Virus record (IMG/VR): IMGVR_UViG_3300030098_005194
Span: 1 to 64,000 of that record
Strand: one strand, 5' to 3'
Origin: a virus
Length of the DNA: 64,000 bases
The notes beneath the pieces were generated by a model. That model did not search any database. It saw only the letters and a list, made by a program, of their open reading frames with translations, and was not told the origin of the DNA. Within the stretch, counting starts at the first letter, position 1; each line of letters begins with the position of its first letter. This document shows positions 1-64,000 of the stretch, in pieces. The position numbers and the translations under genes were made by a program.

Positions 1-1
1 C

Positions 2-721
2 ATGACAGCGAATACTGTTACCATAAATGCATCAACGACGAACGCCACCAGTGTCCAGAACACGCAACACGTAGCATCCCACATGTACCACGCATTCAAT
101 GCGGGTGCAGATGCCTGTGAATTGCAGGGAATGGCCCTAGTGAAAAACATGATACTTCGTGTACCCGAAGTTACGCAGACAGTTACCCGTGAGCAATTCA
201 ACGAATTGCTTGCGGAGATAGTGACCAAGGACAAAGACGGAAAGGGTCAGATTGCGTACCCGCAGGTAAATGGGAAGATGAGAACCTTCCGCAACAACCA
301 CCCAAATCTGGGCGGTCTTTCCTTTGGAAAGTGGGTCAGGGATAATGTCCCTAACGGGAAGAATTGGGCAGACAGTGACATCTCCAAGGAGATGGCAACT
401 TACGCCCTGCACCTTGGGGTGGCTCCGGCCACTCCAACCCCTGCGGAAGTCCCTGCACCAACCCTTTCGGGTATTGAGCAAATGATTGCTGATGTGGAAC
501 TACCACCTGCGCCATCTCTGGAGAGCTGGACAGTCAAGGCGGGCGATGAAGTGAGGGAGTACGAGCTTCCTTCCGAGCCCGTAGCCGTAGCCGAGGAAGC
601 TTCGATACTGATGATTAAAGCCGACCTTGTGAAAGCGGGCGTCTACACAGTCGCCCAAGCTGACAGGACTGCTGAGAAGAGGCTCAGAAAGGTTCACGGA
701 ATTATATTCGGCACAAACTGA
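2..721 (+). CDS. Unrecognised protein, start possibly outside window
   Basis: Open frame of 239 codons from an ATG at base 2; since the window begins one base earlier, the true start could lie upstream. The protein has a Thr/Asn/Ala-rich N-terminus (about residues 1-35), a mixed helical middle (40-140), a Pro/Ala-rich linker (about 140-175) and a basic C-terminus. I see no known motif. It is followed by the hairpin-rich non-coding region, so it is probably the last gene of a transcription unit entering from the left. Its base composition is more GC-rich than the genes from 1318 onward. Confidence 0.6.
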   Translation: MTANTVTINASTTNATSVQNTQHVASHMYHAFNAGADACELQGMALVKNMILRVPEVTQTVTREQFNELLAEIVTKDKDGKGQIAYPQVNGKMRTFRNNHPNLGGLSFGKWVRDNVPNGKNWADSDISKEMATYALHLGVAPATPTPAEVPAPTLSGIEQMIADVELPPAPSLESWTVKAGDEVREYELPSEPVAVAEEASILMIKADLVKAGVYTVAQADRTAEKRLRKVHGIIFGTN

Positions 722-815
722 GCGGGTAACCGCAATCAGTAGCCCAGACATTCGTAACCCCAGTGATGGCGTGAAGCCGGAGGGGGAGTACACAAATACA
801 ACTCATGTCAATTCC

Positions 816-845
816 GGGGCGGGGGGTTACTCTTCCCCCCGTCCC
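816..845. repeat. G/C hairpin 1 (11-bp stem, 8-nt loop)
   Basis: Bases 816-826 (GGGGCGGGGGG) pair with 835-845 (CCCCCCGTCCC), with one G:U pair, around the loop TTACTCTT. It lies about 95 bases after the stop of the gene ending at 721. It may be a terminator or mRNA-end structure, or a protein or origin structure. No long T-run follows it. Confidence 0.7.
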
Positions 846-860
846 ACCTTCCGCTCATCG

Positions 861-900
861 GGGCGGGGGTGTTGGCGTTCTACCCGTCCCACCCCCGCCC
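861..900. repeat. G/C hairpin 2 (11-bp perfect stem, 18-nt loop)
   Basis: Bases 861-871 (GGGCGGGGGTG) are perfectly complementary to 890-900 (CACCCCCGCCC). Only 15 bases separate it from hairpin 1, and the arms of the two hairpins are related (GGGCGGGGG core), suggesting duplication. The right side also repeats the CCCGTCCCACC string seen at the end of hairpin 1. Confidence 0.75.
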
Positions 901-1065
901 GCACACTCTCGTTTCTTCCCCGTCCTGCCGAAGCACCGTGCAACCTCGTTGCACAACCATACGGGTGGGAAAAACCACAGGCTTGCGCAGAGAGCGCACG
1001 ATTCGGGCCTGTTGATTATCAATTGTGTGGGCATCGTTGGGGTGTTGTGTCACCCACCCACCGCA

Positions 1066-1125
1066 TTACGCACACTCGCACACGCCCCCTTACGCGTACG
1101 CATAGGTACGCATAGACGCTTACGC
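1066..1125. repeat. TACGC cluster with 10-bp tandem repeat
   Basis: TACGC occurs five times between about 1067 and 1125. Two copies sit in a perfect head-to-tail repeat of GTACGCATAG (1096-1105 and 1106-1115). Short spaced repeats next to AT-rich DNA resemble iterons or operator sites. Function is inferred only. Confidence 0.6.
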
Positions 1126-1287
1126 AACGTGGGGCTTGCATCAATACAATCAATTCAATTATTATACATACACAATAATAATGTGTGTGTAATATATGTG
1201 TGTAGGGGCATTGTTGTACACGTTCATGTTTCAAACGTCTATACGAATAATGTGAATAACGGGAATAATCACCCAAGGAGCTTTTTC

Positions 1288-1297
1288 TTTAAGTATA
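1288..1297 (+). promoter_or_regulatory. TATA-like promoter for the 1318 operon
   Basis: TTTAAGTATA begins 30 bases before the ATG at 1318, followed by CCTAGAG, which matches the CTAGA part of the element repeated at 5801, 8802 and 22869. The spacing would put the transcript start close to the ATG, and there is no clear Shine-Dalgarno sequence, so a leaderless or near-leaderless mRNA is likely. Confidence 0.6.
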
Positions 1298-1317
1298 CCT
1301 AGAGTCGAAGACTATTG

Positions 1318-2034
1318 ATGACTGTCAAGTTAATCGAAGATACTGAACCTAACCTAGAACGCCCTGTTAATATCGTATATACTACGTGCAATAACTGCGG
1401 AGCAATCTCAAGCATTGCTGACCTTAGCTCACCCACAGACTACGACAATGCGTACGCATTCACAACCCTAGCTTGCTGTGGAAGAACACCTAACTCATGT
1501 ATGAGTTTGCACAATGAAATACCCGATGGCTCCGACTTGTTGTACTACGCATTTAGAGATGAGTATTGGAATGGCTTTCGCACCGCTAAACATAGCAACT
1601 CTCCCTTGCTAAAGAGTGTGATGGGCAGAGCTTGGTCGAATTACACAGTTGCGAAAACGATTGCACAATACCTTGTGGACAATGACATGCAAGATGGTGT
1701 GGACATCTACTTCAACTGTATGAAAGTCAGTCCGATTGCGTTGGTGTTGTATGACAATGACAAGATAGACCTTGAGCAACTGACTATGCATCCTATGGGA
1801 GAGATGCACGGTAGTCCAGAGAACAGGATGGGAGTTTACGTACACTTTGGTACGCAAATGGAAGTGCCAGTGATGGAAGGTCTTCCCATCGCATGGAGAT
1901 TCAACGACATCATGTGGGAGATTGACGATGGACATTGGGAGTTTGTGAATCCCTACGTTGGATGCTTCTACCAAGAGGACGACGTTGGGCAGTACGATAG
2001 TTACGGGAGTTGGATAGATGACAATACACAGTGA
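1318..2034 (+). CDS. Unrecognised acidic protein with Cys pairs
   Basis: 238-residue acidic protein, first gene behind the promoter at 1288. I chose the ATG at 1318 over the in-frame TTG three bases earlier because of the TATA spacing. Near the N-terminus a CNNC pair (about residues 26-29) and a CC...C group (about 54-63) could form a treble-clef or zinc-ribbon-like site. The rest is rich in Asp, Glu, Tyr and Trp, with no motif I recognise. Confidence 0.8.
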   Translation: MTVKLIEDTEPNLERPVNIVYTTCNNCGAISSIADLSSPTDYDNAYAFTTLACCGRTPNSCMSLHNEIPDGSDLLYYAFRDEYWNGFRTAKHSNSPLLKSVMGRAWSNYTVAKTIAQYLVDNDMQDGVDIYFNCMKVSPIALVLYDNDKIDLEQLTMHPMGEMHGSPENRMGVYVHFGTQMEVPVMEGLPIAWRFNDIMWEIDDGHWEFVNPYVGCFYQEDDVGQYDSYGSWIDDNTQ

Positions 2035-2056
2035 GATAATTGAGTGGAGAAGACAC

Positions 2057-2101
2057 ATGAGAGAATGCGCAGAAGAGGAAGAAAGGAGGAATGAAGAATG
2101 A
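2057..2101 (+). CDS. Possible 14-codon leader peptide
   Basis: A tiny frame (ATG at 2057, TGA at 2099-2101) sits in the only gap inside this operon. Its stop overlaps the ATG of the next gene in the ATGA arrangement used throughout the window, and it contains the GGAGG that serves that gene. It encodes a Glu/Arg-rich peptide. It could be a translated leader that couples into 2098, or chance. Confidence 0.25.
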   Translation: MRECAEEEERRNEE

Positions 2102-2583
2102 TAAGAAACTGGATAACGAAGATAGTGAATGAACAAATAACGAACGCCATGAAAGAAGACGGAGAGATAACACGCAAAGTCGCAGGGCAAATAAAACTGC
2201 ATGAACTAGCAGACTACGTAGATGCATCAGATATTGCGGAGCATTTTGATTCGTATGATATTGCACGGGAGATTGACATTGATGACATCGTGTACCACAT
2301 AGACATGAGTGATGTTGCAGGTTACATTGATACGAGCGATATGGCAGACCACTTCTCTGCTCAAGACATCGCACAACACATGGACATCGAGCATGATTGG
2401 GCAGAGGTTGCTCGCAACATGATGGAGGACTTGGAGCCAGAGCATTATGCAGAGCTACTCAGAGTGATGACGAACACTAACCCATTGATTGTGCAGAAGA
2501 TGCACGATATGGCTACCATGTTTGCAGATGTACTCAAGGTACTGCTTGCAGTAGAGGTCATAACGGAAGGCGAGGAAGAATGA
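2098..2583 (+). CDS. Protein with seven tandem 9-residue repeats
   Basis: 161 residues. After a basic/helical N-terminus (1-36), residues 37-99 are seven head-to-tail copies of a nine-residue unit with the pattern [hydrophobic]-A-x-[aromatic/E/H]-[I/F/V]-D-x-x-D. The repeated Asp and aliphatic positions would stack every nine residues. A helical C-terminal part (100-161) follows, ending in an acidic tail. GGAGG lies 11 bases before the ATG. Similar nonapeptide arrays occur in some phage proteins of unknown role; I cannot assign a function. A repeating coil or solenoid is likely. Confidence 0.85.
   Translation: MIRNWITKIVNEQITNAMKEDGEITRKVAGQIKLHELADYVDASDIAEHFDSYDIAREIDIDDIVYHIDMSDVAGYIDTSDMADHFSAQDIAQHMDIEHDWAEVARNMMEDLEPEHYAELLRVMTNTNPLIVQKMHDMATMFADVLKVLLAVEVITEGEEE
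2206..2394 (+). repeat. Coding tandem repeat, 7 x 27 bp
   Basis: DNA encoding the seven 9-residue units. The unit is conserved at protein level (x-A-x-x-h-D-x-x-D) more than at DNA level, indicating selection on the peptide rather than a recent slippage expansion. Confidence 0.8.
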
Positions 2584-2810
2584 AAGATTACGACGAAGCA
2601 ACATACGAAATTGAATACGGCCCTAAGAGGTTGTACACAGTGATAGAGTGGACTGATGGCAAGAGCCTGTTCCTCGATGGGGATAGTGAGATTATCTTCA
2701 TGGAGGAATACATGGAGGCTAGGCAGTTGAGAGACTGGGAACACATGGAAAGCCTGTTCGGTATAGGCAGTGAGTATCACGGAATTGCAGATGGAGTTGA
2801 TGAAGAATGA
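2580..2810 (+). CDS. Small acidic protein, unknown
   Basis: 76 residues, ATGA-overlapping both neighbours. Strongly acidic with several Tyr and Trp residues. No motif recognised. Position suggests translational coupling within the 1318-5805 operon. Confidence 0.75.
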   Translation: MKDYDEATYEIEYGPKRLYTVIEWTDGKSLFLDGDSEIIFMEEYMEARQLRDWEHMESLFGIGSEYHGIADGVDEE

Positions 2811-3436
2811 GAGAAGTAGAAAAGATGAGTATGGAAGAATTGCAGAGAGAAGTCAGACGGTTGCGTAACCAAGCTACGAGTTGCGACGAGAAATGGTTCA
2901 ACCCTAACTGGTGGTGGAACGACATTGATTGTGATGAGGCTTTGGACAAGTACATCAACGAGGATTACGGAACACCTGCTAGGGAATTGTTGAAGGAGTT
3001 GTACGAAGGCATCCTATCGCTTGGTGATTTCAGAAGCGGAGTGAACGATTGCAGAGTAACTACGCTGGACACAGTGACCAAGCACCATCCGTCCTACGAT
3101 GAGTTGCTTGAGAACGAGGGTGGTTGCAGAACGACCTTCACTGTGAACACCGGCATGATTGCGCAGAACTCCTTCGGCACTGTTGCACAGGAGGATGGTG
3201 TGGAATTGAAAATGAACATCAGTGTTGGGCCAATGAAGGAAGGTGGTCTGCAACGTGGTTGCTTTGAGTATTACGACAAAGATTGTGAGTGGTACGCAGA
3301 AGGTGGACTGTGGTTTGAGAACAGGGAGCTTGTGGACTTCGATGGCTCTTACTCGTTGTCCAAGTACATAGCTGACTGGCTGATTGAGCAGGGGTTCAAG
3401 GTTTCCCCTATCTATTGGGGAGGGAAGAAAGAATGA
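2807..3436 (+). CDS. Unrecognised acidic protein
   Basis: 209 residues. The N-terminal ~25 residues are a charged helix of Glu/Arg heptad type, followed by a Trp-rich segment (NPNWWWND, about residues 32-39) and a mixed alpha/beta remainder with scattered Cys. It ends in a Lys-rich tail whose DNA supplies the GGGAGG ribosome-binding site of the next gene. No family recognised. Confidence 0.75.
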   Translation: MREVEKMSMEELQREVRRLRNQATSCDEKWFNPNWWWNDIDCDEALDKYINEDYGTPARELLKELYEGILSLGDFRSGVNDCRVTTLDTVTKHHPSYDELLENEGGCRTTFTVNTGMIAQNSFGTVAQEDGVELKMNISVGPMKEGGLQRGCFEYYDKDCEWYAEGGLWFENRELVDFDGSYSLSKYIADWLIEQGFKVSPIYWGGKKE

Positions 3437-5805
3437 CACCGGAAACAATGCACAAAGTTGTCAAGCACTTCTTGACCTACGGCGCACCCAACAGTGAGGA
3501 CTTCATTGGACCGAACAAGTTTGACTGGGACTTCTTCTGTGAGATGGGGGCTAAGAGAGAGCTTACGCAGATGGATGTGTACTGGTGTGCAAAGAGATTG
3601 CAGAAGTACAGTAGGACACAAGTGCCTCTCATCTGTGAGGATTTGGGGATACCACTTGTGAACATCAACGATGTGTACGTAGCTACTATGCTTGAGCTTG
3701 CACAGGACGATGAACCTGCGGTGTATTACACAAGGTACGTCGAGGACTGGCAGAGTGCTAAGGGTTACTCTGGACAGACCAAGCGTATTATTGTGAAGCC
3801 TAAGTTTGGTATGCGCAATGACTTGTACAATCAGCTCAGTGGTGGACTTGGCTTCCCTGCGTTCAAGTATCTGGGTAAGCACATTGGTATGTCCATTAAG
3901 GATGACACTGACACAATCAGAAAAGCATCTGTCATTATCAACGATGCCGGATTTGATACCACGCAACTACTCAGTATGCTTGAGGGTGCAGAGGTCAAGG
4001 AGGAACAACCACAGGACTACACAGTAAGATTGCACAAGGATGCGGTTGCCATGTACATACCTTACGCAAGTAGTGGGGTGCATGCACAGACTAGAATCAG
4101 TGCCAAGTCAAACGATGGTAAGTGGTTGCCTGACACAAAGGAATGGGCAGTGCCACTGGCTACTGTGAGTGACTTCCTAGATGAGATTATGAGTTTCAAT
4201 GCTGAGTTGCACACCATGGTCATGTCCATTGAAGAAGTGAACAACTACGTGTCGAACAAGGCCGAGAGGATAACGATAAGCAGTGCGCCTTCCCTGAGTG
4301 ACGAGAATGTGATTGACTCCATGAGGCAGAGATTGAGCGAGGTGTTCCCAGATGGCATGGAGCTTTACCCATTCCAGTACGCAGGTGTAAGGTTTGGTGA
4401 GCTTTCCAACGGAAGATGGTTGATTGGTGATGAGATGGGACTTGGTAAGACGGTGCAAGCCATTGCGTACATGGGACTTCACCCTGAGCAGATGCCCGCA
4501 CTGATTGTATCACCCGCAGTTGTGAAGTACAACTGGCTGAAGGAGTGTAAGACTTGGCTATCCAATGTGTACACGATGGACGTTGTTGAGAAAACCAACA
4601 GTCCCATACCAGATACGGACATCGTAATCATCAACTACGATTTGATGTCCAAGCAGAAGGACAACCTACTAGGTAGGTTCAAGACGGTTGTGTTCGATGA
4701 GTCGCATTACCTGAAGAATCGTGGTAGCAAGAGCAAGCCTGTGCAGAGAACGAAGGCGTGCATGGAAGTAGCAGAAGAGGCTGAGTGTGTCATCTGCCTT
4801 TCCGGTACTGCGATACCCAACAGACCGATTGAGTTGTGGAACACCATATCAATGCTTAGACCGACAGAGTGGAAAGGTAAGTGGCAAGACTACGTGACTA
4901 CGTACTGTGATGGTTACAGGGGTGACTTCGGTTGGGTTGTTGATGGTGCGTCGAACCAAGATGAGTTGCACAAGAAGACAAGGGACTTCATGATACGCAG
5001 ACTGAAGAAGGAAGTGTTGCCTGACCTACCCGACAAAGTGAGGCAGTACCCGGTTGTTACACCTGACGCTGACATGCTCAAGGAGTACAGGAGAGCTGCG
5101 CAGACTTGGGCAAGGGGGATGAAGAGTGACGATAGACCACCGGGTTACGTACTCAATATGCTGACTGACTTGAGGAACAGATGCGGAGAGATGAAGGCAG
5201 AACCCGCAGCACGATGGGCTCTTGAGTACCTTGAGCAGAATGACACACCCATCATTGTGTACTCACACCACCTGAAGATACACAAGATGATTGAGACGAA
5301 GATGAATGAGATGAGGCAATCGGATATGAACAAAGGTAGGACAAGACACAACAGGGCTTTGCGCATAGCAACCATAGATGGCTCAGTCGCTCCCAAGAAG
5401 AGGCAGGAGATTGTGGAGTCATTCCAGAACAACGAGCTTGATGTGCTTCTCTGTTCCACAATCGCAGCAGGTGTGGGTCTTACGCTCACCGCAGCTGACA
5501 CGGTGCTGTTCGTTGAGAGGGAGTGGGTTCCCGCACACGAAGAGCAAGCCGAGGATAGGGTGAGTAGGATTGGAGCAGAGGACAAGGACACTGTGTGGGC
5601 TGTGTATCTAACGATTGAGAATACGATTGATGCGAAGTTCAACAGGATAGTCGAGAGCAAGCGCAAGGAGATAAAGGCGATACTGGATGGTGGTGAGATT
5701 TGGGAGCGCACAAGCATACTCAACGACTTGCTGAAGGCGATGGTAGATTCGGGTGAGTTACCCAAAGATGCGTTATCCGAATATGTAGAAGGAGATTTAC
5801 TTTAA
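3433..5805 (+). CDS. SNF2-family (SF2) DNA helicase/translocase
   Basis: 790 residues from the ATG at 3433 (GGGAGG upstream; an in-frame TTG at 3415 is less likely). The C-terminal two thirds is a two-lobe SF2 engine of the SNF2 group: Q-motif-like YPFQYAGVRF, Walker A DEMGLGKT (Lys about 339), DESH box (about 422-425), motif III LSGTAIPN, and lobe 2 with AAGVGLTLTAADTV and the motif VI segment EDRVSRIG (Arg about 712). The N-terminal ~290 residues are not recognised; they could hold a substrate-binding domain as in SMARCAL1-like proteins. ATP-driven dsDNA translocation for replication-fork or recombination work is the family role. The stop codon lies inside the next promoter. Confidence 0.93.
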   Translation: MTPETMHKVVKHFLTYGAPNSEDFIGPNKFDWDFFCEMGAKRELTQMDVYWCAKRLQKYSRTQVPLICEDLGIPLVNINDVYVATMLELAQDDEPAVYYTRYVEDWQSAKGYSGQTKRIIVKPKFGMRNDLYNQLSGGLGFPAFKYLGKHIGMSIKDDTDTIRKASVIINDAGFDTTQLLSMLEGAEVKEEQPQDYTVRLHKDAVAMYIPYASSGVHAQTRISAKSNDGKWLPDTKEWAVPLATVSDFLDEIMSFNAELHTMVMSIEEVNNYVSNKAERITISSAPSLSDENVIDSMRQRLSEVFPDGMELYPFQYAGVRFGELSNGRWLIGDEMGLGKTVQAIAYMGLHPEQMPALIVSPAVVKYNWLKECKTWLSNVYTMDVVEKTNSPIPDTDIVIINYDLMSKQKDNLLGRFKTVVFDESHYLKNRGSKSKPVQRTKACMEVAEEAECVICLSGTAIPNRPIELWNTISMLRPTEWKGKWQDYVTTYCDGYRGDFGWVVDGASNQDELHKKTRDFMIRRLKKEVLPDLPDKVRQYPVVTPDADMLKEYRRAAQTWARGMKSDDRPPGYVLNMLTDLRNRCGEMKAEPAARWALEYLEQNDTPIIVYSHHLKIHKMIETKMNEMRQSDMNKGRTRHNRALRIATIDGSVAPKKRQEIVESFQNNELDVLLCSTIAAGVGLTLTAADTVLFVEREWVPAHEEQAEDRVSRIGAEDKDTVWAVYLTIENTIDAKFNRIVESKRKEIKAILDGGEIWERTSILNDLLKAMVDSGELPKDALSEYVEGDLL

Positions 5806-5836
5806 ATAAGACTAGAATGGAAATAATTGAAGGAGG
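5800..5836 (+). promoter_or_regulatory. TATA-like promoter plus Shine-Dalgarno, copy A
   Basis: TTTAAATA (5801-5808) followed by AGACTAGAATGG and AAGGAGG (5830-5836). From 5800 to 5826 it is identical over 27 bases to the element at 8801-8827. The repeat continues to the ribosome-binding site with a single mismatch. The promoter overlaps the stop codon of the helicase gene, so the gap between operons is almost nil. Confidence 0.75.
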
Positions 5837-5843
5837 AAAGAAA

Positions 5844-6281
5844 ATGATGAATGAAGAAAAGATGAATGAAGAAACAAAGAAATGCGCCGACTTAGTTGTT
5901 GGTGAGATGAACGACAGGATAGACGAGCTAAGGAGATTGTACGATGCGTGGTGTCAAGGCGAGGACTACGAGGACGATGCGGAGGACGAGTGGGACAAGA
6001 TTGATTGCGAGTCAATCTACGACCACGGACTGGGCTTCGACTACGTTGAGCCGAACACGTTCGATGAGCAACCGCTAGGCTACTGGCGATACCAGTTGTC
6101 ATGGGGTGGCCCCTCGGACGAGTTCAGGTATGTGGATGATGGAAGCATCGAGTATTGGTACATGGAGTGGTTCGATAGTGCGCACCGCATTCTGACGGGT
6201 CGTGACCACGCATTCATGCAGGAGTTTGCTGAGAGCTTCTTCATGATAACGCACAAGGGAAAGTGGGAGCGTGATTACTGA
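5844..6281 (+). CDS. Unrecognised acidic protein
   Basis: 145 residues. The ATG at 5844 is chosen because AGGAGG ends eight bases before it; an in-frame ATG at 5817 lies within the promoter element. Residues ~30-75 are very acidic with Tyr/Asp runs. The C-terminal half has aromatic-rich segments (GYWRYQLSWGG and EYWYMEWFD) that look like a small folded domain. I recall similar aromatic patterns in phage hypothetical proteins but no function. Confidence 0.75.
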   Translation: MMNEEKMNEETKKCADLVVGEMNDRIDELRRLYDAWCQGEDYEDDAEDEWDKIDCESIYDHGLGFDYVEPNTFDEQPLGYWRYQLSWGGPSDEFRYVDDGSIEYWYMEWFDSAHRILTGRDHAFMQEFAESFFMITHKGKWERDY

Positions 6282-6407
6282 ATGAGCGGTGGATGGATTG
6301 CGTACAGGAAAGCAAAGAAGGAGATTGAGATATTGAAAATGAGAATTAAGGATTTGGAAAAAGAAGTGAAAGAAAGTCATAGTCACCGAGAGGAGGAGAT
6401 TGAATGA
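6282..6407 (+). CDS. 41-residue coiled-coil peptide
   Basis: Starts directly after the previous stop and ends in an ATGA overlap with 6404. After a short Gly/Trp start it is a Lys/Glu heptad-rich helix (about residues 8-41) predicted to form a coiled coil. GAGGAGG at its end serves the next gene. Packing between two genes supports it as real. Confidence 0.6.
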   Translation: MSGGWIAYRKAKKEIEILKMRIKDLEKEVKESHSHREEEIE

Positions 6408-6595
6408 GTGAGGACACCGCAACTATAACATGGCATGTGGACGATGTTCAAATGTACATACCAAGACTAACCCGTGACCAAGCTAGAGAAGTGTTACACG
6501 AAACAATACGAAAGCACAACGCTGAATTTGGTGTATCTTGGGATATTTTTGAGGTGTACGCAAACATGATGTTTCCGGTAGGTGATGATGAATGA
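6404..6595 (+). CDS. Small protein, unknown
   Basis: 63 residues with a GAGGAGG site about eight bases upstream. Short beta-like start (TITWHVDDVQMYI), then one amphipathic helix (about 22-38). No motif recognised. ATGA overlap with 6592. Confidence 0.7.
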   Translation: MSEDTATITWHVDDVQMYIPRLTRDQAREVLHETIRKHNAEFGVSWDIFEVYANMMFPVGDDE

Positions 6596-7323
6596 GTAAG
6601 GAGATATTTTACGCAGATACAAGAATGGGTACGTTGAGGCACACAGACCCCGACTTCAACTTCAGGGAGTGGTTTGGGGATATCATACTAGCCCGCACAC
6701 TCGCAGACTTCTATGAGTACGAGGCTGATTGCAGTAGGAACCAGTACGAGCAGATGTTGCGTGAGCTTGAGGATGAGGTTACACCGTACATTGACATCAA
6801 TGACATCGAGGATTACGATGAGAGCAGGGATTACACATGGGAGAAGGAAGCGATGGAGATGCCACGTAATGAGTGGTTTGAGTTGTGCGAGGAGGCATTG
6901 CTCAAGTCGCAAAGCACAAGGGACGGAAGGAGCTACGCATATCCTGCTTTTGAGGAATTAACAGACGCAGAGAAGTTTAGAGATAGTGTCGAATGGACAG
7001 TCCTTTGCACATTAGGTAGCACCTACGGTAAGGATGTGAGGAACAAATACGTGCGGTACAAGAAACTCAAGGAGCAGTATGAGGACTTGAAGTTAAGGGA
7101 CTTACACGTTGAACACCATTACATGAACTTCAAAAAATTGGAAGAGAGGAATGAGAAAATGAGAAACGAGATACAAGCAACACTGAACGATATGAACAAA
7201 CAACTCAATTCATTCGGCGATTCTGTGTATTCAAGAATGTCCAATGACCCCAAGATAGAGGGTTGGGTTGAGGCACTTGAGTATGTGCTAGGTCGCATGG
7301 ATGCACAGGGGGAAGAAGAATGA
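6592..7323 (+). CDS. Unrecognised protein with C-terminal coiled coil
   Basis: 243 residues, acidic. The N-terminal ~140 residues are mixed with many Tyr/Trp. Residues about 150-215 (KKLKEQYEDLKLRDL through ERNEKMRNEI) form a long charged helix of coiled-coil type. Probably oligomeric. ATGA-coupled on both sides. Function unknown. Confidence 0.75.
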   Translation: MSKEIFYADTRMGTLRHTDPDFNFREWFGDIILARTLADFYEYEADCSRNQYEQMLRELEDEVTPYIDINDIEDYDESRDYTWEKEAMEMPRNEWFELCEEALLKSQSTRDGRSYAYPAFEELTDAEKFRDSVEWTVLCTLGSTYGKDVRNKYVRYKKLKEQYEDLKLRDLHVEHHYMNFKKLEERNEKMRNEIQATLNDMNKQLNSFGDSVYSRMSNDPKIEGWVEALEYVLGRMDAQGEEE

Positions 7324-7649
7324 AGAAAGATGTGACGGATAAAATAACCAGACAGTCCTTAAAGAAAATTATTAAGCATTTAGATTATTTGTCCACAGAA
7401 AATTTTGGTTCGTTAAGAGAAGCACATGAACATAGAATTGAAGATGCAGGTTGGTTGTATGTAACGGCAAAATCATTGAGCGCAGAAGTTAAGCGGTTGC
7501 GTGTGATTGAGGAACAACGCATAAGGATGGGAAATGTTCTTGCTGATTATTGTATAGATGATGTGTGTGATGAGTTTTTTGAAGGCGACTACTCATTCTA
7601 TGAGAAGTTGGTTAAGGCTTACGGATGGAAAGAAGGTGATGAAGAATGA
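7320..7649 (+). CDS. Unrecognised helical protein
   Basis: 109 residues, Lys-rich at the N-terminus (KKDVTDKITRQSLKKIIKHL) and acidic at the C-terminus. Mostly helical by composition. ATGA overlaps with both neighbours. Confidence 0.7.
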   Translation: MKKDVTDKITRQSLKKIIKHLDYLSTENFGSLREAHEHRIEDAGWLYVTAKSLSAEVKRLRVIEEQRIRMGNVLADYCIDDVCDEFFEGDYSFYEKLVKAYGWKEGDEE

Positions 7650-8062
7650 GTGATAACGGAATAAAACTAATACCAATATGGATTTACTTTACAGAACAGG
7701 GTTTTACGGATGAGGAGATTGAAAACCTTACCCTAAGAGAAATTGAAAATTATCTTAACGAGGTGAGCAAAACGAAGGAATACGTCTGCTCATGGTCAAA
7801 GCTGAGAGTGAAATTGGAGACACTACCAACGATAATGAACTACCATGATGATTACAGGGGAACAATGAAAGAGATACTCAGTAAGTACCCGGACTTGGAC
7901 CCTGACGAAGAAGAGTGGTTCGCTTGGGATTATGTCGGATTGGCTGACGGATGGGGAGATTATGTCACAGGCGGAGGTGTCACCATCAACGAATTCCACG
8001 CAGACTCAAAAGTTCATGACAAGATTGAGTGCGATAACATGACCATCAGGAGGGTGGCTTGA
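7646..8062 (+). CDS. Unrecognised acidic protein
   Basis: 138 residues. Helical N-terminal half (FTDEEIENLTLREIENYLNE) and a Trp/Asp/Gly-rich middle (EEWFAWDYVGLADGWGDYV). No family recognised. The next gene begins immediately after its stop; AGGAGGGTGG near its end is that gene's ribosome-binding site. Confidence 0.72.
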   Translation: MSDNGIKLIPIWIYFTEQGFTDEEIENLTLREIENYLNEVSKTKEYVCSWSKLRVKLETLPTIMNYHDDYRGTMKEILSKYPDLDPDEEEWFAWDYVGLADGWGDYVTGGGVTINEFHADSKVHDKIECDNMTIRRVA

Positions 8063-8671
8063 ATGAACATATTCATACTAGATGAGAACCCAGTGAGGGC
8101 AGCACGGGCGATGGACTGTGTGAGAGTACCGAAAATGATTGTCGAGTCAGCGCAGATGATGGCCTCGGCCTTGCGCAGATGGGGAGCCACCGATGAGCAG
8201 ATGCCATTGACTAAGAGTGGCAGTCCATACAAAGGCGGTTATCATCACCACCCATGTACGATTTTTGCGGGAGATACACGTGCCAACTTCAAGTGGTTGG
8301 CTCACCATGCCGAGGCACTGTTGGACGAGTACCACCATAGATTCGGCAAAGTCCATGCTTGCCACAACCCAATCTACCAGATGTCGAGCATGAGCAAGAT
8401 AATTCCCGAAGGCAAACTTACGCCATTCGCACTGGCTATGCCTGATGAGTATAGACCTACGGAACCATCAACATCGCTTCTGGACAATGACACGTTTGCT
8501 AAACAAGGTGTTGGATTCAACTCAGACAATGAGATGATTATCACACACGCAGACGGCGAAGATGCGGTCAAGGCGTACCGTGCCTACTACCACTCCAAGA
8601 TACACAGTGCAGGTGGTGTGCATTACAGACACACAAGCCCGCCTGATTGGTGGATGGGGGTGACGGCATGA
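8063..8671 (+). CDS. Conserved phage-type protein, function unknown
   Basis: 202 residues. The N-terminus has a pattern I recognise from marine phage genomes: a short beta strand, D-x-x-P-x-x-A-A-R, then K-M-I-V-E-S-A-Q-M (about residues 24-32), with a later His/Trp-rich part (YHHHP, about 59-63; WLAHHAEALLDEYHHRFGK, about 77-95). In phages such genes are usually left as hypothetical or given tentative DNA-repair labels; I do not assert an enzyme activity. The conserved His and Asp residues would suit a metal or DNA-binding active site. Confidence 0.72.
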   Translation: MNIFILDENPVRAARAMDCVRVPKMIVESAQMMASALRRWGATDEQMPLTKSGSPYKGGYHHHPCTIFAGDTRANFKWLAHHAEALLDEYHHRFGKVHACHNPIYQMSSMSKIIPEGKLTPFALAMPDEYRPTEPSTSLLDNDTFAKQGVGFNSDNEMIITHADGEDAVKAYRAYYHSKIHSAGGVHYRHTSPPDWWMGVTA

Positions 8672-8853
8672 TAACAGAGAGTGGAACATACATTTGCATC
8701 TTTTGTGCAAGAGAGGACACTTGCGTGAGATTGCCAAAAAGGAAGTGTATTAGCATGATGAATAATATAGATTATAAAGCGTACGTGCAAGAAAGATTCT
8801 CTTTAAATAAGACTAGAATGGAAATAACTGAAGGAGGAGGAAAAAATGAATGA
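8668..8853 (+). CDS. Small Cys-containing protein reading through a promoter
   Basis: 61 residues from the ATG at 8668 (ATGA overlap with the previous stop). The N-terminus has a C-x-x-C pair plus a third Cys (CIFCAREDTC), resembling half of a zinc knuckle. Its last ~17 codons are encoded by the promoter element 8802-8840, so the C-terminal sequence is probably a by-product of that element, exactly as the helicase gene runs into its copy at 5801. Confidence 0.55.
   Translation: MITESGTYICIFCAREDTCVRLPKRKCISMMNNIDYKAYVQERFSLNKTRMEITEGGGKNE
8801..8840 (+). promoter_or_regulatory. TATA-like promoter plus Shine-Dalgarno, copy B
   Basis: TTTAAATA at 8802-8809, AGACTAGA at 8810-8817, then GGAGGAGG just before the ATG at 8846. 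Nearly identical to the copy at 5800-5836 over about 38 bases. Lies inside the end of the 8668 frame, marking the start of a new transcription unit. Confidence 0.75.
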
Positions 8854-9469
8854 TGATGAAACAAAAGAAAAAGAAATGATAGAATGCTTTGATGGTGTTG
8901 AACGTGAAGTTACGCAAGAAGATTGGAGTGGTGTTGTGGTTGGGTTGGTCGATTTCAACAATTTCCACCCAGAGAAAGGCTTCGCTATGCGTCTGTTCAC
9001 TGATTGGAATAACGTGACGTACAATACCATAGAGTCTGTTATTGAGGGTAGTGGTAAGATTGTGAAGAAGCTTGTGTTAAGTGACAAGTGGAATGACTTT
9101 GTGAAGTATCACAGAGATGATGATTGCGTTGGAGAGTGGTACGAAATACATTATGATGGTGTTGTTGCGGAGGGAGAAAGACCCTACGGTTGTTCGGCAT
9201 CAACGTACAGTTGGAACCGTTGGGTTCAGTACCTACCAACGAGGTCGTGGACATTCCACCGACGTGCAGTGTGGAAGAAGAACGGGGCATCGAACAGCGG
9301 GAAGATAATAACCCGTGAAAGAGCCCGTGAGGAGTTTGAGCAGTATAACACACGCATTGAGATGAGTCCAAAGTACACTGGTGAGCAGAATGGTGGTAAC
9401 ATGAGAGAGAAGGCAGAGATAATGGAAGATAGAGCGAAGGAAGCAGGACTAGAGGTGATTATTGAATGA
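8846..9469 (+). CDS. Unrecognised protein, first gene of third operon
   Basis: 207 residues, start fixed by GGAGGAGG six bases upstream and by the promoter at 8802. Charged N-terminus, beta-rich middle, Trp/Tyr-rich segment about residues 112-150, and a helical Glu/Arg C-terminus. It has only two Cys and no recognisable catalytic motif. Confidence 0.75.
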   Translation: MNDDETKEKEMIECFDGVEREVTQEDWSGVVVGLVDFNNFHPEKGFAMRLFTDWNNVTYNTIESVIEGSGKIVKKLVLSDKWNDFVKYHRDDDCVGEWYEIHYDGVVAEGERPYGCSASTYSWNRWVQYLPTRSWTFHRRAVWKKNGASNSGKIITRERAREEFEQYNTRIEMSPKYTGEQNGGNMREKAEIMEDRAKEAGLEVIIE

Positions 9470-11199
9470 GGACGAGAGCAGAAAGAAAAGGATATGTGAA
9501 TTGGGACAGGGCTTTGAGCGCAGGTATAGTGGACGAGAAGGTTGCCTTCACGGACAACCAGACCCTCACCGACCTGACGCTGGGCAACACGAAAGAAACA
9601 ATGGGTAAGTGCTACCCAATGGACTTGGCAGTTGCCTACACATTGGCTTCGGTTGGACCGGACAAGATGTTGAATGCGGAGGATATGGTGAATGAGTACA
9701 CAAGAACTGCGTACGTGATGATGAGTGGCAAGGTCGGATGGGGTGAAGTCCCCAATCCCGATGGGCCAGTCTGTGGTCATGACATGGTGAATGCATGGTT
9801 GTACAAGTGGCCAGAAGCTAGACTGGACAAGCACGGCAGGATTTACTTTGCCAGTAACCACACATACAGGAGTGACTTCACGTTCAGGCTGAACGACAAA
9901 TTTGACCATCACTTCATGAACCCCGTGACTCTGATACACTCTGATACCTTCAAGAAATTGAAGGAGAAGATTGAGTCGGAGCTTGACGTAAAAGAATGGG
10001 GTGTATCAGGTGCGAGTGGTCACTTCCACAGGTCGCAGACATTCGGTGTGTGCAACGAGGCGATGATACCTGATGGCGAGAAGTGCGCACATCACTCCCC
10101 CACCTATGAGACAATGTGGTTCTTGATTAAGGACAATGATGACTACCGCACAATATGGGACGCAGGAGCCGTAAAGCGGGGGTGGAACAACGACCAGTTG
10201 CAGAGTCAATTCGGTTGGGGTGAGAGAAAAAGAATTTCACCTACGCAAGTGACTAGGTTCAGCGAAGTGAGGAGAAGACTAGCCCGTGAAGCTCCCTTGA
10301 AGGGAGTCATCAAGGAAATCAAGAAGTCCCTCACTAGGATGGGCAACTGGTCTTCCGATAGGAGCCTGATTGTGAATGACGCTTGGGAGGACAGGGACAT
10401 CAGCATACCGATTGGTGTGGACGAGAATGGAGAAGAGATGTATGAGAAGGGAGTTAGGCGAGTACCCACTAGGAGGGGCAAGTACACCAAGTACGGTTGG
10501 AAGGACTGGGACTGGGTTGCGAAGGTAGATGTGCAGATACAGGAGTCCAACACTAAAGCTAGGAAGGAAGGTGAGACGCAGTGTTCGATATGCTTCAGCA
10601 AGAATGTGAAGAACGACCTTGGACAAAGTTACTGTGAGTGTGGCAAGGGTTGGAAGTACAATAGATACGAAGTTGAGCGTATGCACGGCCATGAGATTGT
10701 GAAGTTCAGGTGGGAGCCAATAGAGGAGCCCAGTGTGTTTGGGTTCAGTGACTTTGAGTACAGTGGACTCTTCTTCAAGAAGATAAGCGAGGCAACCAAT
10801 GTGAGAAACATGTTCCACAAGGCTCTGAACCACTTCAATGGCACACAGAACAAAAACAGGGTCTGGGACAAAGAGGAGGGCAATTCAATACCTGTCAAGT
10901 TGGACAAAGTTTCAGAAAGAATGGGCATCTCGGAGATAATTCCCAGTGTACCGTTCACTTTACCTTGGGATGCTGACCCGGAATACATAGTTACACCCAC
11001 TGAGATATTACACAAACTGTGCTTTGGTTCTCCTGAAGATTGGGATGAGGCGTTTGAGATAGCTGATGTGCCATCAGCGATGAAATATTCCGGTGGCATG
11101 AGAGTCAGAATGAAGGCCAAGAATGCTGGTTACGTTTCTATGTGGTTGCACAGACCGGATGAGAAGGTAGCTGTTGTTGAAGAGGAGGTGGTAGCATGA
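9466..11199 (+). CDS. Large unrecognised protein with zinc ribbon
   Basis: 577 residues, ATGA-coupled to both neighbours. The N-terminal ~230 residues contain several conserved-looking His clusters (FDHHFMNP, GHFHRSQTFG, CAHHSPTYE). The middle (~250-370) is basic. About residues 375-400 form a zinc ribbon (CSICFSKN...YCECGKGW). The C-terminal ~170 residues are mixed. Together with the ATP-grasp/phosphohistidine gene immediately downstream it may form a two-gene module. Function unknown. Confidence 0.75.
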   Translation: MRTRAERKGYVNWDRALSAGIVDEKVAFTDNQTLTDLTLGNTKETMGKCYPMDLAVAYTLASVGPDKMLNAEDMVNEYTRTAYVMMSGKVGWGEVPNPDGPVCGHDMVNAWLYKWPEARLDKHGRIYFASNHTYRSDFTFRLNDKFDHHFMNPVTLIHSDTFKKLKEKIESELDVKEWGVSGASGHFHRSQTFGVCNEAMIPDGEKCAHHSPTYETMWFLIKDNDDYRTIWDAGAVKRGWNNDQLQSQFGWGERKRISPTQVTRFSEVRRRLAREAPLKGVIKEIKKSLTRMGNWSSDRSLIVNDAWEDRDISIPIGVDENGEEMYEKGVRRVPTRRGKYTKYGWKDWDWVAKVDVQIQESNTKARKEGETQCSICFSKNVKNDLGQSYCECGKGWKYNRYEVERMHGHEIVKFRWEPIEEPSVFGFSDFEYSGLFFKKISEATNVRNMFHKALNHFNGTQNKNRVWDKEEGNSIPVKLDKVSERMGISEIIPSVPFTLPWDADPEYIVTPTEILHKLCFGSPEDWDEAFEIADVPSAMKYSGGMRVRMKAKNAGYVSMWLHRPDEKVAVVEEEVVA

Positions 11200-13610
11200 G
11201 CGACGAGTTCGATGCAACTGACTTGTTCAAGGAGATGCTAGCGGAAGAGGACATTGAAGAGACTGTTGCGGTTGTGACCGACAAGAGGAGAGAGGCGATA
11301 AAGTCACAGAAGGCTACTGCGATATTGGACCTGATTGACTTGAGCTACGATGACGATACGCCGCTGTCACAAGTCGGCTATCACATGCCCACTACTGTTC
11401 CCCTCCTGTTGGATGACGACTTCGATGTGGTGGACAAGGCGTTTGAGAAATGCACTGAGAGAAAATACACGGATGTTATTGAGGATACTGCTTTCCTCAG
11501 AACGTGCCCGCTCACACCAAGACACGGTGTGTTGGAATCCCGTGCGGTGAACGAGTATAACATACTCGATGTGTGGGAGAGGCTTGTTGGAGTGATGAAG
11601 AAAGAAGACCCAGAGGGTTGCTTCCTGATGCAAGAGATGCTGAATGCGTACTCTAGTGCAGTGTTGCATCCCAATCAGTACGCCACACTTGGTCTGGGTC
11701 ATGATGGCGTCACGAACGAGAGTGGCTTGCAGTTGAAGTTTCTCATGAGTGACACCGAGGACTATCTGGCGAAGCACAAGATTGCTACTAAGTTGGGTTA
11801 CAAAGACGGGTTTGAGATGGAGTTCGTTGGTACTGAGGGTCATGACTTGCACTCTCAGAATCCTGACCCCGCTAGTGCCTATGCGTATCTGACACAAATC
11901 AGGCAAGCACCACCACCGAGCCCAATCAGCTCCCCGTTCCAGTACATGAGTGGAGATACGCTTGTGACTGCTGACACTGAGGGCTCAATACCACAAGGCA
12001 GTGTGAATGTGAAGAAGGTGTGGGAACCAGAGGGATTGGTCGAAGTCGCTTGGTTGGAAGCCAACATCACGAAGGGGAATGTCCCGAAGGGTTTCGTCAT
12101 TGCGCATGCCAATGGGTCAATGTCCTCACACATAGCTGCCCACGCAAGGGCTCATGGAATACCGTACATTGTGAGTGACAGTGTTAGTGTTGGCGATGTC
12201 TGGGTAGAGGGCAGTGCAGGTTGGGTAGCATGTGAGGATGGGCTCCCCATTGAACCCAGTCCTTACAACCCATACTCCAATGAGTACGCAGTGGCGTTCA
12301 TGTTGGGATTGAAATTGAGCAGAAGGGGGTATATGAGACAACATGGTTGGTTCGCTCACTTCTTCCACCAGTGGTTGGGTAAGAACGCAAATGGAAAGAC
12401 GAGTGCTATGCTAGCCGGAGTATTCGTAGGTTGGGTTGTGAAAGCAACTCTCTCCGTGTGCCTTGCAGAGATGAGACACTCCGAGAGAATCTGTGATGAG
12501 GCTAGCGTGGACATAGTACCTACCCTGCATGCGTTAGTGAGTCCGAATGTCGGTGTGAAGCCAGAGTGGTTTGCTGGACCTTCCCCACAAGAGATAGAGT
12601 GGACCAAGGTTGAGATGGACATGAGGGACAGAAACCACTGGTATGCCAAGATGGAGTACCTTGACTTGACCTACGTTGAGATAAGAGAGGCTCTGAGATG
12701 GTGTGCTAAGATGTTCAAGGATGGCTGGAAAGGTGGTTACGGCGGAGAGAAGTGGATGACCTGCGCTAATTCTGCGGCTGACATTGCAGATGCAATAATA
12801 CAGTTCGTGAATCACAAGAAGGATACCGGCACATTTGACATTGAGACGTTGATGAGAATCACCAGTATGGCTAACGAGGCTGAGAACTGGCAACACAACA
12901 ACGCTGGTCTGTTCACCAAGTTCCTGAGCATGGAGGCATTCGACTACGCAACCAAGAACGAGAAGACAGGAAAGGGTTTGTTCAGCCACAGGCCATCGTC
13001 AATCAGACACATGTTCCGCACCTTCCAGTTGTACAACATGCTTGTTTCAGGCAATGGTTACATGCCTCACCCACAGAGGCCACAGAACGACTGGTTGGAG
13101 ATACTGAACTTCGCTAACAACCAAGCGAATAACACGTTCTTTCGTACAAATCTGATATGTCAGAGCGAGAAAGTACCGATGTCCATCAGGGACAAGGCAA
13201 ATCAGCTAGGCCCCGAAAGGTTGCATCACTCCAATAAGTACACTATGAATGAGGATAACTTTGTTCCATGTGGACATGAGGAGTGCGAGAAGTGCAATAA
13301 GGTGAACTTGAATGAAGATGACAGTATTGGCGTTGACACAAGCATGTTGCTATCGGACGACTCTCCATCTGTGTTCTTCGCATTAGATGATAGCAAGTCA
13401 TCCCCCATTACATATGATGTTTGCAGGAAGATACGCATGAAGGAGTTTGTATCAGTGGAGGAATTTACAATGGCATGGAATGGACTAGTGAACACCGACA
13501 GGAGCCACAAATTGCTCAGGTCCCTGTTGGCGAAGAAGCTGAAGAAACAGATTGCGTTTGACGAAGAATGGATAGAGAGTCTGGGTACACTGATGGGAGG
13601 TGATGAGTAA
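11196..13610 (+). CDS. PEP-synthase-like ATP-grasp and phosphohistidine-domain protein
   Basis: 804 residues. Residues about 95-240 resemble the ATP-grasp part of PEP synthase/pyruvate-phosphate dikinase: FLRTCPLTPRHGVLES, then LMQEMLNAYSSAV and GLGHDGVTNESG, ending in YLTQIRQAP (about 231-239), which matches the family's YilQxRP ending. Residues about 295-345 resemble the swivelling phosphohistidine domain, with GSMSSHIAAHARAHGIPYIV (candidate phosphoacceptor His about 312) and VGDVWVEGSAGWV. The C-terminal ~440 residues are not recognised and include a Cys/His cluster (CGHEECEKC, about 690-700). This suggests ATP-driven histidine phosphorylation passed to an unknown acceptor. Family call is by motif reading only; the C-terminal PEP/pyruvate barrel is not evident. 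Confidence 0.65.
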   Translation: MSDEFDATDLFKEMLAEEDIEETVAVVTDKRREAIKSQKATAILDLIDLSYDDDTPLSQVGYHMPTTVPLLLDDDFDVVDKAFEKCTERKYTDVIEDTAFLRTCPLTPRHGVLESRAVNEYNILDVWERLVGVMKKEDPEGCFLMQEMLNAYSSAVLHPNQYATLGLGHDGVTNESGLQLKFLMSDTEDYLAKHKIATKLGYKDGFEMEFVGTEGHDLHSQNPDPASAYAYLTQIRQAPPPSPISSPFQYMSGDTLVTADTEGSIPQGSVNVKKVWEPEGLVEVAWLEANITKGNVPKGFVIAHANGSMSSHIAAHARAHGIPYIVSDSVSVGDVWVEGSAGWVACEDGLPIEPSPYNPYSNEYAVAFMLGLKLSRRGYMRQHGWFAHFFHQWLGKNANGKTSAMLAGVFVGWVVKATLSVCLAEMRHSERICDEASVDIVPTLHALVSPNVGVKPEWFAGPSPQEIEWTKVEMDMRDRNHWYAKMEYLDLTYVEIREALRWCAKMFKDGWKGGYGGEKWMTCANSAADIADAIIQFVNHKKDTGTFDIETLMRITSMANEAENWQHNNAGLFTKFLSMEAFDYATKNEKTGKGLFSHRPSSIRHMFRTFQLYNMLVSGNGYMPHPQRPQNDWLEILNFANNQANNTFFRTNLICQSEKVPMSIRDKANQLGPERLHHSNKYTMNEDNFVPCGHEECEKCNKVNLNEDDSIGVDTSMLLSDDSPSVFFALDDSKSSPITYDVCRKIRMKEFVSVEEFTMAWNGLVNTDRSHKLLRSLLAKKLKKQIAFDEEWIESLGTLMGGDE

Positions 13611-14719
13611 TGCCTATGTGTCACACAGGTAATCCAGTTGTGTTTGTCGCTGATGGTATCACCGTTCACGGTGGAGGCAACATGAGGAATGGTGCTTGGC
13701 AGAACATGGATAGTGTGCCGGATGTTGCTATTGGACCAGAAGGTGTCTTGCAGACCCGCTCAATCAGGGACAGTGTTCCTATGGGATGGTCGTGTGCTGA
13801 TGCATTCAACAAGACCAAGCTACCGAAGTTCGTGGTCATCGACTGGCCTGATTACAGCGTACCCACCAATGCGGGCAAAGAGTTCTGGGTAGCCTTGGTC
13901 AATGACTTGAGGGAACATGATGTCAAAACAGTGTCATGCTCTTGTGCAGGTGGCCACGGTAGGACTGGTGTTCAGTTGTGCATACTAGCCCATCTGATGT
14001 TGGACGAGAAGCAGTGGGAGGACGTGGCTGGTTTGATTGACCACATCAGGTCGGTCTATTGCACACACGCAGTGGAGACGCACGAACAGCAATTGTACAT
14101 TGCAGATGTCACAGGTCTGGAGCCCGGTGAAAATCTCTTCACTGGGGTTGACAGTCACGGGTTCGGTGGCTTCGCATTTGATGATATGGATTACGACGAG
14201 GATGATGACGAGGCTTTGCTTGAGGAGTTGAGGAAGAAAGCGAGCGAGAAGAAAAAGAAAACCAAGAGCAACATGTACAAGGGGACATTTCAGAAGGGGA
14301 TGGTTCTGCTAGGTTGCCCAACGTGTGACAACAGCGACTGGCATGAGTCCCCCGTTGAGAAGGGCTCCGTGAGATGTGGGTGTGGCACGGAGATGACCAA
14401 CATTGAGAACACTTTGAAGGAGCCTACTGTCAAGTGCTTTGAGTGTGGAGACGAGTATCATCCCCTTGAGATGCACAATGGTGAATGTAAGTATTGCTAC
14501 ATGTCGGCCATCGGTGCTGGTGGTAGTATAGTGTCCAACGGTAAAACACCCAAGGACAGGAAGTTCTGGTGTGTGGACACTGGTAGGGAGTGGCCACTGG
14601 CATGTAGCATATTGGACAAGGCAGGTGTCGTTGTGAGCGTGACGCCGAAGAAGACGAAGAAGACGAAGAAGGAGAAAACGAAGATAACAGATTACATAGG
14701 AGGAATGAAAGATGAATGA
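13610..14719 (+). CDS. Tyrosine/dual-specificity phosphatase-like protein with zinc ribbons
   Basis: 369 residues, TAATG overlap with the PEP-synthase-like gene. About residues 110-122 carry the C-x5-R phosphatase loop CAGGHGRTG (Cys 112, Arg 118), preceded by a beta strand and followed by a hydrophobic helix, as in PTP/DSP enzymes. An upstream Asp-containing segment (VIDWPDYSVP, about 75-84) may supply the general acid. Residues ~195-230 are acidic then Lys-rich. Then come two Cys clusters (CPTC...CGCG, about 242-266; CFECGDEY...CKYC, about 277-301) and a Lys/Thr-rich tail. The phosphatase half is a common phage cargo; the substrate is unknown. Confidence 0.78.
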   Translation: MPMCHTGNPVVFVADGITVHGGGNMRNGAWQNMDSVPDVAIGPEGVLQTRSIRDSVPMGWSCADAFNKTKLPKFVVIDWPDYSVPTNAGKEFWVALVNDLREHDVKTVSCSCAGGHGRTGVQLCILAHLMLDEKQWEDVAGLIDHIRSVYCTHAVETHEQQLYIADVTGLEPGENLFTGVDSHGFGGFAFDDMDYDEDDDEALLEELRKKASEKKKKTKSNMYKGTFQKGMVLLGCPTCDNSDWHESPVEKGSVRCGCGTEMTNIENTLKEPTVKCFECGDEYHPLEMHNGECKYCYMSAIGAGGSIVSNGKTPKDRKFWCVDTGREWPLACSILDKAGVVVSVTPKKTKKTKKEKTKITDYIGGMKDE

Positions 14720-15194
14720 GATAGAGATAGGAAAGAATGGAAAGATGCAAGTGAAAGTGGAGTATGATAGCGGGGAGGCTGAGATGCACGTGCAATGCGT
14801 CACTAAAGAAGTGGTGATGGGTCGCAACAGACACTACGGTTACTCAGTGAAGATAAAGCCACATGAGCAATTCTTCCAATGGTTGCGTGAGCAGGATGCG
14901 GTGTTGAGGTCAGCAGCCTCTGACAGATTGTTGTACACACCATTTGAGTTGATTGAGTATCAGAATGGCGACATTCAGATGTACGTACCGGGCAAGCCAG
15001 CTAATCATCCACAGGGTGCTGTGTTGGATTTATCGCCCAGTGACGAACGTGTGAAGAACCTGATTGTGTTTGCTAAGAAGGCGGGGTTGATTAAGACGGT
15101 TGACCACCCTGAGAGATGGACGCCTTCAGCGACTATGACACTTCAAACTTGGTTTAACGGTGATGTATTTGACACGTTGGAGGAAGAGGAATGA
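14712..15194 (+). CDS. Unrecognised protein
   Basis: 160 residues, overlapping the phosphatase gene by eight bases with AGGAGG just upstream. Beta-rich N-terminal half, helical C-terminal part, acidic end. No motif recognised. Confidence 0.72.
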   Translation: MNEIEIGKNGKMQVKVEYDSGEAEMHVQCVTKEVVMGRNRHYGYSVKIKPHEQFFQWLREQDAVLRSAASDRLLYTPFELIEYQNGDIQMYVPGKPANHPQGAVLDLSPSDERVKNLIVFAKKAGLIKTVDHPERWTPSATMTLQTWFNGDVFDTLEEEE

Positions 15195-16762
15195 AAGATT
15201 ATGGAGAAATAAACTGCGAAACATGCGATAAGACATTCACGAAATACAGAGTCAATGCTAAATTTTGTTGCCGTGAGTGCAAACTCGCAAAGAAAAGAGC
15301 AGACTATCGTAAGGCTAACCCCCCTAGAAAGCCGAAATTGGTTAGGATAGGGGAGGCAAAGGGTCGCACACAAGACCCAGAGGACCAGAGGGACATAATG
15401 AGAAAACTCAGGGTAGACATAGGATTTCCTGCCTCTGACACTCCATCGACGTGGCGCACTGAGGACTTGTACAAAGTCAAATCCAAAGAGTGGAACAAAG
15501 TCTTCAATCACACACACAGTGATTACTACTTGGGTTTCCTCGATATGTTCGCCATATTGTTCCCCAATGAGTTTAGTGAGATAGAACTATGGAGAGTGGA
15601 TAACAACAACAAGGTTGTGCAATTCACCAAAGCTAATGGTAAGCCTAACTACAAAGTGGTGTATCCCGTTCTAAGGACTTTCTGGAATGCATGGTCTGAA
15701 CACTTGGGTAGAACACCTACCTTGGATGATGTGTATGGAATTTGGGCTAGTTGGTTGTATGGTGAGGTGCGTGATACTTTCATGCCTGACTTTCCATACT
15801 CAGCACTCTTCAATGTGACTACTCCAACGAGTATGGCCCCTTATCATAGGGAAGATGCAGGGGACAGAGCCTATGACTTCGCTAGGGATTTGCACAAGTT
15901 CTTCCTACGTAGGGATGAGAGTGGTAGATTCACGAAAGATGACTGGGACGATATGATGTATATGATGGGTCGGGATAAGTTCGATACATCTAATGCACTA
16001 CTATGGAATGAGAATATGTCAAAGAGATGGATGACCGAGATAGCCCTACCTTGGCTTGGAATAAACCCGACTGGTTTTCCACATGATTCCGATAATGAAA
16101 CCATCCAAAAGTGCTATGCAACATCTCAGGAGTTTCTAGCAGACATACCAAAGTACGAGTCCTTCTGTAAAGTTACTTTTGGTATTGATAATGCAGGGTA
16201 TGGAATGGGTCGCATATGTATGCACCTATGGCCTGAATACGATTGGGATGACTTGCAGTTCGGTGCAGTGTTGATGGGGCAACAGAGAGTGACTAACTAT
16301 CTCAGAAACGCTTTCAGCACAGTCCACCATGAGTATAGAATGCCAATGAGAAATGGAAAGATTGCACGGTACAATGATACCAAGCGACCACTTAGGATAG
16401 ACTCCTTCATTGAAGATGGTGGTCTAGAAACAAGCATTGCATGTGAAGTCCAAGGTGGTCATCACTACGTGGGGTACAACACATCAGTGGATGAGAGAGA
16501 TTATCGTGTGGTGTTAGAGAGGGTGCAATGGTGCGATGCACAGAAGAAGAGGAAAGTAAAGAGGCAGGGACATCGTATGGTGTATATACCAATATCAGAT
16601 TATTGTCACCCTGTAAAGGGAGTGCATGGTAAGTTACCAAAGTGGAACTGGAAGTTGACGACCGCAGAAAACCCGAAGAAAGGTGCAGTTGGCCTTGCGG
16701 AGTTGTTTGAGATGCAAGGCGCAAAGGATGCGGCGAGAAGGATAAGGAGTATGACAGCATGA
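15191..16762 (+). CDS. Predicted endonuclease with N-terminal zinc finger
   Basis: 523 residues. An N-terminal Cys cluster (CETC at about 9-12, CCREC at about 26-30) is followed by a basic helix, a common DNA-binding arrangement in phage nucleases. The C-terminal region (about 400-480) reads like a small restriction-endonuclease-type core: RIDSFIEDGG, a strand ACEVQGGHHYVG with acidic and Gln residues, then a basic helix with CDAQKKRKVKRQG and the strand HRMVYIPI, similar to the layout of Vsr/EDxHD-type nucleases. The middle ~300 residues are unknown. Could nick or cut host or viral DNA. Confidence 0.55.
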   Translation: MKDYGEINCETCDKTFTKYRVNAKFCCRECKLAKKRADYRKANPPRKPKLVRIGEAKGRTQDPEDQRDIMRKLRVDIGFPASDTPSTWRTEDLYKVKSKEWNKVFNHTHSDYYLGFLDMFAILFPNEFSEIELWRVDNNNKVVQFTKANGKPNYKVVYPVLRTFWNAWSEHLGRTPTLDDVYGIWASWLYGEVRDTFMPDFPYSALFNVTTPTSMAPYHREDAGDRAYDFARDLHKFFLRRDESGRFTKDDWDDMMYMMGRDKFDTSNALLWNENMSKRWMTEIALPWLGINPTGFPHDSDNETIQKCYATSQEFLADIPKYESFCKVTFGIDNAGYGMGRICMHLWPEYDWDDLQFGAVLMGQQRVTNYLRNAFSTVHHEYRMPMRNGKIARYNDTKRPLRIDSFIEDGGLETSIACEVQGGHHYVGYNTSVDERDYRVVLERVQWCDAQKKRKVKRQGHRMVYIPISDYCHPVKGVHGKLPKWNWKLTTAENPKKGAVGLAELFEMQGAKDAARRIRSMTA

Positions 16763-17007
16763 GAGCAGATGATGTAAAATTGGATTTTGATGGAAGCATA
16801 GTGATTGGAGACACGATACACCCCATGGGTAGTACGATGTGGCAGATTGATGGGATTCCGTTTACTCCAGTAGAAGCAACTATAAACACATGTAAATGTC
16901 GAGAGCCTACGATTGTGTTATTTTGTGAGGAAAGGAACATTGTTGAGATATGTAAAAACTGCAATGAGATAAGGCTATACGAGCCGGAGAGTGAAAGAAA
17001 TGAGTGA
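16759..17007 (+). CDS. Small Cys-rich protein, unknown
   Basis: 82 residues, ATGA overlap with the nuclease gene. Beta-rich start, then a CKC pair (about 45-47) and a CKNC pair (about 66-69), plausibly a zinc ribbon. Confidence 0.68.
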   Translation: MRADDVKLDFDGSIVIGDTIHPMGSTMWQIDGIPFTPVEATINTCKCREPTIVLFCEERNIVEICKNCNEIRLYEPESERNE

Positions 17008-17719
17008 AAACAGAGATGGAATAATAAATTGGATGAATGAACAGAACAAGAACTGGGCTGAACAGCACTTTGCTAACATGCCCATGAATGGTGTTTGGGC
17101 TGGAGGTCTTGGCTTTGTGATGATGAAAAAATCAGATAGTCAGATTTCTCTAGTCTGTGCGATAGATGACCCTATAGTAAGAACAAATCTAGCAGGTCTA
17201 CAAGTTCTATTGTACGACTTGGGTTACAGCTACGAAGACTTGGACGCCTCTTGGTCAGACCCACCCCAGAGTGAGGAGGAGATGAGAGAGTTTGAGAGAG
17301 TGACTGAGCAATTGGTCATCAATAGTTGGAAGTGCGAGTGTGGTTATCCGATGATGGAGATTAACGTGAGTGATTGCTTTGCTAGGTACATAGAGACGGA
17401 AGAGGTACTGTTGGACAGTGGAGACACTGAAGAGGTCGAGATTTGGACTTACCCCCTGATTTGCACGTGTGGTAGAAGATTGGATGTGAATCCAGATGAC
17501 TTCATCAGAATGCATGGACAGGCAAAGATGCACACACATGACACACCAGATGGAGATGTGATACAAGCATACACCAGATACGAGATATGCAACTGCACTG
17601 ATGAGGAAAGGGAGAAGCTCTTCGTCGTTGGTGACTATTGGCCAGACGAGAGCAACAAACTACCGCCATGGATGAGAGGACTAGTCTGTGGCATCGCAGA
17701 TGGAGACGAAGAGGAATGA
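17000..17719 (+). CDS. Unrecognised protein with two Cys pairs
   Basis: 239 residues from the ATG at 17000, overlapping the previous stop by eight bases. About residues 112-158 hold CECG and CTCG pairs separated by ~40 residues, forming a candidate zinc ribbon. Acidic overall. No family recognised. Confidence 0.72.
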   Translation: MSENRDGIINWMNEQNKNWAEQHFANMPMNGVWAGGLGFVMMKKSDSQISLVCAIDDPIVRTNLAGLQVLLYDLGYSYEDLDASWSDPPQSEEEMREFERVTEQLVINSWKCECGYPMMEINVSDCFARYIETEEVLLDSGDTEEVEIWTYPLICTCGRRLDVNPDDFIRMHGQAKMHTHDTPDGDVIQAYTRYEICNCTDEEREKLFVVGDYWPDESNKLPPWMRGLVCGIADGDEEE

Positions 17720-17988
17720 AGAACAAGTATAGATACAACAAATGTGTCTCTTGTAAGAAGAGAAGGAACCTAGTCTGGGACCCTGACCACAAGAGATGCT
17801 ACGATTGCTGGATGAAATACAGAGAGGAGCAGAAGAGATGTGAAGTGGAGACATGTGATAATGTTCTTGAGGATGGGGAAGGCACTACTATCTATCTCTT
17901 CAGCGATTGGGGTGATGTTGTTTGTGATGACTGCAATGAACAGTACAAGAACGGCGAATGGATACCAGACGTGGATGTGAGACATTGA
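17716..17988 (+). CDS. Double zinc-finger small protein
   Basis: 90 residues from the ATG at 17716 (ATGA overlap). Four Cys pairs or half-pairs (CVSC, CYDC, C...C, CDDC) build two zinc-ribbon-like units separated by a charged helix. Typical of small nucleic-acid or protein-interaction adaptors. Function unknown. Confidence 0.7.
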   Translation: MKNKYRYNKCVSCKKRRNLVWDPDHKRCYDCWMKYREEQKRCEVETCDNVLEDGEGTTIYLFSDWGDVVCDDCNEQYKNGEWIPDVDVRH

Positions 17989-18113
17989 TAGCTAATTGTG
18001 GTGTGTGTGGTAAGAAAGCAAAAATTTGGACCACTCTTGATGATTATGATAAGAACGGCAGACACACACTAAGCACATTAGTATGTAAGGATTGTACATT
18101 GGAGGCGTTATGA
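17985..18113 (+). CDS. 42-residue zinc-ribbon peptide with TTG start
   Basis: Frame with TTG at 17985 overlapping the previous TGA, and a stop that overlaps the ATG at 18110. The peptide has CGVCGKKA near its start and CKDC near its end, a complete four-Cys zinc ribbon spaced by ~25 residues. The intact ribbon, the tight packing and GGAGG near the end (for the next gene) support it. Start codon is the weak point. Confidence 0.55.
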   Translation: MIANCGVCGKKAKIWTTLDDYDKNGRHTLSTLVCKDCTLEAL

Positions 18114-18385
18114 TGAAGGAGATTTGGAGAACAGTTAGCATGGAAAGAAAGTGGAAGGACGGCAAGGGACATGTCGTTTTGAGTGTGCAACCATACTCAG
18201 GCAGAGTCTGGGTGGACATGAGAATGCACAACATGCATAGAGAGGAGGGCCCAACGCATACGAGAAATGGCTTCCGACTCTCTATAGAGCAAGCAGAGGA
18301 AATGGTGAATGCCATGCAAGTGGCAATCACGAAAGGAAAAGAGGAAAGGGAAAGAAATGAAAGGAAACGAGAGGAAAGCAGCTAG
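18110..18385 (+). CDS. Small basic protein, unknown
   Basis: 91 residues. GGAGG at 18101-18105 precedes the ATG; an ATG three bases later is equally possible. Beta-rich first half, then a long Lys/Glu/Arg helix. Overlaps the next gene by 29 bases. Confidence 0.68.
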   Translation: MMKEIWRTVSMERKWKDGKGHVVLSVQPYSGRVWVDMRMHNMHREEGPTHTRNGFRLSIEQAEEMVNAMQVAITKGKEERERNERKREESS

Positions 18386-18626
18386 CATACCACACGCTGA
18401 GTATGAGATACTGAGGGTGCTGAAGAGCGAAGTTGATTTGAGTGAGCTAAAAGAAAGAATGACGAAGATACAGGTTAAGAACGAGAGGGACAAGAAGAGA
18501 CAAGTAACTCTCAATAGGAGGTTTGACAAGGCCGCTGAGAATCTGTGGGTTGTATTTAACAACATGATGGAGATTCGTAGAAAGAAGCTCCCAGAGAGTC
18601 ATCCCAGATACGAGGCGAGCGAATGA
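18357..18626 (+). CDS. Small basic helical protein, unknown
   Basis: 89 residues from the ATG at 18357, chosen because a purine-rich stretch (GAGGAAAGGG) lies just upstream; longer starts lie deeper in the previous gene. Rich in Lys, Arg and Glu, with a predicted long helix (about 25-60). Possible nucleic-acid binder. Confidence 0.65.
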   Translation: MKGNERKAASIPHAEYEILRVLKSEVDLSELKERMTKIQVKNERDKKRQVTLNRRFDKAAENLWVVFNNMMEIRRKKLPESHPRYEASE

Positions 18627-18862
18627 TGCAGCACATTGACATGGGAAATGGTCGTTTGTGTGGAAGCAAAAGCAGGACAGGTTACATGAGTGATGAGGAG
18701 TTTAGTGCATTGCCAAAGTGCCCTGCTTGTTTCAGTTTGGTCGAGGTGAAAATCGCTACACCAGAACCAACTCCTGCATTCAGGGATGTAGAATATAAAG
18801 CGAACGTAAACGTGGTTGGAAAACTAGTTTTGGACGACTATGCAAAGAAGGTGATAGAATGA
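18623..18862 (+). CDS. Small protein with CxxC, unknown
   Basis: 79 residues, ATGA overlaps at both ends (two adjacent ATG codons at the start). Contains CPAC (about 33-36), with one further Cys at about residue 13. No family recognised. Confidence 0.65.
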   Translation: MMQHIDMGNGRLCGSKSRTGYMSDEEFSALPKCPACFSLVEVKIATPEPTPAFRDVEYKANVNVVGKLVLDDYAKKVIE

Positions 18863-19455
18863 AAGAAGCAAAAAATATGGAATGGACAGATGGTGTCGGT
18901 AAGGCACTAAGCACTCTGGGGAGTGTGATAAGCAAGCAAGAGAAAGCAAGGCATGACAAGGGAGAGGATTACTTCTCTGACCCCATGCTGTACGTACAGG
19001 ACCTGAACACTGGGACATCAGTGCTTCTGGTCCCCGATGACAATGAAGGTGGCAAGACCAAGGGTAGGGGCTACAGGCGTTGTAGCTCAGTGAGGCAAAG
19101 GATAGGCACTAAGGTCCCACCTAAGTTACAGGTGACCGTACTATTGGACATGGTTGTTGGTATGTTAGTGCCAAAAGAAGAAGACAGAATGGGTCCACTG
19201 GGTGAAGCCGCTTACAACAGGATAGCAAATGCGATGATTGAGGCACAGAGTGCGGAGAACTGGTTGAAAGAAAACGGCAAGCATGCTAGTAAGGTCAATG
19301 AAATAATTGAGAAGCTACAGGATATGACTTGGACAGAAAGGAGCGGTGATACACTTCTCAACATGAAGGCATTGAAGATGGAGGAAGCTGTGATGAACGA
19401 AAAAGAAATATTAGAGGCAGTGGGTAGACCACTGCAAAAGGAGGTGACTCAATGA
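18859..19455 (+). CDS. Unrecognised protein
   Basis: 198 residues. Helical N-terminus, a Gly/Lys-rich basic loop (EGGKTKGRGYRR, about 63-74), a hydrophobic helix (LLDMVVGMLV) and a helical C-terminus. Directly upstream of, and ATGA-coupled to, the kinase-like gene, so possibly its partner. Confidence 0.7.
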   Translation: MKEAKNMEWTDGVGKALSTLGSVISKQEKARHDKGEDYFSDPMLYVQDLNTGTSVLLVPDDNEGGKTKGRGYRRCSSVRQRIGTKVPPKLQVTVLLDMVVGMLVPKEEDRMGPLGEAAYNRIANAMIEAQSAENWLKENGKHASKVNEIIEKLQDMTWTERSGDTLLNMKALKMEEAVMNEKEILEAVGRPLQKEVTQ

Positions 19456-20129
19456 ATCGACCGCCATTAGAAGCGTGGACTTTTCTCAAGGAAGAGGTTA
19501 GGCTTAGAGGTTCTACTGGGGCGGCTCTCCGCACCTTACCAAGTGGCAGGAGAGTCGTTGTCAAGAGAGGTGGTAGAGCGGGTGGTGACCCTGCAGCACA
19601 CATCATGAACGAGTATGACATGAATCGCTACCTGAATGAGTTGGGCATAGGTGTGCCCTCGGCTGAGATGGTAGTTGAGGATGGAAGACCTACCATGCTG
19701 ACTGACTTTGAGGAAGGCGCTAGAGTGCCAACGGAATCTGATAGATTTAGGTTGCGTGAAGACTTCGTACCACAAGTGGCAATATCCAACTGGGACGTTC
19801 TAGGACGGGACCTTGACAATGTACTCATTAGACCTGATGGCACTCCTAGCTATGTTGATGTTGGCGGTGCAGGTCCATACAGGGCAATGGGAGCGCCAAA
19901 GGGTGACAAGTTCACTGGAGATGTCGGCACTGATATAGCTGGTATGCAATACATGGCTCCCTACACGGACATGGTGTATGGTGACATGACTGATGAGGAG
20001 ATGGGTCGCTCCTACGACAAAGCAGGGGGTGTCGATGCGATGCAAGCTGCTACCCAAGTTCTCAGGGATGCACAGACACGGAACATAATACGACAGAGAG
20101 CGGAAGACCTAGCAAGGAGGGTTGCCTGA
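19452..20129 (+). CDS. HipA/PI3K-like kinase
   Basis: 225 residues, short for the fold. Reads as a minimal kinase of the HipA/PI3K-like type: basic beta strand RRVVVKRGG with candidate ATP-binding Lys (about 38), helix with Glu (NEYDMNRYLNE, about 53-63), hinge-like TMLTDFEEG, catalytic segment ISNWDVLGRDLDNVLI (Asp 115, Asn 123) and metal-binding strand SYVDVGGAG (Asp 136), followed by a fold-closing YRAMG. A similar N-W-D-x-x-G-x-x-x-D-N motif is known from small bacterial and phage kinase-like domains. Target unknown. Lies six kb from a phosphatase-like gene in the same operon. Confidence 0.7.
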   Translation: MNRPPLEAWTFLKEEVRLRGSTGAALRTLPSGRRVVVKRGGRAGGDPAAHIMNEYDMNRYLNELGIGVPSAEMVVEDGRPTMLTDFEEGARVPTESDRFRLREDFVPQVAISNWDVLGRDLDNVLIRPDGTPSYVDVGGAGPYRAMGAPKGDKFTGDVGTDIAGMQYMAPYTDMVYGDMTDEEMGRSYDKAGGVDAMQAATQVLRDAQTRNIIRQRAEDLARRVA

Positions 20130-20464
20130 TGTGGTTGTTTCTGAGTAATGGAATACTAAGTGTGGTCAACCACAGGGACCTTGAGGACACGGTGCTTGTC
20201 AGAGCGAGAGTCAGGGAACACATATCGTACTACTTCGGTAATGAGGGAATATACGTGGACAGAGACGCTGATTATCCTTACAGGTACAATCTACAGAAAG
20301 AGGGATTCAAAGAGTTCCTAGAGGAATATGTAGATGAAATGGAATATGACAACTTCAAGAACAGCGTGAGAAGTAACGACATAAAGAGAACTTGCATGAT
20401 AGTGTGGAACGTGATATGGGACATATTTGACGAGAGAGTGATGGAGAGTGTATTCCGACGTTGA
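20129..20464 (+). CDS. Unrecognised small protein
   Basis: 111 residues, TGATG overlap with the kinase gene. Beta-rich first third, then a charged helical region with many Tyr/Asp/Glu. No motif recognised. Confidence 0.68.
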   Translation: MWLFLSNGILSVVNHRDLEDTVLVRARVREHISYYFGNEGIYVDRDADYPYRYNLQKEGFKEFLEEYVDEMEYDNFKNSVRSNDIKRTCMIVWNVIWDIFDERVMESVFRR

Positions 20465-20741
20465 GAAGAAGGGATATCACATAGGCTTGATGTTCGGTCT
20501 TACGCCAAGGCAGACCATGGAGGCCATTAGGATATACAAGGACATCAGCACACACCCAGAGTGGGATTGCAGGAGGTCCAATTACACACTGATGGTGGAT
20601 TGCATGTTCATGAAGGCCAAAGAACACAACACAGGCTTGTCACAAGAAACTGCGATTGAGATAACCAAACAAGAGTTTGGTCAATCAACACAACCAAGAC
20701 CTAGTAGGTGGAGGGAATTCTATGAAAAGTACATTCTCTGA
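20448..20741 (+). CDS. Unrecognised small helical protein, GTG start
   Basis: 97 residues from a GTG at 20448, with GGAG immediately upstream. Overlaps the preceding gene by 17 bases and the next by 20. Mostly helical, with a positively charged C-terminus. An ATG at 20490 is an alternative start. Confidence 0.6.
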   Translation: MYSDVEKKGYHIGLMFGLTPRQTMEAIRIYKDISTHPEWDCRRSNYTLMVDCMFMKAKEHNTGLSQETAIEITKQEFGQSTQPRPSRWREFYEKYIL

Positions 20742-22038
20742 CTTGTCTAGCAAGTATGAACTTTACACAAAGGGCACTAAGAAACCACTCCTAAGCTACT
20801 TGAAGCAAGCGAGCAACAGTGATATTGATTCAATTATTAGATTATTCTTTGGTGAAGATTGCGCTAAGTGGAGCTATGGAAAGATGGTTGGTCACGTAGC
20901 AAGTGACACAGGTGTGTTTGCTGAAGTAGTCAAGGACATCGTTGGTGATACGAAGGAGTCTCTGATAGAAAGTCTGGTGTCTGAAAGCGAGGGAGGCAGT
21001 GGTTGGAATCTAGCGGAGGCAGCTTGGGCAATGAAGTCGTTTACCAATCCAGACTTTGGGCAAGATGTCAGTTGGAAGGACTGTGCTAGAGCCATGAATC
21101 AAATAGAAGCCAAGTTATTCTGGAGAACAGTTCTGGGTGCAAGACGTGGCATGAGTAAACATACTTTCCTTAAGGCAGTGAAGAGAAACGGTGTCACGGA
21201 CGAGATGATAAGTCAAGCTAATTTAGTCAATGACAAAATGAACTTGAGAGAAGCGTTTTACACAATGGTGATGAATCCTAGCAATTTCAGTGATGAAAAC
21301 TATGTGTTGTACACGAACAGGAGGTTACTGTCTTGGAACGAAGACATCAATCTAGTAGACTATAACGGTGGATTGTGTCAAGTGATAGAAGGAAAAGGAA
21401 ACAGAGTTTTGCATAGGACTGATGATTATGTTATAGAACACACAAAGGGTGGAGTGGCGTACGATGCATTGTTCTTTGAGGAAGGCTCACTGAAACTGGA
21501 GGAAAGACTGTCCAGACTAGGGGATATGTTGAGTCAAGGTGAAAGTCTGCCATACGATGAAGTTGCGTATCTGAGAAGCATCCCACCTTGGAATGAGATT
21601 GAAGGTTTGTGTGATGAAAACACAGTTCGGTTTCCCAACTTAGCCCCTTACAGGCCAGATGATTATGGTGGGTATCTGATGGTTATCAAGGAACACATTC
21701 AGACAGTTAGACTCTCTTGGTACAAGGTTGTGGGCGGTAGCGTGAACATCGGCTTTGACGCTATGGATGGGACAGATTTGATGCCAACTGGGAGTTTGAC
21801 GATAACCGATTTGAACAAAGTCTCCTCATTTCATAGAACTATGAAAAGATGGAACGTGGAGGAGTTCTCACTTGGTGACTCGCGTATTGAGATACCGGAT
21901 GAACTATGTATCATTGTCGAAATAGTTTCACCATCTTTAGATGGTTCTTCTATGCATTTCAAGCACCCGGTATTTCATCAATTCAACGAGGACAAGGGCA
22001 TAAGCGATATAGTGCAAATCGTGGATGTGATAGCTTGA
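20722..22038 (+). CDS. ATP-dependent DNA-ligase-like protein, active site apparently degenerate
   Basis: 438 residues from the ATG at 20722 (GGTGGAGGG upstream). Its overall plan resembles archaeal/eukaryotic ATP-dependent DNA ligases: an N-terminal helical DNA-binding region (residues ~1-150, including FWRTVLGARRGMSKHTFLKAV), a nucleotidyltransferase-like middle, and a C-terminal OB-like region ending IIVEIVSP...HFKHPVFHQFNEDKG, similar to the ligase RFPrFxRxRxDK ending. At the place where K-Y-D-G-x-R is expected I read D-Y-N-G-G-L (residues 213-218), without the adenylated Lys or the Arg. So it may be an inactive ligase used as a clamp or nick binder, or a distant relative. Family assignment is tentative. 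Confidence 0.5.
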   Translation: MKSTFSDLSSKYELYTKGTKKPLLSYLKQASNSDIDSIIRLFFGEDCAKWSYGKMVGHVASDTGVFAEVVKDIVGDTKESLIESLVSESEGGSGWNLAEAAWAMKSFTNPDFGQDVSWKDCARAMNQIEAKLFWRTVLGARRGMSKHTFLKAVKRNGVTDEMISQANLVNDKMNLREAFYTMVMNPSNFSDENYVLYTNRRLLSWNEDINLVDYNGGLCQVIEGKGNRVLHRTDDYVIEHTKGGVAYDALFFEEGSLKLEERLSRLGDMLSQGESLPYDEVAYLRSIPPWNEIEGLCDENTVRFPNLAPYRPDDYGGYLMVIKEHIQTVRLSWYKVVGGSVNIGFDAMDGTDLMPTGSLTITDLNKVSSFHRTMKRWNVEEFSLGDSRIEIPDELCIIVEIVSPSLDGSSMHFKHPVFHQFNEDKGISDIVQIVDVIA

Positions 22039-22490
22039 GCAACATAAACAATATCCATGAGTGGGAGAGTAGAAGACGCGATGAGCAAATGGAGTCTTGG
22101 CTTGAGTATGTATGGAATAACAAGGACAAGCACAAGAGCCCACAGACGGAGGCTTCCCTCAAAGTAGGAAACATGACTAGACACAACATCTCCGGTGGAA
22201 AGAAGAGTCTAAGGCACAATTACATTGACGGTATTTTCTCAAAAAAGTCAACTAAAGCCGTGGTAAATACTTGGACTTTGTACAATCATTGGAGACATGA
22301 TGCTGGACTATGTAGCACAAGATGTAAGTTCTGTGCTAAGGAAGCAGGGATGACTGTCTTGGAATATGCCGATGAATACACCATATCAAATGGAAAAAGA
22401 ATTTCAGGTCACAGAAACAGATGTTATGTCAGTTATGAGGAAGCAGTTCCAGTCATGCATGAGTTCCTTGATTACATGGAGGGTCATTGA
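22035..22490 (+). CDS. Unrecognised protein, TTG start
   Basis: 151 residues from TTG at 22035, whose last two bases begin the previous stop codon. An internal ATG at 22089 is an alternative. Contains a Cys/His group (CSTRCKFC, about 97-104) and is rich in Trp, His and Lys, consistent with DNA binding. No family recognised. Confidence 0.62.
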   Translation: MSNINNIHEWESRRRDEQMESWLEYVWNNKDKHKSPQTEASLKVGNMTRHNISGGKKSLRHNYIDGIFSKKSTKAVVNTWTLYNHWRHDAGLCSTRCKFCAKEAGMTVLEYADEYTISNGKRISGHRNRCYVSYEEAVPVMHEFLDYMEGH

Positions 22491-22861
22491 TGGAAAGGGA
22501 TTGGATTGAGATTGGCTCGCTACTGTCTGGCGTGAGATTTCAAGTAAGTGTGAGCAGAGATGGAACGAGAAAGGTAGGATACAGAGTCAGACCATCTATG
22601 ACTCATACCACTAATTCAGACTATCTCTGCAAATTAGTCGGTAGGGATAAAATCCCTAGTAAGGGTATCTACAGGAAGCGGAGTGATTTAGAGAAATGCT
22701 TGTCATTTATAGAGAAAATATGCAATACGTACGAATGTTGGGAACTACTGTACGATAGGAGAGGATACGACAATATTCGTTGGGTGTTAGATAACCCACC
22801 GCCAAGTGATTGGAGTGATTTTATTGAATGGTCAAAACAGTTTGATTTGGCCGTTTTTTGA
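22490..22861 (+). CDS. Unrecognised protein, last gene of operon
   Basis: 123 residues from the ATG at 22490, overlapping the preceding TGA by one base. Beta-rich N-terminal half, helical middle, Trp-rich end. The operon ends here; the next gene has its own promoter eight bases on. Confidence 0.68.
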   Translation: MERDWIEIGSLLSGVRFQVSVSRDGTRKVGYRVRPSMTHTTNSDYLCKLVGRDKIPSKGIYRKRSDLEKCLSFIEKICNTYECWELLYDRRGYDNIRWVLDNPPPSDWSDFIEWSKQFDLAVF

Positions 22862-22867
22862 GATTCT

Positions 22868-22890
22868 CTTTAAGTAAGACTAGAAGGAGC
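22868..22890 (+). promoter_or_regulatory. TATA-like promoter for the replication operon, copy C
   Basis: TTTAAGTA (22869-22876) followed by AGACTAGA (22877-22884) and AGGAGC before the ATG at 22899. Shares GATTCTCTTTAA and the AAGACTAGA element with copy B at 8802. The box starts 30 bases before the ATG, as at 1318. Confidence 0.75.
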
Positions 22891-22898
22891 AAAAAAAC

Positions 22899-23864
22899 AT
22901 GTGGAGCGAAAAAGCAAGACCTATTCGTATAGATGAGATAGTCGGTCAGACCACGTTGGTCAATGATGTGAAGTCTTGGCTAGTACAGGGTTGGCCCTCT
23001 GCCCTTCTTCTTGTTGGTCCTTATGGTACAGGAAAAACAAGCACAGCTAGGGTGATAGCGAGAGAAATGCTTGGTGAGGATTTTAACGAGTTCAATTATG
23101 TAGAGATAAATGGTAGTGATGACAGAGGTATAGATTTCATCAGGAATGATTTGAAGACCTTACTTAGAACTAAGCCCATTGGTGTTGAGAGAAAGGTGGT
23201 TCTCATTGACGAGGCCGATGGGTTGACACCTGCCGCTCAGGACGCGGCAAAGCAATTGATGGAAACCTATGCAAGCAATGCGTTGGTGATTATGACAGGC
23301 AATGAGCTTGAGAAAATTAGACCAGCTATCCGTTCTAGGTGTAGAACATACACGTTCAAACCAGTGGGAAAGATAGAGGGTGCGGCTAGATTATGGGATG
23401 TTCTATCCCTAGTTGGTGTGAGTGAGGATGTCAAATCAGGTTGGTCCAATGACTTACCTAATCTAGTGGAGATAATGAGCGGCGACCTTCGCGCTTCATT
23501 AAATCTATTAGAGTCGTTACCAAGAGACAAAGAGGCTCTTACTGAGAGACTCAAAGACATAACCGCAATAAAGTCGGATGACTTTGCTATGTTAGCAATA
23601 GAAGGTAAATGGATGAAGATAAGAAGCAATCTTCATGAACTCTTGGACTCAGGAGTACCCCTGCGCTCTGTAATGAGTAGCTTTTACAGAGACATTAGAG
23701 GTATGTTTAATGCTTCAATTACTGATACAACTCTATTCGATATCATGTGTGCGTATGGTGACGTTATGCTCAACATATACACATGGCCACAAGGCGACCA
23801 CGCCTTCTGCGACTATATGGTAGCGAACATGAGAAAGGAAGTGAGAAACAATGAGCGGAATTAA
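22899..23864 (+). CDS. rfcS: Clamp loader, RFC small-subunit type
   Basis: 321 residues, a normal length for archaeal RFC small subunits. AAA+ features are all present: N-terminal W-x-E-K-x-R-P, P-loop GPYGTGKTS (Lys 46), Walker B DEAD (104-107), sensor-1-like IMTGNE, and the SRC arginine finger (146-148), followed by the C-terminal collar helices. It should load the sliding clamp (PCNA-like gene at 26785) at primer ends with ATP. No RFC large subunit is seen, so the virus may use a homopentamer or borrow the host subunit. First gene of the replication operon. Confidence 0.95.
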   Translation: MWSEKARPIRIDEIVGQTTLVNDVKSWLVQGWPSALLLVGPYGTGKTSTARVIAREMLGEDFNEFNYVEINGSDDRGIDFIRNDLKTLLRTKPIGVERKVVLIDEADGLTPAAQDAAKQLMETYASNALVIMTGNELEKIRPAIRSRCRTYTFKPVGKIEGAARLWDVLSLVGVSEDVKSGWSNDLPNLVEIMSGDLRASLNLLESLPRDKEALTERLKDITAIKSDDFAMLAIEGKWMKIRSNLHELLDSGVPLRSVMSSFYRDIRGMFNASITDTTLFDIMCAYGDVMLNIYTWPQGDHAFCDYMVANMRKEVRNNERN

Positions 23865-23988
23865 AGGAATAGACATAGAAGAGTTAGGGATAACCATAGG
23901 TCATCAACTACGTTCTATGGTCTTTGAATTACAAGAACTGAATGAAACAATGAAAGAAATGATAATAATCTGGAAGGATATGAAATGA
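23851..23988 (+). CDS. 45-residue helical peptide
   Basis: ATG at 23851 inside the end of the clamp-loader gene, stop overlapping the next ATG at 23985. One amphipathic helix (about 16-45) with a Met/Ile-rich end. Packing between two strong genes supports it. Confidence 0.55.
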   Translation: MSGIKGIDIEELGITIGHQLRSMVFELQELNETMKEMIIIWKDMK

Positions 23989-25361
23989 ATGAAGAAATGA
24001 AAAATATGATGAATGAAATGGAAAGAGATGATAGTAAGTACAACCCGTTTGCTCAGAGCAAAGCACAACAGATGTCACAGCAGAAACCTGCCTTCCCATC
24101 TGAAGTGCAGAGGAGGCTAGACAAGCACTCCGAAAGAACAGGTGAGTCGAAGAAAGAGGTGGAGCAGTTTTACTTGAACTACATCAAGGAGAATTATGAT
24201 TGTGATGACTGGCAACAAGAGGATGAAGACCTGCTTGTAGACTGGGCCGAGCAGTGCTTTACTATCTTGAGGAGAGGCACAACTGGTGGTGGGCAGAACA
24301 CCACTTCCTTCGTGGGTTGCTTTGTAGGAGTTGATGCTAAGAGTGACAACAGAGGAACCGGACTTCAGAACTGGCTAGTAGGTCTATACAGAAGGGACCC
24401 CAATGAGGCAATGAGCAAGGGCGCTGGTCACTACGTGGCACAAGACGGAAAGTGGGTTATAGAAACTATGGAGAATGGTGTCATAACGACCAACGAAGAT
24501 GCTACTGAAGCACCATCCATGGGTATACATGTCGGTGGTAATGATTACATCTGCTTCGTAAGCAGAGCAGGAAACCCATATAGCACTGATGTGATGGGTA
24601 GATACGCTTGGTTCCTTGGTAATGAACACGGCGAGTTTGAGAATGACATCAAGCTCTGGCGAGTGGATTTGAAGGGAGAGGATACAGAGAGGTCTTTGAG
24701 GATAGGAGAGCCTTGTATCATCACCGTTAGGCCACCAAAGGAGGATGCTAATGAATACAGAAAGGACATCCTAGAAACCAATGAGGGATTCGTTGACACA
24801 ATCAACTACACAGATGAATTCGTAGCAGAAGACTTGCGAAAGGATTTGCATCCCTCCAAGTTCTGGTCATCCACTGTATACCATGAACTGTATGTTCCTC
24901 TTGAGGAGCTAACAGAGGCTTACGAGAACGGACTACGTACCTTCCAGAGTTCGGATGGTATGGGTAAAGTAGGGCCACTGGTGATAACAAGGGGAACAGT
25001 CAACAGGCTAAACACAGAGGCAAGAGAGTCTGAGTACGACCAAGGTGGAAAGCAGTACAGCATGTCACTGACTTGCATGGACCTGCAAAGCATGTACGGA
25101 CAAGGTGCTGGCTCTGAGGTTCTATGCAACGTGGGCAGTGCTGTCCATGACCTAACACATCCCTTTACTTTCGTAGACAGGGAAGGAGAGAGATACGAGT
25201 ACGCAGAAAACACAACTGTGTTTGTTTTCGGTAGAATAGGAATGATGCGTAGAGATAATGATGAGACTCCAAAGATGACAATCTTCGGTGTTTACGCAGA
25301 TTGGAGGAGGGCACGCCCTAGAGCATCTGGTGGTAATTCTAACCCTTCACAGTTTGATTGA
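23985..25361 (+). CDS. Candidate ssDNA-binding (RPA-like) protein
   Basis: 458 residues. The N-terminal ~90 residues are charged and helical. The rest is beta-rich with several OB-fold-like stretches, for example FVGCFVGVDAKSDN, PLVITRGTVNRLNTEARE and TTVFVFGRIGMM, ending in a Ser/Gly/Asn tail with a final aromatic and Asp, reminiscent of flexible SSB tails. Its position between the clamp loader and the recombinase, in a set otherwise lacking an SSB, supports an RPA role. No zinc finger is visible. This is inference, not a firm family match. Confidence 0.45.
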   Translation: MNEEMKNMMNEMERDDSKYNPFAQSKAQQMSQQKPAFPSEVQRRLDKHSERTGESKKEVEQFYLNYIKENYDCDDWQQEDEDLLVDWAEQCFTILRRGTTGGGQNTTSFVGCFVGVDAKSDNRGTGLQNWLVGLYRRDPNEAMSKGAGHYVAQDGKWVIETMENGVITTNEDATEAPSMGIHVGGNDYICFVSRAGNPYSTDVMGRYAWFLGNEHGEFENDIKLWRVDLKGEDTERSLRIGEPCIITVRPPKEDANEYRKDILETNEGFVDTINYTDEFVAEDLRKDLHPSKFWSSTVYHELYVPLEELTEAYENGLRTFQSSDGMGKVGPLVITRGTVNRLNTEARESEYDQGGKQYSMSLTCMDLQSMYGQGAGSEVLCNVGSAVHDLTHPFTFVDREGERYEYAENTTVFVFGRIGMMRRDNDETPKMTIFGVYADWRRARPRASGGNSNPSQFD

Positions 25362-25372
25362 GGTGAGAAAAA

Positions 25373-25636
25373 ATGACAACGACAAAGAAAGATTTAGAAG
25401 TAGAGAATGCAAATATGAAAGAACAGCTTGCTGATATGACGAACAGATACAACACGCTCATGGAACAGGCCACCCAGTTACAAGAGGTAGCGAGAAATAG
25501 GCTGGTCACGTTGAGACTGTTTGAGGCATTTGCCAACGAAGTTCTAACGTCTACCAGAAAGCTACAGAATGACATAGCTGAAATCAATGCCACAGTAGCA
25601 GAGGCAGCCAGAAGTATGGAAGAGGAGGAAAGATAG
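25373..25636 (+). CDS. Coiled-coil small protein
   Basis: 87 residues, preceded by AGGTGAG. Almost the whole sequence is one long heptad-patterned helix (LEVENANMKEQLADMTNRYN through EINATVAEAARSMEEEE). Probably oligomeric and accessory to the replication proteins around it. Confidence 0.7.
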   Translation: MTTTKKDLEVENANMKEQLADMTNRYNTLMEQATQLQEVARNRLVTLRLFEAFANEVLTSTRKLQNDIAEINATVAEAARSMEEEER

Positions 25637-25821
25637 TGTCCAGAGTCGAGGACGAGGTATGTAAGAAGATACAGTTCCGTGCCGAGCTTGGTAAGGAAAA
25701 GTATGGCGTCACAGTAGAGACTGCCCCTCTAACTAAGATGGAGTGGTTAGTTCACGCACAAGAAGAGGCAATGGACCTAGCAGTATACCTACAGAAACTC
25801 ATAGACATGGAGGGGAACTGA
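25636..25821 (+). CDS. MazG-like small protein, GTG start
   Basis: 61 residues from a GTG whose first base is the last base of the previous TAG. The segment EWLVHAQEEAMDLAVYLQKL (about 37-56) has the E-E-x-x-D helix of all-alpha NTP pyrophosphatases, and the RAELGKEKYGVT start matches short phage proteins of that type. It is shorter than classical MazG, so it probably works as an oligomer. May trim nucleotide pools or alarmones; activity not certain. Confidence 0.65.
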   Translation: MSRVEDEVCKKIQFRAELGKEKYGVTVETAPLTKMEWLVHAQEEAMDLAVYLQKLIDMEGN

Positions 25822-26780
25822 TGGCGGGTTTTGGAAAGGCAAAAGAGAAGCAAGAAGAAATCACAGATGAGCAAGCACCAGCTCATGCAAGAAAGAATCC
25901 GTTTGCCGCCCTTGAAGAAGAGCTACAGAACATGAATAACCAGACAGGTCACACGCTGATGGCTCTGGTGGGACATGAAAACACTGGTAAGTCTGCGGTT
26001 GTGACTGCGGCTTACAGATTGTATCACGATGACTGTCTTGAGAAGGAGATTGAGCCGAAGAAACTTTGGGCTCTTGATTTCGACGGCGGTTTACTGGCTA
26101 ACAAAAGTGCTTTCCACAGTGAAGTGGATGGAATAAAGTGTTGGGAGCCTTACGTGTATACATCGGAGGACAGAACTGCAATAGACTATCAGGAAACTCA
26201 CAACAGAGTGATGAAGTTGTTGCAGTATGCGGTGGCCAACAGTGATACTCTGTGGGGCGTCATAGTCACCGGGCTTGACCAGTGGGATAGTGTATGTATC
26301 AACAACATGAGGATATTCGACCTTGGGTTAGCTAAGGATGGTATCTCAGCGGCAGACAACAGAGGTATTGGCGCAGACGCCAAGAGAGTAGAGTTCCAAT
26401 GGGACTGGGCGATAAGGAAGACTAGGTTCCACCAACTCACAACCCTCTGTCAAGGACTGGTTAAAAGAGGTGTCAAAGTGTTTCTAGAAACTCATCTAGC
26501 ACAGACCCAACAGAATGACGATAGGGCCATGGGAGCTACGCAGTGGCGTCCTGCATGGGAGAAGAACACAGGTGGTTTGGTATTCCAGATATTGGTCTTT
26601 GAAAGAGAGGACTTGAGAGATGAGGACGGTATGCTTACGAAGCAGAGATTCACCGTAACTTATGAGAAGAGCAAGACAGACGCAGCACTACAGGGACAGA
26701 GAAGAACAATCCTAGTCACAGAGATAGGAAAGCCTCCTGTGTGGTATGGGCTACAGGAACTTAACGACGGCACACTGTGA
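25821..26780 (+). CDS. RecA/RadA-like ATPase (recombinase)
   Basis: 319 residues from the ATG at 25821. P-loop GHENTGKS (51-58), a strand-Asp segment LWALDFDGG (about 87-95) and Walker B VIVTGLDQW (Asp 153), with L1/L2-like loops around ADNRGIGADAKR and a C-terminal strand FTVTYEKSK. This matches small single-domain RecA-fold proteins of archaeal viruses and phages (RadA/Sak4 type), not full-length RadA, since the N-terminal HhH domain is missing. Expected to act in strand annealing, exchange or repair with the ssDNA-binding protein. Confidence 0.8.
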   Translation: MAGFGKAKEKQEEITDEQAPAHARKNPFAALEEELQNMNNQTGHTLMALVGHENTGKSAVVTAAYRLYHDDCLEKEIEPKKLWALDFDGGLLANKSAFHSEVDGIKCWEPYVYTSEDRTAIDYQETHNRVMKLLQYAVANSDTLWGVIVTGLDQWDSVCINNMRIFDLGLAKDGISAADNRGIGADAKRVEFQWDWAIRKTRFHQLTTLCQGLVKRGVKVFLETHLAQTQQNDDRAMGATQWRPAWEKNTGGLVFQILVFEREDLRDEDGMLTKQRFTVTYEKSKTDAALQGQRRTILVTEIGKPPVWYGLQELNDGTL

Positions 26781-26784
26781 TAGC

Positions 26785-27543
26785 ATGGGCAAAGCGATAC
26801 TAAGCTCAAAGGAGTGGCTCTCTTTACTCGGCTCAGTGGGAGAAAGGATAGAAGATGTCAAACTCGTTTTGAACAAAAGTGGCACAATGGAGTATGATGT
26901 TGCACACAGCTCACACTATATTCACTACAAGAAGACGTACCCGGAGGCCGTAAAGGAATCTGGTCATCTGACTTTCACTGACCTAAAGAAGACGAAGACC
27001 TTCCTGAAAAAGTGCAAGAGCGATGTGACTATCCAGCAAAGCGCAACTAGGCTGTCTTTGAAGTGTGGTTCAATGAAAATGACATTACCAATACTGGATT
27101 GTAAGAGTACACAACTAGCTCCCACTCTGTCGAAACTAACGCTGAACGCCAAAAACGGTCAGTGGGGGTCTTTTGGTAGAGGAACGTTTACGACACACGG
27201 TGAGACTAGTTTCTCTGATTTGATAGACGGAGCTAACATAGCCAAGTCTCTAAGCGCCGACTCTGATTTCTTAATCAAGGCTAACGCAGATGAGAAAGAG
27301 CTAGTTCTACATGCATACAAGCAGGGTGGAGCCGCAATAATATGCACAGCAACGATAGAGAATGCGCAAGGGCCCAATCATACAGTGTCCTCTAGCTTTG
27401 GTCCTTGGTTGCTCTCATGTCTATCAGTCCTAGAACCCAACATCAAGTCAACCTTCCACTGTGGCGATTCTACTGTTCTAGCAGTGGAGCAAAGCGGTGA
27501 GGGTTGGGAAAGAACGATAGTTGTGATAGACCAACAGGCATAG
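26785..27543 (+). CDS. Sliding clamp, PCNA-like
   Basis: 252 residues, the usual PCNA length. The sequence is diverged, but the repeated beta-alpha-beta layout, the basic helices (KKTKTFLKKCKSDV), a central linker and a C-terminal strand pair (STFHCGDSTVLAVEQ ... RTIVVIDQ) fit a two-domain clamp subunit. Location between the recombinase and the polymerase, with a clamp loader upstream, supports the call. It lacks the classical C-terminal APKIEE-like ending. Confidence 0.65.
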   Translation: MGKAILSSKEWLSLLGSVGERIEDVKLVLNKSGTMEYDVAHSSHYIHYKKTYPEAVKESGHLTFTDLKKTKTFLKKCKSDVTIQQSATRLSLKCGSMKMTLPILDCKSTQLAPTLSKLTLNAKNGQWGSFGRGTFTTHGETSFSDLIDGANIAKSLSADSDFLIKANADEKELVLHAYKQGGAAIICTATIENAQGPNHTVSSSFGPWLLSCLSVLEPNIKSTFHCGDSTVLAVEQSGEGWERTIVVIDQQA

Positions 27544-27551
27544 GTGTTAGA

Positions 27552-29894
27552 ATGATTGTGGACTACTTTCATCCTGATGGGTTTTCATTAGAGGATAAGC
27601 CTCACATATATCTCAGAACAAGGGATAAGGAGGGTAATCTAAGCACGAGGATAATATCACCAGAGGAGGAAGACTACGTTCGACCTTTCTGCTGGATACC
27701 TGCGGGAACACACCCCAGAACACTAATGAGAGTGACGAGTCAGATAAGAGGAATAAGAGTCCATGACATGATTAATGCAACTGGGAAGGATGGTACTGAC
27801 TTAATCAAACTCAGTGTCGATAATCCTGAGTCCCTCTGGCAATTGAAGGACATGATGAAGACATACGAGGCCGATGTGTATTACCAAGACCAAATACTAA
27901 TGGAAATGTACCCAGATAATATACCTGAGTTCCATCCTAGAGTCTGGTACTTTGACCTTGAGTGGGATGTCAAGGAAGATTTCACAACAGTAATGGCAGT
28001 AGACGACACACACGCTGAACACCCGATTGTCTTTGCATGGAGAGAGGGGGTATCGCATAGCATAGATTGGATAGACAGAGAGGGAGGCTACATGTTGCAT
28101 CTATTTGATAGTGAACACGCTATGCACGATGCTTTCCTAAGTCACCTAGATGCCTGTGACCCTGATATTCTAGTAGCTCATGCTATTGCTTGGGCTGATT
28201 TACCACATTTAATTAGAAGACTAACTGAGCCAGATAGATTGAGCCCACTTGGTAGTGTCATCAGACCACATGTGAAGTATGGCTACAAGGAAACATCACA
28301 ACCCATACTTGGTCGCTTGATATTTGACAGTGCCGCCAAAGGTAGCACTGGGAGTGGCTTTGAGTCTCTTTGGATAAAGTCCGGTAGAGGTAACTTACCA
28401 AACAGAAAGTTGGATACGATAGCAAAGGAACTAGGATTTGATGGAAAGTTGGCAGAGGATGATGAAGGAAACAAGCTCGATGTTAGAACTTGGTGGTACA
28501 CGCACTTTGACTTGTTCGTGGATTATTGTTTACGTGACACTACGTTACTAAGAGAATGCTCTGAGAAGCTAAACACGATACCATTCTTTGTGGCTATGCA
28601 AGAGTTTTGCGGTGTGCAATGGAGAAGCACACACAATGTGTCGAATTACGCTAGAGGTTTGTTTGGTAGGTACACTGACTTGAAGGCTCCCTCTTCCTTC
28701 AGATACAATAGGGAGAAATTGAGAGCTGCAAATGTACTAAACACAAAAGCTGGTAGGCATGAGAATGTAGCTCTAGTAGACTTCGCATCACTATACCCTA
28801 GAATCATAGTAGACGGAAACCTATGTCCTACTACCAAGAGAAGGGGGCCCGGAGAGGGGGTCAGACAGTTTCCTGATGGGTCCTACTGGGACACTAAGGA
28901 AAAGGGCGTGTTGCCTACCATAGTAGATGATATGCTATCTCTGAGAAAGAAGTATAAGAAAATGATGAAAGAGGCCACAGATAAGGATGAAGCCTTCAGA
29001 TATGAGATGATGCAACTGGCGGTGAAGGTATGCACCAATGCGCTCTACGGCTATCTATCGCAATCTAAGGTGGGTGGTATGTGGACAGACCCAGATGTTG
29101 GAGCTGCAATCACAGCCATGGGTAGAGCATCGATTGATTTACTGATGGCAGAAAGTGAGAGACAGGGCTATACAGTTTTAGCCGGTCATACTGATTCTTG
29201 TTACATACAAGCGCCTTTTGAAGAGGTGGATAAATTAGTTGAGCTTTTGAATAAAACAATTAGAACCGAACTTGACCTACCAAATATGGATGTTGAGTTT
29301 GAGGCTTTCTTTGACTATTGGTTCACTACTGATGCGAAGAATAGAAATTTTGGTATCATAACTTGGCCACCTACTAAAAGTGGTTCACTAAAGGTAACTG
29401 GTTTTGAACACAAAGCTGCCAATGCATCTCCAGTTACTAGAGAAATTCAAGGCATGATATTTACAAAGATATCAGAAGGTGCGGGAGAAGATGAGATTAG
29501 TGAATTGATTAGACCAATTTCAATTTCTCTTTTGAAAGGTGAATATGAGGCAGATGAGTTGGCTCCATACGGTAGGTTAGGCAAAGAGAAATACGAAAGA
29601 GTACCACCTAACGCAGCCAAAGGGGCACTATACTACAATGAACATTTGGCCTCCACTGACCCAATAAGAGTCAATGACAGCGCTCAATGGTTGTATGTGA
29701 ATGAAGTTCCAGAAAATTTACCTTACACCAATATAGTGTCCTTTAGAAATTCAGAGGAGATTGAGGGCTTTACATTAGATTACTCTACCATGGTTGAGAA
29801 GTTTATCAGAAACAAGATAAAGCCAATCTATGAAGTTATGGAATGGGATTTGGACTATCCCTGTGGCACAAAAGTTCCAAAGAAATACTGGTGA
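27552..29894 (+). CDS. polB: Family B DNA polymerase with proofreading domain
   Basis: 780 residues. Exonuclease motifs: YFDLEWD (Asp 135, Glu 137), AHAIAWADLPHL and YCLRD (Y-x3-D). Polymerase motif A is DFASLYPRI (Asp 410), motif B is KVCTNALYG, and motif C reads AGHTDS (residues 544-549). The usual motif C is Y-G-D-T-D-S, so the first Asp is replaced by His 546 while the second, Asp 548, is kept. The start at 27552 follows the clamp stop by eight bases; longer in-frame starts lie inside the clamp gene. Should be the replicative polymerase of the virus. Confidence 0.95.
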   Translation: MIVDYFHPDGFSLEDKPHIYLRTRDKEGNLSTRIISPEEEDYVRPFCWIPAGTHPRTLMRVTSQIRGIRVHDMINATGKDGTDLIKLSVDNPESLWQLKDMMKTYEADVYYQDQILMEMYPDNIPEFHPRVWYFDLEWDVKEDFTTVMAVDDTHAEHPIVFAWREGVSHSIDWIDREGGYMLHLFDSEHAMHDAFLSHLDACDPDILVAHAIAWADLPHLIRRLTEPDRLSPLGSVIRPHVKYGYKETSQPILGRLIFDSAAKGSTGSGFESLWIKSGRGNLPNRKLDTIAKELGFDGKLAEDDEGNKLDVRTWWYTHFDLFVDYCLRDTTLLRECSEKLNTIPFFVAMQEFCGVQWRSTHNVSNYARGLFGRYTDLKAPSSFRYNREKLRAANVLNTKAGRHENVALVDFASLYPRIIVDGNLCPTTKRRGPGEGVRQFPDGSYWDTKEKGVLPTIVDDMLSLRKKYKKMMKEATDKDEAFRYEMMQLAVKVCTNALYGYLSQSKVGGMWTDPDVGAAITAMGRASIDLLMAESERQGYTVLAGHTDSCYIQAPFEEVDKLVELLNKTIRTELDLPNMDVEFEAFFDYWFTTDAKNRNFGIITWPPTKSGSLKVTGFEHKAANASPVTREIQGMIFTKISEGAGEDEISELIRPISISLLKGEYEADELAPYGRLGKEKYERVPPNAAKGALYYNEHLASTDPIRVNDSAQWLYVNEVPENLPYTNIVSFRNSEEIEGFTLDYSTMVEKFIRNKIKPIYEVMEWDLDYPCGTKVPKKYW

Positions 29895-29899
29895 TTACA

Positions 29900-30913
29900 A
29901 TGACTACTCTATACAAGTATAATCCTAATGAAAATACTTTCACCGAGTCTTCAGACTTCGATGATGAGCTTTTGTTGAAATCGTATGAAGAGAGCAGTTA
30001 CAAGTGGCCAGTAGAAGGTAAAAAACTTAGAATGACAAAATCCACGATAAGTGCATACGAGTGGTGTCCCTACCAATATTTCCTAACCTATGTAATGGGA
30101 CAGAGGGGTGAGGAAACAGAGGCTATGGTTAGAGGTACTAACGTACATAATGTGGTTGAATACTTCTGGCATAAAGTAGATGATGCCATGGATGAAATAA
30201 AGGAGTTGTTAGATGATGACAAACCAGCGATGGCTAGAGAAAAACTCAAAAAACTATTTCCATATCCAGAAGAAGGCTATCACCACAATGAAGAGGTTGT
30301 CATAGACCAGTGGTTTGAGTGGCAATGGGCAAGACTGCTAGTGTGCCATGAGAGCGACATGATTGACTCTTGGAAACCTGTGGGAAATGAGGTTGAAGTA
30401 CATGCTGAAACGACTGTAGAACACGAAGGAAAGATGTATCCTGTGCATCTGAAAGGTTACGTGGATAGAATATTTTCAGATGGGGATGGAGGTTACATAC
30501 TCATGGAATTAAAAACAGGAAAGTGGAAGGAAGCCCCTTACAAATACAGCTCGATGAGATTAGAGATGGAGTTCTACAAGAACATGATTACCTTAGCACA
30601 GAGAGACGAATTTCTCCCTGTTACCCACTGGGCTTGGGAGTATCCATACGGTCAAGTCAATGGTGGTGATGGAGCTGATTGGATAATAGAAGAAACAAAA
30701 ACAAAATCCAAGTATGCCCAGAGGTCACTGGAAAAGAAGATGAAAAAATTACTCAAAGCACATATTGAGCAGGACTTCCCACCAGTCCATAAGGATACAT
30801 GCAGTAAATGGTGTAGGTGTCAGAGTGTGCAGTGCGCTTGGTGTGACTTCGTTCACATATGCCCAGCGTGGAAATCAGATAAATTCCTCATTGAAGAGGA
30901 GGTAAAAACATGA
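29900..30913 (+). CDS. Cas4/RecB-like Fe-S exonuclease
   Basis: 337 residues. PD-(D/E)xK core: His in GTNVHNVVEYFW (His 83), Asp in GYVDRI (Asp 189) and the ELK strand (Glu 203, Lys 205). A single N-terminal Cys (AYEWCP, Cys 56) plus a C-terminal run of Cys (about 299-318: CSKWCRC...CAWC...CPAW) can build the 4Fe-4S cluster of Cas4/AddB-type nucleases. Directly follows the polymerase. Probably resects DNA ends for recombination-dependent replication or packaging intermediates. Confidence 0.85.
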   Translation: MTTLYKYNPNENTFTESSDFDDELLLKSYEESSYKWPVEGKKLRMTKSTISAYEWCPYQYFLTYVMGQRGEETEAMVRGTNVHNVVEYFWHKVDDAMDEIKELLDDDKPAMAREKLKKLFPYPEEGYHHNEEVVIDQWFEWQWARLLVCHESDMIDSWKPVGNEVEVHAETTVEHEGKMYPVHLKGYVDRIFSDGDGGYILMELKTGKWKEAPYKYSSMRLEMEFYKNMITLAQRDEFLPVTHWAWEYPYGQVNGGDGADWIIEETKTKSKYAQRSLEKKMKKLLKAHIEQDFPPVHKDTCSKWCRCQSVQCAWCDFVHICPAWKSDKFLIEEEVKT

Positions 30914-31215
30914 ATGAAAAAGAAAACTATAAGGAAATGCTGAAAGAAACTGAGAATTGGATAAACAAAAGGGTGATGTCTGAAGATATCATGCTGAGAG
31001 GAGAATTACCTAGAGTGAATGTCTATCTCTCTATGATGGGTGTCAAAGGTGATATGCTGAGAGTGGTGAATGGTTACCAGCATACTCTTGATGGTGGTGG
31101 TTTTGCTGCTTTCGATGTGGCTGTAAATCCTGTGGCTTTTGTCAAATACGGAAAATCAGCTCCAGAAGTCATAGGTAATGAAGCCATAGAGAAGTACAAG
31201 AAACTCACTAAGTAG
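30910..31215 (+). CDS. Unrecognised small protein
   Basis: 101 residues, GAGGAGG upstream, ATGA overlap with the nuclease. Helical first half, beta-rich second half. Contains no Cys. No family recognised. Confidence 0.68.
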   Translation: MNEKENYKEMLKETENWINKRVMSEDIMLRGELPRVNVYLSMMGVKGDMLRVVNGYQHTLDGGGFAAFDVAVNPVAFVKYGKSAPEVIGNEAIEKYKKLTK

Positions 31216-31223
31216 GTGCTTGC

Positions 31224-32318
31224 TTGTCGTTCGTTTATCTGGATTATCCCAGAGAGGTTTTAGAGATAGGCTCCAATGTCCAAAAGGGATACAGGAGAAT
31301 AGTAAACAACTCTGAGGAACTCAGAAAGTATTGGAATGGAAAGAATGGCATAAGTAACATTTACTTCACAGCGTACGGTTACAGGGGTACCACTCCACCA
31401 AGACATCATAGAGTCGATTACAACACACCAGTGATAAGACATTTTGTGATGGATTTTGATTGTAAAGACTTTACACAAAGACAAGTTGACGTTGAGTTCT
31501 CCTTCATGCATGAGCAGGTCAAGAGATTACACAAACACTTTCTTGTCAATGATATATCTCATTACATTTGGTTTAGTGGAGGGGGTTTTCATGTTTGGGT
31601 ACCGCTAGAACAAACTCTGATGCCTAACAATGGATATGAAGTATCCAGAATAAAAGACGGAGGAAAGAGGCTGATAATGAAATGGCACAAGCTGTTGAAC
31701 ATATCATGTAATGACCCTACTGTGGCTTTTGATACGGCTGGTATGATTAGAATACCAAACTCTTACAACATGAGAAGAGGCTGTTGGAGCATACCGTTAG
31801 AAACTAATGAGTTGATAGAATTAGACCAATATGAGTTACTAGACTTAGCTCAGGAACCTAGAGAGGGTTACATATTACATGGTAACAATCCAATAAAATT
31901 AGAGTTGCCGAAAAGAAAGAAGGCTGGTTTAGTCAAGAAAAGAAAAATGATTGACCTACCAGATGTGTCTTTCGATAAATTATTGATTCTACCTTGTTTA
32001 GTGCAAGCTGCTCTTGGAGAGGGCAATCCTACACACAAAGCCAGATTTCATCTGGCAAATTATTTAGCCGCACGTTTGAGATTTTTCTTTTCACCTGAAT
32101 CTGTCAATGATGAGGATAAACAAGAACATGTAGAAAAGATAGTGAGTTTATGCTCTCAGCAAGGCTGGGTTGACTTCGATAAAGGAATTACAACTACACA
32201 GGTAAAAAGTATAGTAAATGGGGGATATTCAATGAGTACATGCAAGACACTGATAAACGAAGGGATGTGTACAGGTATCTGCCGCTATTATGATGGAACG
32301 GCGGAGGACATACTATGA
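31224..32318 (+). CDS. Archaeo-eukaryotic primase (AEP) with C-terminal Cys cluster
   Basis: 364 residues starting at a TTG (31224) with AGGTG upstream; no ATG exists before the catalytic region. AEP motifs are in order: VMDFDC (Asp 77, Asp 79), WFSGGGFHVWV (Ser 118, His 123) and FDTAGMIRIPNS (Asp 170, Arg 176). The C-terminus ends with STCKTLINEGMCTGICRYY, a three-Cys group like that of PriL-type or PriCT modules, so catalytic and accessory functions may be fused in one chain. It would make primers for the family B polymerase. Confidence 0.9.
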   Translation: MSFVYLDYPREVLEIGSNVQKGYRRIVNNSEELRKYWNGKNGISNIYFTAYGYRGTTPPRHHRVDYNTPVIRHFVMDFDCKDFTQRQVDVEFSFMHEQVKRLHKHFLVNDISHYIWFSGGGFHVWVPLEQTLMPNNGYEVSRIKDGGKRLIMKWHKLLNISCNDPTVAFDTAGMIRIPNSYNMRRGCWSIPLETNELIELDQYELLDLAQEPREGYILHGNNPIKLELPKRKKAGLVKKRKMIDLPDVSFDKLLILPCLVQAALGEGNPTHKARFHLANYLAARLRFFFSPESVNDEDKQEHVEKIVSLCSQQGWVDFDKGITTTQVKSIVNGGYSMSTCKTLINEGMCTGICRYYDGTAEDIL

Positions 32319-32491
32319 ATGGGAATGAGTATAGGAAATTAGTGAAAGAAGGTAACTGTACAATCTGTGGAGTAGAAATGACGGTCAAGAACACGGTTGG
32401 TAGATTTTTCAAAGAAAGCAACATAAAGAGATGTGGAAAATGTTACTTGGAATGGAAGAGGATGGAGAGAAAGAAGAATGCCGAAACCTGA
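32315..32491 (+). CDS. 58-residue zinc-ribbon protein
   Basis: ATGA overlap with the primase; the last 14 bases overlap the ERCC4 gene. Has CTIC (15-18) and CGKC (40-43), an intact four-Cys ribbon, flanked by basic residues. Possibly a DNA- or primase-interacting adaptor. Confidence 0.65.
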   Translation: MNGNEYRKLVKEGNCTICGVEMTVKNTVGRFFKESNIKRCGKCYLEWKRMERKKNAET

Positions 32492-33176
32492 CTTAATCAT
32501 AGACAGCAACGAAAGGGGTTCATTGTGTGACTCCGTAATAAGAAAAGCAAACAAAGAGGGACTCACTGTTATCAGAAAGGCTCTCATGGTGGGTGACTAT
32601 CTATTAGGTGAGGCATGTATAGAGGCAAAGAGTATCAATGACTTATTTCTGTCTAGCCATAGTGGTCATCTTTGGAGACAACTAGAAAATATGGATGCAA
32701 ATTATCCTAGATTCTTTTTAGTGGTTCATGGCTCAATTTCAAAATATGTAGCCATGGCAAAAAACTCAGGAAGACAAACCACTTATTCCAGAGTGCAAAA
32801 TGAACTCATGGGCACCATAGCTCGTATCATGGCTGACTTTGAGTGCCAAGTTTTCTTCACTGAGAATCACTCAGAGGCAGCCATGTTCATAGTGAAGTTG
32901 CATAACAAGCTACACAAACCAGCCTCAAGTCATGGTGCGAGAGCCATTAGGAGAGTAAGCACAAATGATGTGAGATTGGATGTTCTGCTATCTATACCCG
33001 GTATAGGTAGGGAGATAGGAGAAAGAATGCTGGAGGAGTGTGGGTCAATAGAAGAAATGCTATTCCCTGAATCACTGAGAATGGTTAAGGGACTAGGAGA
33101 GGTAATGAGAACTAGAGTGGTGAACGTGTTTACCAGTGAGGAACCAGTCTTCGTAGAAAGAAGAATAAAAAGATGA
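32478..33176 (+). CDS. ERCC4 (XPF/Mus81-like) structure-specific nuclease
   Basis: 232 residues from the ATG at 32478. Nuclease core: IIDSNERG (Asp 9), VGDYLLG (Asp 40) and CIEAKSINDL (Glu 49, Lys 51; a variant of the family ERKxxxD, with Asp 55). C-terminal tandem helix-hairpin-helix (LLSIPGIGREIGERML and MVKGLGEVMRTRV). No helicase domain, as in short archaeal XPF. Expected to cut branched DNA, for example flaps or recombination forks. Confidence 0.92.
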   Translation: MPKPDLIIDSNERGSLCDSVIRKANKEGLTVIRKALMVGDYLLGEACIEAKSINDLFLSSHSGHLWRQLENMDANYPRFFLVVHGSISKYVAMAKNSGRQTTYSRVQNELMGTIARIMADFECQVFFTENHSEAAMFIVKLHNKLHKPASSHGARAIRRVSTNDVRLDVLLSIPGIGREIGERMLEECGSIEEMLFPESLRMVKGLGEVMRTRVVNVFTSEEPVFVERRIKR

Positions 33177-33192
33177 TATTTTGTTGTTTTCG
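33177..33192 (+). terminator. T-rich end of the replication operon
   Basis: Directly after the ERCC4 stop a T-rich run (TATTTTGTTGTTTT) precedes the next promoter. Archaeal termination commonly uses such T tracts. No hairpin is present. Confidence 0.4.
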
Positions 33193-33214
33193 GCTTATAA
33201 AAAAGACTTGATAA
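33193..33214 (+). promoter_or_regulatory. Candidate promoter, copy E
   Basis: TTATAAAA starting near 33195 followed by AAGACTTGATAA, close to the AAGACTAGA element of the other promoters. It lies about 80 bases before the ATG at 33279, giving a leader of roughly 55 bases; a second AT-rich box (CAATATATTC, near 33226) is an alternative. AGGGGT about eight bases before the ATG may be the ribosome-binding site. Confidence 0.45.
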
Positions 33215-33278
33215 ATCCATGTTTCCAATATATTCTCATACACAATATACATAAGCTGACCTATGTAGGGGTCAAATT

Positions 33279-34676
33279 ATGAGAAACGCGAAGGATTATC
33301 AAGCAGCAAAGAGGTTCCCGATATTCAAGGGATACATTGACCATTTTAATGAGACTTCCATAGATAATGACATACCGGGAATGCTTTCTTTTTTCTTTAT
33401 TCAAGGACAAATAGCCGTGCCATATGTCAGAATACCTTGGGGACCTGCCCATCTTGACCCCAGAAACCACGTCTTTTGGATTCAGTCGAGTAGGACTGGT
33501 AAATCGATTGCTTGGGAATTCATAGGAGACATCCTGAGAGACGTGGGCGTACCTTCCGATTTGTACACCACCGGAACCGATGCAGGGCTCATCGGTGGTT
33601 TTGAGATGGAGGAGGATGAGGATGGCAATAAGCAAGCGATTCTGAAAGAAGGAATGTTGACTGGAAGAAAAGCACTCAACTTCGATGAGGGTTCAATCAT
33701 ATTGAATCCGAATAAACACAGTCAGGAAACCGTGTTGTATCTACAATCCGCTTGTAATCCAGTAGGTAGTAATAATAACAAACTGGTGAAGCACACCAAA
33801 CTTGGTAGAATAGAGACAGAATCTCTAGTGTCACTTTGGATTACGACTTATCCTCCCAGCGGCGTGAAGGAATACGTACTTACTAGAGGTATTTTCCAAA
33901 GAGTGTTGTTGTACTGGAGTCATTGGAACACGGATAGGAGAAAGGCGGTCAGCATGATAAGAGCTGAGAGTGCTTTCAAGAGAACTCCCCCAATGGAGAT
34001 TTCATATGAAGACATAACAGATTACTTCAATGCCTTGGACAAGAGACTTAGGAACAGAGTTCTGTCTGTCACTGAAACTCCTTTCGTAGAGTGGGATGGT
34101 ATGTCTAGAGAAGAGCAAGAGTCCCTAATACAATCGGCTATGACTGAAGTTTTCAAAGCAGATGAGGGAACTTTCTATCCGGCGCTCAGAGACGCGATTG
34201 ACGATTATTACAGTCTTTTATCGGGGTTAAACCCCAGTATTATGGAGGTAGTTGCGTCATTCGTACCTGCCATGGAGAACAACACCATAATTTTCGCAAC
34301 TCACATGGCTATGCTAGATGAATCTTGGATTGTAAAGGGTGAACATGTAGACATGGCTAAGGATATCCTCTATGATATTTTCAAGAATCTCATACTTTGG
34401 TTGGAAGATGAAGTTAACATTGGACCCAAAACTCAAGAGAAGGCAGCGCAGAGAGGAAAGTGGGCGACTGCTTATCATCAAGTTGAAGGCATTGACCTTG
34501 GTAATAGAGGCGATGGCTGGAAAGCAAAAACCAAAGTTCTCAAAATCTATGAAACTCAAAATGATTGTTCTAGGGGTAGTGCCTACAATAACTTTGAAAG
34601 ATGGGGCGAACCCATGTTTGATAACGCAAAGGACGGTAGAGTAGCGTTTATCAGATTGAAGGAGAACTTAGAATGA
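33279..34676 (+). CDS. P-loop ATPase, candidate replicative helicase
   Basis: 465 residues. P-loop QSSRTGKS (69-76), acidic Walker B ALNFDEGS (Asp 136, Glu 137), sensor-like SLWITTYPPS (about 185-194) and a candidate arginine finger in TRGIFQRVLLYW (about 202-213). The C-terminal ~150 residues are helical and may form a winged helix. The order recalls DUF3987-type and other virus helicase ATPases, but I cannot assign it to MCM, DnaB or SF3. As no other hexameric helicase is visible, it is the best candidate for fork unwinding. A DNA-tethering role is also possible. Confidence 0.65.
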   Translation: MRNAKDYQAAKRFPIFKGYIDHFNETSIDNDIPGMLSFFFIQGQIAVPYVRIPWGPAHLDPRNHVFWIQSSRTGKSIAWEFIGDILRDVGVPSDLYTTGTDAGLIGGFEMEEDEDGNKQAILKEGMLTGRKALNFDEGSIILNPNKHSQETVLYLQSACNPVGSNNNKLVKHTKLGRIETESLVSLWITTYPPSGVKEYVLTRGIFQRVLLYWSHWNTDRRKAVSMIRAESAFKRTPPMEISYEDITDYFNALDKRLRNRVLSVTETPFVEWDGMSREEQESLIQSAMTEVFKADEGTFYPALRDAIDDYYSLLSGLNPSIMEVVASFVPAMENNTIIFATHMAMLDESWIVKGEHVDMAKDILYDIFKNLILWLEDEVNIGPKTQEKAAQRGKWATAYHQVEGIDLGNRGDGWKAKTKVLKIYETQNDCSRGSAYNNFERWGEPMFDNAKDGRVAFIRLKENLE

Positions 34677-35284
34677 GTGACATATTAGCATTAGACATAG
34701 AAACCAGCAATTATTCGTGGGAAATAGGAGGTTGGAACAATCTCTCTCTTTTTGAGCCAACAGTGGTAGCAACTTGGGATGGAGAGAATGGAAACATATT
34801 CAGTAAAGAGGATTCCGTAACTGTTGAAAATATGAAAACACATGAGTTACATCCACAAATTTTAGGTGATTTTCTACAAGAACACATAGAAAAAGGGGGT
34901 AAAATTTTGGGTCACAATATAATTAGTTTTGACCTACCTGTGATAAGAGACGCTTTAGATTGTTGGGCAGCTAGAGATGTTCTGGGAAAAAGCGAGCAAA
35001 TTATTGACACTAAGATTCTTTTTAGGAAGGCTTCCTTCTCCTATGGAAAATTACTTTCTTCTCTATCTGAGCTTGCCAAACATAACTTAGGGCAAGAAAA
35101 AATGATGCAGAGCGAAGATGCTCCCATCGCTTGGAGAGAAGGAAGATATAACGAAGTGGCAGAATACTGTCTAAAAGATGCACAACTCACCTATGATTTG
35201 TATATGATGGGGCGTGAAAACTGCATGCTCAAATCCAGATGCAAAGAAACTGGTGACATAAAAGAAGTAGAATTGGAGTGGTAA
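34673..35284 (+). CDS. DEDDy 3'-5' exonuclease
   Basis: 203 residues, RNase H fold. ExoI ALDIETS (Asp 8, Glu 10), ExoII GHNIISFDLPVI (Asp 87) and ExoIII YCLKD (Tyr 165, Asp 169), the Y-x3-D of the DEDDy group. Stand-alone proofreading or repair nuclease, additional to the exonuclease inside the polymerase. Ends with a short Cys-containing tail. Confidence 0.88.
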   Translation: MSDILALDIETSNYSWEIGGWNNLSLFEPTVVATWDGENGNIFSKEDSVTVENMKTHELHPQILGDFLQEHIEKGGKILGHNIISFDLPVIRDALDCWAARDVLGKSEQIIDTKILFRKASFSYGKLLSSLSELAKHNLGQEKMMQSEDAPIAWREGRYNEVAEYCLKDAQLTYDLYMMGRENCMLKSRCKETGDIKEVELEW

Positions 35285-35286
35285 AA

Positions 35287-35454
35287 ATGGATATTACGGA
35301 AGAAATAAAATTGAAAAAAGGATTGCACGAACTTTTGGTCTTAGTCACTCAAGGTTCAGCTTTGAGCGACATACAAAGAAACGCATCGAGAATTGCTGTT
35401 GAGGTTGGATGGCCATTCTATCCGTGGGAGAAAAATGGAGATGAGGAAGAATGA
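35287..35454 (+). CDS. 55-residue protein, unknown
   Basis: ATG at 35287 two bases after the exonuclease stop; the TGA overlaps the chaperonin ATG. Two helices, a GWPFYPWE motif near the end and an acidic C-terminus. Too short for a family call, but packing supports coding. Confidence 0.6.
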
Positions 35455-36971
35455 GTGAGGAAAGAATAGACCCTCTACATAACAATATCAGAGCAGCTAG
35501 AGCGATAGTCAACACAGTTAGAACAACTCTTGGCCCAAGAGGTCGGGATAAGATGATGGTAGACGCTAGTGGGGACGCCATAATAACGAATGATGGTGCG
35601 ACTATTCTTAGAGAAATTGAGGCAGCACACCCTGCGGCTAAAATGATTATCGATATCAGTAAGACCCAAGAGAGTCTATGTTACGATGGGACTACCAGCA
35701 CAGTCGTTCTAGCGGGACAGATGTTAGCTGACTCAGAGAATCTCTTCAGCAAAGGAGTGCATCCTTCTTTAGTATGCGATGGCTATAACAAAGCAGCAAG
35801 AATGGCTGTTGAATATTTAGATGAGGTTCTCTCAAGAGACGCTGAAGAAGGAGATTTGGAAAAGGTAGCAGAAACTGCAATATCTGGAAAAACATTAGCA
35901 GCAGCTAAAGACATAGTTTCACAACTTTGTGTAGAAGCAGTAAAGATAGCAGGTGATGCTGATAGCGTCAAAGTATTGACATTCCCCGGAGGGGCATTGA
36001 CCGACTCGCATTTGTTCAAAGGTGTAGTTGTGAACAAGGATTACTCAATAGAAATAGAAGTGCCAAAAGAAACTAGAGTTCTACTGTGTATGAGTGGTTT
36101 AGAATATAATAAAGATGAAAGAATACAATTTAATGTAAGTAATATGGAAGACTATTCTAAGTTCAAGTCTCAATCTAAAAATAGAAAAGAGCAACACGAT
36201 TTAGCTAAGGCTATTGTGGAAAAATTACCAGAAGGAGGGGTTTTATTCACTAGGGACAATGTAGATGAAGCGATACTGGCATATCTACACAAACATAACA
36301 TAGGTGTAGTAAAAAGAAATCAAGAAAGCATAATGAGAGCCTTGTCTTCTGCTTTAGGCGCCAACATAGCTCATTCAGTACAAGATTTAGAAGATGCAGT
36401 AGATTGTCAAATAGTTAGAACCAAGCATAATGACATACACTATTTGTTTGTGCAGGGAGAGGTCGAGTCAAAGCAATCTACACTGATTGTTAGAGGTGCA
36501 AGTCATACGACTCTGGATGAAGTAGAGAGAGGTTTTGACGACGCCTTGGGGGTTGTCTCATTAGTCATGAATGGTGGTAAGGTTGTTTCTGGTGGTGGTT
36601 CTACATATGCAGCCATAGCTAGTCATTTGAGAACACAAGCTCCAAAGGTAGAAGGTATGGAACAAATGGCAGTGAATTCCTTTGCAGATACATTGGAAAT
36701 AATACCAGCTACAATAGGCGAGGTTGCTGGACACACGCCTTTGAATTGCATATTTGCTTTGAGACATGCTATATCAGAGGGCAAATTAACAATGGGCCCT
36801 GATGTAGAAAAAATAAATCAAATCGTAGATATGAATGATTTGGGCGTTATAGAACCAGCTCAATTAATCAGACAGTCTATACTAAGCGCCACAGAGGTAA
36901 CAACAGCGATACTCAAAATAGATGATATAGTTGTAAAAAGGGGCAATGGTGATGGGCAGACTCACGGATAA
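35451..36971 (+). CDS. Group II chaperonin (thermosome/CCT type)
   Basis: 506 residues, slightly shorter than cellular thermosome subunits. Signature segments: [42 protein letters not shown] (the G-D-G-T-T motif with Tyr 78 replacing the first Gly; Asp 79 kept), [13 protein letters not shown] and the C-terminal [11 protein letters not shown] ... [16 protein letters not shown]. Equatorial, intermediate and apical domains are all represented. It would fold viral or host proteins, perhaps the huge structural proteins encoded on the opposite strand. A viral thermosome is a known hallmark of magroviruses. Confidence 0.93.
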
Positions 36972-37122
36972 ATTGAATGTGTCTTGTAGAAACTGCAATC
37001 ACAAACACATACCTCGTAGACTGACTGCTAGGTATCATGATGGATTTAGAAAAAGAATACATCTTTGGGAATGTAGGGAATGTAAACATATTTGGAAGGA
37101 TACTGCTTTTTTGAAGAGATGA
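36952..37122 (+). CDS. 56-residue zinc-ribbon protein
   Basis: ATG at 36952 inside the chaperonin end. CRNC (12-15) and CREC (41-44) with basic intervening sequence and a Trp-containing helix give an intact zinc ribbon. It is one of several such mini-proteins in the window. Confidence 0.65.
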   Translation: MGRLTDKLNVSCRNCNHKHIPRRLTARYHDGFRKRIHLWECRECKHIWKDTAFLKR

Positions 37123-37128
37123 TATTTT

Positions 37129-37911
37129 ATGAACGTCCTAAGTGTTTTTGATGGAATGTCTTGTGGACAAATTGCTCTAGAGAGAGCAGGTATCAATGTC
37201 AAAAATTATTTTGCATCTGAGATTGATAAGTACACTATTCAAATCGCTAAGAAAAACTACCCTGACACAATACATGTTGGTGACGTTACTAAGCTCAAGG
37301 GTTCAGACATACCTGTTGAGATAGACCTACTAATGGGAGGCTCTCCCTGTCAAGGATTTAGTTTTGCTCAAGGTGGTAAGGAGCTTAATTTTGACGACCC
37401 TAGAAGTAGATTGTTTTTTGAGTTTGTTAGATTATTGAAAGAATGTAAACCGAGGTATTTTTTATTGGAAAACGTGAAAATGAATCAAAAATCGCAGGAT
37501 ATAATAACGCGATTTCTAGATGTTGAACCTGTCAAAATCAATAGTGATGTATTTGTAGGGCAGAATAGAGAGCGTTTGTACTGGACTAATTTAGAAATAA
37601 AACCTCTCCCTAAAAGACCAGAATGGGATGGCCAATATTACCAATGGAGGAGGACTTATTTTAGAGAGAATAAATCAGGAGTTTGTCCATGTCTAACTGC
37701 TAATATGGGTACTGGAGGGCATAACGTACCTTTGAAATCAAAAAACTTAGCAGATAAATTAACACCAGTTGAGTGTGAAAGATTACAAACTATACCGGAA
37801 AATTATACTGAAGGTGTATCTAATACACAGAGGTATAAAATGATAGGAAACGGATGGACTGTTGATGTTATTGCACACATTCTTAGTGAGTTATGCTTAG
37901 ATAAAAAATAA
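37129..37911 (+). CDS. DNA cytosine-C5 methyltransferase
   Basis: 260 residues, a compact enzyme. Motif I SVFDGMSCGQIA (SAM site), motif IV GGSPCQGFSFA (catalytic Cys 74), motif VI LLENV, motif VIII QNRERLYW, motif IX/TRD end LTPVECERLQTIPENYT and motif X YKMIGNGWTVDVIAHI. The target-recognition domain is short. No restriction enzyme of matching type lies next to it, so it looks like an orphan methylase, either for protection against host restriction or for marking viral DNA. Start six bases after the preceding stop. Confidence 0.93.
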   Translation: MNVLSVFDGMSCGQIALERAGINVKNYFASEIDKYTIQIAKKNYPDTIHVGDVTKLKGSDIPVEIDLLMGGSPCQGFSFAQGGKELNFDDPRSRLFFEFVRLLKECKPRYFLLENVKMNQKSQDIITRFLDVEPVKINSDVFVGQNRERLYWTNLEIKPLPKRPEWDGQYYQWRRTYFRENKSGVCPCLTANMGTGGHNVPLKSKNLADKLTPVECERLQTIPENYTEGVSNTQRYKMIGNGWTVDVIAHILSELCLDKK

Positions 37912-37932
37912 TATAGTATTGACTTACTTAAT
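37910..37932 (+). repeat. 23-bp direct repeat, copy 1
   Basis: AATATAGTATTG followed by TTACTTA two bases later. Matches 20 of 23 positions with copy 2 at 38108. It starts at the end of the methyltransferase gene and could be a TATA-type promoter for the non-coding stretch behind it. Confidence 0.55.
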
Positions 37933-38135
37933 ATTTTCAGTGGTTTTTAGTTGCGTTTGGCCACTACACAGAATCAGGGGGGTTTCTACAGTAAAAAGCG
38001 GGATGTTTCTTTCGTTCCATTCTCAGTAGTGAGTGTATTTTTCCAATTTTCGTTTTGTATGCACTACCCGTTTTTCCCTCCCTAAGTATCTAAACAAGCA
38101 AAAAGAAAATATAGTATTGGTTTACTTATTACACC
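37912..38135. other. 224-bp gap between two direct repeats
   Basis: No credible open frame. Opens and closes with the 23-bp repeat. The interior has a short inverted pair (AGTGG near 37940, CCACT near 37963), a G6 run and T-rich, C-rich tracts. It may encode a small RNA or only carry regulatory sites. I see no tRNA. Confidence 0.4.
38108..38130 (+). promoter_or_regulatory. 23-bp direct repeat copy 2, candidate promoter
   Basis: AATATAGTATTG with TTACTTA following two bases later. The AT-rich box starts 28 bases before the ATG at 38136, the same spacing as the TATA boxes before 1318 and 22899, so it may drive a leaderless transcript. It lacks the AAGACTAGA element, suggesting a different promoter class. 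Confidence 0.5.
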
Positions 38136-38429
38136 ATGAGTTTGTTTCGGTGGTTTGCGCGTAAGTTAATGGGTATAATGGGTAATGTGTATGTATGGTT
38201 GGACAAACGGGTAGAATATACCAAAGAAGAAGTCAGCAGTGTACTCGGTTTGCCAATTGATGAGGACCTACAAATAAGCTCAAGATACGAATTATGCAGA
38301 CGTGTAGAAGATACCTTTGGGATACCAAAAGAGTCTTTTTGGAGTTTACATAGCACTCAGAAAATAAGGTTTGCAGTGCAACAAGCTAGAAATCTGCAAG
38401 CAAATAAGGGAGTTGTTGCTAGTGAGTAA
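38136..38429 (+). CDS. Small basic protein, unknown
   Basis: 97 residues. N-terminal amphipathic helix with Trp and Arg (about 1-26) that could touch membranes or nucleic acid, then a helical domain. No ribosome-binding site; start fits the upstream TATA-like repeat. Confidence 0.68.
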   Translation: MSLFRWFARKLMGIMGNVYVWLDKRVEYTKEEVSSVLGLPIDEDLQISSRYELCRRVEDTFGIPKESFWSLHSTQKIRFAVQQARNLQANKGVVASE

Positions 38430-38490
38430 CTACACTGTTGAAATGGATTTTACAATTTACTACAATCAAGGAGAGGAATACTATGTGTAA
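38422..38490 (+). CDS. Possible 22-codon peptide, GTG start
   Basis: GTG at 38422 overlapping the previous stop; contains a GGAGAGG that serves the next small gene. Could be a coupling peptide or chance. Confidence 0.25.
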   Translation: MSNYTVEMDFTIYYNQGEEYYV

Positions 38491-38569
38491 ACATCCAGAG
38501 TGCAAAAGCTGGACTAACCCGTTCACCAACCTGTGTTTTTACCACACTCTCTGGGGTGACGAGGAATGA
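38483..38569 (+). CDS. 28-residue Cys/His zinc-knuckle peptide
   Basis: ATG at 38483 with AAGGAGAGG upstream. The peptide has the spacing C-x2-H-x2-C at residues 2-8, with Cys 18 and His 21 in C-F-Y-H later, a plausible zinc knuckle. Its stop overlaps the next ATG. The good ribosome-binding site is the main support. Confidence 0.5.
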   Translation: MCKHPECKSWTNPFTNLCFYHTLWGDEE

Positions 38570-38637
38570 GCATCATATATGACCTGATGAAATCCTTGCT
38601 CATGATTAATATTGAAGATTTGGAGGAGATAGAATAG
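38566..38637 (+). CDS. 23-residue peptide, perhaps frameshifted gene start
   Basis: ATGA overlap with the preceding peptide gene. Hydrophobic helix then acidic end, stopping at TAG 38635-38637. In the -1 frame from 38634 to 38717 a further 27 codons with protein-like character (acidic, then FPRFWHWVATKV) run to a stop at the convergence point but have no start codon. The two parts may be one 50-residue gene split by a one-base shift, or a programmed -1 frameshift. Confidence 0.4.
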   Translation: MSIIYDLMKSLLMINIEDLEEIE

Positions 38638-38713
38638 ACTCTGATGATGACGTTGGCGGAGTTGAGTTTCCAAGATTCTGGCACTGGGTAGCTACCAAAG
38701 TGGGTCTTCTGCT

Positions 38714-39031
38714 CTAACAGTCCACAGCGTCAGTGAAGCCCTCTTGGGTCTTCAGATGCAGGTAGCACTGCTTCAGTAAGTTATACTGAGTCTTAGTGTT
38801 AGCAGTGTCCAATTCAAATTCGCCATTGAAACTACTGATTGCCGATGCGTCTTGCTCGTAGGCATCGTCACTGGCATACACCTTACCACGATATTTGACA
38901 TTGAATGACTTTACTTTATCACCATCCCCAGTGATATCTACCCTCTTATCCACACGGGCATCAACTATGACGCAATATGCGTAATCGCATGTTATTCCGA
39001 ACTCTGTCTCGTACTCTACCTTCAATGCCAT
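38714..39031 (-). CDS. Small conserved virion/tail-type protein
   Basis: 105 residues from an ATG with GGAGGAGAAGG upstream (a longer upstream frame lacks a better start). Beta-rich middle and C-terminal helix ending in EGFTDAVDC, a pattern I recall from short proteins near phage tail genes. Last gene of the minus-strand array; its stop overlaps the plus-strand stop at 38717 end to end. Confidence 0.6.
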   Translation of the reverse strand: MALKVEYETEFGITCDYAYCVIVDARVDKRVDITGDGDKVKSFNVKYRGKVYASDDAYEQDASAISSFNGEFELDTANTKTQYNLLKQCYLHLKTQEGFTDAVDC

Positions 39032-39071
39032 ACCTTCTCCTCCATATTTTTCTTTATTAAACATTTATCAC

Positions 39072-39677
39072 TTACGAGAATGTGTACTCTATATTTACAG
39101 AAGCAACAGCACTACCACCTGCGCTAGTGGCTGTGCAAGTAATAACCGTGTGCCATACATCACCTGCTGCTGGCATTAAAAATCCAGCCTTACTACCACC
39201 AAAAGTCAATCTAGCCTTTTCACCCACTCCATCATCAGTACCAGAGATAGCGAGAGAGTTTTGTGCTGTGCTTGCCGTCCCTATGATAGAAGCACTATTG
39301 CCGTTTGATAGGCTGTTGTTCTCACCTATGCTAACATCCCACTCAAATGTAGTACCAGCGGGCATACCACCAGCAGCAGAGGTGGTTAAGAAGCCACCAA
39401 ACTCCAAAGTTGCAGCGGATGCATTACCGGTGTACGCAGAAAGCACATCACTTGAGGCTATAGTAGCTTGATAAGCACCATTACTGAAACTGCTACCATC
39501 GTGGGCAAATGGTGAAGAAAATGGCTCAACTTCTGCTATATCAACGGCATCATTGTTACCGCTACCGGAGGAGGGGTCATAATCGAATATTCTCAAACCC
39601 GATGGTGCGGCTACAGTAGCATTTGCCGTTTTCAGTTGTTGTGCGACACCAGCGACACCTACCATTATCGAAGCCAT
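39072..39677 (-). CDS. Beta-rich structural protein, probably tail-associated
   Basis: 201 residues from the ATG at 39677; GGGTGATTGAG upstream. Hydrophobic start (MVGVAGVA), then Ser/Gly/Ala/Asn/Thr-rich beta sequence without Cys clusters, typical of phage fibre or decoration proteins. Follows the fibre gene by five bases. Exact role unknown. Confidence 0.65.
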   Translation of the reverse strand: MASIMVGVAGVAQQLKTANATVAAPSGLRIFDYDPSSGSGNNDAVDIAEVEPFSSPFAHDGSSFSNGAYQATIASSDVLSAYTGNASAATLEFGGFLTTSAAGGMPAGTTFEWDVSIGENNSLSNGNSASIIGTASTAQNSLAISGTDDGVGEKARLTFGGSKAGFLMPAAGDVWHTVITCTATSAGGSAVASVNIEYTFS

Positions 39678-39682
39678 CTCAA

Positions 39683-41329
39683 TCACCCAATGTATATCCA
39701 AGTGTTAGCAGCAACCGCCACATAGGTTCTAGCAGTCTCATCAGACATAGCAGCATGAGCAGTCCACCCTGATGCTATTGCGTTTGATGTACCAAGTGCG
39801 GGTGTTGCTGAACCACCTGTGTTGTTGATGATTGTGTATTGCTGACCCGACTCTGCTGTTGCAGGTAGAGTCAGTGTACCTGCCGTCCAGTAGACGTATG
39901 AGCCGGATTGAGCATCTGTGAGTGTTGTGTTGCCACTTACCGCCTTTACCTTAATCTTGAGAGCCTTGATTCCGTTTGAATCTCCCTTTATCCAAGTAAC
40001 CCCACCATCACCACTACCTATGATAATCTGGTCATCACCTGTTGCGACATCAACATCAAAGTTACCAATTACTAGATTGTTATCTCCCGTAGTGATATTA
40101 TCCCCTGCTTGATACCCAATGCAGATATTGCTATCAGCAGCACCGGACATATTCCCTCCCGCTATATAGCCAATTAGAGTGTTGTTGCCACCACTAGCAA
40201 TACCATCACCAGCCATAGAGCCGATAATTACGTTATAAGAGGCGTTGAGGCTTTTTCCAGCTTCTCTCCCAATAAATACGTTATTTGTACTACTGCTAGC
40301 AGTTGAGCCAGCATTGTAACCTACTGCTGTATTAGAACCCCCGCCGGTCAAAGCAGTTAGGGCACTCCACCCAACAGCAACATTTGCAGAAGCACCTGCT
40401 CCGTTATCTATAGTATATGCACCAATACATACGTTATCTTCTCCGTAAGTTATTGACTTGCCCGCATGATGGCCGATATATACTGCTTCATGTGAGTTAG
40501 TAACGCTTTTACCGGCTTCTGTTCCTATGGCTACGTTACTATGTCCAGAAGTCATACCAGCAGAAAATACATCTTTTCCTATTCCTATGTTATCTGTTGC
40601 ACTACTTAGTGTGCCGCCTTGAGGTGGGGCTGCACCATCCGGTGAAATTAGAATACTGTCTGTGAAGTTAGTGGTGTTGCTGATTACATCTGTTAAATCA
40701 TTGAGAGCAGAAGCACCACCACCTGCATTAGCATCGACATACGCCTTTATGTTTCCTTGAGTTGCCAATTTGGTATCTGATGTACCAAGGTTATCGTTAT
40801 CCTCTATCTCAGTGACCCTAGCCCCACTTCCAATCTGTAATCCTGAATCACTGATATTGAACCTAGCAGTTCCTCCTGTTTGGAAAGACTGCGTATCTGT
40901 GCCAAATGCGATTTTGTTGTTAGTGTCTCCTGAGTGAATTAAGTCACTAGCGAGTGTGACTGTTGAGAACGTCACATCGTCTGAGGTTCCAACAGCCTGA
41001 CCTATTGCTACATCATTTGCATTGACAGTCACACCAGTCCCTGCCCCTACTGCTAGGGTTCTAGTGGATGCGATAGTGCCTCCACCAGTCAGACCATTAC
41101 CAGCAGATATTGAAACGCCACTGTGGTCTATGTGTTCATTTGCCACGAAATCAGAGAAGCCATCATGGAAAGCACCACCTGATACTGCAACTGCTGTTCC
41201 ACCAAGAGTAATTGCATCAGCCTCTAACGTACCATCAACATCTACGTCCCCCGATATATCGAGGCTAGCTGCCGTTACACCTTCGACAACTACAAGCCCT
41301 TTTTTTACCTTAAAATCTTTCTCTGACAA
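39683..41329 (-). CDS. Tail fibre with YadA-head-like repeats
   Basis: 548 residues from a TTG (41329) with GGTGGT upstream. Residues 1-12 (DFKVKKGL) match the start of the neighbouring 850-residue protein. About residues 257-430 are a dozen or so ~14-residue repeats of the type N-V-A-I-G-x-x-A-G, as in YadA-like trimeric adhesin heads and marine phage fibres, so the chain is expected to trimerise. The C-terminal ~85 residues (TLTLPATAESGQQYTIINN...) look like a fibre-tip domain. Likely a receptor-binding side fibre. Confidence 0.82.
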   Translation of the reverse strand: MSEKDFKVKKGLVVVEGVTAASLDISGDVDVDGTLEADAITLGGTAVAVSGGAFHDGFSDFVANEHIDHSGVSISAGNGLTGGGTIASTRTLAVGAGTGVTVNANDVAIGQAVGTSDDVTFSTVTLASDLIHSGDTNNKIAFGTDTQSFQTGGTARFNISDSGLQIGSGARVTEIEDNDNLGTSDTKLATQGNIKAYVDANAGGGASALNDLTDVISNTTNFTDSILISPDGAAPPQGGTLSSATDNIGIGKDVFSAGMTSGHSNVAIGTEAGKSVTNSHEAVYIGHHAGKSITYGEDNVCIGAYTIDNGAGASANVAVGWSALTALTGGGSNTAVGYNAGSTASSSTNNVFIGREAGKSLNASYNVIIGSMAGDGIASGGNNTLIGYIAGGNMSGAADSNICIGYQAGDNITTGDNNLVIGNFDVDVATGDDQIIIGSGDGGVTWIKGDSNGIKALKIKVKAVSGNTTLTDAQSGSYVYWTAGTLTLPATAESGQQYTIINNTGGSATPALGTSNAIASGWTAHAAMSDETARTYVAVAANTWIYIG

Positions 41330-41354
41330 ATTACCACCATGATTTCACTTTCCA

Positions 41355-43907
41355 TCATAATACGAGTTGTGTTGCTACTGCTCTGAATTTGTAGTTTTCA
41401 GAAGATGAACCTACTGGGTCATACTTCACAACTACGTTGTCGCTGCTTACTGTGGCTGTGATTGTCGCTAGGTCTGTGGTTGTACTCATGTAACCATATG
41501 TCGTGAGTTGAACATCGGACCCGCTTCTCCATTGGACAAGTGTTTCACCCATCTCAAATTGTGCTGTGCTAGCATCTCCAGTGGTTAGAAGCTCTACTGA
41601 CCACACTATCTTAGCTGCTCTGAAAACAGTCTTATCGAAGGTAAAGAGGTCGATTGCTGCACCACTTGAAGAAGAGGCGCTGTTACTAGAATTAACTCCT
41701 AATACTGATACGCTGTTGACACCTAGAGTAGTCCCATTTACTTGACCAGCCGAACTGTATATCACAGCCTTGCTATTAACTATACTACCAGCGGAAGAAC
41801 CATCCACCAGATTCAGCTCGGTGGCAGTGGATGAGATGTTTGTACCGCCGATATCAAGGGTGGTAGCGCTTAACTCGCCCGCAACAGTGACTATGCCGCT
41901 TGCTACTGTAATCAAGTCGGTGTCTCCAGTGTGACCAATGTTTGAGCCGTTTATGAGGACGTTATCGACTGTCAGGGTTGTCAGTGTACCCACAGATGTC
42001 AAGCTAGAGCTTACGACACCTGACCCCAGCGTTGTTGCATTCAACACTGTCGTGCCATTGATGCTAAGGTGCTTACCATTGGCCAAGTCCAAATCATCTG
42101 AGACTTGGAATCCGTGGCTACTGTCGTACTGAATGCTGTGTAGACTTGTGCCCGGCACGAAGATACCGCTACCGTCAGCAGTTGCTTCAGTGGTGTTGGC
42201 AGAGGAATGTTGCATAGTAGCACCAGCACCCACTGTACCAGAAGTACCATGACCATCTAGCACGAAAGTGTTAGTTGCTACACTGCTTACGGTATATACT
42301 CCATCTGTAATGCTATTACCCATGTTTGAGACAAATATGGATTCGCCATTTGAGAAACCGTGACTTGCAGATGTCACTGTGACCGTCGAGGAGCTTCTAG
42401 CATATGTGGCGTCTTCCATTCCACCAGCTATGCCCAGAAGCATCGATTTGTCTTCGGCCACGATTGCCGTGGTGTTGATTACAGTCTGGTCCCCGTTTAC
42501 AGTTAAATTACCAGTGATTGTCACGTTGTCACCAAAAGTAACCTCTGAGGTTCCATGTCCAATCGTAATCGCTGTGCCAGATATACCAGTCCCTAGCAGA
42601 ATAGCCTCGCTGCTGTTAGCAGTAGAAACTGAAAAATACACATCTGAACCTTGTTTGATTGTGAAAGCAGCATCATCGTTATCATCCATAGCTACGTTTA
42701 TGCTACTACCATCAGCAGATATGCTGTCAAGAGCTATATCCCCGACATTTGTTATATTTCCATCAGATACGCTCAAGCTATCTACTGTGGCCGCACCAGT
42801 GTTAAATGTGCTACTACCGTTGTCTATGTTACCGAATCCTGATGATATTGCCCCAGCGTCTAGTGTGCCAACTGATGTAATCTGCGTTTGTGCTGCATCC
42901 ACAGCAAGCACACCACTTGAAGCAGTTAGTCCAGTGCCATCTATTGCGGCTATGATATCAGCTAACGATTCCTTTCTTGTTGCATTAGAGTCATTTGCAT
43001 CTATTATGGCTATGCTATCATTGGCTATATCCACAGCGGCAGCAGTTAGACCATTCAAATCTAAACTGAAAGTAAGGTCGTAAGGGTCACCATCTGAACC
43101 ATTTGATGTATCAGTCCAATTGATATCAAGACCACCAGTATCAATAAATTTGACTTCTTTATTTTCATCAATGGTAACTTCAGTGCCATCGCCGTCTTCT
43201 AGCACGAATCCGCTCCCCATGCCATCTGCGCCAGAGGCTGAATTAGTTGGCTCCCATACACCACTTGAACCGTTATAAGCCAAAACTTGACCATTAGAAG
43301 GAGTTGTTGCTATTCCTATCTTGGTAATTTCACCCGCGCTATTTATCCTGATGGATGTTTTGCTATCAACGCCATGAGTGCCATCCAGTCCTATTTCAAA
43401 GGTATCAGCGCTGTCATCGATACCCAATCTAAAATTTTTCTCGTTACCAAGAAAACGGAGCATGGTGTCCTCTGCTCCGCTATCACCTATCGATAGGGTT
43501 GGCGTAGTACCAAGGACTTGAACATCCTGATGGAATTCCACTAACTCAGAGCTATTAGTGGTAATAATTTTCATGTAGTTGTCTCCAGTGCTACTCACTA
43601 TACCAAGAGCCCCAGATTGGTTGTCAACGATGGTGATGCCAATGTCAGTGTTGTCAGCAGTAATGGTATCCAATGCTATTGAGCCTACGTTCGTGATATT
43701 CTGGTCGTTGAAAGAAGTGGCTTTATGCAAGGTAATCGCTTCAGAGCTATTTGTCGTATCAAGAGTTATGTAGGCATTAGAGCCCTCTTTCACAACTAAT
43801 GATGTGCTACTGTTATCCAATATCTTCACAGAGGATGCGGCTTTGAACTCCAAATCCCCATTCTCTACAGTCAATCCTTTCTTTACTTTAAAATCACGCT
43901 CGGTCAT
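41355..43907 (-). CDS. Long tail fibre
   Basis: 850 residues. Starts with a DFKVKKGLTVENG attachment-like segment, then repetitive beta-strand sequence rich in Asp, Ser, Thr, Gly and Asn. Contains the DSNATRKESLADI ... GTGLTASSGVLAVDAAQ module, shared with the next gene upstream (811 residues). The C-terminal ~110 residues (from FDKTVFRAAKIVW) form a domain also shared with that protein. Typical composition of phage long side fibres; no enzyme motif seen. Confidence 0.82.
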   Translation of the reverse strand: MTERDFKVKKGLTVENGDLEFKAASSVKILDNSSTSLVVKEGSNAYITLDTTNSSEAITLHKATSFNDQNITNVGSIALDTITADNTDIGITIVDNQSGALGIVSSTGDNYMKIITTNSSELVEFHQDVQVLGTTPTLSIGDSGAEDTMLRFLGNEKNFRLGIDDSADTFEIGLDGTHGVDSKTSIRINSAGEITKIGIATTPSNGQVLAYNGSSGVWEPTNSASGADGMGSGFVLEDGDGTEVTIDENKEVKFIDTGGLDINWTDTSNGSDGDPYDLTFSLDLNGLTAAAVDIANDSIAIIDANDSNATRKESLADIIAAIDGTGLTASSGVLAVDAAQTQITSVGTLDAGAISSGFGNIDNGSSTFNTGAATVDSLSVSDGNITNVGDIALDSISADGSSINVAMDDNDDAAFTIKQGSDVYFSVSTANSSEAILLGTGISGTAITIGHGTSEVTFGDNVTITGNLTVNGDQTVINTTAIVAEDKSMLLGIAGGMEDATYARSSSTVTVTSASHGFSNGESIFVSNMGNSITDGVYTVSSVATNTFVLDGHGTSGTVGAGATMQHSSANTTEATADGSGIFVPGTSLHSIQYDSSHGFQVSDDLDLANGKHLSINGTTVLNATTLGSGVVSSSLTSVGTLTTLTVDNVLINGSNIGHTGDTDLITVASGIVTVAGELSATTLDIGGTNISSTATELNLVDGSSAGSIVNSKAVIYSSAGQVNGTTLGVNSVSVLGVNSSNSASSSSGAAIDLFTFDKTVFRAAKIVWSVELLTTGDASTAQFEMGETLVQWRSGSDVQLTTYGYMSTTTDLATITATVSSDNVVVKYDPVGSSSENYKFRAVATQLVL

Positions 43908-43910
43908 CTA

Positions 43911-46346
43911 CTATGCCACCATCCCTTGCCAAGTGACTCTCGCATCGTACTGAACACTGTTTATCTCTGGTGTGATAACTAAATTAAGGTTACCGCTAGA
44001 TACAGTGACGCTATAGGTCGCTTGGAGTGTTTCACTGGCGTTCGATTGCACAACGCCGTATGTTGTTATTCTACCATCAGAACCATCGTGGGTGACCACT
44101 GCTTCTGCCGCCTCAATGACTCTATTACCGGGACTACCACCGCCTGTACCATCATCGCCATCAACTTCTATCAAAAGCTTGGCTGAACGGAATTGGGATA
44201 CGGCAAACAGAGCCATTGTGATTACGTTGCTACCATTGTTGTCGGTGCTAGACAAAGTGCCTGTGACCTCACCAAAGCCCAAGTTGGCTATCTGTAGTGG
44301 AGCCAATGGTGTTGCTTGGTTAATACCGACTTTAGCGGGATTAGACCCGTCAGTATCCACTACGAAATCATTAGTATTGATAGCCACATCGCCTGAGCCT
44401 GTTATCGTTGAGAAGTTTCCAGCACCGTACACAGTGTCAAAGTAACCAGCGGTGAAACGTGTGGCATCTGCACCTATGTTGAAGCTACTGTCTGCGCTAG
44501 GGTATATGTTTTGATTGAAAGTCCAAGCATCATTGGCATTGCTCCATAGAATGCTTCTATCGCTTGCAGATTTGAGGATGAGTCCACCGCCGTCAGCATT
44601 AGCATCACTTGGGCTACCAACTGCATTGAGTTCCACATGCTTGTCATCCACAGTGATAGTGGTGCTTGAGATTGTGGTTGTGCTACCGCTAACAGTTAGG
44701 TCGCCTGTTACAATTAGATTCTGTCCTATCGTAACTGCTGCATCGCTTGGTCCTATCGATGTAATAGTCGGTTGTGCCGCATCAACTCCTATTACAGCGC
44801 TAGATGCAGTCAATCCTGTGCCAGCTAATAGCGTAGCAATATCGTCTATTGATTCCTTTCTTGTGGTATTAGAATCGGTTGCGTCAGCTATAGCGAGGAA
44901 ATCTCCAGATGCTATTGAGGCTGCAGTCAGGGAGTGTATTCCTACTGTGCTTGTGGCAAACAAAGTCGCAAAATTTCCAGTAGTCAGAACAGCATCAGCG
45001 TTTAATCTCAGATAAGTACCACTGCCACTGTCCTTCCACAGTGTATTGGCGGCAGTGCCGGGATTGCTGGAGGTTGGTGTAAACTCAAGACCAGTTGGCG
45101 CTTTTAGGAGCGAGCCGGACATAATGATAGGTCCACCGACATTCAAAGTGTTAGTGCCTGTAGTGAATGAGAGGTCAGTATCGGAAGTGAAACCGCTAGA
45201 CCCATCACTGAGTTGTATAAGTCCAGAAGCCCCTGATGCTGCCGTGGATGCTGATGTAGAGGAGAAAGCGGTGTACCAAGCAGTGCCATTGTAGACTATC
45301 ACAGCACCTGAGTTGCCGTTTATCGTTATGTCATTGGAACCATTCTCAAATGTTATTGCGTTACTGGAGTGCAGATTGCTAACATAAACAACGTGTCCGG
45401 GCGGGAATGGCGAGTCGCTTGTATCAGGAGTCAGAGTTATTGCGCTACTTGGAGTGAGTATGAAGAAGTTGTAACCATCGTACTCAAACGTCAAATCACT
45501 GCTAGGACTAGAGACTAGAGCCTTGTTGGGTCCAAGCCTATGGGTTCTCCTAGAACCACCCTGAGTGCCTGAGAAAAACAGGACATCTTCGCCAGCAGGG
45601 TCACTGCTCATCCAGAGGGCTCCTAAATCTGAAGCTGTAAATGCCCCGTTTTCAGTGCCACCGCCCTGCATACCATCCAAATCCTGATGCTCGTTGATTC
45701 TGTTGGAATCACTCACTGTGGCGCCAACTGCGCCAGTGGACATCCTACCGAGATAGATTGGGGAAGGTCTGATGAAGGTCCTGACATCGTAGATTGTCTG
45801 AATGTCTATGTCCATCGTTGTGCTGTTACTAGCATAATCGGCTTTGACTAAAGCTAATACCACAGTTTGGTCAACGTCGAGTGCGCCTCCCTCGTTCAAG
45901 AACGAGCTTGGCGTTACTGGGAAACTGGAAGTAGCGCTACTTCTCTCTATCCCTATTCTCTTTACGCCCGTAGAATTGTCGGTTGTGACATAAACCACGA
46001 AAATAACGGACTGTCCACTAGTTAGAGCAGAACCGTAACTTGAATTGTCCAAATCGACATTGAATGTGTCTGCTGGTGCGTTCGATGAGTATCCGCCAGC
46101 AAAATCGACTAGTAAGCCGTCTATTACAGCAAATCCTCCTTTTATTCTGATTGTGCTTGCATCGACTTTCGACACTGCACCTGATAAGGAGGCAGGGGTG
46201 TTTCTGATACCAGAGCCAGTTGCATAGTCCTCTAGCATGAAAACGCCGTTTCCATGAGCTGCTTCTAGCATGTTAGTCAGTGATGAGGAAAATATGAATC
46301 CCCCATCCTGCAAGTTGTCTGTGTGTGTTTTCAACGGATTTGACAT
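43911..46346 (-). CDS. Baseplate-proximal tail fibre protein
   Basis: 811 residues, TAATG overlap with the gene before it, start preceded by GAGGTG. The N-terminal ~200 residues are a non-repetitive domain (GGFIFSSSLTNML, FAVIDGLLVDFAGG, IYDVRTFIRP) of the kind that anchors fibres to a baseplate. A DSNTTRKESIDDI module and a C-terminal FRSAKLLIEV domain follow, both shared with the 850-residue fibre. Beta-rich throughout. Confidence 0.78.
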   Translation of the reverse strand: MSNPLKTHTDNLQDGGFIFSSSLTNMLEAAHGNGVFMLEDYATGSGIRNTPASLSGAVSKVDASTIRIKGGFAVIDGLLVDFAGGYSSNAPADTFNVDLDNSSYGSALTSGQSVIFVVYVTTDNSTGVKRIGIERSSATSSFPVTPSSFLNEGGALDVDQTVVLALVKADYASNSTTMDIDIQTIYDVRTFIRPSPIYLGRMSTGAVGATVSDSNRINEHQDLDGMQGGGTENGAFTASDLGALWMSSDPAGEDVLFFSGTQGGSRRTHRLGPNKALVSSPSSDLTFEYDGYNFFILTPSSAITLTPDTSDSPFPPGHVVYVSNLHSSNAITFENGSNDITINGNSGAVIVYNGTAWYTAFSSTSASTAASGASGLIQLSDGSSGFTSDTDLSFTTGTNTLNVGGPIIMSGSLLKAPTGLEFTPTSSNPGTAANTLWKDSGSGTYLRLNADAVLTTGNFATLFATSTVGIHSLTAASIASGDFLAIADATDSNTTRKESIDDIATLLAGTGLTASSAVIGVDAAQPTITSIGPSDAAVTIGQNLIVTGDLTVSGSTTTISSTTITVDDKHVELNAVGSPSDANADGGGLILKSASDRSILWSNANDAWTFNQNIYPSADSSFNIGADATRFTAGYFDTVYGAGNFSTITGSGDVAINTNDFVVDTDGSNPAKVGINQATPLAPLQIANLGFGEVTGTLSSTDNNGSNVITMALFAVSQFRSAKLLIEVDGDDGTGGGSPGNRVIEAAEAVVTHDGSDGRITTYGVVQSNASETLQATYSVTVSSGNLNLVITPEINSVQYDARVTWQGMVA

Positions 46347-46693
46347 TATTTCACCTCTATCAATAATTGGATTTTTATCTCATTCTCAGTTGTTTTGAGA
46401 ATTGGAGCGAAGACGTGTCTGCTTACTGGTGTGAAGCCACTGGTGTCCCTCATCTGAACATAGACTTCCTTGATGGTTTCATCGTAGCTTTCTGTTGTGG
46501 GTAGTGTGGCTTCCACTAACAGACTATTGCTATCAAGTATCTTGACGGTGGGGGTGAGAGTCACAGGGGCTGGTTTTCCGGGTGAGCCATCGCTACTAGT
46601 TGCAGGTGTACCATCGAAACCTACTTTGACTTCGTTTATGTTATTGGCGATAGTCTCCACCAAGAGCCTCTTCAAATAATCATTAACTGCCAT
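46346..46693 (-). CDS. Small tail/baseplate protein
   Basis: 115 residues, TAATG overlaps with both neighbours. Helical start (NDYLKRLLVETIANNINEV) and beta-rich remainder ending in FTPVSRHVFAPILKTTENEIKIQLLIEV. Location between the hub-like and fibre genes suggests a connector. No named family. Confidence 0.6.
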   Translation of the reverse strand: MAVNDYLKRLLVETIANNINEVKVGFDGTPATSSDGSPGKPAPVTLTPTVKILDSNSLLVEATLPTTESYDETIKEVYVQMRDTSGFTPVSRHVFAPILKTTENEIKIQLLIEVK

Positions 46694-48087
46694 TAGAACA
46701 CCAAAAACCTCTCATCTGCTTCTTTTTTACCGAGTCCAATCGTTTTTGCACTACCGCCTATACTAACTCTGTTTGCGTTACGGCCTATTAGAAGAGGTGT
46801 ACCGCTAACATCTGTCACAGTGAGGAGAAGGGTGGTCTTTATATCAATTTCATCAAAGAAACCGTAGTCAACTTGCTTTATTTGCTCATTTAGGTCATCG
46901 CTGGTTATCTCTTCAGCTATCGCTTCGTCCTCAAACACGGACCTGATTGCTGTATCAGCACCTGATTCTAGTGTAAGGAAAGTAAAGTCGCTTAGTTGTG
47001 AGGCTAACATGTGGCTAGCTGACATGACGACATATTTTCTGTTGCCGTAACTAACAATCTCTCCCGGTCTTATGAACCAAGATTTTGGATGGCCTTTTGT
47101 TTCCATTCTCGTTGCTAGGAGTCTGTTTGCCTTGAGCATCTGTCTTGCTACGGACCTTGACTCCTGTTCTGACATTATAGAATTATCAAAGTGCGGCATG
47201 GGTTCCTCTGCAATTTCGATATTGAACCTGCCTTGTTGAGTAGCGTCATTGAGAGTAACAGATGAATTGTCATTCAAGGCGATTTGACGACCGACCACTG
47301 TAACTCTGTTTGCACTGTCATCCACTGTGTTGGTATTTTCACTGTCCGTTCTCAAACTCGCTGATAGGAAATGTGGTTTTCTAGAATAGTTGAAAGGTAT
47401 GAACAATAAGTTGCCATGCATGTCGTAATCTAAGATTCTATTATCCCTTCTTCCCAAAGTCGTGAGAGCTGTCATCAGGCTGGCATTGTTGAAATTATGA
47501 GCGAAGAAAGTCTTGCTGTGTTTTTGCCTCTGTGTTGTTGCGTTAGCCACGGACAAAGGCTCGCCTATTGAAAAAGACGTTACTGTGCCATCTAGCTCCT
47601 TGCCGATTTCCAAAGCCAAATCAGTTGTTCTAAATCCTACGTTTATTGGCTGACCCATTTTCACCTCATCAGAAAAACCAAATGTTGACAGATTTTCATT
47701 TTTCATATTTGGCAAATGAACTCTTATTTTTTTATCCAAAACCTCTATTTTTTGTCTTAAAAGACGTTTTTTATTATCATTAGCATCATACAAAATTTCT
47801 GATGAAGAGTCATTTCCATATGGCGTAAAAATATTTTCTTCAAAGGTATGACCCGGAGTTTTTGTGTGTGACACAAGCAAGGAGGACTCCTCTTCCTCTA
47901 TCCTGTAACTGCCTTCTTTTGATACTCTGTAGGAAGTTGTGGAAATTGTGACTTTTGGTTTTTCAGATTGTTGGGACTCGTATTTTCCGTAGTGCAGAGC
48001 GTTGTCAACAAAGACTGGTTTTCTGATATCTACCATAACCTCAGTTAGCGATTCGGAAAAAGCACCCTTGGTCGATTGTATCCTCAT
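46693..48087 (-). CDS. Baseplate hub-like protein
   Basis: 464 residues, ATGA overlap with the giant gene. Middle part (residues ~205-370) reads like phage hub/gpD-type proteins: HNFNNASLMTALTTL, NLLFIPFNYSR, NRVTVVGRQ and WFIRPGEIVSYGNRKYVVMSASH. The N-terminal ~160 residues are charged, with AT-rich DNA. C-terminus Gly/Lys-rich. The call rests on overall layout and on position just upstream of the fibre genes. A plain structural protein is the alternative. Confidence 0.55.
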   Translation of the reverse strand: MRIQSTKGAFSESLTEVMVDIRKPVFVDNALHYGKYESQQSEKPKVTISTTSYRVSKEGSYRIEEEESSLLVSHTKTPGHTFEENIFTPYGNDSSSEILYDANDNKKRLLRQKIEVLDKKIRVHLPNMKNENLSTFGFSDEVKMGQPINVGFRTTDLALEIGKELDGTVTSFSIGEPLSVANATTQRQKHSKTFFAHNFNNASLMTALTTLGRRDNRILDYDMHGNLLFIPFNYSRKPHFLSASLRTDSENTNTVDDSANRVTVVGRQIALNDNSSVTLNDATQQGRFNIEIAEEPMPHFDNSIMSEQESRSVARQMLKANRLLATRMETKGHPKSWFIRPGEIVSYGNRKYVVMSASHMLASQLSDFTFLTLESGADTAIRSVFEDEAIAEEITSDDLNEQIKQVDYGFFDEIDIKTTLLLTVTDVSGTPLLIGRNANRVSIGGSAKTIGLGKKEADERFLVF

Positions 48088-51000
48088 GGTGAGTCCCCGC
48101 TATGGTCATCAGTTCCGAATGTTACATCACCTTTGTGGCCTTTCGGATGGAGAGTTTGTGAAAATCTTGGTTTTACCGAGAAGTCACCAGCTCTCACTGA
48201 ATCAGCCCTGTGATGCTGTAAGGTGTTCTCAGACACCAATAATCTACCAACACCAGTTGTCAAATCGGTGTTGTCGAAGGAAGACTGCTCGCTTGTTTGT
48301 ATTGTAGGGCCCTGTGAGCTTACAGTCCCGTAATCACTCGTGAACAAGACAACTGGGTAGTAAGGGCCGTTGGCATTCGGATTTGATGAGCCCACATAGA
48401 AAGAAGAGCTAGCTGGATTGTCCACTTCGTAATTGAAGTAACCGTACTTGCCACCAGATGTGAAATTCAGATAGCCTAGTGTGTATTGAGGTGAGCTAGA
48501 GTGTAAATTGTCATTCAGTCTGTACATTTCCACATGTCTGTTGTCCAATTGTCTTATCGGTCTAATTAGGAATTTTACTGACTTATCGGTTCTGTTGTTT
48601 GGTTTTGTTGTGAGTTTTCTAGTGGCGTTTTGATATGGATTGGATGATTTTGTAGGGGAGGCAATGTTGTTCTTGCCCCAACCAGTGTCATCAAAAGAAC
48701 CAGCGTAACTTCTGACTTCCAAGATGTAGGAGCCACCATACGGTCTGAATGAGTTTGTGTGTGAGAATCTCAAAATTCCAGAGGCTAACGAGCCATCAGA
48801 CTGCCTAGAGAAAGACGTTGGTATGTCTATATTAGCTGCAGTTCTGGCATCTCTTTGTAGTGATGCACTCAAAGACACTCTCTGTCCCATGTTACGGTCA
48901 GTGTGGAGGCTGTGTGCCTCTGTTGTGATGGCTACGTGATTCTCCTCCAATCCGTCATACAAGGGGGCGTCTATGCCTATTCTTGGGCTGGTCCTGCTTA
49001 TTGGCTCCAGATGCTTGCTAGAGCCTACTATGGTGTCTGTTCTGCCTCCCACGTTAGCCTCTGGCTTGAGAAGCCCATCCTCTGAGATTGATAGCTTTGA
49101 GCTTATGCCACGCTTTATCTCATCGGCTTGCAGTACATCGTTACGGGGTCTTGTGAAACCAGCGCCAAGAGTTGGCTCACTAGTGTTGGAACTGAGGACT
49201 ACACCAGTTTTTTCATCTGTAACTGAGACATCAGTGAAAATGCATTCGTTGAAGGATGTGGGGTATCTAGAACCCCTCCCGTTGCCCATGCAACCCACCC
49301 TGAGTGAATGTACAGGGGAGAATACGTCCACTAGGTCATTGTTACTACCGTTTAGATTGGAGTCGTTTTGTGTGCCTCCAAATCTAGGAACGGTAAAATC
49401 TGCTGTAACACTTACATTTCCACTGGAATCAATTACGTTTTTGACATTGAAAAGTGGTTTACCACCATTCCAGATTCTATCGAACGGGGTATTGCTACCC
49501 ATCTTGTACGCATTGCCGCAGTCCCATGCTGGTCTGATACCGAATCCACGCACTGGGGCACGCCTTACGTCCTCTCCACGCTCATTACCCCACCAATCTA
49601 CCAAATAGTATTGAGATGCCTCAGATAGCTCTGTAATGCCCTTTGGCTCACTATCGCCCCACCAGTCCCTTTGCACAGTTATAGACTCCGACGTATCAGT
49701 GGCAGGGTTTCTAAGCGTGCGTAACGGTGTACCGAAAGGCCGTGTCATCCTTCTTCCTTGTGCGTAACGCACCTGATGGCCAGCTATGTCGTTGTTCAGC
49801 ATACCAGTGAAATTCGTGCTTCTCTCCAGTATGCCCGTGTAAGTGAGTGGTATGCTTCCATGGCTCTCCATCTGGATTATTGGGCCAGAATCGTAGTTTG
49901 TGGTGTTAAAAGCGCTACCAGAGGCGGTTCCCTCATAGACAGCGCGAGCTGGGAGAAGACCCCATCTGGGTCTGTTGTAGGCTTGCCGTACAGCGATACG
50001 GTATCCAAAGGCTCTTCTCTTTGTATCTGAGGTGGACGAGCTGATTCCGCTAGAAACAGAGTAACTACCGTCATCGTCGTCATCTACCCAATTTAAGCCC
50101 ATTTGGTCATAATCACCCGGTTTGCTCCAAGAAGCAGAAGCTATTGTGTATTCCTCCAAACTACTGGCTTGGGGGCCGCCCCTGCTACCACAAGGCCAGT
50201 ATCTGTTGTATAGGACACTTCCAAACTCGCTACCAGATGCACCTCCAGCATCATTGTTAGCATCAACAGTATGTACACCACCCGTTGCATCAGTAGTTCT
50301 TTGTGCTTTTACTTTGAGTGAAAAAGGACCTAGACTCATTGCATATGTAGCAGAGTGATAATGTATAGTTTCATAATGCTCAGGTAGTGCATTATACCTG
50401 TCAGCATCAACAGGTTCTGCATTCCAAGCACGACTAGTGCTTTCTGAAAATATAGTATATGGCCTACCTAGATTCTCATGCCATAAACATAGGAATGCAT
50501 CTGGTGGATTTAGGTTGTTAGTATCTCTAGTACCTAATTTAATATCATCTAAATTAGTTGCGAATATGCTTTTTGTCCTATCCTTAGCATAAGTATTCTC
50601 AGATATTGTATTGTATGTGCTTGAAAGTGTAATCTCAGCACCGTCAAATATATTGTTTAGGAAGTTGGTACTAGTTGCAGTGCTTGGTAAGGTGAATATA
50701 GTTGGTATATTTATCTCAGATGCACTAAATCCACTACGTGATGTATATGGTGCAGAATACGTTTTTCCGTCCTTTCCGGTGTATTGTAGGTGCTTTCCGA
50801 ATCTAGGTAGACTAGGGAAACTACTTGCATTGTCAACTGTTATTTTTCTCGTACTTGTATTGAATGATTGTACTATACATGTAGGTATATTAGATGTATT
50901 TTGAAGTATATGTGAGTATATGTCGGGGTATATTGTAGGGTATCCTTGCATAGTTAGTGTATTTCCTATACTTCCATATGTACTTCTAGAATGTGAATAG

Positions 51001-54000
51001 TAATTATGAGGCGCACTTTGTGCTAATCCTCTGAAGCCCTCATCATTTGATAAGTCATCACTAGCTATATCTGCGAATAAAACACTCCACCAAGGTACAT
51101 TCAAAGTAACTCCGGGTGTTGAATCTGAAAACATTGGTGAGTAAGGGAATCCCCTTCTTGAAAAGGAAGGACTCTCATTCAAATTTACACCATATGGGTT
51201 GTACAAAAGTAGTTTTGGTATATTTGTAAATTGACTTCCGAAATCAGGATTGATGTCCAGCATCATTTCGTTTATCATTACTTCACACCCTCTGACATCG
51301 GCTTCAGTAGAGCGAGCCAATACTAGTGTCATAGCACCAGTGTTGGATTCATCATGCTTTATTCCGATGACCGTATTGACTTGTTGAGCTGTTAATGCAT
51401 AGGTTGTGTCATCTGCGCCGCCTAGTTGATTGCTGAAAAGATTGGGCTGTATGACAATTTGGTACGCCCCCACTTCAGCCGGGTCTGGGAAGTGATTTGC
51501 TAGCGTGTAGCTGGAGGCAGCCTGTAACGTGATACTGTGTCCACCTGCCTTGTTTATCGTACCAGCATCCCCCTGACTACCCAAAACCCCGTAACCGTCC
51601 CATTTTACAGCAGTTTCAAACATTAATGTGAAAGCACCACCGTGTAAGTCCGAAGGACCGCTAGGTGCAGCGTTTATCGCACTGAAGTTTATTTCTGCTT
51701 CCATTGGGTTTATGCTGTTTCCTATCGATAAGTCATCTTTTGTTGGTACGTTCTCAGCGCTGGCTTTTATTGCGTCCGACAAAATTTTTCCATCCATTGT
51801 CTGTCTTAGCATGTTTTGCTCGGCTCTGTGTTTTTTGTACAGGGACTGGTACACTGGGTGAGCCCAATGGCCCGGTAGCATGGGTTGGGTTGCATTCACG
51901 TAATGATGGCCCATTCTTGGATATGGCATGGGTGTCATTACGGGTTTTGTGTATCTGTCGTAAGCGTTTGTCACACTAGTGATGTACTCAGTATGTGCCA
52001 TATCAGGGGAGTTTCCGCTTACTTCAGCATGGTCACGTAGTCTTCTTGCTGCGAAGAATCTGTTGCTTCCTGCGGGTATGTAAAAAGATGGCACTAGAAG
52101 CAATGTGTCTGACGTAGCAGCTAGAGTTGTGAAATTTGCATCAGCCTTTACACCCGTGAAAGTGCTACCAGAAATGCCTGTATAGGTAGCTACACCGCTT
52201 TCTCCGGTAGTGGGATTGTACAATCTCATGTACCTTCTATCATCATTTTCTTCCCTTGAGCCAAAGTCTCTGGTTTCTTTGAATGTCAAAGTACCATTAG
52301 TCACGCTACCCCCAGTAGTAGCTGCGCTTAACTCAAAGGAAGTGCTGTTCGATATGCTGGATATTATTGCGCCTGTTGGTATGCCTGTACCAGAAACTTG
52401 CATTCCTATAACTAGGGAGGCAGTGCTATCTATCGATACACTGGTAGAGTTATTGTAATCACATGTGGCGTCCGTGAAAGTTCTCTTCCAGACATGTACG
52501 TTTGGAGCGGCGTTTACAGTGACAACTCCACTGGAGAAAGAAACGAATGTCAGAGTTTGTGTCTCTACGTCATTTGCAGCAGAGTTGGAACCAGTAGTGT
52601 ACACGTTTGGATACCTGTGTGTGCTACTATGTCCCATCTTCGTAACATGGAAGAAAAGCGCCCTATCGTGCAATTCATACGAGTTTTTGAGAGTAGCAAC
52701 ATCCAAACCGCCTACCTTTGATTTTTCGTTAACTGGGTCGTAATGCTCCCATCCAACCTCCTCGTAAGTGGGATGTCCCTGCCCAATGCCGTATGTGGTA
52801 TCATAGAAGCTACTCAGCCTAGTTGAGTTATCACCGGGGTGTTGCATGCCACCAGAACCAAAAGTCTCGTTTTGATACGCCTGTATGGGGTCAAAACCAG
52901 AACGAACCACTAAGTTGCCCGGTATGCTATCCGGATTTGGCAGTTGTACCGCTAGTCTTGGTTTGAGTCCAGAATTAGCTAAAGCAGGTCCCGTCTTATT
53001 TTCTGTTACATTACTGAAGACACCAAGACCAGCATCGAACACGGTCGTTGTTTCTTGTGAAGTAAATTGACTGAGATTGAAAGTTCTGATGATTGTACCA
53101 AGCGGGCTTCCTCCTTCTATGACATGCTCTTGCCCAGCATCGTCAACAACCAAAATTTCCTCAAATTGAATTTCTTCATTTGGAATTTGTAAAATATTTT
53201 TTACATTGAAAATATTTTTTTCTGAGAGCTGTGGTTGGGAAATTTCTTGTGCTTGTAACACTGGCATCATAGCAGAATTGGTTGTTTCAAACGAAAAACG
53301 CACATTTCCATAAATTTTTTCTCCAGTCAAATATTTTGTATTGCTTTTTACACGGGTCACGAAAGGCACTGCACCAAGCCCTCTAGCATCCAAAGTAGGT
53401 AGACTTAGGTTACCTCCATCCATTCTTTTCCAAACAATATTTTCTACAGAAAAATTCTTTGCTGCAAATTTTTTCTGAGTTTGGAAACCATTTACATCAG
53501 ACAACCAATACTGATTTGAGAAGCCTGTTTCAGCCGTGTAAGCAGTGCCAGAATATTTGTCTTCAGCCACATTTCTTTCTGCTTCACCAGATTGTAGATT
53601 GAATGAACCGGGAGAGAAATCCAAGTCGTGTATCAAATCACCAGTCTTTGCTCTGTCTGGCGTGGCGTTGGAAAGTTTGGTATCTGAAGAAGGAGCGCTA
53701 TGCATGTACTTGTAAGCAGGAGTCCCTCCAGTTGGGAACAAGTCATCAATCCAATTGGCATCTATGGTATCCACTGGAACTGTTGTGCCATCGGCAATCA
53801 GAGCCTCTACGTTTGGCCCAGCATTTGCTGGCGCTGTGTATCTATCCTGACCGTGAATCCTATCGTCCCATATCGTAGTGCCAGAATCAGAGATGTCCTC
53901 CTCCTGTCTCAAATACAGCCAATCCCCAACAGCGCTTGTACCGTCCCTGTCTCTTTTTGCCACAAGTGCTAGCTCGCTTTCATAAGAAACAACTAGGAAA

Positions 54001-57000
54001 GCAGATGTGTAGACTCCTTGTGATTTTTGTAGCTCGTCGGGTAAAATGCTAGTGTTTGATGTATTTGCGTGCGACATCACATAATTTGTTGGGTCGGAAA
54101 AGAGATTGTTCGGTGCAGCGTCTTCTGCATCTTTGTAGTTGTAACTTCTACCGTATGACGAAAATGTGTTATTAGAATAGATACTATCAATGTATCCTTT
54201 TTGATTTGTAGCACTTTGCCCACCGTCTATGACTGGTGTGCTTTCGGGACTTCCGAACAGTGGTGCAATGAGAGGGAGCTGTCCATACGTATTCATCACA
54301 GTGCCAGCCGACCCATATGGAGAGAAATTCAGGAAGGGGTGGTACGCCCCTAAACCAGCAGCATAACCAGTGGTATTCGTAGTGGTGGTATTTTTTGTGA
54401 CACTGGTTGTAATCTTGAGACTGTTGAGATAGGAGTACCTTTCGCCATGCCATCCAACAGCTCCCACTGGTTTTGTTCTATCTACAGCATCCACTATGCC
54501 TGAGAAGTGAACTTGTGTCATATGCTCACGACCACTACCACTCTCGTTGTCGTATCTAATGACCCCGCTCTTGGACCACACATAGAGGTTCTTTGATGAG
54601 GAAGGTGTGACGCCACCGTTGTCGTGCAAGAAATTTGCGTCAGGAGATGAGGCGTTTTCTTTTCTGTTGGGGGCAAGATAGAATCTTGCTTTGAAATCCG
54701 TTCCACTCAATATTATCTGCTTCATGAAATAACATGCATATGAAGCAGCATTGGTTGTGGAACTATTATCGATGTCACCCCTAATCCAACCTGAAGCTGG
54801 TAGGTTCTCAAGAAGGTCCCTATTGCTTGTGGCAACGCTTTCTATGTAGTACGGATGACTGCTGTTTTGGTATGTACCTGTTGCTGCGCCTATGTCTATC
54901 CAGCCGTATCTGTCTTGTCTCATTGCATTCCCCATGGAAGGCATATGTGTGCCTCCTATTGCCTTCAAAGCGCCTTTTCCGGGGAATGTGTTTATTGCTG
55001 CACCTAGTACGGTGGCAAGCTCCTCTCCATTCTGACAACGTGTAGCATCTACTGCTATGTATTCCATATCGGTGTCTTTGTCGGCTATCGTCGTACTACC
55101 AGTGACAATGCTCTTCAACATCGCTCCAGCCACACGGAAAGCAGTTGGATTGATTTTGCTATATCCACTAACAGATATTCTAGCGTCATTTTTTGGTGGG
55201 TTGAAAGTCAGTTGGTCATCTAACCAAGAACCACCGGGATGGAAGCCACCGTCCATGTGGAACACGGTGTCTGCTGCCATTGCTATACCGAAGCCAATGA
55301 AGGGAGTATGCCTGAGTGGTTGTGTTCTGTCATCAAAAGTAGACTCATCCCAAATCATCTGGCCGTACATTCTACCGTGTGAGGGCCTCTGTTTGTATGT
55401 ACGTCCCAAGGGATAGCCAGCGGGTGATTCCCAGTTCACCATAGCACGCCAATGATAAGCAGCATTTGCTAGATACTCTGTTTTATCGGGTGGCAGGTAA
55501 TCCCTATCCTCGTTGTTTATGTGATTGTGGAAGGCTTTAGTCATCAAAGGAACCTTTGAGAATGAGTTACCAGTGGTAATCACACGACCCGGATGTGGTT
55601 CTTTTGGATTCGATACTGATGTCTCCTCCCTTATTGGGAATGCCTGACCGGGACCAAAAACAAGGTAAGTCGTCTTATTGTCCACTCCATTCACATGGTC
55701 GTCATACCTTGCTGTCGGATGAGGGAACCTCAATACCAAAGGCACTGCTTTTGCCTTGACTACACCAGCGGCATAAGTCGTACCGCCCATATCCAAATCA
55801 GTGCTTAACACGTTATCCTTGTTGAAAAATGGAGGTAGAGCGCTCGCTCTGTGCTGATTGAGCAGAGCTGTACCGGGGAAGAAAGCTAATATGGCATTGC
55901 AGTCCAACATTGCGAAGCTAGTGGATATCTCGTTGGCGTTTTGAATCCCCGCTGTACCAGTGGGCCCGTTAGCGTAAGGGTGGGTGTAGAACTGCGAGTA
56001 GTCATTGTTGCTACCATCATTCACATCCATGACAACGCCACTGAATCCGCCACCGAAGAATAGTGGTACGCTGTGGTCGGGACTAGACTTACCGCCTCTG
56101 AAGAGGACTATTGGTTCTGAGAAGACGCTTCCTATGGAGCGTATGCCAGCGAATTTTCTCTCTAAGTGCAGATGTAAAAACTCGTCTTGTGCGGGTCTTG
56201 TACTGGGCCAATTTACCTCAGTATCAGAAAACCATTTCATACTATTGTTAGAAGCGAAACTAGCGCTGTCATTCACACTTTCAACCACAGCGTACTTCTC
56301 ATTATCGAGATAGACGACTGCTTTCTGACCTATCGAACGAGAAGCATCGCCACTGACAAAACTGCTAGCTGGTATTAGGAAATGATATGCGTTTGTGACA
56401 GTTTTGAATTGATTATTAGTGGCCCAATTTGAATCAGTAAACTCGCTTCTGTCAATTTGTAGAATAGGATTGTCTATCTTTGGGATTATGTGGTCGCCTG
56501 ATACGGAAGTGTAGGACTCACCAGTGAGATTCTTTCTCCATGCTACAGTAGAAACTGGGTTATTATCGCTATCTACGAACACAGGTGTGGCTGTGTTGGT
56601 GTTTGGACCGACTCCCTTCGTTCTTATTTCCAACAGAGTTTTTGGTATGTAACCACAATCTATTCTCATACCAGCGTCTATCTCAGCATCCGTGAATGCA
56701 TCATTAGTACCAAAGTCCCACACACCATCAGCCGTCAACTCAGCTTTCTGTATCTCACCAAACTCCAGATGTGCCGCTTGTATCCCCAAGTCTGGTGCGA
56801 CTACGGCACTAAATAGCTTTGAAAGTGGCGTGACGTTCCTCTCTGTATTGAAAGCAACAATCTGTATGGCATCGGGTGTAACGCCCCACTCACCGAAGGT
56901 TCTACCATCAGCGGCGTACATGGAAGTGCAATCGAAGAAAGTAACGCTATTCGCATCTTCCTTGTTTATTGCAGCCGCCGTAACAGCGCTCATCAACTCA

Positions 57001-60000
57001 TCAGTAACTAAGCAACTCCAGTTGATGGTTGGAGATACTAGCTTAATATCAGTTCCAGATGTAGCTGGCGCATTTTGTACGTTGTAGAAGGTATTTCCAT
57101 CCCTTCTCTCATATGATACCACCCTTCCAACTTCGTCATCTTGGGAAGTTACGGCATCGGTCATTTGTAACACACCATTCTCAAGTGGGAAGCCGAGATA
57201 CCCTAAGATGTCAGGATGGGGATGAGTGAAAGTAAGAGTACCGTTAGTTACTGAACCGCCTGTAGTAGATGCACTCAACTCAAAAGTAGTGGCATTCGTT
57301 ATGCTAGATACAGTAGCACCAGTGGGTATACCTGTTCCCGACACAGCCATGCCCGGTACTAGAAATGCGGTACTATCCATGGTTATGGTCGGGTCATTGT
57401 TGTAATCGCACGTAGCATCAGTGAAGCGGTATGGTGCGCTCAAAGTAGCAGTGAAACTGGTTGATGCGAAAGCCAAAGACATCCTCACTGCAATCTCAGG
57501 CGCTGGCTTCGCATTCCAACGAGCGCCTCTCCAACTCTGGTCAGTGAATGAGCTAACTAACCTACCAGTGGCGTCACCAGAACCCATCATCGAGGTACCA
57601 ATCGTAAAACCACCTTGAGAGGAGGACCTGTCATCGAAGAAGACGCATATCTCATCTTGTAGGGTATCAGGAGTCTTGGTGTTGGTATTGGCGAAGACCT
57701 GTCCCCTTCTGCTGTAGATGAATCTGATACCATGCTCACCACCCAGATGGTCCCTAAGTCTGAAGCCGTAGAGCTGTCCTTTCCCTATGTTCTCCTCGTC
57801 AAGCATATTGGCTGATATGTGTGAAGAGTATGTTCTTGTTGTGCTTGAGCTACCATACCTAGCGTTGTAAGTCGATTCGCCATTCTTGCCAAAGCCCCAA
57901 GTTCCGGCCACTGGAGCCCAACCGGGAACACCAGTTGCCACCAGACCACCGAAGTTTATTCTTGATATCGCTCTCTTCCCAATCCTCAGACCGTTGACCA
58001 GAGTTGAGGTGCTGCCCTCCAAGTCAAAGGAGTCCCTGTTGATGCTGTTGTGATTCTTACCGCTTATGACATCAGAGATAGACATGAAATCGGTCTTTTC
58101 CTCCGTACCAATGTCAGCTACTGATACTACGTCTTCTCCACTCTCATCGCTGTCAATGTACTGCTTGAGCGTGGTGATTGGGGCGAATGGCCTACCGTTC
58201 TTGTCAAGAGGCATGGGAGCAGGATGCATGTTCTCACCCTCCCTCTCGTCTGGAAGGGCCCAGAAATTCCTCCACCTACCACCGTGTCCTATCAGGAACT
58301 CTGGTTTGTACGTAGTCTGAGATGTGCTGTTGTCCAGCCAGACGCAGAAGTTTCTACCTGATGCGCCGGGAACTGTGCTGTGAATCACTATGGTGTGACC
58401 GATATTACCATCAGCATCCTCAACTTCTCTTCCCAAGTGTGCCCTTAGATAGCCCATGTGAGTGCCAGAGTCTGTGCTTGTGAAAGCTTGGTTGACATCC
58501 CACCACACAGCAGGGTCGTGCGCTGAACCACCACCGACTATGGCTGTTGAAGTAACATTCAAACCAGCATCAAAAACTTCTACAGTCTTACCCATTCTAG
58601 CATTCAAAGCACCATACTGATTGATTTTTCTGACTATTTCAGTGACACCTGAAAGCACATCAACAACGCCTTCCTTCTCTGCTATCTCACCTGCGTCTAT
58701 TGTGAGTCTTCTGACGAAATCCATGTCAGTCCATTGTGGTAGGTGTTTGATGCCTCTTAGCCCACTGCTCTGGTTAGCCTCTGCGTGACTGCTTAAGTCT
58801 AGTGAGCTAGAGCGAATGCCCTTGAGACAGAGGAAGGCTGGTATGACACGAGTGCCATCTGGTGTATCGAAGAACGTGGATGGGTCACGTAGTGATTTGC
58901 CTGATACCTCTCTGAACTTAACCAACGAGTCAATAAAGCTCCTAGCGCTTTTTCTTGATAGGGAATGCCTGTCGATGGCTCTGTTCAGCGTAGTTACACT
59001 TTCCTGTGTTCTAGGAGGCGTGCTGAATGAGTAGGATTGATTCGATGCTGCACCATTTATGCTGAAGCCTACGTGAACGTGGTGACCATGTGCCTTACCA
59101 AACAATCTGGAGTAATTATTTATTCTAGCGTTGTTAGTTCTAGTAAATGTCAGTGTCGTATTCGTGTTAGTAGCTGTGGTATCATGACTTAAAGTGAACA
59201 CGGTAGAACTATTGATAGCACTTATTGTTGCACCGCTAGGAATACCAGTGCCAGAAACTCCCATTCCTATTGATAAAAGTGATGTGCTGTCCATCGTAAT
59301 ATGTCTAACACTAGTCGTTGAACCATCACTAAGACCGCTAGTGTGATTAGTATCACAAGTGGCGTCAGTAAAAACGTCAGAATAGACAGTTTGACCTGTG
59401 AGGTCATCGCTCTGCTTGTTGGCTAAGTCATGTGCATATGCGCTCTCTATGAACTTGGATTGCTGTGTTGAGCGAATGTACCTGTTTTGAGAGGGGAAGC
59501 CATTAGCTACGTCTATCTGTGTGGTCCAAGCATATGGAGCGGCACCGTTAGTAGCTGGGAGGCTAACAGCCAAGTCCGTCATAGTCGTGTCAGTGTTTTC
59601 TACTACATGTCTGTTCCAACCTATGTGAGTAGCATCAGCCGATGACTGAACCTGCATGTGAATGTCTTGGAATGCAATGAACTCCCTGTCATGTACAACA
59701 TCATAGAGCAAGACCCTAGCATGTCCCTCATTGGCTAGGTATGGGTCTACGTATGCCACAGTGGGTGCTAGAGAAGCAGATAGACCAAGAGACACATAGT
59801 TCTCCTCAATCGTTCTGTTGACGTGTTGAGCGTAGTTTCTGGCAGTCTCAAGGGCGTTAGCACCTATCAGGAAGTTCTCCAATGGTATGCTGTCTCTGGG
59901 GTTGCTAGCGGCTAAAGTTCCCTCCCCACCATTGAACTCGCTCCAGACCTCACCCTCGTTGTAGACACCCCTGCTCTTGGCAAAGAGTCCCTCAACGGCA

Positions 60001-63000
60001 TGTGGATTGTTGTAGGACATATTGGCCCAGATAGTGTCGCCATCCCTTAGCCCTCCCGGTGCATATGGATTCAACCAAGTAGCGTTTAGGACCGCATCTA
60101 CATCTTTGAAGTCATTGACTAAGACCCCAATCTGAGCCCCACCATCGGCGGCTAGTTGAGTTGTCACGGTGCTATGAAGATTGGTTGTGTCAATCTCAAA
60201 CTTGAGTGCGTTGGTATCGGCTATATGCTCAGTTACGGTTCCTAAGAATCCTACTCTGACATCACCTAGACCATCTGCGTACTTGTAGAATATCTTGTCG
60301 TCCTTTCGCACGTTGAAATCAAACAGGTCATTCACACTGTTCGTTCCAGTGACTGTTAGCGTAGTTCCACCACCACCTGAAACCGAGGAGGCAAAAACAG
60401 CGCCGAAGTAAATGTTGTTCAGAAGCTCCCTGTACAGAGGGTCTACAGTGCTTAGAGCAGGTGGTATGTTATTGGTGAAAGAACCACCAGCATAAGCGGC
60501 TATGTACTCATCATACATTATTCTCCTAGTCCTCTGCTTGAGAACAACCTCAGAGCCAATCAAATCACTAGGCGTGAAGTAACTGCCCGTCTTCTCGTAA
60601 TGTGCTATGACTATCGCTGAGTTAGGTATGGCAGTGTTACTACTAGTGCCAGATATTTCATCAAGATGGCCGTAGTAGTGAAACCTGTATTCAGTGCCAT
60701 TCACATCCACTACAGCTTCATACAATAGACTGCCTATTGTACCCCCGCTCGCTGTATTAGAATTGCGGCTACCAAGATTAGGAAAGCGAGCAAAGTCCTC
60801 TTCAGAAAGTGATACAACATACGTGTGACCTCCTTCAGCATTGTCTCTTTGTATATCAATTCCAACAATCTCTCCCTTTGCCCTCTTAGGTTCAACACGA
60901 GGAGCATGCGGATTGGTTTCGGGACCACTCTTGAAAGAAACAGCGCTGACGTACTGCCTGAGTCCGTAGTCAACATTCCCACCTTGCGTCATTGCGCTGG
61001 CTTGGTCATAATAATACTCACCTCTATTCTCAAAGTCAGATGACGGAGTGTAGACATCTGAGGCCATTGCCGTAGCTGTGTCATCATGTAGTCCAACAAG
61101 CAGGGGTAGTCTTTCAGAGCGCCTGAGTTCATTGAGGAAATTAGTCGAAAACACATATGACAAGTTGGCTGGTACAGTCAAATAGTTGTTAGAAGTATCA
61201 ACTGCGCTGTACACTACCCACTCGCCACTACTCAAGAATGCCCTTCTGTATCTTGGCACCGATGTCAGATTCTTGAAAGAACCACTAGCCGATGGCGCTG
61301 GATACTTCGATGCATCCTCAACGTATATCCTTCTGTTGGAAGAATCCCATTTCACTATTCTGCTGTAAGGCACATGCTCGCCCTTAGCTATGGAGATTGA
61401 GTAAGCCGAGTTAGCCTCCCTGTCTGCTGGCTCGATGCCCTTTGGTCTTCTACCCACAGGGCTAGGATTGTAGGTATGTGCCGTGTGAGTGGCGTCGAGA
61501 TGAATCTTGAAGGCATTGCCGGGTCCAACGAATGTACCACTATCTGGATTATTGAAGAACTGGTTTGAGAAGAATGGTATCTCAACAAGTGCCCTAGTGC
61601 TGGCATACTGAGTACCAAGCTGATAGTCATGTGAGATATCACTGAGGGACTGGAACATTCTGTCATTCACGTTTGTGCCGTTGTCTATCATTGATTCATC
61701 GCCAAAGTCAGGTTCACTGAAGAGAGTGACGTTGAAAGCAAACACACCAGTAATTCCAGTAGCGGAATTGGTTGTTGCTCCTATGTTTTTCAACAAAGGT
61801 AGAATACCAGTGAACTCGTTCCCATCAGATGTGATGAAGTCCCCACTACCAGCAGTAGCATTGGAAAAAGTGAATGTAGTCAAGCTTCTTGAGTCGTATT
61901 TGGCGCTACTGCCATCAGCAAAGTAAACCCTACCAGAATTAGGAAAACCAAAGGTACCCCAGCTCTTCATATCAGATGATTGATTATTAAGCGGTTGCAC
62001 TGTAATGATAAAAGCCCCACTTGAGTGATTGTAGTCAAATTGCTTTGTAGCAACAGCATACGCCCTCCTAGTTGAGAAGGGCTTGTGACTGAAGGGACTC
62101 TTGGTGAAAGTGGGTTTGGTATCCACGCCTCCTTGACCCGGCCCTCCAAGAGTGACGGAAACAACAGGAGCATTAGGCTCAATCTCCTTGACCACGTTGG
62201 AATCAGGGCTACCTGAGCTAATCGCTGAGATGTTTCTACTGCCAATGTTGTTCTGCAAGCCCCAACACTCAACAGTGGTGTAGCTTCTACCCTCTACGTT
62301 ATCCTCCTCTAATACACCTTTCACCTTAGCACGGGACATCATGTAATGAATTGACACTTCATTTGGTGTTCCCTTGGTATTGAGTGCATCCTGAGCGTAG
62401 TGCAACTGGTTGGTTCTAGCCCTGTCGCTTGGATGTATTATCAATCTCATATTGGAGTCAACTGTGGTTATCTCCACATTGTCTATGATGTCAAAGGACT
62501 CGTATATGGGCGAGTTAGAGGAAGTAACCAATACATCTGGTTCACCTGCGTTAGTTCCAGATGATACGACATCCATTCTCTGAAAATCAGAAAAGTCAAC
62601 TAGGTCCTTCTCTGATGGCAAAGGGTCAAAGAAGAGTTTGTGGAATGAGGACTCGTGTGTAGTGGTCTTACTGGTGGAATCCTCTATCACACTAGGTGTG
62701 GTGTTTGTGTTAGTATCAGAGGCATATGGGGTATAACCACTACCGGGTGTTAACGACTCGTCTAGAGTCAAATCGGCATCAAAGCCTTCACTGTTATCGC
62801 CTGAGAGGGAATGTGGGTTCAAAAGCTCCTGCTTGTGCGTGAAATCATCTGTGTTAATGTCTATGTATCCACCGGGTGCATGCAATGTCAAACCAACTCT
62901 AGTGAATGTCAATGTGGTATTCGTGTTAGTGGCCGTTGTGTTCTGACTGAGTGTAAATGTAGTGGAGTTATTGATAGCACTCACAGATGCGCCCGAAGGT

Positions 63001-64000
63001 ATGCCAGCCCCTGAAACCTCCATTCCCACTGCTAAGGAAGAAGTGCTATCCATCGTGATGTGCCTTACACTGGTGGTTGAACCATCACTAACACCGCTAG
63101 TGTGATTGGTATCACAGGTAGCGTCTGTGAAAGTCCCCATTTGAGCATCAATCAAATCATAGATAGTAGTAGCGGCTCCACCAGTGCCGATGGCGGTGTC
63201 CCCGGCTGGCACGGTTTTCTCTACCATTAGACAAGCAACATTGTTTTCTGTTGCCATGCTAGCGCCACTCAAGTCTATGGCGTTGTAGTGTATCTCAACA
63301 TAAGGGGACATGTTGTAGTCAGAACCTGAAAGAGCTGGTACGTTTAGGATTGCCACCCTACTGGTCTTGCTTGGTCTTAGATGATGTGTTCTTACAGTTG
63401 AGTCTAGTGTTGCACCCTTGTCATGTATTGGAGCTTTTAGGAAGAAAGGAGTGAAGTCAAAATTAGTCCCACCTATCGCTATGAGCTTTCTCGTCCCATT
63501 AGCCGTGCTACCAGTGCTTTGATGGGAGTTGTAGATTGTGTTCACAGTGGTACTACTGACCACTCTATTGACTGTGAACCGGCCTATGTTTCTTAGAATG
63601 CTTACCTCTGTGTTTACGGGCAACTGCTCTGCTATACCTTGTTGTGAGTCAACGTAGAGAGCTTTGTATTTATCAGCCACACCATTGATTTCCATGTCTA
63701 TTATTTCCTCATTTGGCTTTGGTAGCATCCTGAGATAGTGGTGACCATCAACATGATTGAGAGTGTGACGCCCGGAGTGACCAATTGATAACTCAGTCGA
63801 TATGGTAGTGGGCCAAGTCACTGCGTAGGGATTGTTTGGTGAATCAGTGCTAATCGCCATTTGTGAGGAGTAGACAAAACCATGTTGTCCCAAAGGTCCT
63901 TCGTCTATAACCATCTGACCAGTTCTATCGATGGCCTTTGAGGAATAGTGTGGAGGCTGGTACGGTTTACCTGTACCAGAGTCTAACAGCAGGTCAGCCC
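48084..64000 (-). CDS. Giant structural protein, 5' end beyond window (at least 5,304 residues)
   Basis: The frame is open from the stop at 48084 past the first in-window ATG (63914) to base 64000 without a stop, so at least 5,304 residues are encoded and the start is unseen. Composition is Ser/Thr/Asn/Gly/Asp-rich and beta-dominated, with many Tyr/Phe/Pro, unlike a helical tape measure. Four copies of a FTDATCD module (separate entries) are spread through it. Other internal echoes are VFDAGLNV and VFDAGLGV. There is no transmembrane run and no enzyme motif that I can name. It heads the tail operon, so a large tail-tip, baseplate or surface-fibre scaffold is most likely. AT-rich patches around 50350-51250 and 53150-53500 suggest mosaic origin. 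Confidence 0.85.
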   Translation of the reverse strand, partial: ADLLLDSGTGKPYQPPHYSSKAIDRTGQMVIDEGPLGQHGFVYSSQMAISTDSPNNPYAVTWPTTISTELSIGHSGRHTLNHVDGHHYLRMLPKPNEEIIDMEINGVADKYKALYVDSQQGIAEQLPVNTEVSILRNIGRFTVNRVVSSTTVNTIYNSHQSTGSTANGTRKLIAIGGTNFDFTPFFLKAPIHDKGATLDSTVRTHHLRPSKTSRVAILNVPALSGSDYNMSPYVEIHYNAIDLSGASMATENNVACLMVEKTVPAGDTAIGTGGAATTIYDLIDAQMGTFTDATCDTNHTSGVSDGSTTSVRHITMDSTSSLAVGMEVSGAGIPSGASVSAINNSTTFTLSQNTTATNTNTTLTFTRVGLTLHAPGGYIDINTDDFTHKQELLNPHSLSGDNSEGFDADLTLDESLTPGSGYTPYASDTNTNTTPSVIEDSTSKTTTHESSFHKLFFDPLPSEKDLVDFSDFQRMDVVSSGTNAGEPDVLVTSSNSPIYESFDIIDNVEITTVDSNMRLIIHPSDRARTNQLHYAQDALNTKGTPNEVSIHYMMSRAKVKGVLEEDNVEGRSYTTVECWGLQNNIGSRNISAISSGSPDSNVVKEIEPNAPVVSVTLGGPGQGGVDTKPTFTKSPFSHKPFSTRRAYAVATKQFDYNHSSGAFIITVQPLNNQSSDMKSWGTFGFPNSGRVYFADGSSAKYDSRSLTTFTFSNATAGSGDFITSDGNEFTGILPLLKNIGATTNSATGITGVFAFNVTLFSEPDFGDESMIDNGTNVNDRMFQSLSDISHDYQLGTQYASTRALVEIPFFSNQFFNNPDSGTFVGPGNAFKIHLDATHTAHTYNPSPVGRRPKGIEPADREANSAYSISIAKGEHVPYSRIVKWDSSNRRIYVEDASKYPAPSASGSFKNLTSVPRYRRAFLSSGEWVVYSAVDTSNNYLTVPANLSYVFSTNFLNELRRSERLPLLVGLHDDTATAMASDVYTPSSDFENRGEYYYDQASAMTQGGNVDYGLRQYVSAVSFKSGPETNPHAPRVEPKRAKGEIVGIDIQRDNAEGGHTYVVSLSEEDFARFPNLGSRNSNTASGGTIGSLLYEAVVDVNGTEYRFHYYGHLDEISGTSSNTAIPNSAIVIAHYEKTGSYFTPSDLIGSEVVLKQRTRRIMYDEYIAAYAGGSFTNNIPPALSTVDPLYRELLNNIYFGAVFASSVSGGGGTTLTVTGTNSVNDLFDFNVRKDDKIFYKYADGLGDVRVGFLGTVTEHIADTNALKFEIDTTNLHSTVTTQLAADGGAQIGVLVNDFKDVDAVLNATWLNPYAPGGLRDGDTIWANMSYNNPHAVEGLFAKSRGVYNEGEVWSEFNGGEGTLAASNPRDSIPLENFLIGANALETARNYAQHVNRTIEENYVSLGLSASLAPTVAYVDPYLANEGHARVLLYDVVHDREFIAFQDIHMQVQSSADATHIGWNRHVVENTDTTMTDLAVSLPATNGAAPYAWTTQIDVANGFPSQNRYIRSTQQSKFIESAYAHDLANKQSDDLTGQTVYSDVFTDATCDTNHTSGLSDGSTTSVRHITMDSTSLLSIGMGVSGTGIPSGATISAINSSTVFTLSHDTTATNTNTTLTFTRTNNARINNYSRLFGKAHGHHVHVGFSINGAASNQSYSFSTPPRTQESVTTLNRAIDRHSLSRKSARSFIDSLVKFREVSGKSLRDPSTFFDTPDGTRVIPAFLCLKGIRSSSLDLSSHAEANQSSGLRGIKHLPQWTDMDFVRRLTIDAGEIAEKEGVVDVLSGVTEIVRKINQYGALNARMGKTVEVFDAGLNVTSTAIVGGGSAHDPAVWWDVNQAFTSTDSGTHMGYLRAHLGREVEDADGNIGHTIVIHSTVPGASGRNFCVWLDNSTSQTTYKPEFLIGHGGRWRNFWALPDEREGENMHPAPMPLDKNGRPFAPITTLKQYIDSDESGEDVVSVADIGTEEKTDFMSISDVISGKNHNSINRDSFDLEGSTSTLVNGLRIGKRAISRINFGGLVATGVPGWAPVAGTWGFGKNGESTYNARYGSSSTTRTYSSHISANMLDEENIGKGQLYGFRLRDHLGGEHGIRFIYSRRGQVFANTNTKTPDTLQDEICVFFDDRSSSQGGFTIGTSMMGSGDATGRLVSSFTDQSWRGARWNAKPAPEIAVRMSLAFASTSFTATLSAPYRFTDATCDYNNDPTITMDSTAFLVPGMAVSGTGIPTGATVSSITNATTFELSASTTGGSVTNGTLTFTHPHPDILGYLGFPLENGVLQMTDAVTSQDDEVGRVVSYERRDGNTFYNVQNAPATSGTDIKLVSPTINWSCLVTDELMSAVTAAAINKEDANSVTFFDCTSMYAADGRTFGEWGVTPDAIQIVAFNTERNVTPLSKLFSAVVAPDLGIQAAHLEFGEIQKAELTADGVWDFGTNDAFTDAEIDAGMRIDCGYIPKTLLEIRTKGVGPNTNTATPVFVDSDNNPVSTVAWRKNLTGESYTSVSGDHIIPKIDNPILQIDRSEFTDSNWATNNQFKTVTNAYHFLIPASSFVSGDASRSIGQKAVVYLDNEKYAVVESVNDSASFASNNSMKWFSDTEVNWPSTRPAQDEFLHLHLERKFAGIRSIGSVFSEPIVLFRGGKSSPDHSVPLFFGGGFSGVVMDVNDGSNNDYSQFYTHPYANGPTGTAGIQNANEISTSFAMLDCNAILAFFPGTALLNQHRASALPPFFNKDNVLSTDLDMGGTTYAAGVVKAKAVPLVLRFPHPTARYDDHVNGVDNKTTYLVFGPGQAFPIREETSVSNPKEPHPGRVITTGNSFSKVPLMTKAFHNHINNEDRDYLPPDKTEYLANAAYHWRAMVNWESPAGYPLGRTYKQRPSHGRMYGQMIWDESTFDDRTQPLRHTPFIGFGIAMAADTVFHMDGGFHPGGSWLDDQLTFNPPKNDARISVSGYSKINPTAFRVAGAMLKSIVTGSTTIADKDTDMEYIAVDATRCQNGEELATVLGAAINTFPGKGALKAIGGTHMPSMGNAMRQDRYGWIDIGAATGTYQNSSHPYYIESVATSNRDLLENLPASGWIRGDIDNSSTTNAASYACYFMKQIILSGTDFKARFYLAPNRKENASSPDANFLHDNGGVTPSSSKNLYVWSKSGVIRYDNESGSGREHMTQVHFSGIVDAVDRTKPVGAVGWHGERYSYLNSLKITTSVTKNTTTTNTTGYAAGLGAYHPFLNFSPYGSAGTVMNTYGQLPLIAPLFGSPESTPVIDGGQSATNQKGYIDSIYSNNTFSSYGRSYNYKDAEDAAPNNLFSDPTNYVMSHANTSNTSILPDELQKSQGVYTSAFLVVSYESELALVAKRDRDGTSAVGDWLYLRQEEDISDSGTTIWDDRIHGQDRYTAPANAGPNVEALIADGTTVPVDTIDANWIDDLFPTGGTPAYKYMHSAPSSDTKLSNATPDRAKTGDLIHDLDFSPGSFNLQSGEAERNVAEDKYSGTAYTAETGFSNQYWLSDVNGFQTQKKFAAKNFSVENIVWKRMDGGNLSLPTLDARGLGAVPFVTRVKSNTKYLTGEKIYGNVRFSFETTNSAMMPVLQAQEISQPQLSEKNIFNVKNILQIPNEEIQFEEILVVDDAGQEHVIEGGSPLGTIIRTFNLSQFTSQETTTVFDAGLGVFSNVTENKTGPALANSGLKPRLAVQLPNPDSIPGNLVVRSGFDPIQAYQNETFGSGGMQHPGDNSTRLSSFYDTTYGIGQGHPTYEEVGWEHYDPVNEKSKVGGLDVATLKNSYELHDRALFFHVTKMGHSSTHRYPNVYTTGSNSAANDVETQTLTFVSFSSGVVTVNAAPNVHVWKRTFTDATCDYNNSTSVSIDSTASLVIGMQVSGTGIPTGAIISSISNSTSFELSAATTGGSVTNGTLTFKETRDFGSREENDDRRYMRLYNPTTGESGVATYTGISGSTFTGVKADANFTTLAATSDTLLLVPSFYIPAGSNRFFAARRLRDHAEVSGNSPDMAHTEYITSVTNAYDRYTKPVMTPMPYPRMGHHYVNATQPMLPGHWAHPVYQSLYKKHRAEQNMLRQTMDGKILSDAIKASAENVPTKDDLSIGNSINPMEAEINFSAINAAPSGPSDLHGGAFTLMFETAVKWDGYGVLGSQGDAGTINKAGGHSITLQAASSYTLANHFPDPAEVGAYQIVIQPNLFSNQLGGADDTTYALTAQQVNTVIGIKHDESNTGAMTLVLARSTEADVRGCEVMINEMMLDINPDFGSQFTNIPKLLLYNPYGVNLNESPSFSRRGFPYSPMFSDSTPGVTLNVPWWSVLFADIASDDLSNDEGFRGLAQSAPHNYYSHSRSTYGSIGNTLTMQGYPTIYPDIYSHILQNTSNIPTCIVQSFNTSTRKITVDNASSFPSLPRFGKHLQYTGKDGKTYSAPYTSRSGFSASEINIPTIFTLPSTATSTNFLNNIFDGAEITLSSTYNTISENTYAKDRTKSIFATNLDDIKLGTRDTNNLNPPDAFLCLWHENLGRPYTIFSESTSRAWNAEPVDADRYNALPEHYETIHYHSATYAMSLGPFSLKVKAQRTTDATGGVHTVDANNDAGGASGSEFGSVLYNRYWPCGSRGGPQASSLEEYTIASASWSKPGDYDQMGLNWVDDDDDGSYSVSSGISSSTSDTKRRAFGYRIAVRQAYNRPRWGLLPARAVYEGTASGSAFNTTNYDSGPIIQMESHGSIPLTYTGILERSTNFTGMLNNDIAGHQVRYAQGRRMTRPFGTPLRTLRNPATDTSESITVQRDWWGDSEPKGITELSEASQYYLVDWWGNERGEDVRRAPVRGFGIRPAWDCGNAYKMGSNTPFDRIWNGGKPLFNVKNVIDSSGNVSVTADFTVPRFGGTQNDSNLNGSNNDLVDVFSPVHSLRVGCMGNGRGSRYPTSFNECIFTDVSVTDEKTGVVLSSNTSEPTLGAGFTRPRNDVLQADEIKRGISSKLSISEDGLLKPEANVGGRTDTIVGSSKHLEPISRTSPRIGIDAPLYDGLEENHVAITTEAHSLHTDRNMGQRVSLSASLQRDARTAANIDIPTSFSRQSDGSLASGILRFSHTNSFRPYGGSYILEVRSYAGSFDDTGWGKNNIASPTKSSNPYQNATRKLTTKPNNRTDKSVKFLIRPIRQLDNRHVEMYRLNDNLHSSSPQYTLGYLNFTSGGKYGYFNYEVDNPASSSFYVGSSNPNANGPYYPVVLFTSDYGTVSSQGPTIQTSEQSSFDNTDLTTGVGRLLVSENTLQHHRADSVRAGDFSVKPRFSQTLHPKGHKGDVTFGTDDHSGDSP
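52281..52478 (-). repeat. FTDATCD module, copy 4 (short form)
   Basis: 66 codons of the short form (FTDATCDYNNSTSVSIDST, GIPTGAIISSI, TTGGSVTNGTLTF). Clearly closer to copy 3 than to copies 1 and 2, so two duplication events are implied. Confidence 0.85.
57225..57425 (-). repeat. FTDATCD module, copy 3 (short form)
   Basis: 67 codons. Lacks the HTSG...TSVRH insert of the long form (FTDATCDYNNDPTITMDST, GIPTGATVSSI, TTGGSVTNGTLTF). Pairs with copy 4. Confidence 0.85.
59139..59372 (-). repeat. FTDATCD module, copy 2 (long form)
   Basis: 78 codons, differing from copy 1 at scattered positions only (for example SIGMGVSGTGIPSGATISAI). The high DNA similarity to copy 1, 3.7 kb away, suggests recent duplication or ongoing gene conversion. 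Confidence 0.85.
62898..63131 (-). repeat. FTDATCD module, copy 1 (long form)
   Basis: 78 codons: FTDATCDTNHTSG, VRHITMDSTSSL, VGMEVSGAGIPSGA, then a FTLSQNTTATNTNTTLTF ending. Same length as copy 2 and very similar even at DNA level. Beta-sandwich-like. Confidence 0.85.

Follow-up and report, generated by a model that had tools for sequence, protein, structure and literature searches.

What would a virus do with a phosphohistidine enzyme that has an unfamiliar domain where its catalytic barrel should be and that is encoded directly ahead of a tyrosine-phosphatase-like protein? The question is raised by two genes in the window analyzed here, a stretch of 64,000 nucleotides (positions 1 to 64,000) of the IMG/VR virus record IMGVR_UViG_3300030098_005194. 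On the plus strand, positions 11196 to 13610 encode an 804-amino-acid protein (P0001, family F0; 27 viral relatives) and positions 13610 to 14719 a 369-amino-acid protein (family F1), and these open reading frames coincide exactly with those of a first-pass annotation made from the sequence. The stop codon of the first gene (TAA, 13608 to 13610) overlaps the start codon of the second (ATG, 13610 to 13612) within the plus-strand sequence TAATG (13608 to 13612), which is likely to couple their translation. Relative to the nearest relative, L011, the differences at codon positions 1, 2, and 3 number 22, 15, and 112 for the first gene and 5, 6, and 52 for the second; this concentration at the third position indicates that both reading frames are coding and under purifying selection. 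The two genes are neighbors in all 28 of 28 related viral loci surveyed. The first-pass annotation had seen in the pair a phosphate-loading and a phosphate-removing module, perhaps acting on a host or viral target; the pairing is confirmed, and its interpretation is partly supported. We consider it probable that the two genes belong to a conserved phosphotransfer cassette, of which they form the magrovirus branch, and that this cassette works as proposed below.

P0001 looks like a dikinase in which an ATP-grasp-like half (residues 1 to 240; 11196 to 11915, plus strand) precedes a swivel, or phosphohistidine, domain (residues ~245 to 350; 11928 to 12245, plus strand). Both motifs on which this architecture had been based are present: YLTQIRQAP, and the motif around His312, GSxxSH[IV]xAHxR, in which the codon of the predicted phosphorylated histidine lies at 12129 to 12131 (plus strand). 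Among the 20 relatives used for all invariance counts in the two genes (32 to 96% identity for the dikinase), T233, Q234, R236, S311, H312, H316, and R318 are invariant, so that the histidine on which the reading had been staked is retained in 20 of 20. The candidate ATP-site residues K39, R102, E207/E209, Q234, and R236 are likewise invariant and, judging from motif order and spacing, may be the counterparts of K22, R92, E323, Q335, and R337 of pyruvate phosphate dikinase (PPDK). A Pfam-type family search gave a weak match to the swivel family PF00391 that stayed under the cut-off (E = 0.0084, residues 304 to 327; 6 of 20 members) and yielded no match to PF01326 (PPDK_N). By hhalign, the swivel region and the phosphohistidine domain of phage PPDKs aligned in register (P = 0.001; unrelated profiles, at least 0.12), whereas the ATP-grasp half alone scored P = 0.3 by profile. 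The plain sequence of P0001 matched nothing in the PDB, and its 20-row profile matched nothing significantly. The best PDB matches of the AF2 model (pLDDT 78) in Foldseek were rifampin phosphotransferase (RPH; 5fbs, E = 4.8e-5) and PPDK (1dik, E = 5.8e-5), followed by ATP-grasp enzymes; the best viral match was the PPDK-like Gp139 of phage G. Such moderate E values (5e-5) with low global TM-scores are expected for multidomain swivel enzymes and are not proof of the fold. The predicted structure nevertheless does not contradict the ATP-grasp and swivel assignment, and the earlier architectural reading, barrel-less and with both domains, is supported. For the ATP-grasp half, the support comes from the predicted structure and motifs, without sequence-profile significance.

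That half is compact, with ~45 residues from R102 to the LMQEM strand. Its shortening, together with the profile result, would fit a domain that is degenerate in the magrovirus-like viruses, in which case P0001 would be a noncatalytic scaffold and the phosphatase alone would work. The invariance of K39, R102, E207/E209, Q234, R236, and H312 across 20 divergent sequences argues against such decay, as does the strong purifying selection, and we regard a scaffold as very unlikely.

The region that follows the swivel domain had been described as an unrecognized stretch of ~440 residues with a Cys/His cluster in place of the PEP/pyruvate barrel. The absence of the barrel holds: P0001 matched no PEP-barrel family, and the region is all-helical in the AF2 model. 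It is not wholly unrecognized, however, since its core (residues 417 to 577; 12444 to 12926, plus strand) is homologous to phrog_20946 ("HNNG") proteins, which stand alone in bacteriophages and in the window are fused to the dikinase (hhalign probability 96.8, P = 2e-10). The core carries EMRH, GGYGGxxW, and HNNxGLFxK in this order, corresponding to the family motifs [EM/RE]xRH, GGYGGxxW, and HNNGxxFxK; E425, R427, G516, G517, H567, N568, and K575 are invariant in the 20 relatives, and H428 is found in 17. Beyond the core, P0001 adds ~230 residues that contain the reported cluster, of which C692, C697, and C700 (13269 to 13295, plus strand) are invariant in 20 of 20. The model of phrog_20946 (pLDDT 93) is almost entirely helical and matched no fold among solved structures, including the known sugar-binding folds, and is thus a high-confidence predicted fold with no PDB counterpart.

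The second gene appears to encode a genuine Cys-based phosphatase of the protein tyrosine phosphatase (PTP) superfamily. The C-x5-R loop noticed earlier (C112 to R118, CxGGHGRTG; 13943 to 13963, plus strand) is invariant in 20 of 20 relatives and belongs to a true tyrosine-phosphatase domain, with a PF00102 match above the cut-off (E = 1.9e-5; 17 of 20 homologs match) and a match to the LAR PTP (E = 3e-7). The predicted general acid D81 of the WPD loop (W79-P80-D81; 13844 to 13852, plus strand) is invariant, as are C112, R118, and the Q-loop residues Q160/Q161. Two zinc ribbons had also been proposed (14315 to 14446, plus strand). The first (C236/C239/C256/C258) is kept in most members; the second is weaker, its C276 being invariant and its C279 not. 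The phage family phrog_17568 belongs to the same phosphatase family and shares the motif Y-C-x-x-A-V-E-x-x-x-Q, whereas the window protein has in addition the zinc ribbons and an N-terminal CHxGNP segment. We rejected the label "thymidylate synthase" attached to phrog_17568, whose members are PTP-superfamily phosphatases. So complete a phosphatase, with WPD and Q-loop residues, would suit a takeover of signaling in which a phosphohistidine relay and the phosphatase rewrite the phosphorylation of host or viral proteins. No kinase-like acceptor module was found, and virus-encoded phosphatases are set around one dikinase/phrog_20946 pair in an unvarying gene order, which is better explained by a dedicated small pathway; we therefore judge a protein-directed role quite unlikely.

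The system, which the first-pass annotation had called undescribed for archaeal viruses, is not peculiar to them. The whole P0001 alignment found no relatives when scanned against genome contigs, whereas the phrog_20946 alignment did. In Vibrio, Stenotrophomonas, Rhizobium, and Rhodobacter phages, phrog_20946 is a separate protein of ~340 amino acids and shares a strict operon with one or more phosphatases, a protein of ~280 amino acids, and a PPDK that lacks the barrel. The barrel-less PPDK occurs in 39 of 39 named phage genomes with stand-alone phrog_20946; in 36 of them it is ~1 to 2.4 kb away, and in the other 3 the two lie on opposite sides of the record end. Across 80 IMG/VR phage loci the four cassette genes keep a fixed order, nearly all absences being contig ends. 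In "Ca. Obscuribacter" (Obscuribacterales) chromosomes, phrog_20946 is fused directly after a complete PPDK_N and PEP-utilizers module, and a phosphatase gene adjoins the fusion in several; a Manatee Spring podovirus also has the fused form and the phosphatase. (A MAFFT alignment of the Manatee protein with full phage PPDKs was unreliable and was left out.) In an all-against-all profile comparison of 66 pairs, the six expected pairs occupied exactly ranks 1 to 6. The phosphatase and phrog_20946 are thus homologous across archaeal-type viruses, bacteriophages, and bacteria, and four gene families that are unrecognized or mislabeled in many phages join into one tightly conserved system, not recognized before, that is common to a marine archaeal virus, many bacterial viruses, and some bacterial chromosomes.

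The phage copies and their Obscuribacter relatives match PPDK_N and PF00391 strongly, as would be expected of an auxiliary metabolic PPDK that supplies the infected cell with PEP or pyruvate, and the authors of Vibrio phage studies have called the gene an auxiliary metabolic gene (PMC12038007, PMC9229204, PMC10141217, PMC10272388). No PEP-barrel family matched in phage or Obscuribacter copies, however: those of DLP5 and Obscuribacter follow TIGR01828 only to position ~528 to 530 of 865 and score 466 to 558 bits against a cut-off of 843, and in the fusions phrog_20946 occupies the place of the barrel. A metabolic role would also leave the strict linkage to phosphatases and to the cassette gene X2 unexplained. 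We rejected PPDK as a carbon metabolism gene because it lacks the barrel; making PEP or pyruvate is highly improbable, the published "PPDK metabolic gene" labels look wrong, and the view that carrier phages boost PEP metabolism is challenged.

Which acceptor would take the place of pyruvate? PPDK and PEP synthase (PF01326, PF00391, and barrel) likewise place a catalytic-histidine swivel after ATP-grasp, with the motif residues in the same order; P0001 differs in the helical phrog_20946 domain that replaces the barrel and in the linked phosphatase. RPH, the top fold match, is likewise a dikinase acting on a nonpyruvate acceptor, but it shows no sequence match to P0001 and is ordered ATP domain, rifampin domain, His domain, whereas the putative acceptor domain of P0001 follows the swivel. 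Glucan water dikinase of plants is opposed by the Cys dual-specificity phosphatases SEX4/laforin. By analogy, the cassette might run a phosphorylation cycle on a sugar polymer, the cell wall, or a small molecule, and the RPH fold match and a weak GWD1_pHisD match in phage copies (E = 0.06 to 0.09) could be read in this way. The domain order differs from that of the plant system, no carbohydrate-binding domain or glycan gene was matched within the cassette, phrog_20946 is unlike known sugar-binding folds, and the cassette sits among replication and packaging genes, making a glycan or metabolite target unlikely.

The gene architecture, the strict linkage, the resemblance in fold, and the fact that the predicted catalytic residues are invariant lead us to infer a phosphotransfer route. 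The ATP-grasp half of P0001 would move a phosphate from ATP onto His312 in the manner of a dikinase, yielding AMP and phosphate, and the swivel domain would then bring the phosphohistidine over to phrog_20946. This helical domain would stand in for the barrel, hold the real acceptor, and allow it to be phosphorylated. Direct transfer between swivel and phrog_20946 is assumed from the fusions, as the two are separate proteins in bacteriophages. The cotranslated phosphatase would act on the same product, opposing the kinase by removing the acceptor phosphate, or would process a phosphorylated intermediate, in either case editing or resetting the product; a host or viral molecule may thereby be modified.

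Our leading guess, a tentative one, is that a nucleic acid, perhaps that of the viral genome, serves as the acceptor. In this substrate-naming version of the phosphotransfer cassette, DNA or RNA hypermodification, the cassette would install or activate a modified base or backbone group, phosphorylation serving as activation and the phosphatase as processing. Two Stenotrophomonas phages that carry the cassette have restriction-resistant DNA: that of DLP3 resists 15 of 15 enzymes (PMC7326821), and that of DLP5 is cut by only 4 of 36 (PMC5834331). DLP5 has neither a PF00303 thymidylate synthase/hydroxymethylase nor QueC, the cassette lies between the terminase and DNA polymerase genes, and the magrovirus-like phosphatase bears zinc ribbons, all of which favor hypermodification. 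Published restriction data were found for these two related phages only, and none for Vibrio, Rhizobium, or Rhodobacter carriers in the literature examined. A weak ThyX-like frame elsewhere in DLP5, a clear ThyX in RcZahn, and methyltransferase and sugar genes mean that carriers have other modification routes, and the Obscuribacterales copies require another explanation or a modified chromosome. Hypermodification is a possibility that we hold with considerable doubt. A new pathway in which a phosphohistidine swivel phosphorylates a viral DNA or RNA acceptor through a new helical fold, with processing by a Cys-phosphatase, and which is shared by tailed viruses of archaea, tailed bacteriophages, and the chromosomes of some bacteria, is a similarly speculative proposal. 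Because some carriers are in culture (Rhodobacter phage RcZahn, Vibrio phages, and Stenotrophomonas phages), the function of the cassette is directly testable.

Three further plus-strand genes accompany the pair. A 160-amino-acid protein (F2; 14712 to 15194) lies directly downstream of the phosphatase in 20 of 20 relatives, a 577-amino-acid protein (F3; 9466 to 11199) overlaps the dikinase start by 4 nucleotides here and lies near the cassette in 19 of 20, and a 242-amino-acid protein (F4; 16991 to 17719), whose link to the system is uncertain, is nearby in 19 of 20. None of the three matched the bacteriophage cassette genes X1 and X2 or was detected in bacteriophage cassettes, no X1 or X2 counterpart was detected in the magrovirus-like viruses, and F2 did not match the small Obscuribacter protein OB3. 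Interpreting the OB3 repeats as SAP/HeH DNA-binding elements had no Pfam support and was dropped. PADLOC defense-protein models matched none of ten cassette and neighboring proteins. The related viral loci are magrovirus-like. The virus of the window itself fits Magrovirales, ~100-kb tailed viruses with PolB, opposed replication and morphogenesis modules, and a thermosome: it matches PF00136, its PolB is nearest those of haloarchaeal tailed viruses, and it has a thermosome (match, 7e-90). Some thermosome contigs lack the cassette; many of them are fragments that stop short of where it would be expected, and we do not take its absence there as loss. The thermosome family PF00118 is present in 24 of 24 cassette viruses. 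Existing labels on cassette genes include PPDK "auxiliary metabolic gene," "thymidylate synthase," "pyruvate decarboxylase," "transporter," and "hypothetical protein."

Two adjacent genes that the first-pass annotation had read as a phosphotransfer pair lie exactly where it placed them (gene 1, 11196-13610, + strand, 804 amino acids [aa]; gene 2, 13610-14719, + strand, 369 aa), and its TAATG overlap is a single base common to both frames. Relative to the nearest relative, gene 1 has 112 third-position versus 15 second-position codon changes and gene 2 has 52 versus 6; with third positions far more changed than second, both genes evolve as coding. The His312 motif, YLTQIR, the C-terminal Cys cluster, and the C-x5-R loop were all recovered and are conserved over 20 relatives. 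The phosphatase (gene 2) was the next gene in 28/28 loci encoding the 804-aa family, and the pair is kept adjacent in related viruses.

The only Pfam match in the N-terminal half of gene 1 was to PEP-utilizers, below threshold (E = 0.0084, residues 304 to 327). An AlphaFold2 model computed from 20 natural homologues (pLDDT 78, pTM 0.75) had as its top PDB neighbors rifampin phosphotransferase (5fbs, E = 4.8e-5) and pyruvate phosphate dikinase (PPDK; 1dik, E = 5.8e-5), followed by many ATP-grasp enzymes; the closest viral structure was the PPDK-like Gp139 of Bacillus phage G. Profile-profile comparison placed the swivel region in the same register as the phage PPDK phosphohistidine domain (p = 0.001, against at least 0.12 for unrelated profiles); for the ATP-grasp half alone, the result was not significant (p = 0.3). 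Candidate ATP-site residues K39, R102, E207/E209, Q234, and R236, in the right order, are invariant together with H312 in 20/20 relatives; we infer that they correspond to PPDK K22, R92, E323, Q335, R337, and H455. Fold neighbors, swivel alignment, and invariant H312 support the architecture originally proposed, an ATP-grasp-like part followed by a swivel.

For the C-terminal half, a PEP/pyruvate barrel was ruled out, as first suggested, but the core of this "unrecognised" region belongs to a named though uncharacterized family: residues ~417 to 577 are homologous to phrog_20946 (hhalign probability 96.8, p = 2e-10), with the signature E/R-x-R-H ... GGYGGxxW ... HNNGxxFxK. The model of one stand-alone phage member (54 natural sequences, pLDDT 92.8) is essentially all-helical save one C-terminal hairpin and had no PDB match (best E = 0.17, probability 0.13). 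The window version has ~230 extra residues bearing an invariant C692/C697/C700 cluster. On the Umezawaea endophytica chromosome, a 732-residue frame (L051:4759-6954) carries a phrog_20946-like domain (SELGH, FGGAAW, HNNGSVFDK) and then a cyclophilin peptidyl-prolyl isomerase; no PPDK was detected nearby.

Gene 2 is, by sequence, a genuine PTP-superfamily phosphatase, in line with its initial tyrosine-phosphatase-like reading: it matches PF00102 above cut-off (E = 1.9e-5) and, among PDB entries, LAR phosphatase (E = 3e-7), and the WPD aspartate D81, C112, R118, Q160, and Q161 are invariant. Zinc ribbons follow the phosphatase domain and are absent from the bacteriophage relatives examined. PHROGs labels phrog_17568 "thymidylate synthase," yet its members here are Cys-phosphatases; the mislabel has reached RefSeq phage annotations (e.g., NC_042082 and NC_016567).

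The system extends beyond archaeal viruses, occurring unfused in siphophages and fused in "Candidatus Obscuribacter" chromosomes. Siphophages of Vibrio, Stenotrophomonas, Rhizobium, and Rhodobacter encode the same parts between terminase and DNA polymerase A in a fixed order: barrel-less PPDK, ~160-aa or small proteins, phosphatase, phrog_20946, often a second phosphatase, and the ~280-aa protein X2. All 39 named phage genomes with phrog_20946 have a PPDK gene. In 36 it lies at a distance of about 1 to 2.4 kb; in the other 3 it is at the far end of the record, which fits the points at which these records were opened. Of 80 IMG/VR phage loci, 75 have X2 downstream, and the remaining 5 end within 2.5 kb; 69 have PPDK upstream, and of the other 11, 10 begin within 3.5 kb. 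Phosphatases are immediate neighbors of phrog_20946, flanking it in 73 and 71 of these loci. One phage locus (L103) alone has phosphatases and phrog_20946 with PPDK undetected, although the record includes ~6 kb upstream. In a Manatee Spring podovirus, a fused form adjoins a phosphatase. In Vibrio phages, X2 (L038:7411-8265 and homologues) is annotated "pyruvate decarboxylase" or "transporter," names backed by no Pfam family.

A single polypeptide combining PPDK_N, PEP-utilizers, and phrog_20946 occurs in 12/53 genomes of the order of "Ca. Obscuribacter." Beside it stand a phosphatase (6/15 loci read), the small protein OB3 (9/15), or both, in most loci. OB3 and X2 have a domain in common (p = 1.3e-4; other profiles, at least 0.24). 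When 12 families were compared all against all (66 pairs), the six pairs predicted by the cassette scheme took ranks 1 to 6. One "Ca. Obscuribacter" genome (G001) has three paralogous fusions (L050, L141, and L152), each with OB3 close downstream.

Dikinases all rely on a phosphohistidine that moves back and forth between ATP and acceptor sites. In the fused forms, phrog_20946 comes after the swivel, in the position that the PEP barrel occupies in PPDK, which argues that phrog_20946 most likely holds the acceptor. Phosphate loaded onto His312 would then pass to an acceptor held by phrog_20946, and the constant phosphatase neighbor most likely works on the phosphorylated product, so that dikinase and phosphatase would have one substrate. 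The pair would be a variant of the dikinase kind; a path to something categorically new is plausible but unproven. We found no open-access paper joining dikinase, phosphatase, and phrog_20946 into one system.

That the cassette serves DNA modification is a live hypothesis. Phages DLP3 and DLP5 both carry it; DLP3 DNA resisted 15/15 restriction enzymes (PMC7326821) and DLP5 DNA was cut by 4/36 (PMC5834331), a correlation from two related phages only. No PF00303 or QueC genes were found in DLP5, which has a weak ThyX-like frame and other candidate genes. Vibrio phage PPDK has been called a carbon-metabolism gene (PMC12038007, PMC9229204, PMC10141217, PMC10272388); in comparison with TIGR01828, the DLP5 and Obscuribacter relatives match only as far as about position 528/865 and score under its cut-off, which makes the label doubtful.

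In the archaeal-type viruses, a 131- to 160-aa protein comes next after the cassette in 20/20 relatives. Near the cassette are also a 577-aa protein (9466-11199, + strand; 19/20 relatives, homologues ~510 to 607 aa), for which Pfam gave only a nonsignificant Mom-family hint (PF25680, E = 0.053, residues 110 to 169), and a conserved NIF-DP-AAQ-HCDKHV-KM-type protein (8063-8671, + strand; 11/20). The window also encodes a SNF2-family helicase (3415-5805, + strand; PF00176, E = 6e-29; phrog_62, E = 2e-93) and a group II chaperonin (thermosome; 35451-36971, + strand; E = 7e-90 to thermosome alpha subunit 1a6d), the latter carried by 24/24 cassette records tested. The 102-kb genome containing the window has two opposed modules and a PolB closest to those of haloarchaeal tailed viruses, and the cassette-bearing archaeal-type viruses look like magroviruses. 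The morphogenesis module includes, on the − strand, a 464-aa protein with a weak Imm33-like domain (46693-48087; PF24719, E = 3e-5, below cut-off) and by far the largest window gene, a 5276-residue frame (48084-63914).
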